A DNA stretch of 42,417 nucleotides, taken from positions 1-42,417 of IMG/VR virus record IMGVR_UViG_3300047649_000085, one strand, 5' to 3'. How positions within the stretch are numbered: position 1 is the first letter of the stretch; every line of letters starts with the position of its first letter. The notes under the pieces are model-generated. The model searched no databases. It saw only the letters and a list, made by a program, of their open reading frames with translations, and had not been told where the DNA came from. Source of the DNA: a virus. Below, piece after piece: positions 1-42,417 of the stretch. The position numbers and the translations under genes were made by a program.

Positions 1-1212
1 GTAGAAGAGTTGGTCAGGCAGCGCGACGATCGCGTCCAGCCAGTCGTTCTCGATGATCCACCGCCGGATGTTGGACGGACCGGAGCCCGCGTCGCCGCTA
101 AACAGAGGCGAACCGTTGAAGACGATGGCAATTTTCGATCCCTCGCCACCTTCCTCGGGCGGGTCCTTCCTCTTCGAAATCATGTGCTGAAGGAACAACA
201 GCGAGCCATCGTTGATCGCCGGTAATCCCGCGCCAAAACGACCCGAGCCAGAAAAGCCCATCTCCTCGGCTTCTTTTTCGACAACCTTTTGCTGGTCCTT
301 CCATTCCACGCCAAACGGAGGATTGGCAAGCATGTAATGAAACTGCTTGCCGGGGAACCCATCGCGGGTCTTGCCGTCGCCGAGCGTGTCGCCAAGGATG
401 ATTTGGTCGGTTTCTTCGTCCTTGATGAGCATGTCCGAGCAGCAGATCGCCCAGCTTTCGTCGTTGTACTCCTGCCCAAAGAGGCCAAGGTGGGCCTTTG
501 CATTGCCGGCGCGGATCGTCTCCTCAGACACCGACAACATGCCGCCGGTGCCGCAAGCCGGGTCGTAGATCTCGCGGTAGACGCCCGGCTTATAGACGTC
601 TTCTTCGCCCGTATATACGAGGTGAGTCATCAGCCGAATCACTTCGCGCGGTGTGAAGTGATCCCCGGCCTCCTCGTTGGCTTGCTCATTGAAACGCATG
701 ACGAGATGTTCGAAGATATAACCCATCTCAATGTTCGTGATTCGATCGGGGTGCAAGTCGATTGACGCCATAGCCTGAACAATGACGTAAAGGCGATTGC
801 TCGAATCGAGCTTCTCGATCTGGTCACCGAACTTGAACTTCTCGAAGATGCGTCGAGCCGTCTCCGAGAAGCCGTTGATGTAGGCGACGAGATTGGGCGC
901 AATGTTCTCGCTATCGTCAAGCAGCTTCTGAAAGGTGTAGGGGCTGATGTTGTAAAGGGGCTGTTTTCGGTCGAAGTTGACCACCTTGGTCAGAAGGCGC
1001 GGCAGGGCCTTCTCTGGCGTATGCGCAGCCAGGAGCTTCTCATATTTCGCCAGCACTGCATCCTTGGTCGGCTCCAGCACGCAGTCGAGGCGACGCAATA
1101 CAATCATCGGGAGCATGACAAGCCGGTATTGTGGCGGACGATATGGTCCGCGCAACCGATTGGCAATCTCCCAGATCTTATCTGTGATTTCTTTGTGACG
1201 TTCGGTTAGCAA
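1..1212 (-). CDS. hsdM: Type I restriction-modification system methylase subunit HsdM (5' part; truncated by window edge)
   Basis: Translating the minus strand in the frame that ends at position 1 gives an open frame of 404 codons without a stop. It contains the N-terminal HsdM stretch GPYRPPQYRLVMLPMIVLRR, the SAM-binding motif YDPACGTGGML (about 560-590) and the catalytic N6-adenine motif LANPPFG (about 310-330). The protein would be the DNA adenine methyltransferase subunit that partners HsdS and HsdR in the cytoplasm. No ATG fits the N terminus; a TTG at 1212 preceded by GAAGG at short spacing gives MLTERHKEITDKIWEIANRL, matching the usual start of this HsdM subfamily. The C-terminal part lies outside the window. 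This is host DNA left of the prophage attachment core. The family assignment is secure and the TTG start is inferred. Confidence 0.9.
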   Translation of the reverse strand, partial: MLTERHKEITDKIWEIANRLRGPYRPPQYRLVMLPMIVLRRLDCVLEPTKDAVLAKYEKLLAAHTPEKALPRLLTKVVNFDRKQPLYNISPYTFQKLLDDSENIAPNLVAYINGFSETARRIFEKFKFGDQIEKLDSSNRLYVIVQAMASIDLHPDRITNIEMGYIFEHLVMRFNEQANEEAGDHFTPREVIRLMTHLVYTGEEDVYKPGVYREIYDPACGTGGMLSVSEETIRAGNAKAHLGLFGQEYNDESWAICCSDMLIKDEETDQIILGDTLGDGKTRDGFPGKQFHYMLANPPFGVEWKDQQKVVEKEAEEMGFSGSGRFGAGLPAINDGSLLFLQHMISKRKDPPEEGGEGSKIAIVFNGSPLFSGDAGSGPSNIRRWIIENDWLDAIVALPDQLFY

Positions 1213-1871
1213 TGTACCTTCATTGTAATGGTGCTATGGCGTTCTCCCTGCATGTCAGGTGCACAGATGTATTCGCGAGCCTCGCGTACCGCGACTGGAA
1301 GTCAAAGCATTGAGGTATCCATTCGGTGTGACCGAGGAATAAGTCCAGAAGCCTTAAGATCCGGCTCCGCTTCAAGCTGGCGGCCGTATCGAATTGTTAT
1401 GTTTTGTTGGAACCAGTCAGCCTCGTGCCCCGATTACTCCACAATCCGTTCAATTGAGATTCTCAATGCGGAAGCTGGATCATGTTCTGGATCGCAGACC
1501 ATGTTTCCGGGAGGCAAACGTTCCCGGAAAGGGCGGGGCAAGATGATATTGAGATTAGCGTTGCAGCGAAGCCTGAGCCCGAAAGAGCTATTCGCTCACC
1601 TTTTATGGCCTCGACAGTTTCTTTCTGTTACGCACTTGCGCTCCTCTCAGATCTAGAGATGCCTAGTGAAGGTCCTGGATTGGGATAAAGGTGGTGCTTT
1701 TCCCGTATCAGGTTTCTTCTCCGTTGTCAGGCGTTCCGACTGTTGTCATGCAGAGAGCGTCCCAGGAGCCTCATCGGACGGAAGATACGGACAAGCCGAA
1801 AGGAACAGAAAAGGTATAACTCGCCTATTTTCTGATACTTCCCAATGGAATCTAATAGATAGAGAAATTGG
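1213..1871. other. Intergenic host region with no supported gene
   Basis: About 660 bases lie between the hsdM start and the tRNA-Ser. The open frames here (for example 1228-1656 plus) have no recognisable domain, poor start signals and Ser/Arg-rich noise composition. The only clear structure is a perfect 9-bp inverted repeat, TTTCCGGGA at 1504-1512 and TCCCGGAAA at 1522-1530, which could form a hairpin. It has no T-tract, so it is not a clear terminator. Confidence 0.5.
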
Positions 1872-1959
1872 TGGCGGAGAGAGTGGGATTCGAACCCACG
1901 TTACCTTGCGGTAAACACGCTTTCCAAGCGTGCGCCTTCAGCCACTCGGCCATCTCTCC
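1872..1959 (-). tRNA. tRNA-Ser (anticodon GGA)
   Basis: The minus strand folds as an 88-nt class II tRNA. The acceptor pairs GGAGAGA with TCTCTCC, followed by discriminator G and an encoded CCA. The anticodon stem CACGC/GCGTG encloses TTGGAAA, giving anticodon GGA (serine). There is a long variable arm (TTTACCGCAAGGTAAC), and the T-arm GTGGG-TTCGAAT-CCCAC is intact. It lies about 175 bases from the prophage attachment core but is a different tRNA from the one used for integration. Confidence 0.97.
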
Positions 1960-2134
1960 ATCGCATGAAACTACATGGGTAAGTGTATCAGAACTGGATA
2001 AGCCTTCGCGCATTGTCAGAGTACTGACTACTGCCCGAAGTCCGGTCCCAAAGACTGCCCCGAAGCTCGCGCGGAATACACTGCGACTCACGCGAGTACT
2101 GATCCCAGGAATTCATTGATTTTAGATTTTGGAA

Positions 2135-2162
2135 TGGTGGACCCGGTGGGAATCGAACCCCA
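2135..2162 (-). repeat. Attachment core (attL or attR): orphan 3' end of a tRNA gene
   Basis: The minus strand reads as the T-loop, the acceptor 3' strand CGGGTCC, discriminator A and CCA of a tRNA. No D-arm, anticodon arm or acceptor 5' strand follows upstream. The T-stem 3' strand CCCAC fits a normal stem, but its 5' strand (TGGGG) no longer pairs fully, so tRNA identity probably stops within the T-arm near 2160. This is the usual scar of integration into a tRNA 3' end. The donor tRNA would begin with GGACCCG, and its amino acid cannot be read from this fragment. Confidence 0.82.
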
Positions 2163-2264
2163 TAACGCCCAATAGAATCAGTAAGTTGCTGATTTTTCAA
2201 GGTGTAAGAGGGCCAAAACTGCATAGAGATACAGGTCACTAGCACAATTTAGCACAAACTGGAC
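2163..2264. other. Prophage left-end intergenic segment with tandem AGCACAA repeats
   Basis: Between the attachment core and the first phage gene there is no open frame of note. AGCACAA occurs twice, at 2241-2247 and 2251-2257, with a period of 10 bp, so both copies lie on the same DNA face. Such helically phased short repeats beside an attachment core resemble arm-type integrase or excisionase sites. That reading is inference from position. Confidence 0.4.
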
Positions 2265-2432
2265 TCACTTTTTGCGCTCAATAATTTGGTCAGCGGCCAT
2301 CCGCGCAAGGCCCAACATAATTGAAGATTCCGTCAGAACAGCTCCAGGCCATTGAAGGGCGGCAGCTTGCCGGAGTTTCTCCCGGTCTGAATACGTCATC
2401 CTAACCGAGACAATCTCCGTTCGTTTCTCCAC
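2265..2432 (-). CDS. Small ribbon-helix-helix / MobC-like DNA-binding protein (putative)
   Basis: A 55-residue protein if translation begins at the GTG at 2432 (VEKRTEIVSVRM...). The frame can be extended upstream, but only through sequence overlapping the preceding gene, with non-protein-like composition. The pattern KRTEIVSVRMTYSDREKLRQ followed by a second helix fits a short beta strand plus two helices, as in CopG/MobC-type ribbon-helix-helix proteins, which bind DNA as dimers and often act as autoregulators or antitoxins. It lies immediately inside the attachment core and downstream of the 2507-2701 gene on the same strand. The fold assignment rests on pattern only. It could be a regulator of the left-end cassette or an excision accessory protein. 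Confidence 0.6.
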   Translation of the reverse strand: MEKRTEIVSVRMTYSDREKLRQAAALQWPGAVLTESSIMLGLARMAADQIIERKK

Positions 2433-2506
2433 CTTTTTATGGTGACCGCCGTAACCCTTCGATGGCAAGGAAACTGTTCGATGCGAATGTAAACACGAAG
2501 GGCGCA

Positions 2507-2701
2507 CTAAATCCGGCCCGCTTTCGCCTCCCGATCTGCCACAAAATCTAATACGCTCGCTAGCTCTTCCCGGCAAAGAGAGCGGTTGGGTGTGACAGCG
2601 CAAAGGCCGTCTTGGTTGAGAGTCACTTCGGCAACTTGAATGGAATTACTGAGAGCCGCCCAACGTTTTGGGTCAATCGGCTGAAAGCGCATATAAAGCA
2701 T
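2507..2701 (-). CDS. Small protein of unknown function, left-end cassette
   Basis: A 64-residue open frame starting at ATG 2701, with AGGGA about six bases upstream. The sequence (MLYMRFQPIDPKRWAALSNS...) has balanced composition, no membrane segment and no cysteine motif; I do not recognise a family. It lies upstream of the ribbon-helix-helix gene on the same strand and diverges from the plus-strand gene at 2882, so the 180-base gap between them is a shared control region. A GGCGCT-TG-AGCGCC palindrome sits 13 bases upstream of its start, which suggests repression near its own ribosome-binding site. Confidence 0.6.
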   Translation of the reverse strand: MLYMRFQPIDPKRWAALSNSIQVAEVTLNQDGLCAVTPNRSLCREELASVLDFVADREAKAGRI

Positions 2702-2881
2702 ATCCGTCCCTGTGGCGCTTGAGCGCCTTGTTGAAATGTGGAAAAGATGGATTAAATTCTCTACCTACAGTAACCCGCCAGATGTGACTATGGACACACC
2801 CAGAATGGCCCTTTAGAGGCGTTGACAACGAATCCCGTTGACATATACTCAAAACAACCCAGATTTGTGGAGCACATAATC
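2702..2881. promoter_or_regulatory. Divergent control region of the left-end cassette
   Basis: This region holds a palindrome GGCGCT-TG-AGCGCC at 2714-2727 next to the minus-strand gene. It also holds a good sigma70-type promoter pointing right: -35 TTGACA at 2822-2827, 16-bp spacer, -10 TATACT at 2844-2849. The promoter lies about 33 bases upstream of the ATG at 2882 and argues against an upstream TTG start at 2822, which would fall in the -35 box. No equally good leftward promoter was found by eye. Confidence 0.6.
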
Positions 2882-3193
2882 ATGTACGAAAAAGTGAAAC
2901 GAGACGAACTCCCAAAAAGAGAGCGCAAATCAGAGTATCGCTTTGAATCCACGCCAGCTTGGGAAGCCATGAAAGTGGATATTGATAACGGCCTTGCTCC
3001 AGATGAGGCGCTCAAGTACACACTCACGGATGAGGACAAGAAAAAGTACCGCATCCTTAACCGGCGCACCGTCCAACGATTCATACAGGAATACCTTGAA
3101 TCGAAGGGCAAACGCTATGCCAAGTATCAAGTCCTTTGCCGCCGTATTGGTGGTGTTGACCTCATCATTGTTGAATCGGGCGCAACCCGCTAG
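2882..3193 (+). CDS. Hypothetical protein with its own promoter (candidate lysogeny-expressed gene)
   Basis: A 103-residue charged protein beginning MYEKVKRDELPKRERKSEYR. The ATG at 2882 has GGAG nine bases upstream and follows a TTGACA-N16-TATACT promoter, so I prefer it to the upstream TTG at 2822. The central part alternates acidic and basic helices (DEALKYTLTDEDKKKYRILN, RRTVQRFIQEYLESKGKRYA) and could be a small DNA- or protein-binding helical domain. No known family is recognised. It is the only plus-strand gene in the left 28 kb of the prophage, lies at the end of the element and faces the fibre gene. These are typical traits of cargo genes expressed from an integrated phage. Function is unknown. 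Confidence 0.7.
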   Translation: MYEKVKRDELPKRERKSEYRFESTPAWEAMKVDIDNGLAPDEALKYTLTDEDKKKYRILNRRTVQRFIQEYLESKGKRYAKYQVLCRRIGGVDLIIVESGATR

Positions 3194-3214
3194 CACCGGG
3201 AAGCGCCCGCTTTC

Positions 3215-6200
3215 CTAATACACACAAGAGACAGAGACAATGGCCGCCGTGGGCGTCCCCGTAGGAACAAACTGCCAAGACAAGTTATCCCCGGCGCTCA
3301 CGGAGCATGTGTGCGTGCTGTCCGTCAGCGTTTGAGTTGCGGAGTTAAAGGTCACCGTTGGCCCGCTTGTACAGGCGGCCCCATTCTTCCAAAGAGATGC
3401 CACGTAATAAGCACTCCCCGTCTCCGCGCCTGTGTTGATGTGGAGGACGCACGCTTGCACCACTCCGGCGCGTGGGATCATGACCGGGACGCTAGTTGAG
3501 CCGGAGCCAACATATCCCATGCCAACGAAGTTTGTAGCAGAAGTGGAGAGATACGTTGACCCGGTGCTAAACTCCAGCGTCCCAAGCGGGGCACAGCCCG
3601 TGGCAGCACCGGACGCTGTAATCCCCGTGGGTGCATAACCGGCTGAGCACGTGGATGGCGCGGCAGCCAAGGCCGTGGCTGTGGCGGCATTGCCAGAATA
3701 GTTGCCGCTTGTGTCTATCTTGGCAACTTGAGTGCCTGGAGAGCCGCCATTCAAGAAGGCCGTTCCGGTTGTATCGACCTTCATCATTTGGCCGCTTGCG
3801 GTGCCCGCAAACAACATGACGTTGCCGCCGCTCAAGGCGAGAGTGTTACTTGCATTGCTGAGGCTTGATTGGAGATAGGTATTGCCGCCTGTGTTGAAAG
3901 AGATGAGATTCTCAGAGCGCACGGAGTCAAGCAGGGTAAAGGCCCCTGTTGTCCGCTGTCCAAGCCTCCACAGTTCCGTGCCGCTATAACCGTTAAAGCG
4001 GAGTGACGAGTCCTGATTGGCGGTCGCACCCGCTTGGAAGCGGATAAACTGTGATTCGTCAAGCGGGTCAATCATGCTGATTGCACCCGTGACAATAGGG
4101 TTTTGTGACAGAAGAATGTTACTCCCCTGCGTGCCACTGGTGTTGACATATCCCAACGTGTAAGGTCCTGTGTAAATTGCTATCTGTCCCGCCCCGGCTG
4201 GTGTGACCGATGCGCTCAAACAGTGTCCCCCTGTGTTGGTGATGAAGCCCGTCATGTCCGCCTGGAGACAATAGTATGTTGCTGAAAGGCCACTCCCCAC
4301 ACCGGGAAACTGAATAGCGGCGGAGCTGAAAGCCGCAACCAAAGGGACGGAGCTGCCACCACCATAGATAGAGAATTTGGAGCCGGACCCAACCTCATAG
4401 TTAACGCGGACTGTGCCGCTTGTGTTGGACGTGTTGATGTATGTGTCACCGCTGTTGGTGCTCTGATATGCCTTGAAACTGTCCAGGCCGCCCGGTGCGG
4501 AGTTGAGCGCCCAATTGTTGTTTTGGTCCTTGACCATGTACCACTGACTTGCGCCGTTGTAGTCCTTGTAAATGAAGGATTCCTTTTGACTCGTGGTCAG
4601 ACCGGCATACAAGGTGGCATCAATCTCCGCGTCCGTTTGATTCTTCACCGTGGTGGACCCTTGGAATGTGGACACTCCGCCAATCTGGAGTGTCCCAAGA
4701 AAGTTAGCGTCTCCGCTGCTGTCAACCGTCGCAACCGTGGAGGGTCCCGAACCTCCCGAACTGAAGGCAACGCCTCCGGTGCCGGAGTATGCGGAGCAAT
4801 TGAAACACACGTTGCCTGTGCCCGCCGCATTTAAGGCGGTTTGATTGTTCCCGCCCGCCGTGTTGTTTTGCTGCATTTGGAGGCGGATGGTGTTGTTAAG
4901 AAGGTCCTGAAACATCCAATTACTTTGGCCGCCGTTGCCGTCAGTCAGGCCCCAAAGCCAGTTGTATTGACTGGCACTTGTCCCGTTGTCAACTTGGCTC
5001 TCCCATTGAATCCCACGGACGTGACCCGCGCCAATACCTAACCGAAAATGATTGATGACAGTTGCGTCCTGTTGGCTTGCATACCAATCCCCTTTCATGC
5101 CGTTGTGGGCAAAGTGGAAGGCATCCCAAAAGCTGTTACGGCTGCCGTTGTCCACAATGTCCCCGGTGAAGAAAGTGCCACCCGTGATTACGCTGTTGTA
5201 GGATGAGCCGGAGTCCGCCTGATATTGAATAGTAGAGTTTTCATTCCGTAAGCCAAGGATGGTGTTGTTAACCGCGTTTGGCCCGAGATAAAACATTGTG
5301 GTGCATCCCTCCACGTCTCCGCCATTCCATGTATTGCCGTCCCCCGCCGTGACCAATAGGCCATAAGTCCCGGCAATCGGATTGCCGCCGCTTGTGGGAC
5401 AAACTATATGGAGGCGTGTAAACGTACTAGCGTTTGCAAAGTCTCCCACTGCTGAGCCGGTCATGTGTCCCGTCATATAGACGCCTATGCCAAAGCCGTT
5501 AAGCGTGACGGAATCAAAGGTCCCGCCGCTATAGTTGCCCGTGCCGTCCAGGTAAATCCCGGTCTGTACCGTCCCTTGGTTACCGTTGAGATAGAGGTTG
5601 CGTACATCAATTTCCTGTGTGCGATAGAAAGCAAACGGGTGAGCAACATTAGCGGCGCTTGCTGTGTTGATGTTTACGTTGTCTATATGAAAGCCTTTGG
5701 TGTCTTGCGCATAGGTGGGGTCACCAACTTGAAAGGCCGCTTGACCTCCGGTATATACCCATACCGTCCCGCCTTGTATGCCGTTTGCAGTAGAGCCACC
5801 CTGAAACGCGCAACCGTGGATTGTTACGTTACGGACACCGGCAGCAATGATGATTTGCTGAGCCGTGGTGATTGTCGCACATGGGAGGTTGATAACTGTG
5901 TTGCTCACGGAGATTGTGACAGAGGCAGCCATTGAAAGCGAAGCGTACCCAAGTCCGCGCCCTTCACAAATTCCGCCATAAGTTGTATTGAGTCCGGCAA
6001 GGCACGCGGAAAGCCGTGTCCCGAAGTCCGGGCCGGTCAACGTTGTCATATCCGTTGCACCCGGAGCGCCGCTTCCGGCAGGACCCGGAATTCCTTGGGG
6101 ACCTTGTGGTCCTTGCGGGACAGCACAGTTGAGCAAGTATGGGCTGCCGTTTGTGATTGTGCATGAGCCTCCAGTCCCGGAGGGCGCGGTTGTGATGGTT

Positions 6201-6610
6201 CCGGTCTGAATGGTGCTGACTGGCAAGATTGCCATGTTGGGGTCATACGTATCCAGGCTCCAGCTTGTCCCGGTTATGTGTGTCATGCCAAAGTCACGGA
6301 GGATTGCGTTGTTGTTGGAAGCCTTCACATACACGTGATAGTTGACGCCCGGCACATTGGGCAGCACGGACGTACCGGAAGCGAGCACGCCCAAGGTCAC
6401 AGTGCCGCAAGTCTCAGAAGGCAGCACTTGAGTTGTCCCGTACCTGAAGCCAACGGGCGTCATGGTGGCATCCACGGGCGTGAAGCACAGACGCGCAAGC
6501 TGTACGGTGTGCTGGAAAGAGTCCGTCACGCTTGAGGCCGTGATGGAGACTTGGGCCACTCCGGTGACAGGCAAAGCGAGAATCAAAGCGGTGAGAAGTC
6601 TGCGCATCAT
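3215..6610 (-). CDS. Putative tail fibre / receptor-binding protein with signal peptide and collagen-like segment
   Basis: 1131 residues. The N terminus (MMRRLLTALILALPVTGVAQ) is a classic Sec signal peptide with a GVA-Q cleavage site. A short collagen-like G-x-y run (GPQGPQGIPGPAGSGAPG) lies around residues 167-184. The rest is Gly/Ser/Thr/Asn-rich with repeating beta-helix-like stretches and a compact C-terminal domain. This architecture is common in phage fibres and side tails, where the collagen segment trimerises the shaft and the C terminus binds the host surface. It is last in the leftward tail operon, directly after the tail-tip gene. Two ATGs are adjacent; AGGGAG is two bases before the first and five before the second (6607), which may be the true start. 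The signal peptide is odd for a virion component made in the cytoplasm. The protein could instead be an exported surface protein expressed by the lysogen. Confidence 0.8.
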   Translation of the reverse strand: MMRRLLTALILALPVTGVAQVSITASSVTDSFQHTVQLARLCFTPVDATMTPVGFRYGTTQVLPSETCGTVTLGVLASGTSVLPNVPGVNYHVYVKASNNNAILRDFGMTHITGTSWSLDTYDPNMAILPVSTIQTGTITTAPSGTGGSCTITNGSPYLLNCAVPQGPQGPQGIPGPAGSGAPGATDMTTLTGPDFGTRLSACLAGLNTTYGGICEGRGLGYASLSMAASVTISVSNTVINLPCATITTAQQIIIAAGVRNVTIHGCAFQGGSTANGIQGGTVWVYTGGQAAFQVGDPTYAQDTKGFHIDNVNINTASAANVAHPFAFYRTQEIDVRNLYLNGNQGTVQTGIYLDGTGNYSGGTFDSVTLNGFGIGVYMTGHMTGSAVGDFANASTFTRLHIVCPTSGGNPIAGTYGLLVTAGDGNTWNGGDVEGCTTMFYLGPNAVNNTILGLRNENSTIQYQADSGSSYNSVITGGTFFTGDIVDNGSRNSFWDAFHFAHNGMKGDWYASQQDATVINHFRLGIGAGHVRGIQWESQVDNGTSASQYNWLWGLTDGNGGQSNWMFQDLLNNTIRLQMQQNNTAGGNNQTALNAAGTGNVCFNCSAYSGTGGVAFSSGGSGPSTVATVDSSGDANFLGTLQIGGVSTFQGSTTVKNQTDAEIDATLYAGLTTSQKESFIYKDYNGASQWYMVKDQNNNWALNSAPGGLDSFKAYQSTNSGDTYINTSNTSGTVRVNYEVGSGSKFSIYGGGSSVPLVAAFSSAAIQFPGVGSGLSATYYCLQADMTGFITNTGGHCLSASVTPAGAGQIAIYTGPYTLGYVNTSGTQGSNILLSQNPIVTGAISMIDPLDESQFIRFQAGATANQDSSLRFNGYSGTELWRLGQRTTGAFTLLDSVRSENLISFNTGGNTYLQSSLSNASNTLALSGGNVMLFAGTASGQMMKVDTTGTAFLNGGSPGTQVAKIDTSGNYSGNAATATALAAAPSTCSAGYAPTGITASGAATGCAPLGTLEFSTGSTYLSTSATNFVGMGYVGSGSTSVPVMIPRAGVVQACVLHINTGAETGSAYYVASLWKNGAACTSGPTVTFNSATQTLTDSTHTCSVSAGDNLSWQFVPTGTPTAAIVSVSCVY

Positions 6611-6616
6611 AGCTCC

Positions 6617-9397
6617 CTAACTGGCAAGGGCAGTGTGGATGCCCGCCGTGTATGCGGCGCGCACTAAAGTCAAAGCGCCGGTTGTACTGTTGACGGTTGT
6701 AAACGCTGCCGTGCTTGACACATTGAATGTCACGGGCGTCAACGTGCTGAGGTCCTGTGCTGAGTTTCCAAAACGGTTGAATGACTGAAACTTGAGATAG
6801 ACGGTCATGCCCGCCCAACTCGGGTCATAGGTGTACTTGAGGACGGAATCATCCAAGCGGAGGAAAGGTGCCCCGGCAGCATGGGCGGCCTCTGTGCTCC
6901 CCATGACTCCACGGCGGATATATGTGCCCGCTGTGTATTGGTCCGCACCTGTAACGGCACAAGCTGAATAGCTGATGACCTCACCATCCACGTAACAGAG
7001 CGTGTTGCCTTGGTCAGCATCCGCTTGTGTGCCGGACTCCAAGGCCGCGCTGCCGGGCACAAGGTTGACAACTAAGCTGTCTGTGGTGTCCGGGTCCGTT
7101 CCTATCGGGAAAACAGCGGCCAAAGTGCCCAACCGGGACGGGGACTCAACACTCCCAAGTTGTGTGTACTTGAGGCCGTCCATGGAGGCGTACACACTGC
7201 ATCCGCCCCAATCCTCATTAGCTCCGGCAGCTCCCACCCATATTTGGTTTTGGTAATAGCCGCTGAGCCTGGACGGGGCCACGAAGACAACAGCCTCAGA
7301 GTTGCCAGGGTCTGCATACTGATTGACGCCCACAACGGCCATGGATGTGGCCTTGTTGAATGTTGAGGGTTGTTGCACACCAAAGGCATAGTCCTCACAC
7401 ACCACGTCATAGGTGCCGTCCGGGTTGTCCGTCATCTTGGTGATGCGGACGGCCTTGTTGGTGATGGCAAGAGTGTTGTTGGTGGCCGGGCACCACGCGC
7501 TTGATGTGGTGATGGACACAAGGCCCATTGGCTCCAGGTAGCCGTAACGGACGGGCAAGGAAAACTGATATTGGTTGCGCGTGTATACAGACCGCTTGAC
7601 GCGCATGGAGGCGGCAAACGTGGCTGAGGGCAACGTTGTGATAAAGTCCCACGTTTGTGGGTCCTCAATCCGGTTGCCATAACGATTGATAGCCGCCTTA
7701 TCACTCTCCGGTGTAATCTCCGGGGCGTATTGGTTGCCCCGATTATTCCAAGAGACTTGCACCGTGTTCCACGCGCTCATGTAGTCCGTGGGGATGGTGA
7801 CCTTTACCGGGTCTTGACCTTTCTTCTTGAGGAAGCACGTGTCATCTAGCACAGCATCAAAAGAAGACGGAGCCGTCCAGGTCGCACCGTTGGCAGCGGC
7901 AGAGGTGTCCCCATAGGGCACTAGCTTCATGAGGCCCTCAGACATGAAGGACGCGCACATCCCCGCCTCAAGCCAACGGCCAAGAAGGGAGGCCGCCGTA
8001 TCTTGTTTGTCAATGACCGGACTGATGAAAAAGTTGTTAGCCGCAAACCAGGACGTTGCTGTTTGGTCCACAGTAGGCGTTGGCTTTTTCGGGCCTCCAA
8101 TGGGGCGTGTGTACGCTTGCGCCCCGTTGCCGGTGTTGCCCGCGTTGCCGCTGCCCCACGTTCCATCCGTCCCGTTGTCGATTGCGGAAAGAGGGAAAGG
8201 CACCACTCCAGCGCCAAGGCCCCACACGGGATTGCTGAGCACTTGCATGATGCACTGTACAGGGTTGCAATCTGCCACACCTCCGCCCCACCCATCAGCC
8301 GTGATGACCTCATAGGTGTTTTGCTGTATCTGTGCGCCATATCCCATGTCCATGGGAGCAAAGCACGCCAAGACTATGCCGGTGTAGCCAAGCGCCGCGC
8401 CGGGATAGCTGCTAAGCAAGAGTGCCAACGGCTCTTGACCGGGCGTGCCCTCATACAGCGTGAAAGACAAGGATGTCTGTGTCCCCGCTGGTAATGCGTT
8501 GCTGTTGTTGACTTGCCAAGTGATTTGTACCTCTTGGCCGATGTCAGCCGCCGCAAAGTGGTAGGTTGCCAAGCTGCCCGCGCTCACGGAATATGTCCCA
8601 GCCACTGAGGGCGTGCTGTAAACGTCCTGGAGAGCGGTGCCGTTGTTTGGATTGCTTGTGCCGGTGTTGTAGTAAGTGACGCCCAAGTCCGCTGACCAAG
8701 GCACCGCATTGCTCCCTGTGGAGCTGTCACCAACCTGGACTTGACGGCTTGCCGGGATGAGGACATTTTCTTGCCGCGTCACCGTGCTCAACGCAAAGGT
8801 GTAATACATCTGGAGCGTGGTGCCCGCATCAGCCGGAGAGAAGTTGTACACATTGCTTGGGCTGACAGAATACGTGCCCGTTGCGAGTGTGGCACCGGCA
8901 ACATAGGGCACCTTCTGAAAGGGCACAAGCAGGGACGTTGCCAAGCTAGTGGGTGCCGGTGCTCCAAGGTCACTGTATGAAGCAGTGAGAGGCACGGAGT
9001 AACCAACGCCAAGGTCCCCTGTCATGTGTGCCGCGTTGACGGGTGTATAACTCGGGGAGGTGCCGGACACGGTGTATGACTCAGAGGTGTTGTTATTCTT
9101 CAGCCAACTTTGACCGGACCATACATCCCCAATGCCCACAATTCCGTTGGGGCCGCCATTGCACAGCCCGGCAATTACGTCCGCGCTGTACATGAGTTGG
9201 TCACCACCCTTACCGCCAAAACCTTTGCCGCCGCTTGATGGGGCCGTGGCTGACTTGAAACCGTCCAGCCACAAGATTGTCTGTTGGACTTTGCCCTTGC
9301 CCATGATGACGGGCACGCAATAGCCAAGGACACTCTGATTGATTTTGACCGTGTTGATGGGCGTGGGTCCGTTTTGCGTTCCAAAGAGTGCTGACAT
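6617..9397 (-). CDS. Large tail-tip / host-specificity protein (GTA megatron / J-like)
   Basis: 926 residues from the ATG at 9397 (MSALFGTQNGPTPINTVKIN), preceded by AAGGGGGA; this ATG overlaps the previous stop as TAATG. A longer TTG start is rejected. The middle (NPVWGLGAGVVPFPLSAID, then about 450-700) matches the phage tail_3 region of lambda J and of the large tail-tip protein of gene transfer agents. The C-terminal part (GTYIRRGVMGSTEAAHAAG... YLKFQSFNRFG) is also characteristic. Two short beta-sandwich repeats, each with GTYSVS and ADxG-type strands, occupy about residues 165-210 and 255-305. It closes the tail tube with the hub and peptidase and carries the fibre. It sits between the NlpC/P60 gene and the fibre gene, as expected. 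Family is confident, detailed boundaries less so. Confidence 0.87.
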   Translation of the reverse strand: MSALFGTQNGPTPINTVKINQSVLGYCVPVIMGKGKVQQTILWLDGFKSATAPSSGGKGFGGKGGDQLMYSADVIAGLCNGGPNGIVGIGDVWSGQSWLKNNNTSESYTVSGTSPSYTPVNAAHMTGDLGVGYSVPLTASYSDLGAPAPTSLATSLLVPFQKVPYVAGATLATGTYSVSPSNVYNFSPADAGTTLQMYYTFALSTVTRQENVLIPASRQVQVGDSSTGSNAVPWSADLGVTYYNTGTSNPNNGTALQDVYSTPSVAGTYSVSAGSLATYHFAAADIGQEVQITWQVNNSNALPAGTQTSLSFTLYEGTPGQEPLALLLSSYPGAALGYTGIVLACFAPMDMGYGAQIQQNTYEVITADGWGGGVADCNPVQCIMQVLSNPVWGLGAGVVPFPLSAIDNGTDGTWGSGNAGNTGNGAQAYTRPIGGPKKPTPTVDQTATSWFAANNFFISPVIDKQDTAASLLGRWLEAGMCASFMSEGLMKLVPYGDTSAAANGATWTAPSSFDAVLDDTCFLKKKGQDPVKVTIPTDYMSAWNTVQVSWNNRGNQYAPEITPESDKAAINRYGNRIEDPQTWDFITTLPSATFAASMRVKRSVYTRNQYQFSLPVRYGYLEPMGLVSITTSSAWCPATNNTLAITNKAVRITKMTDNPDGTYDVVCEDYAFGVQQPSTFNKATSMAVVGVNQYADPGNSEAVVFVAPSRLSGYYQNQIWVGAAGANEDWGGCSVYASMDGLKYTQLGSVESPSRLGTLAAVFPIGTDPDTTDSLVVNLVPGSAALESGTQADADQGNTLCYVDGEVISYSACAVTGADQYTAGTYIRRGVMGSTEAAHAAGAPFLRLDDSVLKYTYDPSWAGMTVYLKFQSFNRFGNSAQDLSTLTPVTFNVSSTAAFTTVNSTTGALTLVRAAYTAGIHTALAS

Positions 9398-9885
9398 TAC
9401 TTTCCCCCTTGGCAAAACTCATCGCGGAGCGTGCGAAACTCATAGACGCATCCCCGGAGGTAATGACGCTCTCTGAGAGCTGGATTCTTGGTGCCGTGGG
9501 AGCCGCTGACACCGTGTCTCAACTCCGCTTGGATTACATAGTTGGGCCAAGCCACGATGATGGCCGCGTGTGCATACGCAAGCCCGATCTTGTACACCAC
9601 CAAGTCACCCGGCTTGACCGCCGCCTCCGCAATCTCACGGAAGAATTTGTCCACTATCTCCACATACTCAGTTGAGGCTTGATGCTGCGCAACCTGGAGG
9701 CTATAGTCCTTGGGCAACTCCATGGCAGGAATCAACCCAAGCGCGTGGAACACGCCAAAGAGAAGTTGGCCGCAATCTGTCCCGGCTCCCTTGACGCAAG
9801 ACCACCCCCGATAGGGCGTCTTAGCTTTGACCCAAGACTCCGCCTCTGTGATGATTGCCGCTCGCTGTGTGTCATTCAATGCCAT
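9397..9885 (-). CDS. NlpC/P60-like tail peptidase
   Basis: 162 residues from ATG 9885 (MALNDTQRAAIITEA), with AGGA eight bases upstream overlapping the stop of the preceding gene; upstream in-frame codons are rejected. The catalytic cysteine lies in GAGTDCGQLLFG (Cys38) and the histidine in YAHAAIIV (His106), the usual order for NlpC/P60 cysteine peptidases in tail tips (lambda K, GTA g14). Such enzymes cleave peptidoglycan stem peptides or process tail proteins during infection. The stop overlaps the next ATG (TAATG), so translation is coupled to the tail-tip gene. Confidence 0.88.
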   Translation of the reverse strand: MALNDTQRAAIITEAESWVKAKTPYRGWSCVKGAGTDCGQLLFGVFHALGLIPAMELPKDYSLQVAQHQASTEYVEIVDKFFREIAEAAVKPGDLVVYKIGLAYAHAAIIVAWPNYVIQAELRHGVSGSHGTKNPALRERHYLRGCVYEFRTLRDEFCQGGK

Positions 9886-9895
9886 GGTCTTTGTC

Positions 9896-10870
9896 CTAGA
9901 TGGAAGTGGAGGGCGGAGGTACAAACGGTGTGCCGCCAAAACGTGTTTGCCAGTTGCCCGGCTCAACCGTCCCGTTGGCTTGCGTCAATCCCGCGCACGT
10001 GGTTGGTGTTTGGTCACAGCCTTTGATTGCTGAGAAGGTGTCTCCGGCTGCCACAGGCAAGAGCCACGGGACAACGGACGTGATGATGCCACCCACATGG
10101 GACTTGACTGTCTGACTCAGCCCGGCATTGGCTCCAGTCACGCACGTAACAACACCTTGGGTGAAGTATCCGTCCGCCTGTGTGAAGGCCGTCACGGGCG
10201 TCAAGGCTGTGGAACTGCTTGCCGCGCTCGCTGTAAATCCCACAGTGTAGTTGGCCGGGTTTACGGCGCAACGTCCATCAGCTCCCGTTGGGTCATCCCC
10301 GAAGGACCACGGACAATTACTTTGCATGAGCCTGGACGGAACCTTCTGGTTGAGCAAGAAGAAAGGGTCCCCGCAATCGAATTGGCAGAGAAGGCGGCCT
10401 ATGCCGGGTGACTTCAAAATCCACCCTTGCCACTTCGTCTCAACAACCTGGACGTTGCCATAACCGCCAAAAGGCATGTACGCGGTGTATACCCACACGT
10501 GGGCACCATCAAAGAGGTGATTGAGAGCCGCGTTGAGGATGCCGATGTTGAGGCCGGGATACATGGCACCAATCTTGGGCACCACGCTCAAGGTCATGTT
10601 ATTGGCCGCGCACTTGAAGCCCGCCTCTGAGACAATCTTGCCCCGGCTCCAACGTCCGTATGTCAGAGCCTTAAAGGTTGTGGATGTCCCCGCCGCGCCG
10701 GGCACAGGGTTGATTTCAACATTGAAGGTTATGTCCCACTGTCCCTCTGTCGCATAGATGGTCTGTCCATTAGGCAGCGAGATAACAAAGCAGTCCGCTT
10801 TTAGGGCGTTGGGGTTGGTTTCCCACCATGCGGCAGCGGAGGCCGGAGTTGGTAAAAGAAGCCGCTTCAT
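9896..10870 (-). CDS. Tail hub protein, DUF2163 / BR0599 family
   Basis: 324 residues from ATG 10870 (MKRLLLPTPASAAAWWETNP); AAGGA is eight bases upstream and the ATG overlaps the previous stop as ATGA. The family hallmarks are the cysteine-containing stretch CPWSFGDDPTGADGRCAVNP near residue 200 and the C-terminal GCDQTPTTCAGL followed by RFGGTPFVPP, equivalent to the BR0599 C-terminal motif. In the Rhodobacter gene transfer agent the corresponding protein is the tail hub and carries an iron-sulfur cluster on conserved cysteines. Four cysteines in equivalent motifs are present here. It sits between the distal tail protein module and the peptidase gene, the GTA order. Confidence 0.83.
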   Translation of the reverse strand: MKRLLLPTPASAAAWWETNPNALKADCFVISLPNGQTIYATEGQWDITFNVEINPVPGAAGTSTTFKALTYGRWSRGKIVSEAGFKCAANNMTLSVVPKIGAMYPGLNIGILNAALNHLFDGAHVWVYTAYMPFGGYGNVQVVETKWQGWILKSPGIGRLLCQFDCGDPFFLLNQKVPSRLMQSNCPWSFGDDPTGADGRCAVNPANYTVGFTASAASSSTALTPVTAFTQADGYFTQGVVTCVTGANAGLSQTVKSHVGGIITSVVPWLLPVAAGDTFSAIKGCDQTPTTCAGLTQANGTVEPGNWQTRFGGTPFVPPPSTSI

Positions 10871-11085
10871 AGCTCTGTCCTTGCCCGCTCCAGTGATGGG
10901 AGCGTTATTGCTGTGTAAGCTGTACTGACAGCGTGGACCGCACGGGGACACCGGCACTCCCACAGATGGCCCGTCCAGATGGGCGTACACCCGAGCGCAA
11001 CCGCGCCCGTGAATATGTCATCCTGATGGGTGAAGGCCGGAGGTATATTGCTCCACGGATTTTCAACGCGCATGTCCGGCCTCAT
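10867..11085 (-). CDS. Small tail-region protein, unknown
   Basis: 72 residues from ATG 11085 (MRPDMRVENPWSNIPPAFTH). Both ends are coupled: the ATG overlaps the preceding stop and the stop overlaps the hub ATG, each as ATGA. This tight packing within the tail-tip operon supports it as real. Two cysteines are present (CTPIWTGHLWECRC region), with no known domain. It may be a minor tail component or an assembly factor inserted between the DUF2460 and DUF2163 genes. Confidence 0.72.
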   Translation of the reverse strand: MRPDMRVENPWSNIPPAFTHQDDIFTGAVALGCTPIWTGHLWECRCPRAVHAVSTAYTAITLPSLERARTEL

Positions 11086-11768
11086 ACAAACTCACTCTCA
11101 AAGGCCACTGAGCCACAAGACCACAGGAAGCCGGTTGAATTTTTGTTGACCCGCGCAAGGTCCTTCAGCGAGTCATCAGAGAAGCGGCAGAGGTAGCGAA
11201 AGGCCCCTTGCCACGTGAGCACCGCGTTGGCCGGAGGTGGGGAGCTGAAGGTCACCACGCCCGTGCTGCCAACGGTCACCGTGGTGGGTGCGCCGTTAAC
11301 AAAGACCACCACGTTGCTGACTGTCTGGAGAATGTCAACGCCTTGGTCCACAGTCCGGGCAAGTTGAAACTGAGTTGTGCTCCCATCCCCGGTGATATAT
11401 CCCGCTTGGAGCGCACCGTTGGGACAGGCAATCATCATGCTTTGGTCCCCGTCATTGTTGCCGTCCGGGGATTCAACCGCACAGTCATTGGGGTCCGTGA
11501 AGAGGAAGAGTCCGGCCCGGCCACAGCACGCCATAAAGCAACCTATGAATTGCTGCAATACAGAGGCTTGGACGGCCTCACCACCTTGCACAAGGTTGAT
11601 GTCCAGGTTAAACGCCCAAGTAGCATAAGGCTTGAGGCTGAGTCCGGTATTGCCACGCCCGGAGGCCGCCTCTTGCACCATGCTGCCGCCTTCAAAACTT
11701 GGCGTCTTGTGAAAGCCGCTCTTCACAAGGCTCCAAGGCACAGAGGTACTCATCACGGGATAGCTCAT
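11082..11768 (-). CDS. Distal tail protein, DUF2460 family
   Basis: 228 residues from ATG 11768, which overlaps the tape measure stop as ATGA. The central FLFTDPNDC stretch and ITGDGSTTQFQLARTVD match the conserved GDG-xT-xFQL core of DUF2460 (TIGR02217), the distal tail protein of gene transfer agent-like tails that joins the tube to the hub. It directly follows the tape measure, as in those systems. The C terminus (SSPPPANAVLTWQGAFRYLC) matches the usual beta-sandwich end. Confidence 0.85.
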   Translation of the reverse strand: MSYPVMSTSVPWSLVKSGFHKTPSFEGGSMVQEAASGRGNTGLSLKPYATWAFNLDINLVQGGEAVQASVLQQFIGCFMACCGRAGLFLFTDPNDCAVESPDGNNDGDQSMMIACPNGALQAGYITGDGSTTQFQLARTVDQGVDILQTVSNVVVFVNGAPTTVTVGSTGVVTFSSPPPANAVLTWQGAFRYLCRFSDDSLKDLARVNKNSTGFLWSCGSVAFESEFV

Positions 11769-14182
11769 TTATTCATCTTTCTCAGTGTGTTCTCAAAATG
11801 CCGTTGGAAGGTATCCGAGTGTTTTTCAAGCACCCGGTCCACGCCCTCAGCATCAATGGCGTGTATCTGTGGTGAGAAGTGGGCAACCGCGTGGATGGTC
11901 TGTCCACGATTGAAGCCGCCCTCACGTGCTAGTTTGCTCAACCCGTCCATGACTCCACCGGGGACAACGCCTTCACCCGGCTCCAACATGGTGGGCACGA
12001 TGTCACCACGGCCCATGCCGGGGACAGAATCCGTGCCGCCCTGGAAAGCCATGACTGATGCGAAGGCCGCCGCGCCAAAGACCGGGCCAAGGATGACACC
12101 GGCAGGGCCGCCAATGCTCATGCCGATGTTGAAAGCCTTGCGTGCGGCGGCAGCGGCATCCCGCTCTTTGGTCATGTCAGCCGCAAGCATTGACTTGATG
12201 GCATTTTCAATCATGCCGCTGACCACTTGGTCACCAAGGGATGTCACCATCTTGGCCCATGACTGATGCCCCATGATTGATGAAGTGAGGCCGCGTGCTA
12301 TGGCGTCATTCAATTGGTTTTCAGCGGACAGGATGCGTTGGTTGCGCTCTTCCTCCGCTTTCTCTTTGATCTGTGTCAGCTCGTTTTCGTGCTGTTGCGT
12401 GAGCTGCTTTTCCTTGTCCTGAAGCTGCTTTAGTTTGTTTTCATAGTCCTTGCCGGACTTGTCCAGGCCCGCCACTTCCTTTTGAAGAGCTGCCATCTTG
12501 ATGGTGTACTCTTCATTGGCAATCTTCGTGTCTTCGGCTATGCGCTGTTGAGCCGTCACACGGCGGGCGCTATCCTCCAGGGCCATCCGTTGTTTCTCGG
12601 CAGAGATAGACAACTCACCCATTTTGTTGTCATTGTCCGCACTCTCACGGGCGGCCTCTTGCCGTAACTTGCCCTCTTCCTCCGCCTCTTGCCGGATAGT
12701 CTCCACGCGCTGAGTCAACAGCTCACGGAAAAAGTTGGTGTCCTGTAAGTTGGCCGCTTGCTCCGCTTTGATGGCCGCGTCAATTGCGGTGAGCCGTTGC
12801 GCGGAGCCTTGGCGCGTGGCTTCTATCTTTTCGCGCTCGCTCTGCTCAAGCTGTGCAAGGTCCCGGCTGTACTCTGCCGTGGAGGTCTTGGCTGTCAGCT
12901 CCGCAACCTTGGTGTCATATTCGTTGCCAATCTCAAGCGCCTTTTCCTTGAGGGCCTTGACTTGGTTCTGATAGTCCTTGCCGCTCCGGTCCAACCCGGC
13001 CATCTCTGCTTGATTGGCCGCAAGCTGGACATCCCGAGTGCGCCCGGCAAAATCTATGTCAGACGCAAGCCGGGCTTCAAGGGAGGCGCGGTGTACCGTC
13101 AAGAGGGCGTCAGCCGTGGCGCGATCTGCCGCAATACCTTGCTCACCCATCCGCATCATGCTCTCAGCCGCTTGCCGGGATGCTGCCGCTGCCTGTGCCG
13201 CTTCTCCGTTACCTTCTGACTTGCTCGCGTTGCCTTTGTCCAGCTTCTTTAGTTCACCAATCTGTTGCTCCACGCCCGCTTGCGCGGTGAGGGCATGTAC
13301 CAACGCCTCTTGTGCCTGGACTTCTTTCTCAGTCCAACCAACGCCCATTTTCTTTAGGCCAATCTGGGCCTCATATACCTTCGATATGTCCGCGCCGTCT
13401 TTGGGCGCACTCAGCAATGTGCCGCTGTTGGCCGCGCCTTCTTTCTGGAGTGCTAAGACCTTCTGTGCTTGAGCAAGCGTACCTTTGAGCAACCCGGAGG
13501 CAGCTTCATCCTTGCCTTGAGCAAGCAGAGAGTTGTATTGCGTTTGGAAGCCCTCCAAGGCGTGCTTGGCACCGTCAGAGCCTATGCCGATGGTGTACCA
13601 ATGACCCTCAAGGTCCTTCATCACCACGTCAGCGGCCTTGGCAACTTCCTCAAAGGCGTGGACTAGCTCTGACATGCTCTGCTTGTCAATCAGCTCCAAT
13701 TGCAGCTTGAGCGCACCAAGGTGGTCATTCCTCAGCTCATCCGCACGAATCTTGGCTTGGATGATTTTCTCGTCCAGGGTATTGAAAGCGTTTTGGACGG
13801 AGGTGCCAAACTTCACTTGGTCATCCGTCAGCTTTTCCCCGGCTTCGTGCATCTTGACCAAGTGCTCAATGAGTAAAGTTGCGCCCAACGCAACCGCCAA
13901 GAAGGGGAAAGCCGCCTCAAGAGCCGGACCAATTGGCCCAAGCCCGGCAATGAAGGCAGTCAAAGCACGCGGCAGATGGACGCCGAATTCTTCACCCAAC
14001 ATCATGACGGAGTGGCGGGCCTCCATCATCGAATAGTTAACGGTGCCGCCCATCTCACCGGCCCCGCCCTTGATGTCATTGAAACTGCCACGGGCAGCTT
14101 TGGCGGCATCAGCAAGGCCGGTCTGAAAGGTTGCCGTCTTCGTCTGAAGGTCAACGGATAAAACCCATACAGGTTGCGCCAT
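11765..14182 (-). CDS. Tail tape measure protein
   Basis: 805 residues, the longest helical protein of the late operon. Hydrophobic segments near residues 70-105 (ALTAFIAGLGPIGPAL...) and 700-735 flank a long Lys/Glu/Gln/Ala-rich coiled coil. The coil holds a two-fold repeat: AGLDRSGKDYQNQVKALKEK and AGLDKSGKDYENKLKQLQDK start equivalent units. The C-terminal GGTDSVPGMGRGDIVPTMLEPGE is a common tape measure end. Established practice relates about 1.5 angstroms of tail to one residue, which implies a tail near 120 nm. The ATG overlaps the stop of the 46-residue microprotein gene (TAATG). Confidence 0.92.
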   Translation of the reverse strand: MAQPVWVLSVDLQTKTATFQTGLADAAKAARGSFNDIKGGAGEMGGTVNYSMMEARHSVMMLGEEFGVHLPRALTAFIAGLGPIGPALEAAFPFLAVALGATLLIEHLVKMHEAGEKLTDDQVKFGTSVQNAFNTLDEKIIQAKIRADELRNDHLGALKLQLELIDKQSMSELVHAFEEVAKAADVVMKDLEGHWYTIGIGSDGAKHALEGFQTQYNSLLAQGKDEAASGLLKGTLAQAQKVLALQKEGAANSGTLLSAPKDGADISKVYEAQIGLKKMGVGWTEKEVQAQEALVHALTAQAGVEQQIGELKKLDKGNASKSEGNGEAAQAAAASRQAAESMMRMGEQGIAADRATADALLTVHRASLEARLASDIDFAGRTRDVQLAANQAEMAGLDRSGKDYQNQVKALKEKALEIGNEYDTKVAELTAKTSTAEYSRDLAQLEQSEREKIEATRQGSAQRLTAIDAAIKAEQAANLQDTNFFRELLTQRVETIRQEAEEEGKLRQEAARESADNDNKMGELSISAEKQRMALEDSARRVTAQQRIAEDTKIANEEYTIKMAALQKEVAGLDKSGKDYENKLKQLQDKEKQLTQQHENELTQIKEKAEEERNQRILSAENQLNDAIARGLTSSIMGHQSWAKMVTSLGDQVVSGMIENAIKSMLAADMTKERDAAAAARKAFNIGMSIGGPAGVILGPVFGAAAFASVMAFQGGTDSVPGMGRGDIVPTMLEPGEGVVPGGVMDGLSKLAREGGFNRGQTIHAVAHFSPQIHAIDAEGVDRVLEKHSDTFQRHFENTLRKMNK

Positions 14183-14322
14183 TACGACACCTTCAATTTG
14201 ATGGATTTAAGACCGTATCCGGCAAGCCAAACGCCAAGCCTCATCACGGACACACCAACCCGGACAAGCCACACACCACGGGCTTGCACACGGATAACTA
14301 CGGATACGTTGTGAGTGGTCAT
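14182..14322 (-). CDS. 46-residue microprotein between gp10-like and tape measure genes
   Basis: Reading the minus strand gives MTTHNVSVVIRVQARGVWLV, followed by 26 more residues, then TAA. The ATG overlaps the stop of the gp10-like gene (ATGA), and the stop overlaps the tape measure ATG (TAATG). The gap between the neighbours is therefore filled exactly and translation is coupled through it. The peptide is rich in Val, Gly, Arg and Trp with alternating hydrophobic and basic residues, suggesting an amphipathic or membrane-associated segment. I do not recognise a family. It may be a tail assembly factor or simply keep ribosomes moving to the tape measure gene. Confidence 0.72.
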   Translation of the reverse strand: MTTHNVSVVIRVQARGVWLVRVGVSVMRLGVWLAGYGLKSIKLKVS

Positions 14323-14759
14323 TTCTTCATGTCCTCAAGACCTTCGCTGAGGCCGTCCATGTACTCTTGGAGCACTTCGTCCTGATGTTCCTTGGCCGTC
14401 AGCTCCATCCAATGTTGTGCCGGGACGTTTGCCTCCGGCGCTCCGAACTCCTGAAACATCCCATAGAAGGTGTCCTTGGACGGACCCACACGGACGGTCA
14501 ATGCGCCGTCACTCTGTACGGTCTGTGTGTGGATGTCTTCAGACAGGTCCCCGGTGTCATAGGGTGCCTCTTCTGAAAGCGCATCCTTTAGCACCTTGGC
14601 CGCCCTCAGCTCCACGCGCCGGAGAAACTTCTTGACAGCTCGCTTGCCGCCTGAAGTGAAGGCTTCCTCCAACTCATCAAGGCCCTCAATCTCCGTGACA
14701 ATCTCCACGTCCATTGAGCCGCCCGCTTGCGTGTATTGAAGATTGAGTCCGTCCGCCAT
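14319..14759 (-). CDS. HK97 gp10-like tail-completion protein
   Basis: 146 residues from ATG 14759 with GAGGA five bases upstream. The core VEIVTEIEGLDELEEAF, APYDTGDLSEDI and VRVGPSKDTFYGMFQEFGAP is the HK97 gp10 signature (PxDTGxL... YxxFxEFG). These proteins act at the head-tail interface or tail completion in long-tailed phages. Its position after the tail chaperones and before the tape measure is less usual, since gp10 homologues normally lie before the major tail gene. Its stop overlaps the microprotein start. Confidence 0.83.
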   Translation of the reverse strand: MADGLNLQYTQAGGSMDVEIVTEIEGLDELEEAFTSGGKRAVKKFLRRVELRAAKVLKDALSEEAPYDTGDLSEDIHTQTVQSDGALTVRVGPSKDTFYGMFQEFGAPEANVPAQHWMELTAKEHQDEVLQEYMDGLSEGLEDMKK

Positions 14760-14765
14760 GTGTCC

Positions 14766-15604
14766 TCACAAGTCCGGGAATACCTCCCGGATGAGTTGCT
14801 CCGGGTCCTCTACTCCGCCCGCCTTCATGCGCAAAATCATCCGCGCCTTTTCAGCTTGCACTTGCTCCGGTGTGGCATTGCCCATCTCTGTGAAGGCCAC
14901 AGCAACGGCGTGCTTGATGGAGCGCCTTGTCTTGTCTGCCTCTTCCTCTTCCGGGTCCCTTTCGAAGCCGGGCAAGAAGTCAAAGGGTGAGAGCGCCTCC
15001 GCGTCCTCCCCACGGTGCATGTTGTATGTCACAGACGCGGTGAGCGCGGAGTTAAACCGGGAGTGCCGCACCTCAACCATCCGGCGCTCTTCAAGTGCCT
15101 CCAGCTCAGCGAGCGTGAGGACTTGAAACTCTCCCCATGTCAAGCCGTGGTCCCTCCGGCATAGCGCCCATATCTCTATCCAAGTGCGCGGGGCATCTTC
15201 TAAAGGACGCCCGCGCCCGGTGCGTTTGGGAGTGGTGGGAGTCCTTTCTTGAGCCGCGCCCGGACTTTTTCCATCTCTTCCTGTAGCCGCGCCATGGCTT
15301 TGGGACAAGCCACCACGCAAAGGCCGTCAATCACGTTCTCAATCTCTTCCGGCTCCAAGGCAACGGAGATGTCATCCGCCACTTGCTTGGCCTCTTCCGG
15401 GTGATAGTGAGTGAAGCCCGCCTCCAGGATGTCCCGTACTTCTTTGGTTTGAATCTTGAGCCAATCCGTTGCGCTCTTCATGGGGCGGCCTAGCTTTTCT
15501 TCAAGTGCCGCTATAACAGGCACCGTAAACAAAAGCGCAAAGTCCCGGTCATTCACACGGAATACTTTGGGCTGTTTGACTGCAATCTCAATTACGCTTG
15601 CCAT
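14766..15604 (-). CDS. Tail assembly chaperone long form (GT-type, made by -1 frameshift)
   Basis: The frame 15604-15200 and a second frame ending at 14766 overlap by more than 100 bases in the -1 relation. At 15224-15230 the minus strand has CCCAAAC, positioned as C-CCA-AAC in the zero frame. Slipping both tRNAs back one base lets translation continue as PKRTGRGRPLEDAPRTW. Seven bases downstream a GC stem (GCGCGGG 15216-15210 with CCCGCGC 15192-15186) could pause the ribosome. The product would be about 279 residues: 127 from the first frame and 152 from the second. The second frame has no good start of its own. Frameshifted chaperones preceding the tape measure gene are conserved in long-tailed phages and keep the tape measure soluble during tube assembly. 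Confidence 0.85.
15200..15604 (-). CDS. Tail assembly chaperone short form (G-type)
   Basis: 134 residues (MASVIEIAVKQPKVFRVNDR) with AAGGA/GGGGAG upstream of ATG 15604. Acidic and helical, with typical chaperone content and position just after the major tail protein. It is the normal-termination product; the same start yields the frameshifted long form. The TAG stop lies inside the loop of the stem downstream of the slippery heptamer, a compact signal arrangement. Confidence 0.85.
   Translation of the reverse strand: MASVIEIAVKQPKVFRVNDRDFALLFTVPVIAALEEKLGRPMKSATDWLKIQTKEVRDILEAGFTHYHPEEAKQVADDISVALEPEEIENVIDGLCVVACPKAMARLQEEMEKVRARLKKGLPPLPNAPGAGVL
15224..15230 (-). promoter_or_regulatory. 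-1 ribosomal frameshift slippery heptamer
   Basis: C-CCA-AAC in the zero frame of the short chaperone is a canonical X-XXY-YYZ site. A 7-base spacer (GCACCGG) precedes a 7-bp GC stem with a 17-base loop (15216-15186). The three elements together are what -1 programmed frameshifting needs. Confidence 0.82.
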
Positions 15605-15637
15605 GGTCCTTGTCTCCCCGTCCGTTTGCTAGGTGGT

Positions 15638-15661
15638 GCGGAGCCGGAAGCCCGGCCCCGC
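15638..15661 (-). terminator. Strong stem-loop after the major tail protein gene
   Basis: The minus-strand RNA pairs GCGGGGCCGG with CCGGCUCCGC (one G-U) around a GCUU loop, seventeen bases after the major tail protein stop. There is no U-tract, so it is more likely an mRNA-stabilising or partial attenuation element than a full terminator. It would help make more major tail protein than downstream chaperones. Confidence 0.5.
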
Positions 15662-15677
15662 GTTGGTTGGTTGTTGG

Positions 15678-16295
15678 TTAGCTTTCGAGAACCAAGGCCA
15701 CAGCCGTGCCGGGCGCAACCATGGTGCCCATCACAGGGTTGGAGGTGATGACCTGTCCAGTGGTCAAGCCGGAGCCGCTCTGTGACGTGACCGCGCCCAA
15801 GGTCAAGCCCGCTGTGGTCAACGCTGTGGTTGCCGTTGCCTGAGTCTTGCCCACCAAGTCCGGCACAGCCACCAAGGTGCCCGTGCTATCCGTGTCAACT
15901 AGGCTGCCATTGATCTGGATTTTTGCGGACTTCGTTGCCGCCTTGTCATCCGGGATTGATTCATCAATCGAGTTGACAATCCCCGTGAAAACCCGCGTCC
16001 GCACGTTGCCGGGATAAGTCACCTTGAAGTCATAAATCTGACCTTTGGCCGTGGCTAATGCTGCCTGTCCGGGGTCACCCGGCTTGACGTTGTACTTGAC
16101 CGAAACATCCCCGGAGTTTTCAAGTCCGGGAATAAAGACTTTGGTTGTGCCTGGAGTCAACATGTCCGTTGTCTCCGGTGTGTCCACCTTGTTTGAGCCA
16201 AAGTCAATGCTGAGGCAAGCCACTGCCGCGTTGACTGTGCTTGTGCCAGTCGGCCCGATAACTGTGAGCGTTGAGCCGTGTCCGATGATTGCCAT
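15678..16295 (-). CDS. Major tail (tube) protein with C-terminal PASTA domain
   Basis: 205 residues from ATG 16295 (MAIIGHGSTLTVIGPTGTST), with GGAG nine bases upstream; a longer frame upstream is rejected as noise. Residues 1-135 form a beta-rich tail-tube domain of the lambda V / GTA type (STVNAAVACLSIDFGSNKVD, IYDFKVTYPG, FTGIVNSIDES). Residues 142-205 are a PASTA domain: VPDLVGKTQATATTALTTAG, then LTLG...SGLTTGQVITSNP...GTAVALVL. Tube proteins often carry an Ig-like surface domain at this place; a PASTA domain is unusual. It lies between the tail terminator and chaperone genes, the standard place for the tube gene, and is followed by a strong hairpin. Confidence 0.87.
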   Translation of the reverse strand: MAIIGHGSTLTVIGPTGTSTVNAAVACLSIDFGSNKVDTPETTDMLTPGTTKVFIPGLENSGDVSVKYNVKPGDPGQAALATAKGQIYDFKVTYPGNVRTRVFTGIVNSIDESIPDDKAATKSAKIQINGSLVDTDSTGTLVAVPDLVGKTQATATTALTTAGLTLGAVTSQSGSGLTTGQVITSNPVMGTMVAPGTAVALVLES

Positions 16296-16344
16296 TGTTG
16301 GTGCTCCATTCCCACGGATTACAGCTCCGTGCCGCTGGTTTTTA

Positions 16345-16767
16345 CTACACTTGTGTAAGCGCCGATGAATCGAATGTGACCGCAAGGCCCACCAAGTATC
16401 TGTTGGCAATTCCCTTTTGGTCACCCTTGGCGCTGAAGGGCATAGCCATTGACCTTTCAAGTTTGAATAGCTTGACGCTGGTGCCCTCCGGCAACGATCC
16501 GGTAAAGGGCTTGAGCACCGCTTCAATGGCTTTACCTAACGCCCGCGCCGCGCTCCCGCTTGTGGCGTATATGTCGAATTGGACTTGTCCCTCTTCAAGA
16601 CCAATCGGCCCGGCCATGTCCGTATCTTCGGAGCCGCCATATTGATGCACGCACACTGCGGGCAGCGAATAACCACGGGGCAACTCATCTTCATGTATGC
16701 CGCCCGTTGCTAGCGTGCGGATGCTGCTTGTGTTGGTCAGAAGCGAGATGATGCCGTCAATGAGCAT
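16345..16767 (-). CDS. Tail terminator protein (DUF3168-like)
   Basis: 140 residues from ATG 16767, overlapping the previous stop as TAATG, with AAAGGGA ten bases upstream. The pattern LPRGYSLPAVCVHQYGG... VQFDIYATSGSAARALGKAI... RYLVGLAVTF is that of DUF3168/tail terminator proteins that cap the tube where it meets the head. The neighbours agree: head closure protein before and tube protein after. Confidence 0.75.
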   Translation of the reverse strand: MLIDGIISLLTNTSSIRTLATGGIHEDELPRGYSLPAVCVHQYGGSEDTDMAGPIGLEEGQVQFDIYATSGSAARALGKAIEAVLKPFTGSLPEGTSVKLFKLERSMAMPFSAKGDQKGIANRYLVGLAVTFDSSALTQV

Positions 16768-17102
16768 TAGCTGTTATCCCTTTCCACATGGCAGAAAACT
16801 TCAGTCCACACACGCGGGCGTGGTTTGCGCGGGTCCTCCAGGTAATCCACAACATACAGAGTGACCGCGCCGTTGCCGGGGTCCGTGACCTGGACATAAC
16901 CTTGAGGCGGGAGGGGCTGTGCGTCCAGGTAACGCAACAAGACCATGTGTGATGTCTCACTTGAGATGAGCTGTGCTTGCTCCAAGCGGCGGCCTGATAG
17001 GTCCTCAATGCCCGCGCCAACCTCCAGCGTTAGCACCGTGGTGCCGTCCGGGGCCAAGAGTGTGGCCCAATACCTCAACTCACTTGCGCTATGCTGTCTC
17101 AT
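16767..17102 (-). CDS. Head-tail joining / head closure protein
   Basis: 111 residues from ATG 17102 with AAGGCGG upstream. The ending RPRVWTEVFCHVE and the central QAQLISSETSHMVLLRYLDA are typical of the phage head-tail joining family (SPP1 gp16-like), small beta-barrel proteins that plug the connector. It is coupled to the next gene by TAATG. Confidence 0.75.
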   Translation of the reverse strand: MRQHSASELRYWATLLAPDGTTVLTLEVGAGIEDLSGRRLEQAQLISSETSHMVLLRYLDAQPLPPQGYVQVTDPGNGAVTLYVVDYLEDPRKPRPRVWTEVFCHVERDNS

Positions 17103-17111
17103 GTGGCCGCC

Positions 17112-17702
17112 TTAGAACACAAACACTTTGGGAATCTGGACAAGGTTTTCAGGGATAGGTGCGCCCGCGTTTTCGTAGATGAAGACGCCAATGTCCATGA
17201 TGTTGTTGGCCCAACTCGTTGGAAGGGAGGGGCCTGGAGGTGTGGCCGGTGTGTTGCCGTTGGCCGGTGCGCCGGGGTAACCGTAACCGGCATTAAAGCT
17301 GAGAGACACAGAGCCGGGTACGCGGCCCGCACAGGGCCAAACATTACCGGGAGTGGGGACAATGAGTGCCGGTATCTGTGCAGGAGCTGTCCAGTATTCG
17401 GAAGGGTCAAGCGTTTGTAAGGTGAGCGTGTCATCGTAAAACGTGATGGACGTTAGGCTGATGAGTGGCGGCATAGAAACCCGGATTGGTTCATGCGGAT
17501 ATGGGAAGCGGTCCATGGTGGTCACATAGGACGCATACGCCAAAGCACGCCGGGACACGCGCTCCGCAAACTCACGGGCCTGTGTGAGAATCCCCGTGAG
17601 ACTCGCATCATCGCTGGTGGCTGTGAGATGAAGCCTCAGCTTCAAAGCTGCCAACGTGACCGGCTCCGTTAGTGTTTGTCCAGGTACAAGCAGTGTTGAC
17701 AT
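17112..17702 (-). CDS. Head-tail connector protein (gp6-like adaptor)
   Basis: 196 residues. The N-terminal pattern EPVTLAALKLRLHLTATSDD, LTGILTQAREFAERVSRRAL matches the helical head-tail connector (HK97 gp6-like) that docks under the portal. The middle (PPLISLTSITFYDD) is also familial. It is the first gene after the major capsid gene in transcription order, as expected. Confidence 0.83.
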   Translation of the reverse strand: MSTLLVPGQTLTEPVTLAALKLRLHLTATSDDASLTGILTQAREFAERVSRRALAYASYVTTMDRFPYPHEPIRVSMPPLISLTSITFYDDTLTLQTLDPSEYWTAPAQIPALIVPTPGNVWPCAGRVPGSVSLSFNAGYGYPGAPANGNTPATPPGPSLPTSWANNIMDIGVFIYENAGAPIPENLVQIPKVFVF

Positions 17703-17734
17703 ATAAGTCCTCTTGCGTCCGGTAAAAGTGAAGA

Positions 17735-17787
17735 CAAAGAGCGGGCGTGGTGGTCACGGGGAGTGATGGTCCGCGCCCGCCGCTTTG
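17735..17787 (-). terminator. Stem-loop after the major capsid protein gene
   Basis: On the minus strand an imperfect GC-rich stem starting CAAAGCGGCGGGCGCGG pairs with the CCACGCCCGCTCTTTG arm, followed by the moderately T-rich TCTTCACTTTT. It lies about 30 bases after the capsid stop and 30 bases before the connector start. It may terminate part of the transcripts or protect the capsid mRNA 3' end. Confidence 0.5.
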
Positions 17788-17818
17788 TTTTAGTCAGTCC
17801 GCTGTATCAGCCGGTTGA

Positions 17819-19078
17819 CTAGCCTAACGTGATGGCCTGGATTGCCTCAGAGCGCCGGATGATGGAGCCAACGCGCTGATAGCCAAGCACGGTGATGAGT
17901 CCTTCAAGAGCCTTGGGTTGGTCAAGAATCTTGACGTTGACTCCAGCTCCGCCACGGACGCCAATCATGTAACCGGCCTTGAAGTCCCCAAAGAGAATTG
18001 GGGTCAAGCCTGTGGTTGCGGCGGGCATGGAGGTGGAGAAGGCAACCTCATAACCGTGGAGGTAGGACTTGCCGCCAACGGTGACAAAGACCGGCTCAAA
18101 GAGGTTGGCTTGCTTCTGTGCCTTCCTCAGCACGATAGAGGTTGCGCGGGTCATCAGGAAGTTTGCGTTGGGATGATACACGGCGTTGAGCACGCCCTGT
18201 ACATCGAAGGTTGCGTCAAGGATGGCATTACCCAAGGTGGTTTCCCCTTCGGACGCTGCCGTCACTCCGGTGATGCCCGCGCCAGTGTTGCCAATCAGCC
18301 CGGTGCAAGAGCCTCCGCCGTTGACGTAATAGTTTTCTTTCAGAATGGCAAGGGACAGAAGAATGTCCGCCGTCATGAAGGACTGGAAAACCGCAACGTC
18401 CTGGAGCAATTCCCATGACGCATCTTCCGGGTGCCCGATCATGCCCGCGCCCAAGGTCACTTGCTCTGACTGTGGGTCCGTGCCGGTGAAGAGGTTGGCT
18501 CCGCTGCCGGTGCCCTCAGCCTTGGCCGCCGCTGTCCCGTGTACCTTCTTGCGCGGGAATTTGATGTCCATGACGGTGGGGATGACTGTTGCGATGGTTT
18601 CAACACCAATCTCCGGCGGGGCCAATGGAATGAACTGTTGGTCCACTTGGGACGGATAGATTGCAACACCGTCCGTGGCATTGGTTTCATAGGCTGCCGC
18701 GTTCATGCCCTGACCCGGAAACTTGAAGCCGCCCAACTCATCCGCGCCAAGCGCAAGAGCCGCGCCAAGGTCACGTCCACGGCTCCGTGTAAACGCTGTG
18801 AAGGCTTGGGCGTACTCTTTCACGCGCCACTTGTTGAATACGGAAGGCTCCGGCTGCTCACGGTTGTCAACGCTTGGCTGTCCGTTCGGGAAGGCCGCCT
18901 TGATGGTGGACAGGCTCTCACGGGCTTTGATGGTGCCGGTGACGTTGTTGTATTCTGCCATGGCCGCGCTGTAGCCTTCCGTTTCGGCGGTGGTCATCAC
19001 GTGGTCACTTGCGCCTAAGAGGGCTTCTGCCTTGTCAAGTGCCGCTTTCTGCTGTTGCTTGAGGTCGATAAGTTTCAT
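17819..19078 (-). CDS. Major capsid protein, HK97 fold
   Basis: 419 residues from ATG 19078 (MKLIDLKQQQKAALDKAEAL), with AAGGA nine bases upstream. Residues 1-100 are a helical coiled-coil delta-type scaffold domain. The mature shell domain follows: FIPLAPPEIGVETIATVIPT, then the DAS-WELLQDV spine helix region, ATFDVQGVLNAVYHPNANFL and KSYLHGYEVAFSTSMP, a typical HK97-family C-terminal half. The S49 protease gene precedes it and would remove the scaffold domain during maturation. Small hairpins lie both upstream (19167-19186) and downstream (17735-17787). Confidence 0.93.
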   Translation of the reverse strand: MKLIDLKQQQKAALDKAEALLGASDHVMTTAETEGYSAAMAEYNNVTGTIKARESLSTIKAAFPNGQPSVDNREQPEPSVFNKWRVKEYAQAFTAFTRSRGRDLGAALALGADELGGFKFPGQGMNAAAYETNATDGVAIYPSQVDQQFIPLAPPEIGVETIATVIPTVMDIKFPRKKVHGTAAAKAEGTGSGANLFTGTDPQSEQVTLGAGMIGHPEDASWELLQDVAVFQSFMTADILLSLAILKENYYVNGGGSCTGLIGNTGAGITGVTAASEGETTLGNAILDATFDVQGVLNAVYHPNANFLMTRATSIVLRKAQKQANLFEPVFVTVGGKSYLHGYEVAFSTSMPAATTGLTPILFGDFKAGYMIGVRGGAGVNVKILDQPKALEGLITVLGYQRVGSIIRRSEAIQAITLG

Positions 19079-19196
19079 GATGTTTTTCCTTTTCATGGTT
19101 CGGATTTTTGGTGCGTTTGCGGACACACGTCTCCCGTCCCCGTACTGAGGCAGCCAACGTGAGGGACACAGCCCTTTTTAGCTGTGCGGCACTTAG

Positions 19197-20093
19197 TTAA
19201 ACTTGGTCCCGGCGCTTCACGTGCTCAAGGTGCGCAGATAAGGCGGCCCGGAGTGGGAAAGCCGGTGCTGAGGACTCTTGCTCAACGGCGGGCAAGAGCG
19301 TGCGGAAAAAGTCACGTGTGGACATGACGGCATCAACTAAGCCGTGGCCCATTGCATCCTTGGCCGAAAACATACGGCCCTCACCAAAGCGTGACGCCCT
19401 GATGTCCTGTGAGGCACGCTCCCCACGGGATGAGGCAACCGCGTTGAGAAAGTCACCGTGGACGGCATCCATGCGGGTTTGCATGTTGGCCTGTGCTTCC
19501 TCTGATAAAGGCTTGTATGGTGACCACTCCGCCTTGAGGTTGCCGGAGGTCATCTCAGTGATGTGGATGCCCGCGTCCTCCAACTTCTTGGATATGTCAG
19601 CGTGAACCATCTTGATGCCTACAGAACCAACCTCACCGCTTGGTGTCACTGTGATGTCACGGGCCTGTGAGGTCAACCAATAGGCGGCTGAGGCGGCCTG
19701 TCCGTCAACAATAGCGGAGAGGGCCTTCACCTTGGCGGCAGCTTGGATGATTGCCGCTGTCTCAGGGCAACCCCTGACTTCCCCGCCCGGTGAGTCCACA
19801 GCAAGGACAATCCGCTTGACCTCCGGGTTGGAGGCGGCATCTTCCACGGCCCGGCTGATGTTGTCATAGCTGGAGCCAAGCCACGCGGGGCCGTCTTTGC
19901 TAAGTACGCCCTGGACGGGGACAAAGGCAATCTTGGTTGCGCCGTTGCCCTTGGTGTAGGGCTGTGCCGCTTCCCATATTGGCGTGGCCTCATTCGTGCC
20001 GTAATTCAAGAGGCTGAGGACAAGCATGTCAGCAAGGTCCGGGCGAATGCACCACAGCGGTGAGCGCGTTAGCAATTCGAGTGGGTTTCTCAT
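19197..20093 (-). CDS. Prohead protease, S49 (SppA/protein C-like) family
   Basis: 298 residues from ATG 20093 (MRNPLELLTRSPLWCIRPDL), two bases after the portal stop. The family signatures are IVLAVDSPGGEVRG (about 95-108), the nucleophile Ser135 in DGQAASAAYW, and the catalytic Lys187 in SGNLKAEWSPYKPLSEEA. Such single-domain S49 proteases digest the capsid scaffold during head maturation. The order portal, protease, capsid is standard. The ribosome-binding site is weak (AGGA 13 bases upstream), so translation may rely on reinitiation after the portal gene. Confidence 0.92.
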   Translation of the reverse strand: MRNPLELLTRSPLWCIRPDLADMLVLSLLNYGTNEATPIWEAAQPYTKGNGATKIAFVPVQGVLSKDGPAWLGSSYDNISRAVEDAASNPEVKRIVLAVDSPGGEVRGCPETAAIIQAAAKVKALSAIVDGQAASAAYWLTSQARDITVTPSGEVGSVGIKMVHADISKKLEDAGIHITEMTSGNLKAEWSPYKPLSEEAQANMQTRMDAVHGDFLNAVASSRGERASQDIRASRFGEGRMFSAKDAMGHGLVDAVMSTRDFFRTLLPAVEQESSAPAFPLRAALSAHLEHVKRRDQV

Positions 20094-20094
20094 G

Positions 20095-21720
20095 TCAGTT
20101 AGTGTCCTTTGCACAGAGAGACACAAGAGCCGCTAAAGCCGCCTCTGTCCCCGTGGTTGTGAATCGGTCAAGGGTGCTCCGGCGCATCTCCAGATAATCC
20201 CGGACGGAAGTCTGACCCGCTCCGGTACACCGTTCGATGTACGCGCCAAAGTTGGTGTAAAACACATCCGCGTTTTGCTTGTCCCCAATCAGGGCCTTGC
20301 GCTCACGCTCCAGGATGTGAGAGCCAACACGGGCGGCCAACTTGTTGAGCTGTGCGGATTGGTCCGTTGTGGTTGGGTCCGGCAGTTGGGGCGTTGGCTT
20401 TGGTGGTGTCCCTCCAACCTGTCCGGCCCCGCCCGCCGCGTTGTTGAAAAACTCAAGGCCATCTTTGTAAGGCATCCCCTCAGCCCGCCGCGCCTCAGCC
20501 GGTTGCGCCCATCCCGCCAGAATCTTGGCGTTCCAATTCGCAATACGGGCCGTCTCGTTAGCCTTGAGCAAGTCAGAGAAGTCCGTCTTGAGAAAGAGCC
20601 GCTTCTTTTCCTTCGTGCTGAAAAGGTCACGCTGTCCGGTCTGCTCAATCCGCTTTGCCCATGGGCCAAGAGTGTGCTTGGTATAGGACTCAAAGAATTG
20701 CTCAGCACTCGCATAGGTGGAGGTCTTGCCCTTGGTTGCTCCGCCAAGCAACACTTCGGGATACCGGAAGACGCGGGCAAGGTCACTGACCTGATACTCA
20801 CGGGCCTCAAGGTACTGAGACTCAACAGCCGTCAAGCCAATCTTGTTTATCTTCATGCCGCCTTCAAGAATGGCGGGCATGTAAGCATTGGATGAGCCGC
20901 TGTGCCGCTCCATGAATGAGCGCCGGAGCTGCTTTATTTGGTCATCACTCAACGTCTCCGGCACCTCAATGGAAAGGTCCGTCTGTACGCCTTGCTTGAA
21001 GAGCCGCGCACCTTGCTGCTCAGCCGCAAGCAGCAAGCCAATTGCATCCCGAGCAAGCAGAGTGATTGCTTGACCGTCAATGCAGTTGTCAGACAGGATG
21101 GAGCCGCGCCAAACCATGTCTTGTGTAAAGCTGCCACTCACGCCCGTGGTGGGGTCAGTGAAAACCCAATCCATCTCTCTCCATCGGCGGGTCACATAAC
21201 CAGCCTGGAGTGGCCACAAGGACTCAATCTGACCAAGGCTGTCATAGTCCTGCGAGAAGTTAATGAGGTTGTACCAGTTGCCCCACATCATTGCGTCCAT
21301 CATGAGGTGCTCACGCACTTCCATGGGTGTCATCAAGTCATTGGGTGCGACATTGAGAATCTGGTACACCGGATGGTCAACCATGATCTTGTCTTCTTTG
21401 TCACCGTACTTGAAGACATCCATGGTGAGGGCTGCCGTGTCCTCTGACAGCCCGCGCATGATTGCCAACACGGTGGCACATCGTTTGGCACGCGCCGGGG
21501 ACACAATCTGTCCCGTCTCCGTGCGGATGCCTATAAGCATGTCTTCCCACGCTGAGACATCGGACATTGACGGGAGATTTGTCACGCCCGTGGGCGCACC
21601 GGACTCATAGTCAGCCTTCATACTTCGGGCCTCTGACAAGTCCAGGACCGTGAGTCCTCCCTTGGAGACAGGCTCAAAGTATTCCGGGTGCGCCAAGTGC
21701 AATTGAATTAGTCCGCTCAT
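20095..21720 (-). CDS. Portal protein, HK97 family
   Basis: 541 residues from ATG 21720 (MSGLIQLHLAHPEYFEPVSK), with GAGGA six bases upstream. Conserved portal features include MVDHPVYQILNVAPNDLMTP, DAMMWGNWYNLINF, SILSDNCIDGQAITLLARDA, FMERHSGSSNAYMPAILEGG, and ARVFRYPEVLLGG with a following EQFFESYTKHTLGPW. The dodecameric portal is the DNA channel of the head and the docking site for terminase and the connector. The C-terminal region after residue 430 is Pro/Gln/Thr-rich and then helical. Confidence 0.93.
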   Translation of the reverse strand: MSGLIQLHLAHPEYFEPVSKGGLTVLDLSEARSMKADYESGAPTGVTNLPSMSDVSAWEDMLIGIRTETGQIVSPARAKRCATVLAIMRGLSEDTAALTMDVFKYGDKEDKIMVDHPVYQILNVAPNDLMTPMEVREHLMMDAMMWGNWYNLINFSQDYDSLGQIESLWPLQAGYVTRRWREMDWVFTDPTTGVSGSFTQDMVWRGSILSDNCIDGQAITLLARDAIGLLLAAEQQGARLFKQGVQTDLSIEVPETLSDDQIKQLRRSFMERHSGSSNAYMPAILEGGMKINKIGLTAVESQYLEAREYQVSDLARVFRYPEVLLGGATKGKTSTYASAEQFFESYTKHTLGPWAKRIEQTGQRDLFSTKEKKRLFLKTDFSDLLKANETARIANWNAKILAGWAQPAEARRAEGMPYKDGLEFFNNAAGGAGQVGGTPPKPTPQLPDPTTTDQSAQLNKLAARVGSHILERERKALIGDKQNADVFYTNFGAYIERCTGAGQTSVRDYLEMRRSTLDRFTTTGTEAALAALVSLCAKDTN

Positions 21721-21731
21721 GTCCGTCCTCT

Positions 21732-22088
21732 TTATGCGAATAGCGCGTGAAGGTTGCCGGTGGTTGCCGTGGGCGTGGTCCCTTGAGTCTTGGTGATGCG
21801 GACCCAATGGAAAGGCGCGGTACAGATGTAAACCGCTGTGCCGTTTGCGTCCGGTGCGAGAGCTGCCGCCAAGACCGTGCCGTTGGTGGGAGCTGCCGCG
21901 CCGTTGGCTGCCTCAACCTTGACCGTGGAGCCAGTCTCCAGGCCCTTGAGAAACAAGGTCCAATTGGGGAGCGCACCGGAGATGTCAACCCACCCGGAGT
22001 TTCCGGTATTGGTTGTGCTCAAGACAGCCCAATCCACTCCACGAGCGGGGAGGGACGCGGCGGATGTTGCTTGTGTGTTGATAGCCAT
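21732..22088 (-). CDS. Small beta-rich protein between terminase and portal genes (possible capsid decoration protein)
   Basis: 118 residues (MAINTQATSAASLPARGVDW) with AAGGA upstream. It is Ala/Thr/Gly-rich, has no signal peptide, and ends with a beta-sandwich-like pattern (VYICTAPFHWVRITKTQGTT). I recognise no named family. Its small size, high predicted beta content and position in the head block fit a capsid decoration or fibre-like surface protein. This is inference from context. Confidence 0.65.
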   Translation of the reverse strand: MAINTQATSAASLPARGVDWAVLSTTNTGNSGWVDISGALPNWTLFLKGLETGSTVKVEAANGAAAPTNGTVLAAALAPDANGTAVYICTAPFHWVRITKTQGTTPTATTGNLHALFA

Positions 22089-22102
22089 GATGAATGTCCT
22101 TT

Positions 22103-24007
22103 CTAAAGGTTGACCATTCTTGGTTTGGCCTTGATGAGTTTGGCGTTGTCCGGGTGAGTTGCACGGCCATAGGCCATGATCGAAGCAACCGCGCCGTCTA
22201 TCTTTTCAAGGCTTTTTAGTTTGTCCGGCATCTTCAAGCCGGTGTGGTTGGTTATCCAACGGAGGTTGTTTATCTGCCAAGCAAGCATGGGGTCAGCGGC
22301 ATGTGCTATCTCCCTCCGTCCCACTGCCAAAACAAAGTCATTACACGGGGCCGCATAGTTCATCATGGTCTGAGCAAACTTGACCACCTTTTCCTTTTTC
22401 AAGCCCGGTTGGAAAATCATGTCCCCGCGTCTTGACCAACCAAGCGGGATGCCTTTCTCTGCCTCCCCCTGGAGTATCGGGCGCTCACGTCCAGCAAGCA
22501 CACGGTTGATGAGTCCACCCGCCAAGGCTGGGTCATAAGCCAACTCACGAAGGTCAAAGTATGCGTTGAGGTTGAGAATCTCCCCAACGATGAAGTCATA
22601 GTCCGTGACGTGGCCGGGCGTGGTAATCAAGAAGCCTTGGTCACGCCAAAGGTCATACGGGACTTGGTGCATGTTGACGCGGGCCTCAATGTTGTCCGCT
22701 GGAATCCAGAACCAAGAAAGCAGCTCCCACTTTTCCTCTTCAGCCATTGGAGGAAACACTAGGACAAGAGCGTTGGTGTCATCCGTAGAGGCAAGGTCAA
22801 GCGCACTCAGACAGACACGTCCTTTTAGCCTCTTCATTGCCTCTGCTCTTAGCTCAACAGCTTCCCCTTGGCGAGCACACGCCCTCCAATCCTCCGGCTG
22901 AATAGCTTTGCTGAGTGAACCAACGCGAATGTTGAGGCTGTACCGTAAGAAATCATGCTTTGCTAGGGCGCTGTTTTTCGCCTCAAGGCATTCTTGTTGC
23001 ATGTCTGCCATCTTGACGGTGATGCCAAGATTGGGACACGCTTTCCGCCACTTCGTCTCATCATCCCAACGGTCACCCTCTTGGATGATGTTGCCCAAGG
23101 CGTCTTTTATCTCTTGGTCAATCTCCAGAATCCATGCAAAGAATCGGTCATCCGGGATAACGCCCGTGAGCACGCCTTCAGCGTAGTTGTCCAGCTCGTT
23201 ACAGATGGAAGTTGTGTCATCAGCGCTTGGTGCGGTTGTGATGAGCTGACCAAGTGGTTGAGTCCTTGACCGCATACCATAACGGAGGACTCCGTAAGGT
23301 CCGCGTCCGGGCCAAACATGGACTTCATCCCCAATCCAAAAGCTGATGTTTTTGCCTTCCATGCTTTCTTTGTCACGGGAAAGCGGCTTGGCTATCGCGT
23401 TTAGCTCCGGCACGCGGAGCATACGGCATGGTTGGTCCCCAACCTTCTTGATGACACCGCGTAAACCGGGCGTGCCGTCAATCATGGCCACGGCTTCATC
23501 AAATACGCGCCGGGCTTGGTCTTCCACGAGGGCCACGGTGTACACTTCGGCACCGCGCTCACGGTCATATTTCGTGTGGTACACAACCTGGACAGAGCCG
23601 CGTGCGGACTTGCCTGTCTTACGGGGCCAACGATCATACGCAATGCGAAAACGGCGCGGGTTGAGCGTTATGGGTTTCTTCTTGTTGGGCAATGTGATTT
23701 GAACGGCTTGCCGGTCACGCCACCCATAGAGGATTACGTCATGGGCAACTTGCCAATCCGCCATGGTCATGGGCGCGGGCCACTTGCTTGGCTGTACCGT
23801 TTCAAAGAGGCGGCAGAAACGGACAGCATCTTGAGCCGGGTCAAAGATGAAGGGGAAAGACGGGTCCTTCTTGCTCCGCTCCAGGTCAGCAACATGCCGC
23901 TCCACAGCAAGCCGGTTGAGACGGCATACCATCTCTTCACCGGACATGACACGGGAGATGTATTGCTCCGCTATGGCAACGTAGTCCCTCAACGAACGTC
24001 CCCACAT
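22103..24007 (-). CDS. terL: Terminase large subunit (Terminase_1 / HK97 gp2-like)
   Basis: 634 residues. The ATPase has the deviant Walker A RWPRKTGKS (126-134) and Walker B FWIGDEV with catalytic Glu228. The nuclease has Asp404 in ALDLAST and a C-terminal acidic residue in KIDGAVASIMAYGRA (about 604). The protein cuts and translocates DNA into proheads through the portal. Its first ATG lies inside the last codons of the zinc-ribbon gene (19-base overlap in another frame). GTGGGGA follows the ATG rather than preceding it, so initiation may depend on coupling. Members of this family usually work with P27-like small subunits, as found at 25170-25553. Confidence 0.94.
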   Translation of the reverse strand: MWGRSLRDYVAIAEQYISRVMSGEEMVCRLNRLAVERHVADLERSKKDPSFPFIFDPAQDAVRFCRLFETVQPSKWPAPMTMADWQVAHDVILYGWRDRQAVQITLPNKKKPITLNPRRFRIAYDRWPRKTGKSARGSVQVVYHTKYDRERGAEVYTVALVEDQARRVFDEAVAMIDGTPGLRGVIKKVGDQPCRMLRVPELNAIAKPLSRDKESMEGKNISFWIGDEVHVWPGRGPYGVLRYGMRSRTQPLGQLITTAPSADDTTSICNELDNYAEGVLTGVIPDDRFFAWILEIDQEIKDALGNIIQEGDRWDDETKWRKACPNLGITVKMADMQQECLEAKNSALAKHDFLRYSLNIRVGSLSKAIQPEDWRACARQGEAVELRAEAMKRLKGRVCLSALDLASTDDTNALVLVFPPMAEEEKWELLSWFWIPADNIEARVNMHQVPYDLWRDQGFLITTPGHVTDYDFIVGEILNLNAYFDLRELAYDPALAGGLINRVLAGRERPILQGEAEKGIPLGWSRRGDMIFQPGLKKEKVVKFAQTMMNYAAPCNDFVLAVGRREIAHAADPMLAWQINNLRWITNHTGLKMPDKLKSLEKIDGAVASIMAYGRATHPDNAKLIKAKPRMVNL

Positions 24008-24252
24008 TCATTGCAGACATAGAAGCCGCCCAAGCGGTTAAAGGACAGACCGCCGCACTTGATACATGTGCTTTTGGAGGTGGGCAGCCCGGAGCCGTCA
24101 ACCGCGTTTGCAGGAGACTCCGGGCCTTGGTTGGAGGGTACTTCTACGGCGGAGGGTGCGTCCACGGAGCGCGGACGCGGCTGGAAAACTTTGTCCCAAT
24201 TGTCCCGGTATTCGCGGGTGCTTGGTCGCTGCTTGTAATCATACTCAGCCAT
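23989..24252 (-). CDS. Small zinc-ribbon protein overlapping terminase
   Basis: 87 residues: a disordered Pro/Ser-rich N-terminal half, then CIKCGG...YVCNECG, a four-cysteine zinc ribbon at the C terminus. Its last codons overlap the terminase start by 19 bases, indicating translational coupling. It may recruit terminase to DNA or to the portal, or be an independent regulator. The family is not recognised. Confidence 0.72.
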   Translation of the reverse strand: MAEYDYKQRPSTREYRDNWDKVFQPRPRSVDAPSAVEVPSNQGPESPANAVDGSGLPTSKSTCIKCGGLSFNRLGGFYVCNECGDVR

Positions 24253-24376
24253 GCTATGTACTCTCCCCGGATGAGGAAACGCGCCAATGAGTCCCGTTAG
24301 TGCGTCCCGTTTCCTTGTCTATTTTGAGAGTACCGAGTAAAACAACCGAGTACGAAGTATGCCGGGAGGTTTTTTT
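24253..24376. promoter_or_regulatory. Intergenic control region upstream of the terminase-head block, with two pairs of 13-bp-period repeats
   Basis: GTCCCGTT occurs at 24291-24298 and 24304-24311, and ACCGAGTA at 24332-24339 and 24345-24352; each pair has a start-to-start distance of exactly 13 bp. A run of nine T follows on the plus strand near 24371-24379. No matching hairpin or good promoter hexamers were found by eye. Position between lysozyme and terminase makes it a candidate late-activator or terminase-binding site. Confidence 0.5.
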
Positions 24377-24817
24377 TTATGCCGCCGCCAAAAATTCTTT
24401 GGCCTCAGCTTTGCGCCGTCGCAATAAGCCCGGAAGCTCCACGCCTCCGCACTTGTCCCACTTCTCAAACTCAGCGGCGGCCTTCACGTGGTCATTGTGG
24501 TTGAGTAGAGCAAGCAAGCTGGAGTGTTGGAAGTTTCCCGCGCCGGTATTGAAAACGAAGTCCACCAAAGCATCAAACTCCGCTTGAGTCAATGGCACCT
24601 TGACAACCCGGCTGACTTCAGACGCGGCCCAAGCAATGTCACTGGCAAGCCACTCTTCAGCCTGTGCCTGTGTGCAAGTAAGCCCGGCCACAACCAAGCG
24701 GCCTGTGTGCCCAAAGCCGATAGTCCACACACCCTTGCTATCTTGGTAAGCCTTCAGGCGGCATCCCTCAAAGCCTTCCGTTAGCTGGAGGCCCTTCTTG
24801 CTGTAGGTCATGCTCAT
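24377..24817 (-). CDS. Endolysin, GH24 phage lysozyme
   Basis: 146 residues. The T4-lysozyme-type active site is present: Glu17 in FEGCRLKAYQD, Asp26 in the same run and Thr32 in WTIGFGHTG. The C-terminal domain (LTQAEFDALVDFVFNTGAGN) is also typical. It hydrolyses peptidoglycan glycan chains at lysis. There is no signal peptide, so export depends on a holin. The start overlaps the ParB-like stop as ATGA. The gene sits between the small and large terminase genes rather than beside the holin candidates, an unusual interleaving. Confidence 0.93.
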   Translation of the reverse strand: MSMTYSKKGLQLTEGFEGCRLKAYQDSKGVWTIGFGHTGRLVVAGLTCTQAQAEEWLASDIAWAASEVSRVVKVPLTQAEFDALVDFVFNTGAGNFQHSSLLALLNHNDHVKAAAEFEKWDKCGGVELPGLLRRRKAEAKEFLAAA

Positions 24818-25161
24818 AAAGCCTCACGTGTCCTTTCGGCCTCTTGCTTGGTGAGCACATAGGCACGGACAGCGGCTCCGCGCCGGAGCTGCTTTGCCGC
24901 CCTGTGGTTACCGTCGATAACCTTGAAGCCACTGCCGAAGGGGACCACGATGCAGGGACGGCGGGCGTCCACGTGCGGCACATGGTCCGTTGTCCCTGCC
25001 ACTGAGTTGCGGATGTAAGAGAGCACAAGGTCCTTGGGCTGTAGCAGCACGAAGGGCCGGGGAGACACACGGAGGATAGCCAAGGCCATGCTCACGCTAT
25101 AGCCGTCCCACTCTTGCTCAAGCACCTTGAAGGCGCACCGCTCACAGCTCTGATGTCTCAT
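24814..25161 (-). CDS. ParB/Srx-fold domain protein
   Basis: 115 residues. An N-terminal CERC pair is followed by PRPFVLLQPKDLVLSYIRNS and the ParB-type motif VIDGNHRAAKQLRRGAAVRAYVL, the GNHR box that binds nucleotide in ParB/sulfiredoxin-fold proteins. There is no ParB DNA-binding helix-turn-helix. Phages often carry such short ParB-like proteins near terminase, with unknown role. It is coupled to the lysozyme (ATGA) and follows the small terminase gene by eight bases. Confidence 0.78.
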   Translation of the reverse strand: MRHQSCERCAFKVLEQEWDGYSVSMALAILRVSPRPFVLLQPKDLVLSYIRNSVAGTTDHVPHVDARRPCIVVPFGSGFKVIDGNHRAAKQLRRGAAVRAYVLTKQEAERTREAL

Positions 25162-25169
25162 GCACCCGC

Positions 25170-25553
25170 CTACCTATCAAGGATGTCTTCAATGGTTTCG
25201 CCCGGCTCAGTGTGTGAAGCCACGGCGGAACGAAGGCCAAGCAGTGAGAGCACCTTCACATAGTCACGGCGGAGTGAGTCCACGCGCCGGGCTGCCGGAT
25301 GAAGCTGCTTGCTGCCTGTCTTCGGGTTGTCAAAGTACGCACCCTCCGTTGCAACGGTGTCAGCCGCGTCCTCCAGGTCTTCGATGATGTTTGCCGCTTG
25401 CTCAATCAGCCGTCCGTGCGCCTTCGCAACGCGGATGTTGGATTCAAGCAGCTCTTTGACAAGCCGGTCCCATTCTCGGGACGCGACCTTTGACAGACCT
25501 GGAGGCTTCGCCGGGAGGCCAGGAGTCATGTTTTGATTCGGTAAACGGGCCAT
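25170..25553 (-). CDS. terS: Terminase small subunit, P27 family
   Basis: 127 residues with GAGGG ahead of ATG 25553. The sequence MARLPNQNMTPGLPAKPPGL, SREWDRLVKELLESNIRVAK, LDPAARRVDSLRRDYVKVLS-type ordering (here LHPAARRVDSLRRDYVKVLS) followed by LGLRSAV is the P27 small terminase pattern. It recognises the packaging site and presents it to the large subunit, which lies 1.2 kb further on with three genes between. Confidence 0.9.
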   Translation of the reverse strand: MARLPNQNMTPGLPAKPPGLSKVASREWDRLVKELLESNIRVAKAHGRLIEQAANIIEDLEDAADTVATEGAYFDNPKTGSKQLHPAARRVDSLRRDYVKVLSLLGLRSAVASHTEPGETIEDILDR

Positions 25554-25748
25554 AAGTCCCTCATTATCTGTGGTTTAGCGTGGTGCCAGTTGGCAGAAAG
25601 ATACGAAAAACAGTAGAAACGCAAGCATTTGTTCCATTTTTCGTAGAGTGTTTGTCGGTGTAAGTTTGGGGATTGCGGCGCTCTTTTCGGGTGCCCTCGG
25701 CATGATTTTGACCCACCCCATCATGCTGATTCTAAAGTGGTTACAATG
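25554..25748. promoter_or_regulatory. Non-coding segment between HNH and small terminase genes, with three inverted repeats (candidate cos/packaging or promoter site)
   Basis: This is a 195-base gap in an otherwise tightly packed operon. It contains TGCCA-GT-TGGCA at 25584-25595, ACGAAAAA (25603-25610) with TTTTTCGT (25637-25644), and GCATGAT (25700-25706) with ATCATGC (25720-25726). In HK97-like cos phages that encode HNH and P27/TerL proteins, the cohesive site lies next to these genes, making this the best cos candidate. A leftward promoter for the packaging genes is the alternative. A plus-strand frame starting at 25648 is judged a chance frame. Confidence 0.5.
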
Positions 25749-26204
25749 TCATCCGAATGACCACACGCGCTTTGCTTTGAGTGAGTCTGCTTGCACTACA
25801 GAGGGCCAAGCACCAACGTGTGTCTTGTCCTCTGTGGTTTTCTTGAAGTGGCACTCACGGCACAGCCCGTGCAAGTTGCTCCGCATAAAGAAGCCCGCGT
25901 AACGGTCCACATACAGACCGCTCTCTGATGCCTGGACAATCGCTATCCCGGCAGGGATGATGTGGTCCACAATCTCACTGATGTTGTTGCCACAGCGAGC
26001 GCAAAAAGGTTGGGACCGAATGACTAGGTTTCTCAGCCGCGTCCATCTTGATGAGCTGTACAGGAAGGCATACTTTTCACGGTCTGTCAGTGTGTGGATG
26101 CGTATGTCATCCGTTGTTGTGGTTGCTTGCGGCTTGCACTCATCACAGAAGCGGATGCCATCATCAACAACACGAAGGCAACCCGCACCACTGCATATAC
26201 GCAT
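25749..26204 (-). CDS. HNH endonuclease
   Basis: 151 residues. An N-terminal zinc knuckle-like CSGAGC...CDEC is followed by the HNH core: C68xxC71, the DH pair in EIVDHIIP (80-81), Asn110 in RSNLHGLC and C115xxCH119. Phage HNH proteins beside terminase genes nick at cos together with terminase in HK97-like phages. The start overlaps the preceding stop (TGATG). Confidence 0.9.
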   Translation of the reverse strand: MRICSGAGCLRVVDDGIRFCDECKPQATTTTDDIRIHTLTDREKYAFLYSSSRWTRLRNLVIRSQPFCARCGNNISEIVDHIIPAGIAIVQASESGLYVDRYAGFFMRSNLHGLCRECHFKKTTEDKTHVGAWPSVVQADSLKAKRVWSFG

Positions 26205-26434
26205 CAGCGTCCACCCATCAACAAACCGCGTATCTCAGCAAGTGCGCGGTGTATCTGTGGCATGTGGCGCTCAACAATAGCCGTGATGCTTGTCTCAGCC
26301 TTGGCAACACGTATCTCCAGCTTTTGCACGTAACGGCCAAGCCAAAAGGCAGCAAGCACAATCACAGGCCATTGCATTGCTACAGCCCACGATTGAAGCC
26401 AAGACAATGGAGATGCGTGTTGCTCATCAAACAT
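26204..26434 (-). CDS. Small membrane protein with coiled coil (holin-class candidate)
   Basis: 76 residues from ATG 26434 (MFDEQHASPLSWLQSWAVAM), with AAGGA upstream; in-frame upstream sequence is rejected. One transmembrane helix (MQWPVIVLAAFWLGRYV, about 20-36) is followed by an amphipathic helix (EIRVAKAETSITAIVERHMP). Placed after the other membrane gene and ahead of the HNH gene in the lysis region, it may be a holin, antiholin or spanin-like component. Confidence 0.72.
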   Translation of the reverse strand: MFDEQHASPLSWLQSWAVAMQWPVIVLAAFWLGRYVQKLEIRVAKAETSITAIVERHMPQIHRALAEIRGLLMGGR

Positions 26435-26436
26435 GG

Positions 26437-26661
26437 CTAATCCTTCTTTGCGTGCATGATTGCCGCGCCGGTCATGCCCATACCACTGACAATGCCGTAC
26501 AGGTCTTTGTCTCCGGTGCCATGTGCCACCAATGCCAATGCTCCGGCAAGGATGAGCACGCCATATCCCCAAGCGTTTTCAGGGATGCGTCCAATTGCGT
26601 CCAATCCGTCCTTGATGTGCGCCCAAGGACTGATAGGCACTGCCACAGTTTTTTCGTCCAC
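26437..26661 (-). CDS. Small two-segment membrane protein (holin candidate)
   Basis: 74 residues from GTG 26661, with AAAGGA five bases upstream. The hydrophobic segments are WGYGVLILAGALALVAHG (about 31-48) and a weaker LYGIVSGMGMTGAAIMHA (about 54-71), separated by a short charged loop, and the end is KKD. Size and topology fit a class II holin, which would release the GH24 lysozyme. It is the first gene after the strong terminator at 26682-26714, so it is expressed only by read-through or from a nearby promoter. Confidence 0.75.
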   Translation of the reverse strand: MDEKTVAVPISPWAHIKDGLDAIGRIPENAWGYGVLILAGALALVAHGTGDKDLYGIVSGMGMTGAAIMHAKKD

Positions 26662-26681
26662 GTTGTCCTTTCTGAAATAAA

Positions 26682-26714
26682 AAAGGGACAGAGCTGGTTA
26701 GCATCTGTCCCTTT
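26682..26714 (-). terminator. Rho-independent terminator between the early operon and the late block
   Basis: The minus-strand RNA forms an 11-bp perfect stem AAAGGGACAGA / TCTGTCCCTTT with an 11-base loop, continuing into TTTTTTATTTC. It is the clearest terminator in the window. It ends the leftward early operon 39 bases after the last early gene and stands about 20 bases before the first lysis gene. Confidence 0.93.
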
Positions 26715-26752
26715 GGCGGGCACTCCCCATGTGTGCGCTTTGTCTCTAGCGC

Positions 26753-27052
26753 CTACGCCCGCGTGTGAATCTGGAATCCGTCCGGTACTCGATTCATGAT
26801 GCGTGTCTTTTCAGACGTGGACCGCATGTCATCAAGCATGACCTCCAGAATGTCCCGTCTGATAGGCTCCGGGCATCTGTGAATCAATTGCAATCCGGCA
26901 GTGAAACAAGCGCCGCAAGTTGGGCAATGCTCGTGTCCCGTGTGTATGTTGTCAATGACCGGGACTGTCTTTTCATAAACGTCAAAAAGGTCAATGTCTT
27001 CAATGTTGTGTCTGCTCTTGAATCTCAGCGTTACATGAGACTGATGGGCCAT
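26753..27052 (-). CDS. Hypothetical early protein with CxxC motif
   Basis: 99 residues (MAHQSHVTLRFKSRHNIEDI). HCPTCGACF (about 42-50) and a later HRC could bind one zinc. The start overlaps the end of the preceding gene by 22 bases. It is the last gene before the terminator. I do not recognise the family. Confidence 0.7.
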   Translation of the reverse strand: MAHQSHVTLRFKSRHNIEDIDLFDVYEKTVPVIDNIHTGHEHCPTCGACFTAGLQLIHRCPEPIRRDILEVMLDDMRSTSEKTRIMNRVPDGFQIHTRA

Positions 27053-27276
27053 TCCCCGTTGTCCAATCTCTCCCCTTGTGGCGGCTCATAGGTGATGCGC
27101 CCGTCAAAGTCCAGGTCACCAACCATGTGGCCGTAAGTTAACCAATGCGGGTCATGTCCGCGCTCCATGGACAAGCCCGCCCGCTTGAGTCTTGCTTCCC
27201 AAAACGCTTGTGTCCCGCGCTTGGCATATTTGCCCTTACACTTATGTGATTTTGTGGCTGAAGTCTTTGACGGCAT
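27031..27276 (-). CDS. Hypothetical small early protein
   Basis: 81 residues from ATG 27276 (MPSKTSATKSHKCKGKYAKR), with GGGAG eight bases upstream. The N terminus is lysine-rich; the rest (WEARLKRAGLSMERGHDPHW, DLDFDGRITYEPP) is unrecognised. Longer upstream starts would run into the structured intergenic region and are rejected. Confidence 0.68.
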   Translation of the reverse strand: MPSKTSATKSHKCKGKYAKRGTQAFWEARLKRAGLSMERGHDPHWLTYGHMVGDLDFDGRITYEPPQGERLDNGEWPISLM

Positions 27277-27479
27277 TGCACTTACTCCCAAGGTTAAATC
27301 CCGTTGTGGCGTCCTGTGTGCGAGTCCCGGTTGTCCGCCGTGTGAGCGCCACAATCCATACCGTCTCGGCAGTAATGTAATGAAATGAAATTACTGACGG
27401 TGGTGTGGTGGTCTTAAAGTGTCTGCTGTCCGCCGTGTATTCGCTATACGGCGGCGGACAGTGAAGCACCATTTTCGGG
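27277..27479. other. Structured non-coding region after the prim-pol gene: candidate replication origin
   Basis: About 200 bases without a gene. There are three cruciform-forming inverted repeats. First, TTGTGGCG 27304-27311 with CGCCACAA 27347-27354. Second, CAGTAAT 27370-27376 with ATTACTG 27390-27396, enclosing AT-rich GTAATGAAATGAA, and flanked by CCGTC/GACGG. Third, CTGTCCGCCG 27426-27435 with CGGCGGACAG 27452-27461, with an inner GTAT/ATAC. The 12-mer TGTCCGCCGTGT is directly repeated at 27332-27343 and 27427-27438. Repeats, hairpins and an AT-rich core beside a primase-helicase gene are typical origin traits. A role as a partial terminator is possible for the third hairpin. Confidence 0.5.
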
Positions 27480-29330
27480 TCATTCTGTGTGCTTGCACCC
27501 ACTTCCGTTGAGAGCGGAGCGCGTGTCTGATACCCACGTCTTTTGGCGCTTTATGCCAATCTCGGCCAAGGCCGCCACGGTGTCCCGAATTGAAAGCTCC
27601 GGGTGCTCACGGATAAAGGTCTTGGCGGCATCGTCCAGGCCGTCTTTGTTCGCCTTGTATCCCCCCGTTTTAGTTGCCAACACAGCGCGGACGCCCGGCT
27701 CACCAACGCGGGTCATGATGGCCGTCTCAAGGTTGCAACTCACCTCAAAGTTAGGCAAGCCTTCATAATCTCGGGCTTTGATATGGCTGATAAACGACGT
27801 GGAGCCGTATGCTTTATCCGGTGCCGCCTCTTGAAGCCGTGTGCCGTGTGCGTCCGTAATGGCCGCGCCTAACTCACCACTCCCCCGGAGACAGTTTTCA
27901 AGAGTCAGCTCATCCACGCTCTTGGTAGCCTTTGGGCTGTGGTATAGCACCACAATGGCACCGTCTTGGCCTTGCCGCCGTTGCGTGTCAAAGAGGACTT
28001 GGCTAAACGCCCGCGTGTCGCTGACACTGTTTTCATCACCCGCCATGAAGCGGACAGCCGTGTCCACAATAAGCACACTCCCAAAGAGCGCCTCATCCGG
28101 GATGTCTGAGAGTTTGAGGTCACCAAGATTCATTGACCGCATGAAGAGCGTGTCACCAAGACAGCTTTGGATGCCCATGTTGCGGATACGTCCGCTCAAT
28201 GAAATCAAGCCCATCTCCGGGCACAGGTACAGCACCCGAGTGGGCCGGTTGACAACCTCCAAGCATCCAAACAACGCCTCACCCGTACACAGTGATCTTG
28301 CAACGTTCAAAGCTATAAGGCTCTTGCGCTGTGCCACGGGCGCGGCAATCGCACAGATAGCTTGTTTGGCTAGAAAGTTTTCAATCAGGAAGGTGGGAGG
28401 TGGGCAGTTGACCACTTCCTCTTGCGTGTGAAACATGGTGCGCCAATCAGCCGGGGCCACAAAAGCCGCCTCTTTCTTGCCGCTTCCAAGCATGACAACC
28501 GGGTCGGCTCCAGGCTCGGGCACGTAGTCACCGCGCCGGGATAACATCTCAGCCTTGAAAACCGCTGTGTCACGCTTCTTGGCTTTGCACGTCCCGTGGG
28601 AGCACTCAAAGGCAAGCTTCCCGTCCAGGATGCCAAGCACGGTGCTGCTCTCAGCTCCAGGCCCGGAGGTGTGCTCCGTGGTCCACGGGCACTCAATCCC
28701 CAACCACCACCCGTTTGGCGCTCGCTTTTCGTATCCGCGCAACCCAAGCTGATAATGGGCCGCGTATTCAAGAAGCCAAGTCTTCCACTCATCCGCCGTC
28801 TCATTATCCACAGCCGTTGCCGGGTCAAACGTCTCATGAGCGGGCGCTAAAGCCCGGACCCAATCCGGCACGGGAAGCAAAGGCGCATCAACCAAGACCG
28901 TGTACGGCTCACCGCTTGGGTGAACACACCCGGCAGCCATCACATAGCCCGTGGCGCTCCGTATGTCCCCTTTGAGGCCGTCTTTCTCCCATCCGGTTGA
29001 CTTCAAGCCGCTACCTTGAAAATACTGTTGGACGCCGAAGCCGTCTGTCCGGCCCGTCCGAACAGCATACGTCCGGCCTGTCTCCAGGTTTGCGAAGTCC
29101 GCCACGCCCGTTAAGCCGTGGTCATAGTCAACCACGGTCAAGCCACTTGGTCCCGTCGCAATCGCAACATTGGCGTCCGGGTAGTTTGTCCACCAAGCCT
29201 CAATGGTGTCACGGCTGTTGCTCGCATCTTTGAAGCCTTGCTTGGTCAAAGGCTTCTTGGTTTTCGGTATGCACGGGAAGACAAACCACCCGCGCTCAAT
29301 ACAACTCAAAGCAATCTCAAGCATTGACAT
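27480..29330 (-). CDS. Bifunctional primase-polymerase / helicase-like replication protein
   Basis: 616 residues from ATG 29330 (MSMLEIALSCIERGWFVFPC), with GGAGG four bases upstream. The N-terminal prim-pol domain (about 1-190) shows TVVDYDHGLTG with the metal-binding Asp68 and Asp70, and AAGCVHPSG with His137. A Cys/His element follows (CPWTTEH...FECSHGTC, about 214-248). The C-terminal RepA/AAA_25-type ATPase has Walker B SVLIVDT (418-423). The Walker A position reads AIAAPVAQRKSL (about 327-338), lacking the usual glycines but keeping K-S. It would unwind DNA and synthesise primers for phage replication. It overlaps the methyltransferase gene by 14 bases and is followed by the candidate origin. 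Confidence 0.88.
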   Translation of the reverse strand: MSMLEIALSCIERGWFVFPCIPKTKKPLTKQGFKDASNSRDTIEAWWTNYPDANVAIATGPSGLTVVDYDHGLTGVADFANLETGRTYAVRTGRTDGFGVQQYFQGSGLKSTGWEKDGLKGDIRSATGYVMAAGCVHPSGEPYTVLVDAPLLPVPDWVRALAPAHETFDPATAVDNETADEWKTWLLEYAAHYQLGLRGYEKRAPNGWWLGIECPWTTEHTSGPGAESSTVLGILDGKLAFECSHGTCKAKKRDTAVFKAEMLSRRGDYVPEPGADPVVMLGSGKKEAAFVAPADWRTMFHTQEEVVNCPPPTFLIENFLAKQAICAIAAPVAQRKSLIALNVARSLCTGEALFGCLEVVNRPTRVLYLCPEMGLISLSGRIRNMGIQSCLGDTLFMRSMNLGDLKLSDIPDEALFGSVLIVDTAVRFMAGDENSVSDTRAFSQVLFDTQRRQGQDGAIVVLYHSPKATKSVDELTLENCLRGSGELGAAITDAHGTRLQEAAPDKAYGSTSFISHIKARDYEGLPNFEVSCNLETAIMTRVGEPGVRAVLATKTGGYKANKDGLDDAAKTFIREHPELSIRDTVAALAEIGIKRQKTWVSDTRSALNGSGCKHTE

Positions 29331-29853
29331 GACGCCTCCAGGCAAGTAACGAGTCTTGAGGCACGCCAAACCATGAGTGCCGCTCCACTGTAAAGCCCAC
29401 AACCTCCAAGGCCCACGCGGGGACCACTGAGACATGGGTTGGGTCACAAGCGATTACATCCACGGCCTCACTGTTGGGTGTTGTCAGCACCACACCGCGC
29501 CGGGCGGCTTGGACCATTGTGTTGATAAGGGCACCATGGTGGTGTAAATGTTCCACCACCTCTATGCACACGATGAAGTCAGCGGGCGGAGCCGTCCACC
29601 TCTCCAGGTCAGTCCCATCAATCACCGCGTCCACGGGTGTGTACTCCCCGGACCATCCGCACTCATGAAGATAACGGCCAAACTGACACGTGCCCGCGCC
29701 CACGTCAATGATGCTGTCTCCAACACGAAGGCCCAAGCGCATGAGCCGGTCAAGCACAGCGTTGTAACGGGTCCGGCTCCGGTACTCATAAGACCCGCGC
29801 CGTGAGTCCCTGTATGCCGTCCACTTGTCCATCAAGAGCGTTGCTGTGCTCAT
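29317..29853 (-). CDS. Class I SAM-dependent methyltransferase
   Basis: 178 residues. SAM-binding motif I is IIDVGAGTCQFGRYL (about 48-62) and motif IV is IVCIEVVEHLHHH (about 92-104). The latter is typical of small-molecule or lipid/protein methyltransferases of the Methyltransf_11/23 group rather than of DNA methylases, which have DPPY/NPPY. The substrate is unknown. It is coupled to the microprotein upstream (ATGA). Possible roles include modification of a host factor or nucleotide. Confidence 0.83.
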   Translation of the reverse strand: MSTATLLMDKWTAYRDSRRGSYEYRSRTRYNAVLDRLMRLGLRVGDSIIDVGAGTCQFGRYLHECGWSGEYTPVDAVIDGTDLERWTAPPADFIVCIEVVEHLHHHGALINTMVQAARRGVVLTTPNSEAVDVIACDPTHVSVVPAWALEVVGFTVERHSWFGVPQDSLLAWRRHVNA

Positions 29854-29939
29854 GCTGTGGCCCGCTTTCTAGCTAGCCTTGCAAGTCTGCGAATACGCGC
29901 CGCAAGTGGAAGCCGCTTCCTTTTGTATGCTTTCCGCAT
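29850..29939 (-). CDS. 29-residue arginine/lysine-rich microprotein
   Basis: The minus strand encodes MRKAYKRKRLPLAARIRRLA plus nine residues, then TGA overlapping the methyltransferase ATG (ATGA). AAAGGCGG lies seven bases before the ATG. Thirteen of 29 residues are Arg or Lys. Such a peptide could bind RNA or DNA, like the arginine-rich motif of antiterminators, or merely couple translation. The function is unknown, but the ribosome-binding site and both junctions support real translation. Confidence 0.6.
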   Translation of the reverse strand: MRKAYKRKRLPLAARIRRLARLARKRATA

Positions 29940-29959
29940 TGTGTTGCCGCCTTTCTTGG

Positions 29960-30136
29960 TTATGCTGCTTTTCTCGCTTTGTAGTGCTTCCTTAGCTCTG
30001 CCCGGAGGTGCATTGCGTGTCCGGCATCAAAGTTGGTGACACCGGACCAAGTGCTCTCAACAATCAAGAGAGCCACTTCACGGGCGTCAATCGGCATCCC
30101 GTCCGTTGCCATGATGACTAGCTGACGCAAGCCCAT
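29960..30136 (-). CDS. 58-residue hypothetical early protein
   Basis: MGLRQLVIMATDGMPIDARE and following residues to KARKAA. The ATG lies two bases after the preceding stop, with AAGGCGG upstream. The middle (EVALLIVESTWSGVTNFDAG) is well-behaved protein sequence. There is no family recognition. Tight spacing to the genes on both sides supports it. Confidence 0.65.
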   Translation of the reverse strand: MGLRQLVIMATDGMPIDAREVALLIVESTWSGVTNFDAGHAMHLRAELRKHYKARKAA

Positions 30137-30138
30137 GG

Positions 30139-30405
30139 CTAGGCCGCCTTCCTCTTTGCTGAAGCCTTGCGCCGGTTGCTACGGACTTTGAGCGAGTGGT
30201 CACGCTTGCCCTTAACGCGGTTGCGCTTGCCGCCGCTAGCACCCACGAAGATGGTGCGGCAGATAGAGCCGGGATGTGACCGCAATAAAGGGATAGGCGG
30301 CCCGGCATAGCGTGTGGTGGGGACGGTTGCTTTTGTAGAGCTGATGAGGCCGATTGCAGCGGCGGCCAAAGATGCGATACGGCGGAGTGTTCCAAACATG
30401 GGCAT
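30139..30405 (-). CDS. Basic-tailed hypothetical early protein
   Basis: 88 residues. The N-terminal helix (MPMFGTLRRIASLAAAAIGL) is partly hydrophobic and could touch the membrane. The C-terminal third (GKRNRVKGKRDHSLKVRSNR and on) is strongly basic, suggesting nucleic acid or acidic partner binding. GGAAAG precedes the ATG. Overlapping longer frames in the region have noise composition. The assignment as a real gene rests on tight spacing with the next gene. Confidence 0.58.
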   Translation of the reverse strand: MPMFGTLRRIASLAAAAIGLISSTKATVPTTRYAGPPIPLLRSHPGSICRTIFVGASGGKRNRVKGKRDHSLKVRSNRRKASAKRKAA

Positions 30406-30435
30406 GACTTTCCAGGCGGGTTGCGCCTCACTTCG

Positions 30436-30789
30436 TTACTTGGTTGAGGTTGTCCGCATGAATCCGCCACGGTCTGAAGTGCCGCGCTCATGCTGTTGCC
30501 GCTGCTTGGCCCGCGTGGTGCGCGGTGAGTCATCGGCAGCCGGTGACCACGTGTTTATCCATTCGCGGTTGCACTCGGCACTGATGCAATGTCCGCCCGG
30601 CTCCGAGTGGTGAATGTGCCGCGCTTGGATGAGGTCAAGCAGCTCCGTATATGTTCCGGTGTCCTTCAGTTTGCGGAGAGCGCGTGCAAGCGTGTAGTCC
30701 ACGGCGCGGGTTGTGACGCCTAGTTCCGCCGCTATGTCCTCAATCGGCATCAAGTGTGTGATGGTGGGTGCAAGCGCGGCACTAGCCAA
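30436..30789 (-). CDS. Sigma-70 region 4-like helix-turn-helix regulator
   Basis: 117 residues from a TTG at 30789, chosen because GGGGAGG lies six bases upstream. The core MPIEDIAAELGVTTRAVDYT, LARALRKLKDTG is a sigma region 4 / LuxR-like helix-turn-helix (the LGVTxRAVxxTLxRAxxKL pattern). A short conserved C-terminal part contains HCISAECNREWINTW, then a disordered tail. As an early product it could redirect host RNA polymerase or activate late transcription. The gene overlaps the preceding one by eight bases. Alternative start: ATG at 30750. Confidence 0.72.
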   Translation of the reverse strand: MASAALAPTITHLMPIEDIAAELGVTTRAVDYTLARALRKLKDTGTYTELLDLIQARHIHHSEPGGHCISAECNREWINTWSPAADDSPRTTRAKQRQQHERGTSDRGGFMRTTSTK

Positions 30790-30985
30790 TGTGAGCCTCC
30801 CCAAGCATGTGATTGACCACGGCATTGGCGACTAAACGCGGCGCGGGTGGATACGCAATCCCCGTGGTGATGCCTGGAGATTGATGGAGGCAGTCAAGGC
30901 ACTCAGTAAAGAGCCGGTCAGTATTGACCCGCAAAACGGAGTGACGGTGTTTGCAAAAGAGCCGCTTCAATCGGTGTGAAACCAT
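30782..30985 (-). CDS. Small zinc-finger-like early protein
   Basis: 67 residues from ATG 30985 (MVSHRLKRLFCKHRHSVLRV); GAGGA is six bases upstream, whereas the ATG twelve bases earlier has its purine run too close. FCKHRH and ECLDC supply possible zinc ligands. It is the first gene of the leftward early operon, directly after the control region, a position often used by regulators or anti-host proteins. The family is unknown. Confidence 0.68.
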   Translation of the reverse strand: MVSHRLKRLFCKHRHSVLRVNTDRLFTECLDCLHQSPGITTGIAYPPAPRLVANAVVNHMLGEAHIG

Positions 30986-31034
30986 GTGGGTCCTCATTTC
31001 CTTTCACCAACAGAACACACAATAGCACGTCCCG

Positions 31035-31090
31035 TTTACAAATCCCAAATGTGATTTGTCACTTCACATTACAAAAAATCCTCATATAAT
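31035..31090. promoter_or_regulatory. Divergent early promoters and overlapping operators (genetic switch region)
   Basis: Rightward promoter: -35 TTCACA 31063-31068, 16-bp spacer, -10 TATAAT 31085-31090. Leftward promoter candidate: -35 GTGACA (31062-31057), 16-bp spacer, -10 TGTAAA (31040-31035). Between and across them lie two interlocked palindromes, ACAAATC-N8-GATTTGT at 31038-31059 and ATGTGA-N9-TCACAT at 31049-31069. They cover both -35 boxes and the leftward -10, as expected for repressor operators. GTCCCGTTT at 31029-31037 also occurs, as GTCCCGTT, near 24291 and 24304. The repressor itself was not identified. Confidence 0.72.
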
Positions 31091-31147
31091 CACGCGCGCG
31101 AAGCACTATTTTGAATCCCAATTACAGCGGACAAACGAATTTTACCT

Positions 31148-31178
31148 TGACTATAACGTCCGTAGATTCAATAAGATG
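31148..31178 (+). promoter_or_regulatory. Possible second rightward promoter
   Basis: TTGACT at 31148-31153 and TAAGAT at 31173-31178 are 19 bp apart, about 65 bases before the first gene of the rightward operon. The spacing is longer than ideal. The better promoter at 31063-31090 would give an untranslated leader of about 145 bases. Confidence 0.35.
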
Positions 31179-31242
31179 GCACGCTATTTCACTTGTGTGT
31201 AGGGCCGAATAAACGGCGCTCACAAAAGGGAGAGGTTGTCAA

Positions 31243-31704
31243 ATGGGTTTATCCGTACAGATTGATAGCGGCGGCAAGGACTTTGAAGCGGTCACAGAGA
31301 TGCTCCAACCGGCAGTATTGGCGGACATCGTGGACAAGGGGGTGGTCCCCAACAAATTCAAGCCCGGCACCACACAGCACAAGTGCTATTTCGTGTGGAT
31401 TGTTGCGGAGACGGACAGCGAAGACCGCAACAAGCGCGTCTTTCAGTCCTTCACCGTCAGCCTCAACGAGAAAGCAAGCCTCCGCAAATTCCTTGGGACT
31501 CTCGGTATCAAAGAGTTTCCCTCCGCGTTTGACCTGGACACGCTGATTGGCACCAAGCGCATGTTGGTCCTGTCTGAAGAGGACAGCAAGGACGGCGGCA
31601 AGCCCTTCCTCAAAATCACCGCAACCATGGCGCTCAAGAAGGGTCAGACCGCGCCGGACATCCCCGCTGACTTCGTGCGCAAGCAAGACCAAACGGAGGG
31701 ATGA
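31243..31704 (+). CDS. Conserved-looking early phage protein of unknown function (possible recombination/ssDNA accessory)
   Basis: 153 residues with GGGAGAGG upstream of the ATG. The sequence runs MGLSVQIDSGGKDFEAVTEM, ADIVDKGVV, FKPGTTQHKCYFVWIVAETD, SLNEKASLRKFLGTLGIKEF and LIGTKRMLVLSE. This beta-rich pattern recalls phage proteins encoded beside recombination genes that are often suggested to bind ssDNA, but I cannot assign a family securely. It is the first gene of the rightward operon and is coupled to endonuclease VII (ATGA). Confidence 0.78.
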   Translation: MGLSVQIDSGGKDFEAVTEMLQPAVLADIVDKGVVPNKFKPGTTQHKCYFVWIVAETDSEDRNKRVFQSFTVSLNEKASLRKFLGTLGIKEFPSAFDLDTLIGTKRMLVLSEEDSKDGGKPFLKITATMALKKGQTAPDIPADFVRKQDQTEG

Positions 31705-32078
31705 CAGCACGTCAGCGGAGTTTGTGGCTGCTTTATAGGTTGAGTGAGGAAGAGTATGACTCAATTCTCACGTATCAGGGCGGAGTCTGTGCGGGATGCG
31801 GGGAGCCTCCGCACGGAATCCGTCTAGCGGTGGACCACTGCCACAAAACCGGACGCATCAGAGGCTTGCTTTGTTGGCTCTGCAATAGAGCAATAGGCAT
31901 CCTTCGGGACAAAGCGCAAACGGCCTCACGGCTTGGCGCATATCTCACCACACCAACGGCACCCGCCGCACTCGGCAAAGAAACATACGGGTTAATCGGG
32001 AAAGCCAAGGCCAACAAGAAAGTCAAAGTCTATGGTCCGCCCGCTGAGGTGGTCATTGGACGGAAAAGGAAAACATGA
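31701..32078 (+). CDS. Recombination endonuclease VII
   Basis: 125 residues. The T4 endonuclease VII fold is clear: C-x2-C (CAGCGEPP), the His-Me core LAVDHCHKTGRIRGLLC, then C-x2-CN (CWLCNRAIGIL). These enzymes cleave branched DNA and Holliday junctions so that DNA can be packaged, and repair mismatches. It is coupled on both sides (ATGA at the start, ATGA at the end). Confidence 0.93.
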   Translation: MTARQRSLWLLYRLSEEEYDSILTYQGGVCAGCGEPPHGIRLAVDHCHKTGRIRGLLCWLCNRAIGILRDKAQTASRLGAYLTTPTAPAALGKETYGLIGKAKANKKVKVYGPPAEVVIGRKRKT

Positions 32079-32284
32079 CCGCTGTATATGTGTTTGCAAT
32101 CGCTGTTGCCATCTTCTATGCCGGGAAGCGTTACGGTGCCAGTGTTGAGAAGCGTGCCGTATCAATCGCGTTGGCTGCTTTCACTGAGGCCAAGACCTCT
32201 TTGATTGCCTTGGTGACCCGCGCACAGACTGACGCCAAGGCCGAAGTTGAGCGCCTTGAGACGCTCGCCAAAAAGTATCTGTAA
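32075..32284 (+). CDS. Small single-pass membrane protein
   Basis: 69 residues: an N-terminal transmembrane helix (YVFAIAVAIFYAGKRYG) and a helical tail (AFTEAKTSLIALVTRAQTDA). The ATG overlaps the previous stop (ATGA). It is the last gene before an internal terminator. Superinfection exclusion or an early membrane role is possible, but nothing in the sequence identifies one. Confidence 0.75.
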   Translation: MTAVYVFAIAVAIFYAGKRYGASVEKRAVSIALAAFTEAKTSLIALVTRAQTDAKAEVERLETLAKKYL

Positions 32285-32311
32285 CCGGCTCTGTTGCTGT
32301 TGATGTGCTTT

Positions 32312-32339
32312 GGGTGGCCTTCGGGCCGCCCTCTTTTTT
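32312..32339 (+). terminator. Rho-independent terminator inside the rightward operon
   Basis: GGGTGGCC and GGCCGCCC pair over 8 bp (one G-T wobble) around a TTCG tetraloop closed by C-G, followed by TCTTTTTT. It stands 27 bases after the membrane protein gene and 22 bases before the nuclease start. The genes beyond have no obvious promoter of their own, so read-through or antitermination is implied. Confidence 0.9.
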
Positions 32340-32360
32340 GCCTCAAAAACTGGAGGTGTT

Positions 32361-33176
32361 GTGCGGATTTCATATAGCAAGTACACAGCTTTTCTCAAAA
32401 ACCCGGAACGATTCCGGCTGTACTACATGCTTGGACTCACTCCGGAAGGTGATGAGACACCAACGCTCATGAACTATGGGCGGAGGCGGGGCAGTTGCTT
32501 CCATGCGATGAACGAAGGCATAGACCGTGGCCTGTTGCTCGCCAAGTACGGCAAGGAAGTGGTGAGCCGGTGTGAGGACATGCTTGAGGTTGTCCCGGAC
32601 CTTGGTGAGCTGGATTGGGTTGAGCGTGAGTTTGAGATTCCTATTGGGGATGGCAAGCACTCAATCAATGGCCGCATTGACCATCGTTTTGTCAACCGTG
32701 ATGGTGTCCGGCAGCCGGGTGACTTCAAGACCACGAAGGGCACGCGCACCAAGGCTGAGGTCCGCACATACTTTGGGGACCTGGAGACATCCACGCAAAG
32801 CCACTTTTACTTGAGGGCAGAGCGAGAGTGGACGGAGACTCCAACCGGCCTCTTTACATATCACGTGATTTTTGACCGCAAGGACAAAGACCACAAGCCC
32901 ACGTATGCGCCGGTTGAGTTGTATGTTGGACCGGCTGAAGTTGACCGGACCATGGCTGAGGTGTACGCGGCCTGTGAAGCAATTGAGTTTTTACAGCACA
33001 CATACGGTGTAGAGAAGCCTTGGCCTCACAGTAACAATTGGCCGTGTTCCGGTGACCGTTCCTTCTGTGGCTACCAAGAGATTTGCGGACGAATGATGCC
33101 AAAGGGCTGTGTGCCTCCCGGCTTTACGTCCAGGTACAAAGAGCAAATTCAAGCAGACACGGGAGACGGACAGTGA
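32361..33176 (+). CDS. PD-(D/E)XK nuclease, Cas4/RecB-like, with C-terminal cysteine cluster
   Basis: 271 residues from GTG 32361 (RISYSKYTAFLKNPERFRLY follows), with GGAGG upstream; the frame before it covers the terminator and is rejected. Active-site elements are GRIDHRF and PGDFKTTKG (D-x-K). The C-terminal CSGDRSFCGYQEICG resembles the iron-sulfur cysteines of Cas4/AddB nucleases. It probably processes DNA ends in phage recombination. It overlaps the phosphoesterase start (GTGA). Confidence 0.87.
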   Translation: MRISYSKYTAFLKNPERFRLYYMLGLTPEGDETPTLMNYGRRRGSCFHAMNEGIDRGLLLAKYGKEVVSRCEDMLEVVPDLGELDWVEREFEIPIGDGKHSINGRIDHRFVNRDGVRQPGDFKTTKGTRTKAEVRTYFGDLETSTQSHFYLRAEREWTETPTGLFTYHVIFDRKDKDHKPTYAPVELYVGPAEVDRTMAEVYAACEAIEFLQHTYGVEKPWPHSNNWPCSGDRSFCGYQEICGRMMPKGCVPPGFTSRYKEQIQADTGDGQ

Positions 33177-33937
33177 ACGCAATCAAGCGGGCAATCAGTT
33201 TGTTTGACATTCATCACCCGCACGCTGATGACTCAACTCTCAACGCGGCTTTGGACTTCATGAGCCGTGAGCGTGTGGACATCGGCATCCTTGGCGGGGA
33301 CAACCTGGACTGTGGGTCCATCTCACACCACACGAAAGGTAAGCCGCTCTTTCGTCCGCGTGGACAAATGAAACGGGACTTGGACACCTTTGACAAGAAG
33401 GTCCTCACACCGTTTGAGAAACGTCTTGGCAAAGATGCGGTCAAGGTATGGCTCACCGGCAATCACGAAGATTGGGCGCTCCAGCTCATTGAAGAGCAGC
33501 CGGAGTTAGAAGGTCTTCTTGACTTTCCGGCATACCTCAACCTTGAGCAACGCGGATGGATTGTGAAGCCACAGGGCGGCCATTACCAATACGGCCATCT
33601 CAAGTACCTTCACGGGGACGTGCTGACAGGCGGACCCAACGCGGCAAGGAAGGCACTGGACATATACGTTGAGTCCGTTGTCTTCGGGCACTTCCACACT
33701 AGCGCCTCAGCAACCAAAATGTTGCCGCACTCTGCCAAGTACAAGTGGCAAGCGTGGTCAATGCCGTGCGTTGGAAAGCTGGACGCAAGCTATCTCAAGA
33801 AGCGCCCAACCGGATGGCTTAACGGCTTTGGCATCACTGAATTTTACGGCAAGGGATTCTTCAATCACTTCCCCGTGACCGTATTCAATGGCCGCTTTGC
33901 CTACGGCGGCAAGCTATACGGAAGGACACAAGGATGA
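33173..33937 (+). CDS. Calcineurin-like metallophosphoesterase (possible DNA exonuclease)
   Basis: 254 residues from GTG 33173, overlapping the previous stop. All metal-binding motifs are present: Asp12/His14 in FDIHHPH, Asp43 in GGDNLD, Asn97/His98 in GNHED, then LHGD and GHFH. Mre11/SbcD nucleases and various phosphatases share the fold. Coupling to a RecB-like nuclease suggests a DNA-end-processing pair, but the substrate is not decided by sequence. Confidence 0.88.
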   Translation: MNAIKRAISLFDIHHPHADDSTLNAALDFMSRERVDIGILGGDNLDCGSISHHTKGKPLFRPRGQMKRDLDTFDKKVLTPFEKRLGKDAVKVWLTGNHEDWALQLIEEQPELEGLLDFPAYLNLEQRGWIVKPQGGHYQYGHLKYLHGDVLTGGPNAARKALDIYVESVVFGHFHTSASATKMLPHSAKYKWQAWSMPCVGKLDASYLKKRPTGWLNGFGITEFYGKGFFNHFPVTVFNGRFAYGGKLYGRTQG

Positions 33938-34668
33938 GCGTGACTTTGTTGCAAGGTGACTGCCTGGAGATTATGCCAACGCTCCCGGCGTTATCCGTTG
34001 ACTTGGTGCTCTGTGACTTGCCCTATGGGGTCACGGCCCGTAACGCGTGGGATGCCGTCATCCCGTTTGAGCCTCTGTGGACGGAGTACAACCGGCTGTC
34101 TCGGGGCGCGGTTGTCCTCACGGCAACACAGCCGTTTGCCGCCGCATTGGTGCTGAGCAACCCGGCAGCCTTCAAGTACGAGTGGGTTTGGCGCAAGCAG
34201 CAAGGGACGGGCTTTCTCAACGCAAAGAAGCAGCCACTCCGTTCGCATGAGCAAGTGCTTGTGTTCTATCGCGCTCAACCCACGTACAACCCACAGATGC
34301 GCACGGGCTTTAAGCCCTATGTGTGCAAGAGCGGGCGGGCAACTACCAACTACGGAGAGCAAGTGTCCGTGGTGACAGAGAGCAACGGAGAGCGGTATCC
34401 GCTCACGGTTGTGGACTTCGGCTATGACAAGAACAAGGTCCACCCAACACAAAAGCCCGTTGCGCTCATGGAGTACCTCATCAGGACATACACCAACCCC
34501 GGTGACACGGTGCTTGATAACTGTATGGGCAGCGGCACCACGGGCGTGGCGTGCGTTAACACGGGCCGCAACTTCATTGGCATTGAAAAGGACCCGGCCT
34601 ATTTTGCGATTGCGAAAGAGCGCATTGAGGGCCGGAGTCCGGCTGTGGAATTGGCGGAGGCGGCCTGA
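33934..34668 (+). CDS. DNA methyltransferase, N4/N6 type (beta class order)
   Basis: 244 residues. The catalytic motif DLPYG (28-32) comes first and SAM motif DNCMGSGTTG near residue 200 second, the order of N4-cytosine or N6-adenine methylases of the beta class. HPTQKPVALMEYLIRTY is also characteristic. No matching restriction enzyme is nearby, so it is an orphan that may protect phage DNA from restriction, possibly including the neighbouring host type I system. It is coupled on both sides. Confidence 0.93.
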   Translation: MSVTLLQGDCLEIMPTLPALSVDLVLCDLPYGVTARNAWDAVIPFEPLWTEYNRLSRGAVVLTATQPFAAALVLSNPAAFKYEWVWRKQQGTGFLNAKKQPLRSHEQVLVFYRAQPTYNPQMRTGFKPYVCKSGRATTNYGEQVSVVTESNGERYPLTVVDFGYDKNKVHPTQKPVALMEYLIRTYTNPGDTVLDNCMGSGTTGVACVNTGRNFIGIEKDPAYFAIAKERIEGRSPAVELAEAA

Positions 34669-35228
34669 TGCTCTTGATTGGTTTTGGACATCGGGCGCGT
34701 CAAGGCAAAAACACTGCCGCTGACGCCATTCTCAACGCTTGCCCGTTGGAAACACAGGTCCGGCAATATGGCTTTGCTGATGCGCTCAAGAAAGAGGTCC
34801 GTGTTGCGTGCTCGATTCTAGGCGGCCAATACAACCTCATTGAGCAATACAAAGAGGCCGGGCTGTTGCCGGAGTGGGTCCACTTTGAAGAGCCAAAGCC
34901 GCGCACTTTGCTCCAGCATTGGGGCCAAGACCGGCGCAACAAGGACCCGCTGTATTGGGTCAAACGGCTCTTCAAGACTATTGACGCGCATGAGACGGAA
35001 GTTGCCCTCATCACGGATGTGCGCTATCCGAATGAGCGGGATTACATCCGGTCACGCGGCGGCATTTATGTGGAGGTGGTCAACACGGGCAAGACAGATG
35101 TTGCGGTCCATGAGCATGACAGTGAGACGGCGCTTGACGGCACAGACTATGACTTCATCATCTCTGCCGCCTCCGCCGCTGATTGCCAAGCACAGGCTGT
35201 GGACATCTTCAGAAAGGTGAGCGCATGA
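34668..35228 (+). CDS. Deoxynucleoside monophosphate kinase
   Basis: 186 residues. The P-loop GFGHRARQGKNTAADAI is near the N terminus, followed by LLQHWGQDRRNKDPLYWVKR and ALITDVRYPNERDYI, the features of phage dNMP kinases (T4 gp1 superfamily). It converts dNMPs to dNDPs for DNA synthesis, fitting its place before the DNA polymerase genes. Coupled TGATG at the start and ATGA at the end. Confidence 0.87.
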   Translation: MLLIGFGHRARQGKNTAADAILNACPLETQVRQYGFADALKKEVRVACSILGGQYNLIEQYKEAGLLPEWVHFEEPKPRTLLQHWGQDRRNKDPLYWVKRLFKTIDAHETEVALITDVRYPNERDYIRSRGGIYVEVVNTGKTDVAVHEHDSETALDGTDYDFIISAASAADCQAQAVDIFRKVSA

Positions 35229-36046
35229 GTTACTTGTTCCCCGATCTGGAGACGTTCTCGGAGCTGGACATCAAGCGCGTCAGCTTGGACCGCTATGCCA
35301 AGCACCCAAGCACACGAATCCTCATGTGTGCTTTTGCCTTCGATGATGGCCCGGTTGAGTTGTGGCAAGAGGGAGACTCAGCCGCAAGCCTGGAGGCGCT
35401 CAAGCGTGATATGCGGACACATACCAATGTGCCGTGGAATGCAGGATTTGAGCGCAACCTAACACGGCGCGTGTGGAAGCTGTACCCACTCAAGTGGCGT
35501 GATGCCATGGTGGACGCGCTATATGCCGGGCTGCCCGCTGGACTCAAGGATTGCAACCGTGTGCCCTACTTCGCAAATGAGGCGGAGACATCCAAGGAAA
35601 CTTTGCTCATCAACAAGTTTTGCAAGCCACAGAAGGACGGGAGTGTCCGCAACCGTCACACGGACCCGGAGGATTGGGACGCCTTCTGTGCGTATTGCAA
35701 AGCGGACGTGAATGACACGCGCCTCATCTTTCAATGGCTCTTGAAGCGTTTTGAGTTGCCGGAGCGTGAGTACAGGGCTTGGCTGATTGACCAAGACATC
35801 AATGAGCGCGGCTTGCCCATGGACCGGCTCTTGACCTATCGCGCATGGGAGGAAGCACAGCGGCTCCAGATTCGTGAAAACCGGCGCTTGGTTGAATTGA
35901 CCGGCCTGGATAATCCCAACTCCACGGCTCAGTTGTTGCCGTGGCTCAAAGCGCGTGGGTATCCGTACACATCACTGAGCAAAGAGCTAGTCAAGAAGGC
36001 TCTGTCAGAGGACCCGGATGCGGAGGTTATTGATGTCGATGACTAA
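35225..36046 (+). CDS. DNA polymerase A, exonuclease part (separate polypeptide)
   Basis: 273 residues from ATG 35225 (overlap ATGA, AAAGGTGAG upstream). DnaQ-type proofreading motifs: ExoI Asp7/Glu9 in PDLETFSE, ExoII Asn72/Glu76 in WNAGFERN, ExoIII Tyr157/Asp161 in YCKADVND, so the nuclease looks active. After residue 190 the sequence continues as the polymerase thumb-side connector (DQDINERGLPMD, LKARGYPYTSLSKELVKKAL) and stops at IDVDD. In related phages this continues uninterrupted into the polymerase domain. Here a second gene starts in another frame. Confidence 0.9.
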   Translation: MSYLFPDLETFSELDIKRVSLDRYAKHPSTRILMCAFAFDDGPVELWQEGDSAASLEALKRDMRTHTNVPWNAGFERNLTRRVWKLYPLKWRDAMVDALYAGLPAGLKDCNRVPYFANEAETSKETLLINKFCKPQKDGSVRNRHTDPEDWDAFCAYCKADVNDTRLIFQWLLKRFELPEREYRAWLIDQDINERGLPMDRLLTYRAWEEAQRLQIRENRRLVELTGLDNPNSTAQLLPWLKARGYPYTSLSKELVKKALSEDPDAEVIDVDD

Positions 36047-37313
36047 CGAAGCAAGACAGGCGCTCCGGCTCCGGCTGCTTGCGAACAAGGCGTCAATCAA
36101 GAAGCTGCCGAAGATTCTTGAGCAACTCAGCTCTGATGACAGGCTCCGGCACTTGTTTGCTTTCTACAAAGCCCATACAGGAAGGTGGGCAGGACGCGGG
36201 GCACAGCCTCAGAACCTCAAAGCCGCACGCACCAAGGAAGAGAAAGCCATGGTGGGCACGGTTATCAAGCTACTGGAGCAAGGGGAAGAGGTGGCGGACC
36301 TGGACGCGGTGTCCCTGGCCCTTCGTTCTCTCATCACGGCACCCAAGGGCAAGAAGCTGGTTTATGGGGACTTCAAGTCCGTGGAGAATCGCGGGCTTGC
36401 TTGGGCTGCCGGTTGTGAAGCCATGATGAAGGTCTATGAGGAAGGCAAGGACCCTTACATTGACTTTGCCGCCCGGATGGAGGGCTGTGATTACGCGGAC
36501 GTAACGGCAGAGATGCGGCAGCAAGCCAAGCCCGGCACTCTCGGGTGTGGCTTTGGCCTTGGAGGTGGTCAGCTCATCCGCAAGTGTAAGTGTGCATGTA
36601 AACACACGTGGAATGTCCCCGGTGACTTTGAGGGCCTTGCACAGTGTCCAGTGTGCTCCAAGTCTGTGGCTCCGGGCCTTATCACCAAGACCGGGCTTTG
36701 GCGCTATGCGGAGATGATGGGCATTGACCTCAGCCAAGAGCAAGCCAAAACGCAAGTGGAAGCCTTCCGGGACACCTTCATGGAGGTTGCGCGTTGGTGG
36801 TATCACCTGGAGGACGCCTTTGCCCAAGCGTGCTTGAAGCGGCGCAACCAATACGTCACCTCAGACCTCAACGGCGTGCGTGCTTGTCACCTTGTCTTTA
36901 GGTATCAGGACCCGGCTTTACGCATCGTGCTCCCAAGCGGGCGTGAGTTGGTGTATCCCAATGCCTATGCCCGGCAAGAGCGCAACCGCTATGGCTCACA
37001 AAAGCTAACCATCGGCTTTGAGAGCGAGCGCGGGCACGGGTGGGGATTACAGCACACCTATGGTGGAAGGCTCTGCGAAAACATCGTCCAGGCAATCGCA
37101 CGTGACTGCTTGGTTGAGGCCATGTTTTTGGTTGAGCAAGACTCCGGCCTGGAGATTGTTGGACACGTACATGATGAGTTGCTCTGTCTTGCTGATGAGT
37201 CAGACGCAACCGCACTTGACCGGCTCAACGGATACATGAGCGTAACTCCGCCGTGGGCACCCGGCCTTATCTTGGGTGCTGACGGACACGAAGGGAAGAG
37301 GTACTCAAAATGA
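36033..37313 (+). CDS. DNA polymerase A, polymerase part (separate polypeptide) with zinc-ribbon insertion
   Basis: 426 residues from ATG 36033, with GGAGG (36022-36026) six bases upstream inside the end of the exonuclease gene; the overlap is 14 bases. Motif A is VYGDFKSVENRGLAW (Asp113), motif B region is RQQAKPGTLGCGFGLGG (Arg162, Lys166), motif C is VGHVHDELL (His380-Asp381-Glu382). The N-terminal AHTGRWAGRGAQPQNLKAA is the normal family linker. Between motif B and the rest is an extra CKCACKHTW...CPVC segment (about 185-208), a probable zinc ribbon in the fingers. With the 273-residue part it would form a two-subunit replicative polymerase. Confidence 0.9.
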   Translation: MSMTNEARQALRLRLLANKASIKKLPKILEQLSSDDRLRHLFAFYKAHTGRWAGRGAQPQNLKAARTKEEKAMVGTVIKLLEQGEEVADLDAVSLALRSLITAPKGKKLVYGDFKSVENRGLAWAAGCEAMMKVYEEGKDPYIDFAARMEGCDYADVTAEMRQQAKPGTLGCGFGLGGGQLIRKCKCACKHTWNVPGDFEGLAQCPVCSKSVAPGLITKTGLWRYAEMMGIDLSQEQAKTQVEAFRDTFMEVARWWYHLEDAFAQACLKRRNQYVTSDLNGVRACHLVFRYQDPALRIVLPSGRELVYPNAYARQERNRYGSQKLTIGFESERGHGWGLQHTYGGRLCENIVQAIARDCLVEAMFLVEQDSGLEIVGHVHDELLCLADESDATALDRLNGYMSVTPPWAPGLILGADGHEGKRYSK

Positions 37314-37942
37314 AAGCAGCAATTCTCACTTGGCTGAAAGCTAACGCGGCCAAGCATGTTGAGGCCATCATCATTGCTTCTGCTCTTATCTTCGTTGGGC
37401 GCATGTGGCTCCAGGAGCATGACGCCCGCACGAAGGCTGACGCCACAGTCAAGACAGCTCAAGTCCAGATTGACACACTTGCCAAACAACAGACGGCCAC
37501 AGCACAAGCGGCCAAGGTTGAGGTGACCATCCTTCAGAAGCAAGCGGACGCTGTGAAGACAGCACCGCAAGCTGTCCAGGCTCTACAGAAGGACCCGGAG
37601 GTTAAGGCTGTGTTGCCGTCTCTCACCACGGTGCCGGACGCACCGGACACGGTGAAGGTCAACGCCCTGGACTTGTTTAAAGGCGTTAACCAATGTGAGC
37701 AAGACGCGGTGAACGTGGGCGCATGTACGAAAGAGCTGACCATCCAAAAGCAGATAACTACAGAGAAGGATGTCCAGATTGTTGCGCTCAAGGCCAAGCC
37801 TAAGTTTTTGCACCGCCTTGCCAAGGCGGGCAAGGTAATTGGCTGCTCAGCGGCGGGCGGCTTTGTTGGAAGTTATCTCAAAGGTGGTCAAGGTGCCGCA
37901 ATCGGGGCCGCCGCTGGAGCGGGTATATGCCAAGCATTTTAG
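37310..37942 (+). CDS. Membrane protein with coiled coil and C-terminal glycine zipper
   Basis: 210 residues. An N-terminal transmembrane helix (VEAIIIASALIFVGRMWL) is followed by a long Ala/Gln/Lys coiled coil (TVKTAQVQIDTLAKQQTATA and on), a middle with two cysteines (QCEQDAVNVGAC), and a glycine-zipper tail (AAGGFVGSYLKGGQGAAIGA). Glycine zippers pack membrane helices or form pores. It is coupled to the polymerase gene (ATGA), and its end overlaps the HTH gene. Spanin-like, phage exclusion and toxin-like roles are all conceivable; no family is recognised. Confidence 0.78.
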   Translation: MKAAILTWLKANAAKHVEAIIIASALIFVGRMWLQEHDARTKADATVKTAQVQIDTLAKQQTATAQAAKVEVTILQKQADAVKTAPQAVQALQKDPEVKAVLPSLTTVPDAPDTVKVNALDLFKGVNQCEQDAVNVGACTKELTIQKQITTEKDVQIVALKAKPKFLHRLAKAGKVIGCSAAGGFVGSYLKGGQGAAIGAAAGAGICQAF

Positions 37943-38139
37943 ACAAACCGGCAATGACAGTGCCGGAGGTTGCCGCGCTAACCGGACTATCCCGGCAGAC
38001 AATCACACGGATGTTTGAAGGAGAGCGGGGCGTCCTTATCTTGGGCCGTCCCGAGTCCAAGCACAAACAGCGGTATAGAAGTATCCGCATACCACGCGCC
38101 GTTTATGAGCGCGTCATTGGGAGGCTTGAAGTCAGATGA
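37927..38139 (+). CDS. Helix-turn-helix protein, excisionase/MerR-like
   Basis: 70 residues. The winged-helix pattern MTVPEVAALTGLSRQTITRM, FEGERGV, and RSIRIPRAVYERVI is that of HTH_17/excisionase-like proteins. GGAG lies upstream within the previous gene. It may be the directionality factor for the integrase or a regulator of this operon. It is coupled to the HD gene by ATGA. Confidence 0.82.
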   Translation: MPSILDKPAMTVPEVAALTGLSRQTITRMFEGERGVLILGRPESKHKQRYRSIRIPRAVYERVIGRLEVR

Positions 38140-38651
38140 CAAACATTGAAAAACTACGCGGCTTGGTTCACACGTTGCCCCTTCGATACCAAGGCATGTG
38201 TTTGTACGTCCTGAATGACCCACGCTTCCTTGAGGCCCCGGCCTCCGCTGGACATCATCCCGGCCCACACCAACAGCCGGGCGGGTTGGTCCTTCATACC
38301 TTGGAGGTGGCACAAGCGGCAATCGCTTTGGCAAGACCGAATGTCACGCTTGCAAACCGCGCCTTGGTTGCTGCCCTGTTCCATGATTACGGGAAGATTC
38401 ATGAGTATGCCTTCACCGCTGATGGAGTTGACAAGCTGCCTTTTCAGCGGCGCACGGGTCATGTTGTCTGGAGTTGGGCGGCCTTCCTGGAGATGGCTAA
38501 AAACCTCACGCCTGAAGAGACAGAAGACATTGGACACGCTTTGTTAGCTCATCACGGGCGTAGAGAGTGGGGCAGCCCGGTTGAACCTCAGACGCGGCTT
38601 GCATACATCATCCACACGGCGGACATGATGTCCGCAAGGGGAATCCAATGA
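38136..38651 (+). CDS. HD-domain phosphohydrolase
   Basis: 171 residues. Metal ligands: His54 in GGLVLHTLEVAQ, His83-Asp84 in ALFHDYGKIHEY, LLAHHGRREW, and IIHTADMMS near the C terminus. The arrangement is like the YhaM/HD family with substrates such as nucleotides or RNA/DNA ends. It is coupled to a nucleotidyltransferase gene, which suggests a shared nucleotide substrate or end-modification pathway. Confidence 0.87.
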   Translation: MTNIEKLRGLVHTLPLRYQGMCLYVLNDPRFLEAPASAGHHPGPHQQPGGLVLHTLEVAQAAIALARPNVTLANRALVAALFHDYGKIHEYAFTADGVDKLPFQRRTGHVVWSWAAFLEMAKNLTPEETEDIGHALLAHHGRREWGSPVEPQTRLAYIIHTADMMSARGIQ

Positions 38652-39295
38652 TTGAAACTTTGACAGCACTTGAAGTCATGGGCGTGCTCAACCAACTCCC
38701 GGACGTGGTTGTCTCACAGTTGCGCCGGGAGGATGTGGTCCTTGCGGGTGGCATCATCCGTGACACTGTGGCCGGGCTGCCGGTCAAGGATGTGGACATC
38801 TTCTGTCACAGCGCGGAGCAAGCGGAGCGCCTTGCGTTGGAGGCGTCCCCGTTTGTCAAGCACTCTTTGTTTGCTTATTCGGTTGAGCTGTCCATCCCGG
38901 TCCAATACGTCTTTTACAAGGAATACGCGGACGCGGAGGACCTCATCAGTCAGTTTGATTTTAGGGCGTGCTGTGCCGGTATCTGTTGGGTGTTCCCGCA
39001 ATGGGATAGCCCATGCGAAGGGGATGCCCCGGAGCGGGGCCGGGCGTCCGGTAGTTGGGCGGGCGTAGCTCTTAAGGGATTCCACGCCGATTGTTTGTCC
39101 CGTGAGTTGCACTTCATGTCCCAAGCGAAGGACGCGGGCAAGCTGACGGCCTTGGACCGTGCGCTCAAGCTATCACGCAAGGGTTGGATGCTGAGCACCG
39201 GGGAAGCCGCCGCTATCATCACGCACTTTGAGCCAACCTTTGAGCCGGAGCGTGTCCGCTATGCCTTCCGGCCTGGATATGGAGGTCACCGCTGA
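38648..39295 (+). CDS. Nucleotidyltransferase (poly(A) polymerase / CCA-adding head-like)
   Basis: 215 residues. The active site VLAGGIIRDTVAGLPVKDVD (31-50) gives the GG...RD...DxD pattern (Gly34-Gly35, Asp48, Asp50) of class II-type nucleotidyltransferases. The remainder (FDFRACCAGICWVF, DRALKLSRKGWML) resembles the helical neck. There is no RNA-binding body like full CCA enzymes, so the substrate is unknown. It is coupled to the HD gene before and the zinc-finger gene after. Confidence 0.82.
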   Translation: MIETLTALEVMGVLNQLPDVVVSQLRREDVVLAGGIIRDTVAGLPVKDVDIFCHSAEQAERLALEASPFVKHSLFAYSVELSIPVQYVFYKEYADAEDLISQFDFRACCAGICWVFPQWDSPCEGDAPERGRASGSWAGVALKGFHADCLSRELHFMSQAKDAGKLTALDRALKLSRKGWMLSTGEAAAIITHFEPTFEPERVRYAFRPGYGGHR

Positions 39296-39558
39296 TGTGT
39301 CAAGCAACTTGCGGCCCTTGCTTGGTGGGTTGTGCCAAGTGCGGAGCTAGTTTCTATGAGGACGCGGCCCATACGTGTCTTGTGCGTGTGCCTTTCAAAG
39401 TGTGGCTCAAAGACTTACGCGCACGAGCGGCAGAACCTTTGCCCGTCAATCCGCTCTTTCGCACTATGCGAGAGGCAACGCGGGCAATGAGCCGTTGGCC
39501 CGTGTGGAAACTCCGCTATGTGTGGGCGGACGAATTTAGGCACAGCGTGGAGGCTTAG
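39295..39558 (+). CDS. Small zinc-finger protein
   Basis: 87 residues. The N terminus has CQATCGPCLVGCAKCGASFY...HTC, several cysteine pairs for zinc. The C-terminal part (FKVWLKDLRARAAEPLPVNP and on) is basic. It is coupled (TGATG) to the nucleotidyltransferase and may be its nucleic acid-binding partner. Confidence 0.68.
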   Translation: MCQATCGPCLVGCAKCGASFYEDAAHTCLVRVPFKVWLKDLRARAAEPLPVNPLFRTMREATRAMSRWPVWKLRYVWADEFRHSVEA

Positions 39559-39560
39559 AA

Positions 39561-40505
39561 GTGAACCATAAACCGATGTTGGCTGTTGACTGCGGAGGGC
39601 TTGAGGCTCTCCGCTTTCCTTTGATAGCGTCTCCCAAACTGGACGGTGTGCGAGCGATCACCACAGCCGGGCCTATCCTGTCCCGGTCATTGAAGCCCAT
39701 TCCCAACGTCAACGTCCAAGCGTTGTTTGAGGGCTTGCCGCTTGACCTTGATGGTGAGCTGTTGGCCGGGGACCCGTGCGCACCGGATGTGTACAGGAAG
39801 ACCGTCTCCATGGTCATGTCTGATGACAAACCTATTGACGGCCTTGTGTACCACGTCTTTGACATTCAGGAAGAGGGCGTCCCGTTCCATGAGCGGCTTG
39901 CCCACGTGTCTGCCATCTTTGACGGGTTGGACAATGTGGCAGCCATCAGCATGGTGCCCCAAGTGACGGTCAACTCTCTTGAAGAGCTGCTTGAGTATGA
40001 GGACCGTTGGGTTGGTATGGGATATGAGGGCGTCATCCTTCGCAAACTGGACGGCCCATACAAGCACGGGCGCTCCACGGTCAAGGAAGGATACCTCTTG
40101 AAGCTGAAGAGGTTTGTTGACGGTGAGGGCTTGGTCCTTGGTGTAACAGAGCTGATGCACAACGGCAACGCTGCCAAGAAAAACGCATTGGGACGCACGG
40201 AGCGGAGCCACAAGAAAGCAGGGATGAAGCCAACCGGCACCATGGGCACGTTGGTTGCGGTGGACACCGAGTCGGGCGTTGAGTTTGAGATTGGTACAGG
40301 CTTCACAGCACTTGAGCGGCGGCTATTGTTTCCGAAAAGTGGCCGCGTCATTGGACACACAGAAGATAAGGCACCTATTTACGCGCTGGAGAATGTACCG
40401 GGCGGACATGGGGACTTAGCCAAGTACAAGCACTTTCCCTGTGGAGCAAAGGACAAGCCACGGCACGCGGTCTTTCTAGGATGGAGGGACGCACGTGACA
40501 TCTAA
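39561..40505 (+). CDS. ATP-dependent DNA ligase
   Basis: 314 residues from GTG 39561, with GGAGG seven bases upstream. Motif I SPKLDGVRA has the AMP-accepting Lys26; motif III LDGELL, motif IV GYEGVILRK and motif V YLLKLKR are in order, and an OB-fold C-terminal domain follows (MGTLVAVDTESGVEFEIG). Small T7-like ligases seal Okazaki nicks. The next gene begins within its last codons. Confidence 0.92.
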   Translation: MNHKPMLAVDCGGLEALRFPLIASPKLDGVRAITTAGPILSRSLKPIPNVNVQALFEGLPLDLDGELLAGDPCAPDVYRKTVSMVMSDDKPIDGLVYHVFDIQEEGVPFHERLAHVSAIFDGLDNVAAISMVPQVTVNSLEELLEYEDRWVGMGYEGVILRKLDGPYKHGRSTVKEGYLLKLKRFVDGEGLVLGVTELMHNGNAAKKNALGRTERSHKKAGMKPTGTMGTLVAVDTESGVEFEIGTGFTALERRLLFPKSGRVIGHTEDKAPIYALENVPGGHGDLAKYKHFPCGAKDKPRHAVFLGWRDARDI

Positions 40506-41190
40506 AAAGGCAGCGTCCCGGCCCGCTAAGGTACTACCAAGGCCGCCGTGGACCAAGACCGTAGGTCAGCCGTGCTCTTTCTTCCATGAAGGCGGGCACG
40601 GTCCAAGCTATTGGGCACGCGGGTGGCGTTACGGCATCATCATGGAGGTGCCCATCAAGGGGCAGCACAAGGGTTGGCTCCGCGTGGAAGTCCCGGTCAA
40701 GTTGTACGGGTGGGATGAAACAAAAGGCGGATACTACGCACGGCCCTGTGAGCGTGCGTGGGTCAACGCGCACAACGTCAATGAGCCGTGGGACTTCATA
40801 TACCACGGGCCAAAGTTACATGAAGAGGTGGCAGAAAGGGCAGCGGCCAAAGCAGAGGATGAAGAAAAGGCGGAGGCTATTCAGAGACGCCCATCACGTC
40901 AAGATTCTCTTTCCAAACCTTCCCCTTCTTGTCCGTCACGGTCACGTCAAGCCGCCGCTCCGTCAACTTCAAAACGGGATAGTCCTGTCCGACCTGGACA
41001 AGATGCGTCCCCCAAGACTTCATCTGTTGTAGGGAGTAGGTCTTCCCGTCAACCGTCCCGGAAACAACAATCACCCGGAAAGCACGGGACACGGGCGCGG
41101 GGTCCGTTGGTTGCAACTCCCGTACAGCCGTCACGTGGAGGCTCTGTCCAAAAGCAGAAGCCGAAAGGACGAAAAGCAAAGGCAGCATAA
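40495..41190 (+). CDS. Unknown protein; C-terminal half overlaps an antisense gene
   Basis: 231 residues from GTG 40495, overlapping the ligase stop by 11 bases. The first about 125 residues (HEGGHGPSYWARGWRYGIIM, WLRVEVPVKLYGWDETKGGY) look like a genuine folded domain with aromatic and glycine-rich strands. From about residue 128 the sequence becomes Ser/Pro/Arg/Lys-rich and lies opposite the minus-strand gene 40877-41200. This low-complexity tail may be a frame extension that arose when the antisense gene was acquired. Family unknown. Confidence 0.65.
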   Translation: MTSKKAASRPAKVLPRPPWTKTVGQPCSFFHEGGHGPSYWARGWRYGIIMEVPIKGQHKGWLRVEVPVKLYGWDETKGGYYARPCERAWVNAHNVNEPWDFIYHGPKLHEEVAERAAAKAEDEEKAEAIQRRPSRQDSLSKPSPSCPSRSRQAAAPSTSKRDSPVRPGQDASPKTSSVVGSRSSRQPSRKQQSPGKHGTRARGPLVATPVQPSRGGSVQKQKPKGRKAKAA

Positions 41191-41200
41191 ACCGTTTCAT
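40877..41200 (-). CDS. Secreted small protein, candidate lysogenic cargo gene
   Basis: 107 residues. The signal peptide MKRFMLPLLFVLSASAFGQS has a basic start, hydrophobic core and AFG-Q cleavage site. The mature part (RVIVVSGTVDGKTYSLQQMK, VQVGQDYPVLKL, VTVTDKKGKVWKENLDVMG) reads as a compact beta domain. GAGGTGG precedes the ATG. A TATAAT hexamer at 41276-41271 upstream, without a good -35, could serve as its promoter. It lies opposite the end of the rightward operon, next to the integrase and on the same strand, a usual place for cargo expressed in the lysogen. No named family is recognised. Confidence 0.75.
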   Translation of the reverse strand: MKRFMLPLLFVLSASAFGQSLHVTAVRELQPTDPAPVSRAFRVIVVSGTVDGKTYSLQQMKSWGTHLVQVGQDYPVLKLTERRLDVTVTDKKGKVWKENLDVMGVSE

Positions 41201-41214
41201 GGTTCCACCTCAAA

Positions 41215-41255
41215 GCCCACCTTGCCCATTGCGGACAGGGTGGGCGTTTTAGTTT
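41215..41255 (+). terminator. Rho-independent terminator of the rightward operon
   Basis: GCCCACC (41215-41221) pairs with GGTGGGC (41239-41245), followed by GTTTTAGTTT. It comes 25 bases after the last plus-strand stop and before the converging integrase gene, preventing transcription into it. Confidence 0.8.
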
Positions 41256-41277
41256 GTGGTCAATGCCGCAATTATAC

Positions 41278-42417
41278 TCAGTCAGCCCAAGTGCCCGTGA
41301 CGAGCGAGTCAAGCCGGTCTTGGCGGCCTTGCACCCACTTGGCATAGTGTTTCTCAGTGGTCTTGATGGACGTATGACCCAACAGCTTGGAGACTTCCTC
41401 CATGGGTACGCCCTTCTGTAGCAGCTCCACGGCAAAGGTGTCACGGAGCCGGTGAGATGTGGCAAAGCAAACACCGTCCAGCTTGGCGGCCTTAAATACC
41501 GGGGCCACATAGTACCGGCTCCACTTTCGAGTCAGTGTCTCAATCAGCTCCCCACTCCAAAAGAAAAATTTTGGGTCTTTGTTCGGGACCGCTAACAGCT
41601 CTTGCGCTATGGAGGCCGGAATTGGGACACAGACATGGACGCCCGTTTTCTGGCGGCTTGTCACAACCCGATACAACCCGGAGTGCTCCAACTCAGCCCG
41701 CTTCAGCGTCAATGCGTCCTCAATTGCAAGGCCGGAATACCGCATGAGCTGAAACAACGCCCGAGCACGGGCGGCACGGACGGAGTGCTTGACCACGCCG
41801 GGGACCGCTGCCAAAAGCCGGGCGTATTCGTCCGTGGATAGTGGCATGGTGGGGACCTCATCAATTTTGACCTTGGGTAACTGGGGGATGCGTTCCAACC
41901 ACTGTGCCTCATAGCAGTACCGGAGAAAAGAGCGGCAGCGTTCACGCACTTTGCTCCGGGTGGTGCTGCTTGGGTAAGCGCTCTCCCACGTGGCCGCGTA
42001 TCCCGTGAGCAACTCCCGGCTCAATCCCTGGACGGTAAACGTGCCGCGCCCTTCACAATAGGACCGGAGCCGGGCCAACTCACGCTCATACTTCCCAAGC
42101 ACGTCCTTGCTGATGTCCTGGACGGACTTGTCCTGAAGAAATACCGTGACAGCATCCGGCAAGAAGCGGCCCGCTTCCGTCTCTGCCTCTGGCGTTGGGG
42201 TCTTTCCGCTGAGTTGGTCTTCAAGTTTCCGCTTGGCTTTCTCTGCCTCTTCCCATGAGCGGGAGCCGGTCTTCTGCCGGTACTGCTTGCCGTTCAACGT
42301 CCATCGGAGGTGCTTAGGACATTTACACTTCCGGGAAAACTCTTCCCCGGAGTACCGGCACGGCTTTTTATCAATGAATCCATGACGGACAAAGATGGTG
42401 ATTACGGGCGTGCTCAT
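41278..42417 (-). CDS. int: Tyrosine-type integrase
   Basis: 379 residues as far as visible; the first ATG coincides with the window edge. An N-terminal zinc element (C20...CKCPKH, 31-36) precedes an arm-binding AP2-like region, a core-binding domain (about 85-175) and the catalytic domain. Catalytic residues are Arg226 (RYSGLAIEDAL), Lys257 (RQKTGV), His322-x-x-Arg325 (SHRLRD), His348 (LLGHTSIKTTEKHY) and Tyr358. It integrates and, with a directionality factor, excises the phage at the tRNA site. It is read toward the phage interior. The intact tRNA should lie just upstream, outside the window. Confidence 0.94.
   Translation of the reverse strand: MSTPVITIFVRHGFIDKKPCRYSGEEFSRKCKCPKHLRWTLNGKQYRQKTGSRSWEEAEKAKRKLEDQLSGKTPTPEAETEAGRFLPDAVTVFLQDKSVQDISKDVLGKYERELARLRSYCEGRGTFTVQGLSRELLTGYAATWESAYPSSTTRSKVRERCRSFLRYCYEAQWLERIPQLPKVKIDEVPTMPLSTDEYARLLAAVPGVVKHSVRAARARALFQLMRYSGLAIEDALTLKRAELEHSGLYRVVTSRQKTGVHVCVPIPASIAQELLAVPNKDPKFFFWSGELIETLTRKWSRYYVAPVFKAAKLDGVCFATSHRLRDTFAVELLQKGVPMEEVSKLLGHTSIKTTEKHYAKWVQGRQDRLDSLVTGTWAD

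Follow-up and report, generated by a model that had tools for sequence, protein, structure and literature searches.

The window, by which we mean the whole 42,417-nucleotide stretch of viral DNA analysed here, carries a long block of genes on its minus strand. From a divergent region near 31,000 this block runs through the PrimPol-helicase gene, a 107-aa gene and a 99-aa gene with a CxxCxxC motif (the CxxC gene) to two small membrane-protein candidates, and continues with an HNH gene, the small terminase, the endolysin, the large terminase, portal, protease, capsid and tail genes (Table 1). The sequence-only reading had called the downstream part a lysis/late block, and the endolysin (PF00959) and both terminases bear this out. 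The first membrane-protein candidate is called a holin candidate solely for its size, its position and one hydrophobic stretch; it matched no family and no close relatives of it were found. A tail-tube-like protein, 15678-16526(-), carries a C-terminal PASTA domain fusion (PF03793, E 1.4e-9). Just after PrimPol, at 27426-27461(-), lies a hairpin, CTGTCCGCCG...CGGCGGACAG, with a similar loop in a related phage (G004, L198 11586-11619(+)) and some matching stem changes between the two, and it is possibly a second conserved RNA.

Table 1. The structured RNA, its parts and the neighbouring genes and signals in the window.
Feature	Position	Strand	Remarks
Second intrinsic terminator	32312..32337	+	immediately ahead of the exonuclease-like gene's ribosome site; d = 18.6
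PrimPol-helicase	27480..29447	-	upstream of the element; PF09250 E 1.6e-31, PF13481 E 1.3e-14
Upstream (CxxC) gene, 99 aa	26753..27052	-	CPTCGAC (CxxCxxC); homologues in all four relatives
Whole structured RNA, P1 5' strand to end of U-rich tail	26675..26762	-	R2 match, covariation, MFE folds
P1 5' strand, GCGGGC	26757..26762	-	in last codons of the upstream gene; pairs with 26716-26721
P2 hairpin, GCGCU-AGAGACAA-AGCGC	26735..26752	-	loop AGARAC conserved; cells 100% paired
3'-side bulge between P2 and P1, conserved (Y)GGGG	26722..26729	-	GGGG in 4/4 sequences
P1 3' strand, GCCCGC	26716..26721	-	partner of 26757-26762; covariation
P3 hairpin	26682..26714	-	perfect 11-bp outer stem; conserved apex GCU-AACC-RGC
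U-tract, UUUUUUAUUU	26675..26684	-	begins with three U that close the P3 stem on its 3' side
Holin candidate, 74 aa	26437..26661	-	GTG start; first gene after the element
Second small protein, 76 aa	26204..26434	-	one hydrophobic stretch; 64-69% identical in all four relatives
Small terminase	25170..25553		in the minus-strand block
Endolysin, phage lysozyme	24377..24817	-	PF00959 E 6.6e-46; PHROG_7 E 1.3e-57
Large terminase	22103..24007	-	PHROG_9 E 3.4e-117

The minus strand from the CxxC gene to the holin candidate reads AAAGGGACAGA-T-GCT-AACC-AGC-TCTGTCCCTTT, then TTTATTTCAG, AAAGGAC and the GTG at 26661. The perfect 11-bp stem with a T-tract that the sequence-only reading had placed ahead of the holin candidate is there exactly as described, and the G+C-rich hairpin (P3) is followed directly by its U-tract, as an intrinsic terminator should be; the start codon follows 17 bases after the end of the first six-T run and 13 bases after the last T. 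P3 is the sole perfect hairpin of at least 10 bp in the window (both strands, loops 3-15). In 20 dinucleotide shuffles, hairpins of at least 11 bp occurred 0.3 times per shuffled window, and none had at least six T in eight. The folding z of the P3 region is -2.94 with the tail and -3.74 with all 91 intergenic bases. A scan of the window ranks the site as its strongest intrinsic terminator, with d = 32.1 on a d'Aubenton-Carafa type of score, against 18.6 at 32312 and 10.7 at 39592. The predicted terminator is one-directional, the plus strand having only TTT after the stem.

The gap between terminator and holin candidate is too short to leave room for a separate promoter and contains no sigma-70-like site, in keeping with the earlier claim that no promoter lies there. 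The minus strand of 24000-42417 yielded no sigma-70-like site, with the reservation that host promoters may differ from that pattern; all eight matches lie on the plus strand, and shuffled sequence gave a mean of 6.7. Likewise, the PrimPol-g107 gap has no such site in the direction of the genes in the window and in three related phages (G002, G003 and G004), and one 9-of-12 site in a fourth, G001. Expression of genes beyond either terminator from the same transcript would need read-through, as had been proposed.

Four related phages, G001 (L082), G002 (L088), G003 (L089) and G004 (L179), were found in IMG/VR by way of the large terminase, the PrimPol pair and RNA patterns; the G001 terminase is 80% identical to that of the window, and G002 and G003 come from one metagenome. 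The CxxC protein is encoded in all five phages. A homologue of the holin candidate occupies the same place in G001, G002 and G003, and an unrelated small ORF stands there in G004. Across the window and its four relatives the same gene modules occur in three orders and orientations. In the window, G002 and G003 they follow one another in one direction as PrimPol, CxxC gene, lysis genes, small terminase, large terminase and structural genes. In G004 the large terminase, portal, capsid and other genes come first, followed by PrimPol, the CxxC gene and the lysis genes. In G001 the large terminase and structural genes lie on the opposite arm, separated from the small terminase gene, and the lysis genes and small terminase are followed by the replication genes.

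We find that P3 is not the stand-alone terminator it had been taken for; it is the 3' arm of a conserved three-helix RNA of about 78 to about 90 nt, of which the part from P1 to the end of the G-C pairs of the P3 stem measures 73-80 nt. P1 encloses P2 and a 3'-side GGGG bulge, and P3 begins 1-4 bases further on. This two-arm fold is recovered independently as the minimum free energy structure in the window, G002, G003 and G004. The stop codon of the upstream gene lies at -10, -15, +7 and +8 bases from the P1 start in the four phages, and in the window (+7) falls between P1 and P2; given that the stop codon is beside P1, a ribosome that ends translation of the CxxC gene would occupy that helix or the bases beside it. 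The YGG of the bulge and the CCR of the P3 loop are complementary in all four sequences, with one covarying case, which hints weakly at a possible contact between bulge and loop.

A covariance model, R2, was built from G002 and G003 alone. It finds the window element at 26669-26765(-) with 65.1 bits (E 1e-14) and the G004 copy with 53.0 bits (E 1.4e-11), the next-best match in the 190 kb of all five phages scoring 12.8 bits; in G001 there is no match above noise. The element is therefore present in four of the five phages, once per genome, and in each case flanked by the CxxC gene and the first lysis gene despite the three genome arrangements. On alignment A9, which was fitted to R2 and hence leans toward the R2 structure, though unforced folds agree with it, 97 of 98 pair cells hold standard pairs. 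All three helices covary across the four phages, and 10 of the 25 pairs are changed on both sides in at least one sequence (3 of 6 in P1, one in P2, 6 of 14 in P3). Shuffled controls gave a mean of 3.7 such pairs and none of 500 reached 10, a comparison that ignores relatedness in a set of four sequences of which two share a metagenome. When the partners were slid, 33-47% of cells paired and 0-1 pairs were changed on both sides. The 98 cells comprise 90 Watson-Crick, seven G.U and no A.C pairs, with one other, which identifies the structured strand as the RNA sense strand of the genes. Invariant columns make up all four positions of the P3 apical loop and five of eight in the P2 loop, as well as 25 of 50 in the stems. 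An earlier model, R1, made from MAFFT alignment A6, had the wrong P1 register for the window and G004 and was replaced by R2; A6, A7 and R1 were left out of the pair counts.

R2 was searched over 115 of about 200 loci (11 + 16 + 88); most of a set of 80 loci share only an ATPase domain and served solely as sequence for that search. An RNA pattern search returned the right genes and fold in three of 12 loci (L170, L179, L180), the other nine (L171-L178, L181) being dropped as chance, and a further pattern search kept three of four, L199 having no model match. Among the hairpin-only pattern loci L168 and L169, R2 gave only an 18-bit match in L169 (E 0.021), which skips most of the P2 region and the P3 apex and was set aside. 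A stretch of GGGACA repeats at L011 7205-7289 scores 30.9 bits (E 4.4e-5) with most of P2 and the loops unmatched; it was treated as unrelated, though kinship is possible, since the only relative of a window gene nearby is a distant ATPase domain. The surrounding L011 7010-7290, in an unrelated phage contig, is a dense intergenic array of GGGACA/TGTCCC repeats and hairpins. Rfam, scanned with window 26400-27600 and L089 8800-9700 at E up to 10, gave no match in the element and a single chance snoRNA match outside it. BLAST of the element found no relative among 50,697 phage and 72,556 plasmid records, BLAST with the window stretch found no neighbours, and a limited literature search found no description of the element.

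The tail of the RNA varies far more than its fold. All four tails are U-rich, with 7-9 T in the 11 bases from the last stem G-C pairs; the hairpins of G002, G003 and G004 have an imperfect U-tract and fall below the terminator cut-off. On the same score d is -26.5 or -3.3 in G002 and -26.2 or -37.3 in G003, the paired values reflecting alternative choices of the stem end, and -6.4 in G004. The terminator property is thus not kept in the orthologous elements (d -3 to -37). Given that a strong U-tract exists only in the window, what is conserved is the RNA and not plain termination; termination may not be the conserved function of the element, and the predicted strong termination is a property of the window phage. 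Nor does the element mark a general border between early and late genes, as had been supposed: because large terminase, capsid and other structural genes stand upstream of it in G004, it marks the lysis cassette.

The terminator at 32312 has a 69-aa gene on one side and, on the other, the exonuclease-like gene, whose likely start is the GTG at 32361; terminators in the same place occur in G001 at 20826-20845 (d 39.1), in G002 at 30785-30802(-) (d 24.8) and in G003 at 13142-13159(-) (d 24.8), so that it is kept in all three relatives that hold the region; the G004 contig is without it. Further terminators stand directly before ribosome sites within codirectional blocks at G001 19608-19625(+) and G002 41162-41182(+). 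Predicted stop signals fused to module starts are thus a habit of this phage group, and their recurrence lends the idea of controlled read-through more weight than a single hairpin could. As for the phage-encoded antitermination that the two window terminators had been held to indicate, PHROGs found no known antitermination family among the window proteins searched. Two of the early genes that had been put forward as candidates were compared with the relatives. The ORF 30436-30825(-) has no match there, and its own match to the sigma-70 region 4 helix-turn-helix is weak, its E of 4e-6 lying just above the cut-off of Pfam; the 88-aa basic ORF 30139-30405(-) is homologous to the first 80 residues of an 816-aa ORF in G001 (L082 8669-8902(-)) and may be a truncated relic in the window. 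Overall, the sequence-only interpretation is partly supported.

A question then arises, what would such an RNA do at the head of the lysis cassette? The reading we favour, in which our belief and our doubt are about equal, is a cis-acting structured RNA that acts as a gate for transcription entering the lysis block and at whose 3' arm, in the window phage, transcription would terminate. As the comparison shows, the minus-strand transcript leaving the CxxC gene folds into the P1/P2 arm, then P3, followed by the U-rich tail and the ribosome site of the holin candidate. P3 with UUUUUUAUUU is a predicted strong terminator here, and most transcripts from upstream would end at the element. The conserved loops would be read by RNA polymerase itself, by a host Nus-type factor or by a phage protein, and this reading would set the frequency with which polymerase enters the lysis, packaging and structural genes, for which no separate promoter appears to exist at this border. 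Such an element would be a regulated read-through gate, leakier or otherwise tuned in the relatives whose U-tracts are weaker. Within such a gate, antitermination by an RNA element instead of a protein is possible. The CxxC protein is encoded immediately upstream in all five phages, but given that G001 has it, and the same genes, without the RNA, this protein is weakened as the partner of the element. No competing antiterminator fold prevails against P3 in any of the four phages, also with the first 20 bases masked to mimic a ribosome. An exclusive antiterminator formed by the P1 3' strand and the P3 5' strand is transient in truncated RNA, the complete P3 winning in all four. Since masking of the 5' end does not displace P3, a classical attenuator with mutually exclusive pairing is not supported.

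The conservation of the RNA beside a variable U-tract would also be expected if the element acted after transcription, as an intercistronic element controlling translation or stability of the lysis mRNA (for example by binding a protein or by leaving a stable 5' end once cleaved), the U-tract of the window being incidental. The start of the element no more than 15 bases from the upstream stop codon in all four phages would suit translational coupling, and pairing of the U-rich tail with the purine-rich ribosome site or start region is possible in G002 and G004. However, in the window and G003 pairing of the tail with the ribosome site is at best weak, P3 stops short of that site and leaves it uncovered, and the strongest terminator of the genome, if incidental, would cost lysis expression; we consider such a role rather unlikely, with some real chance of being correct. 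The textbook features of the window copy suggest a simpler account: it is an ordinary intrinsic terminator closing the operon upstream, its upstream arm has no function, and the lysis genes are expressed from elsewhere or through basal leakage. Yet this leaves the compensatory changes in P1 and P2 and the invariant loops unexplained, the relatives retain the fold without a good U-tract, and no minus-strand promoter-like site lies between the terminator and the holin start. A plain terminator as the complete account was rejected because P1 and P2 covary and the loops are conserved, and we hold the ordinary-terminator account to be improbable. Most improbable of all is a DNA-level cruciform site for packaging or replication, suggested by the nearby small terminase and PrimPol genes, between which the element lies in the window, G002 and G003: the seven G.U pairs and the lack of A.C pairs indicate an RNA made from one strand, the element lies between two genes of the same direction, and G001 has the same genes without it.

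Known phage systems offer partial parallels for the favoured transcriptional gate. In lambda the pR'-tR'-S layout puts a terminator shortly ahead of the holin gene, where the lysis and packaging genes begin. The window shares the terminator shortly ahead of a holin candidate and of lysis and packaging genes; it differs in that no minus-strand promoter-like site was found upstream by a sigma-70-like pattern, from which host promoters may deviate, and in that the terminator is one arm of a conserved RNA. The late gate of lambda is reported to be opened by protein Q (PMC6606751), whereas no Q-like protein was found by PHROGs among the window proteins searched. A conserved aptamer-like domain directly before a terminator hairpin also recalls riboswitches and protein-dependent attenuators; unlike these, the element has no competing antiterminator fold that survives P3, and no Rfam match.

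The put RNA of HK022 is about 70 nt long and consists of two stem-loops with a bulge in stem I (PMC9378689). Like putL and putR, the element comprises about 70-80 nt with two neighbouring stem-loops and a short spacer, has a bulge in its first stem (that the bulge of put is on the 3' side is deduced from its numbering), and lies in cis within a phage operon (for put, PMC9378689). Unlike put, which is not described there as followed by a terminator of its own, it runs into one; and whereas put lies downstream of early promoters, the element follows the PrimPol/CxxC genes and precedes the lysis genes, some 4 kb inside the minus-strand block. R2 found no match in the HK022 genome (NC_002166, searched as two pieces, L200 and L201). 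Given this and the different position, the element perhaps works like put and is not to be called a put. By analogy with put, which binds RNA polymerase and so suppresses pausing and termination farther downstream, its two arms, joined by the YGG-CCR contact, could bind elongating polymerase without any phage protein and carry it into the lysis and late genes, past the U-tract of the element itself and further terminators, a scheme that we regard as tentative and unlikely. If true, it would represent a class that belongs to uncultured phages and is not related to HK022 put by sequence.

Lysis timing decides the yield of a phage, and protein-free RNA elements that act on RNA polymerase are, to our knowledge, rarely documented. 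The comparison among these phages points to a new structured RNA at the lysis cassette and suggests an RNA gate on the timing of host opening. With three conserved helices, invariant loops and a constant place at the lysis cassette of rearranged genomes, the RNA is a small, concrete and testable object. If it controls read-through, it would be either a second, unrelated RNA-encoded control of transcription elongation in phages or a new kind of lysis attenuator.

Follow-up and report, generated by a model that had tools for sequence, protein, structure and literature searches.

Which protein holds an early switch silent when no recognisable repressor gene lies beside it? In the lambda-type CI/Cro immunity region, divergent early promoters are overlaid by dyad operators at both -35 positions. 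The locus described here resembles that region in having divergent early promoters and dyads over both -35 positions, but differs from it in that no repressor gene lies between or beside the promoters and no CI helix-turn-helix (HTH) or S24 domain is found in the record. The window analysed is an entire IMG/VR virus record of 42,417 bases (G000), and it is a temperate phage integrated as a prophage of a soil bacterium. Leftward genes (terminase, lysozyme, NlpC/P60 and others) occupy approximately 3.2–31.0 kb and rightward replication genes 31.2–41.2 kb, and the right end is formed by the integrase:

41278–42417, minus strand: tyrosine integrase (PF00589, E = 4.8e-16), read inward from a start codon at base 42417, where the record stops

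Two overlapping genes (35183–36046 and 36018–37313) together make up the DNA polymerase A region; as the relatives have the same split, a sequencing frameshift in this record is not the cause.

Related phage records

Five related virus records (G001–G005) were compared with the window. G002 has a 127-nt exact end overlap and is thus a complete circle, and the ends of G001 have about 40 nt in common with one difference, as judged by eye, with one open reading frame crossing the join. G003 and G004 are partial. The integration-site flank, which G004 lacks, is included in G001, G002 and G005, and all three carry the gene cassette found at the left end of the window. In G004, the primase-like gene and the genes after it lie on the rightward strand (L016, 10500–10700), which indicates that the divergent junction has moved there. 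Between its integrase and the attachment side, G005 has a gene for a sigma factor of the ECF type (sigma-70 regions 2 and 4; L022:16199–16753). Scans of genome_contigs with the 103-aa left-end protein and with the polymerase gave no match and no intact attR.

Promoters and dyads of the early switch

The following features make up the switch:

30998–31242: intergenic switch between the leftward structural operon (first ORF 30782–30997, minus strand) and the rightward replication operon (first ORF 31243–31704, plus strand)
31019–31048, minus strand: PL, TTGGGA-N18-TATTGT, assigned by eye and aligned with the PL of the relatives
31038–31059: dyad 1, ACAAATC-N8-GATTTGT, perfect 7-bp arms, spanning the PL -35 position
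31048–31070: dyad 2, AATGTGA-N9-TCACATT, perfect 7-bp arms, spanning the PR -35 hexamer
31063–31090, plus strand: PR, TTCACA-N16-TATAAT, 11/12 consensus positions, the sole promoter match of the scan in 30400–31400

An earlier note on this DNA had placed interlocked palindromes over divergent early promoters in 30436–31090, and both dyads were confirmed and overlap, with PR matching the consensus at 11/12 positions and PL read by eye, the consensus scan having reported no canonical PL. Positions 30436–30997 are coding, and the operators are confined to the final 60 bases of 30436–31090. It is proposed that 30998–31242 is the early lytic switch of the phage, with PL and PR back to back; as the dyads cover both -35 positions, a bound dimeric regulator would shut both operons. 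When 30998–31242 was shuffled with dinucleotides preserved, at least one such dyad arose in 158 of 1000 shuffles and two in 11 of 1000, so that a single dyad is not rare and the pair is moderately above chance. When up to three mismatches are allowed, the window holds five copies of the dyad 1 pattern, the four others all having three mismatches, and two of the dyad 2 pattern, the second having no fewer than three; since the other copies are no better than this, the dyads are specific to the switch. The same divergent junction is present in G001, G002 and G005, and the dyad sequences are not conserved among the relatives.

A short element is conserved at PL:

31023–31032, minus strand: conserved element GGACGTGCTA, overlapping the PL -10
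24298–24307, minus strand: second intergenic copy GGACGCACTA, upstream of the gene preceding terminase

The element, GGAYGYGCTA, was found at the PL of the window, G001, G002, G004 and G005; over four lineages, 9 of 1000 shuffles were equally good for the 10-mer, and other lengths gave 11 to 179. It also occurs at further intergenic spots in G002 and G001. In the relaxed form GGAYGYRCTA it marks the PL of five phages; its intergenic sites in the window number only two, and none was found at the promoter of gene A, described below. It overlaps the -10 and may thus be a promoter element instead of an operator. The gene preceding terminase (23989–24252), with the second PL-type element upstream of it, shows weak zinc-ribbon similarity.

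Search for a CI/Cro-type repressor

Pfam searches covered 39 window proteins, NCBIfam and PHROGs searches a smaller protein set, and six-frame searches of the entire record were made for HTH_3, HTH_19, S24 and CI_repr. CI_repr and HTH_19 had no match above cut-off in the six records G000–G005, S24 (PF00717) was absent from all six while control genomes gave matches, and HTH_3 had no match above cut-off in G000–G004. The only CI/Cro-type match in the window is a below-cut-off HTH_3 score on a 70-aa Cox-like protein (37927–38139), and neither circular relative, G001 or G002, has a CI-family match. The statement that no CI- or Cro-like protein is evident thus holds for the window by both family and six-frame searches, and the switch repressor is proposed not to be CI-like.

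A standard repressor that binds the dyads might still be encoded in the segment from the integrase start (42417) to attR, which lies outside the record, given that the record stops exactly at the integrase start codon and that the corresponding interval of the relatives comprises several hundred bases with small genes. However, the interval genes tested with Pfam in G001, G002 and G005 include no CI-type HTH, the ECF-type sigma factor being what G005 has there, and in the complete G002 the searches for S24, CI_repr and HTH_19 gave nothing and HTH_3 scored only below cut-off; a repressor in this interval is considered quite unlikely.

Proteins encoded on the PL and PR transcripts

The candidates nearest to the switch, together with one distal gene, are as follows:

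30782–30997, minus strand: 71-aa zinc-ribbon-like protein, first gene of the PL operon (C-x2-H ... C-x2-C, by eye)
30436–30825, minus strand: 129-aa protein with a sigma-70 region 4-like HTH (PF08281, E = 4.3e-6, 26.7 bits against a cut-off of 25.7)
31243–31704, plus strand: first gene of the PR operon, NGO0469-like replication initiation family (NF046043, E = 2.5e-18, below cut-off)
37927–38139, plus strand: 70-aa Cox/excisionase-like HTH protein, distal in the PR operon (phrog_66, E = 3.5e-5; HTH_17 below cut-off)

The zinc-ribbon-like protein has no family match; a relative was found in G005 by tblastn and a similar protein in G004 by eye. The product of 31243–31704 is 57–72% identical to the proteins of the relatives. 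The earlier note had named a zinc-finger-like and a sigma region 4-like protein as the nearest regulators. The sigma-4 part of this is borne out by a Pfam match above cut-off, while the zinc-like part is a Cys/His pattern only, and the list had left out the 70-aa Cox-like HTH protein. A role of the sigma-4-like protein in general regulation was not supported, the protein having no relative in G001–G005, viral_contigs or the phage records.

Genes on the PL or PR transcripts cannot by themselves hold PL and PR silent. The zinc-like and sigma-4-like proteins are encoded by the first genes of the PL operon and the sigma-4 match is real, but the PL transcript carries both genes, that for the sigma-4-like protein lacks a relative in other records, and a role as activator of later genes would fit better, so that either protein is highly improbable as the lysogeny regulator. 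A repressor, or dual repressor-excisionase, role of the Cox-like protein at the dyads is likewise improbable. The families to which it is similar (phrog_66, labelled in PHROGs as excisionase and transcriptional regulator, and the Cox-like families) unite both functions, it is conserved in G001–G004, and it has the weak CI/Cro-type HTH score; against this, its gene, some 6.8 kb into the PR operon, would be silent with PR off, and no relative was found in G005.

The attachment region and the left-end cassette

The left end of the window holds host DNA, the attachment region and the cassette:

1–1212: host DNA, N-terminal fragment of an HsdM-type methylase, truncated by the record edge
1872–1959: tRNA-Ser, in host DNA beside the HsdM-type fragment and attL
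2135–2161, minus strand: tRNA 3' fragment, probable attL core (the tRNA caller gave no whole tRNA here)
2240–2258, plus strand: direct repeat TAGCACAATTTAGCACAAA, likely integrase arm sites
2265–2432, minus strand: 55-aa protein, predicted ribbon-helix-helix (RHH) fold (AlphaFold pLDDT 83), with relatives in G001 and G002
2507–2701, minus strand: gene B, 64-aa protein, divergent from gene A, 27–35% identical to proteins of G001, G002 and G005
2822–2849, plus strand: gene A promoter, TTGACA-N16-TATACT, 11/12 consensus positions
2882–3193, plus strand: gene A, 103-aa protein, predicted winged-helix-like, 55–56% identical in G001, G002 and G005

The tRNA 3' fragment and TAGCACAATTTAGCACAAA are likely, as read from the sequence, to represent attL with integrase arm sites. 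Repeats resembling TAGCACAATTTAGCACAAA occur in the interval between the integrase gene and gene B in G001 and G002, and in G001 this interval also holds a tRNA-like 3' end. In the circles of G001 and G002, the cassette adjoins the integrase gene with attachment-site-like repeats between them; in G005, gene A lies beyond the integrase gene in unchanged order. Co-transcription from gene B into the integrase gene was considered and dropped, a terminator-like hairpin lying 3' of gene B in G001 and G002.

The gene A promoter scores 10/12 in G005; in G001 and G002, TTGACA with a weak -10 was seen by eye, and the consensus scan found no gene A promoter in either. Substitutions in gene A fall mostly at the third codon position, which indicates purifying selection. 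The window protein has no Pfam, NCBIfam or PHROG match, and the phage records contain no relative, giving one chance-level match. The earlier note had suggested searching the structure of this 103-residue protein for HTH folds. In the AlphaFold model (four sequences, mean pLDDT 75), the elements follow the order H-H-E-H-H-E-E, and the predicted winged-helix order H1-S1-H2-H3-S2-S3 is found as H25–36, E43–48, H50–56, H61–74, E82–89 and E92–99, but the fold matches are weak and mixed: Foldseek against the PDB gave nothing under E 0.2, and the best structural matches, Stn1 C-terminal (Z 5.7) and, further down, CtsR (Z 3.9), stand among other folds. Gene A is the best candidate for the repressor.

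In the model of the 55-aa protein, helices 14–27 and 35–54 follow an extended start, the strand not being formed in the monomer model. RHH proteins are mostly top-ranked with VIA-align (best Z 4.4), whereas Foldseek gave nothing under E 3.9, so that RHH proteins come first with the second aligner only; family matches to NikA/TacA1 are weak and below cut-off. With its extended start and two helices, the modelled product of 2265–2432 is assigned to the RHH superfamily. The protein is encoded in three of the four flank-bearing phages (the window, G001 and G002), and G005 gave only an E = 0.003 match over a short stretch in another frame. Its gene has moved in place and strand relative to gene A: in the window it is a minus-strand gene that follows gene B, and in G001 (L018, 9680–9853) and G002 (L019, 9684–9857) a plus-strand gene ahead of gene A.

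Proposed mechanism of lysogeny control

It is proposed that the repressor comes from the cassette at the attachment-site end (2265–3193), that is, from gene A and the 55-aa RHH protein, with gene A expressed from its own strong promoter. Among the DNA-binding-type genes found, these two lie off the PL and PR transcripts and could be expressed with both promoters off, and the cassette is favoured as the repressor source because its DNA-binding-type genes lie outside these transcripts. The cassette would act in trans, over a distance of about 28 kb in the prophage and of about 12 kb or more across the integrase gene in the circle, one of its proteins presumably occupying the dyads, and the PR-made Cox-like protein may serve as an opposing factor that aids excision. 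That cassette proteins maintain lysogeny in trans on PL and PR has, in our judgement, an even chance of being correct.

The weak point of this proposal lies in the promoters. Autoregulation is expected of such a repressor, and its operator would be common to its own promoter and the switch, but the gene A/gene B promoter region shares no motif above chance with PL/PR in the window, G001, G002 or G005. The suggestion that the left-end cassette takes part in lysogeny control accordingly fares well as far as the genes are concerned, which are conserved, lie beside the integrase gene and attachment site in relatives and encode DNA-binding-type proteins, while action of their products on the switch is putative, no such common motif having been found. 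The stretch from an attachment site to the tail genes can hold accessory genes, and the cassette, which has this location, may instead encode accessory proteins (an antitoxin-like RHH protein, a recombination factor), the switch being set by a host regulator or by PL/PR products. Antitoxins are among the best RHH matches, and the lack of an operator common to the cassette and PL/PR points the same way; on the other hand, each of the three relatives that include the flank has kept gene A and a partner toxin was not found, and this explanation is regarded as unlikely.

Comparison of cassette-based control with known systems

It has been reported that F55 of SSV1, a 55-aa protein of lysogeny maintenance listed as RHH, binds an 11-nt sequence at several promoters (PMC9608457). 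The present phages are alike in having a 55-aa RHH protein and a short asymmetric element at several promoters; unlike in this archaeal virus, the element is rare in the window, G005 has the element and no recognised RHH protein, and operator binding is putative. The repressor of TipsytheTRex, an L5/Cluster A mycobacteriophage, is a monomer that binds an asymmetric site, and the Cluster A repressor carries two DNA-binding domains and has over twenty sites (PMC9283540). Both systems have asymmetric sites that follow the direction of transcription and lie at a promoter as well as in short gaps between genes, most clearly in G002, but the window has two intergenic sites and no relative of the Cluster A repressor was identified. 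The predicted model of the 55-aa protein also shares the RHH fold of P22 Arc (Z 3.0 to 1baz), a likeness seen in the fold and not in the sequence, and a repressor role here is putative. The parallels with SSV1 F55 and TipsytheTRex serve as working analogies and do not imply membership. To call the lysogeny control a new type, as was suggested earlier, is too strong, as RHH lysogeny repressors (PMC9608457) and asymmetric-site repressors (PMC9283540) are already known.

More specifically, and more tentatively, gene A may found a new family of small winged-helix repressors that are encoded at the attachment site and silence a distant, repressor-less switch in trans, with the RHH protein as co-regulator in some phages; this is possible but somewhat doubtful. 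The proposal also yields a pair of short proteins and a defined stretch of target DNA on which it could be tested directly. If the proposal is true, a lineage of temperate phages would control dormancy without any CI-type repressor, with control genes that sit at the integration site and go unrecognised by present family libraries, which would help to account for temperate phages in which annotation fails to reveal a repressor.
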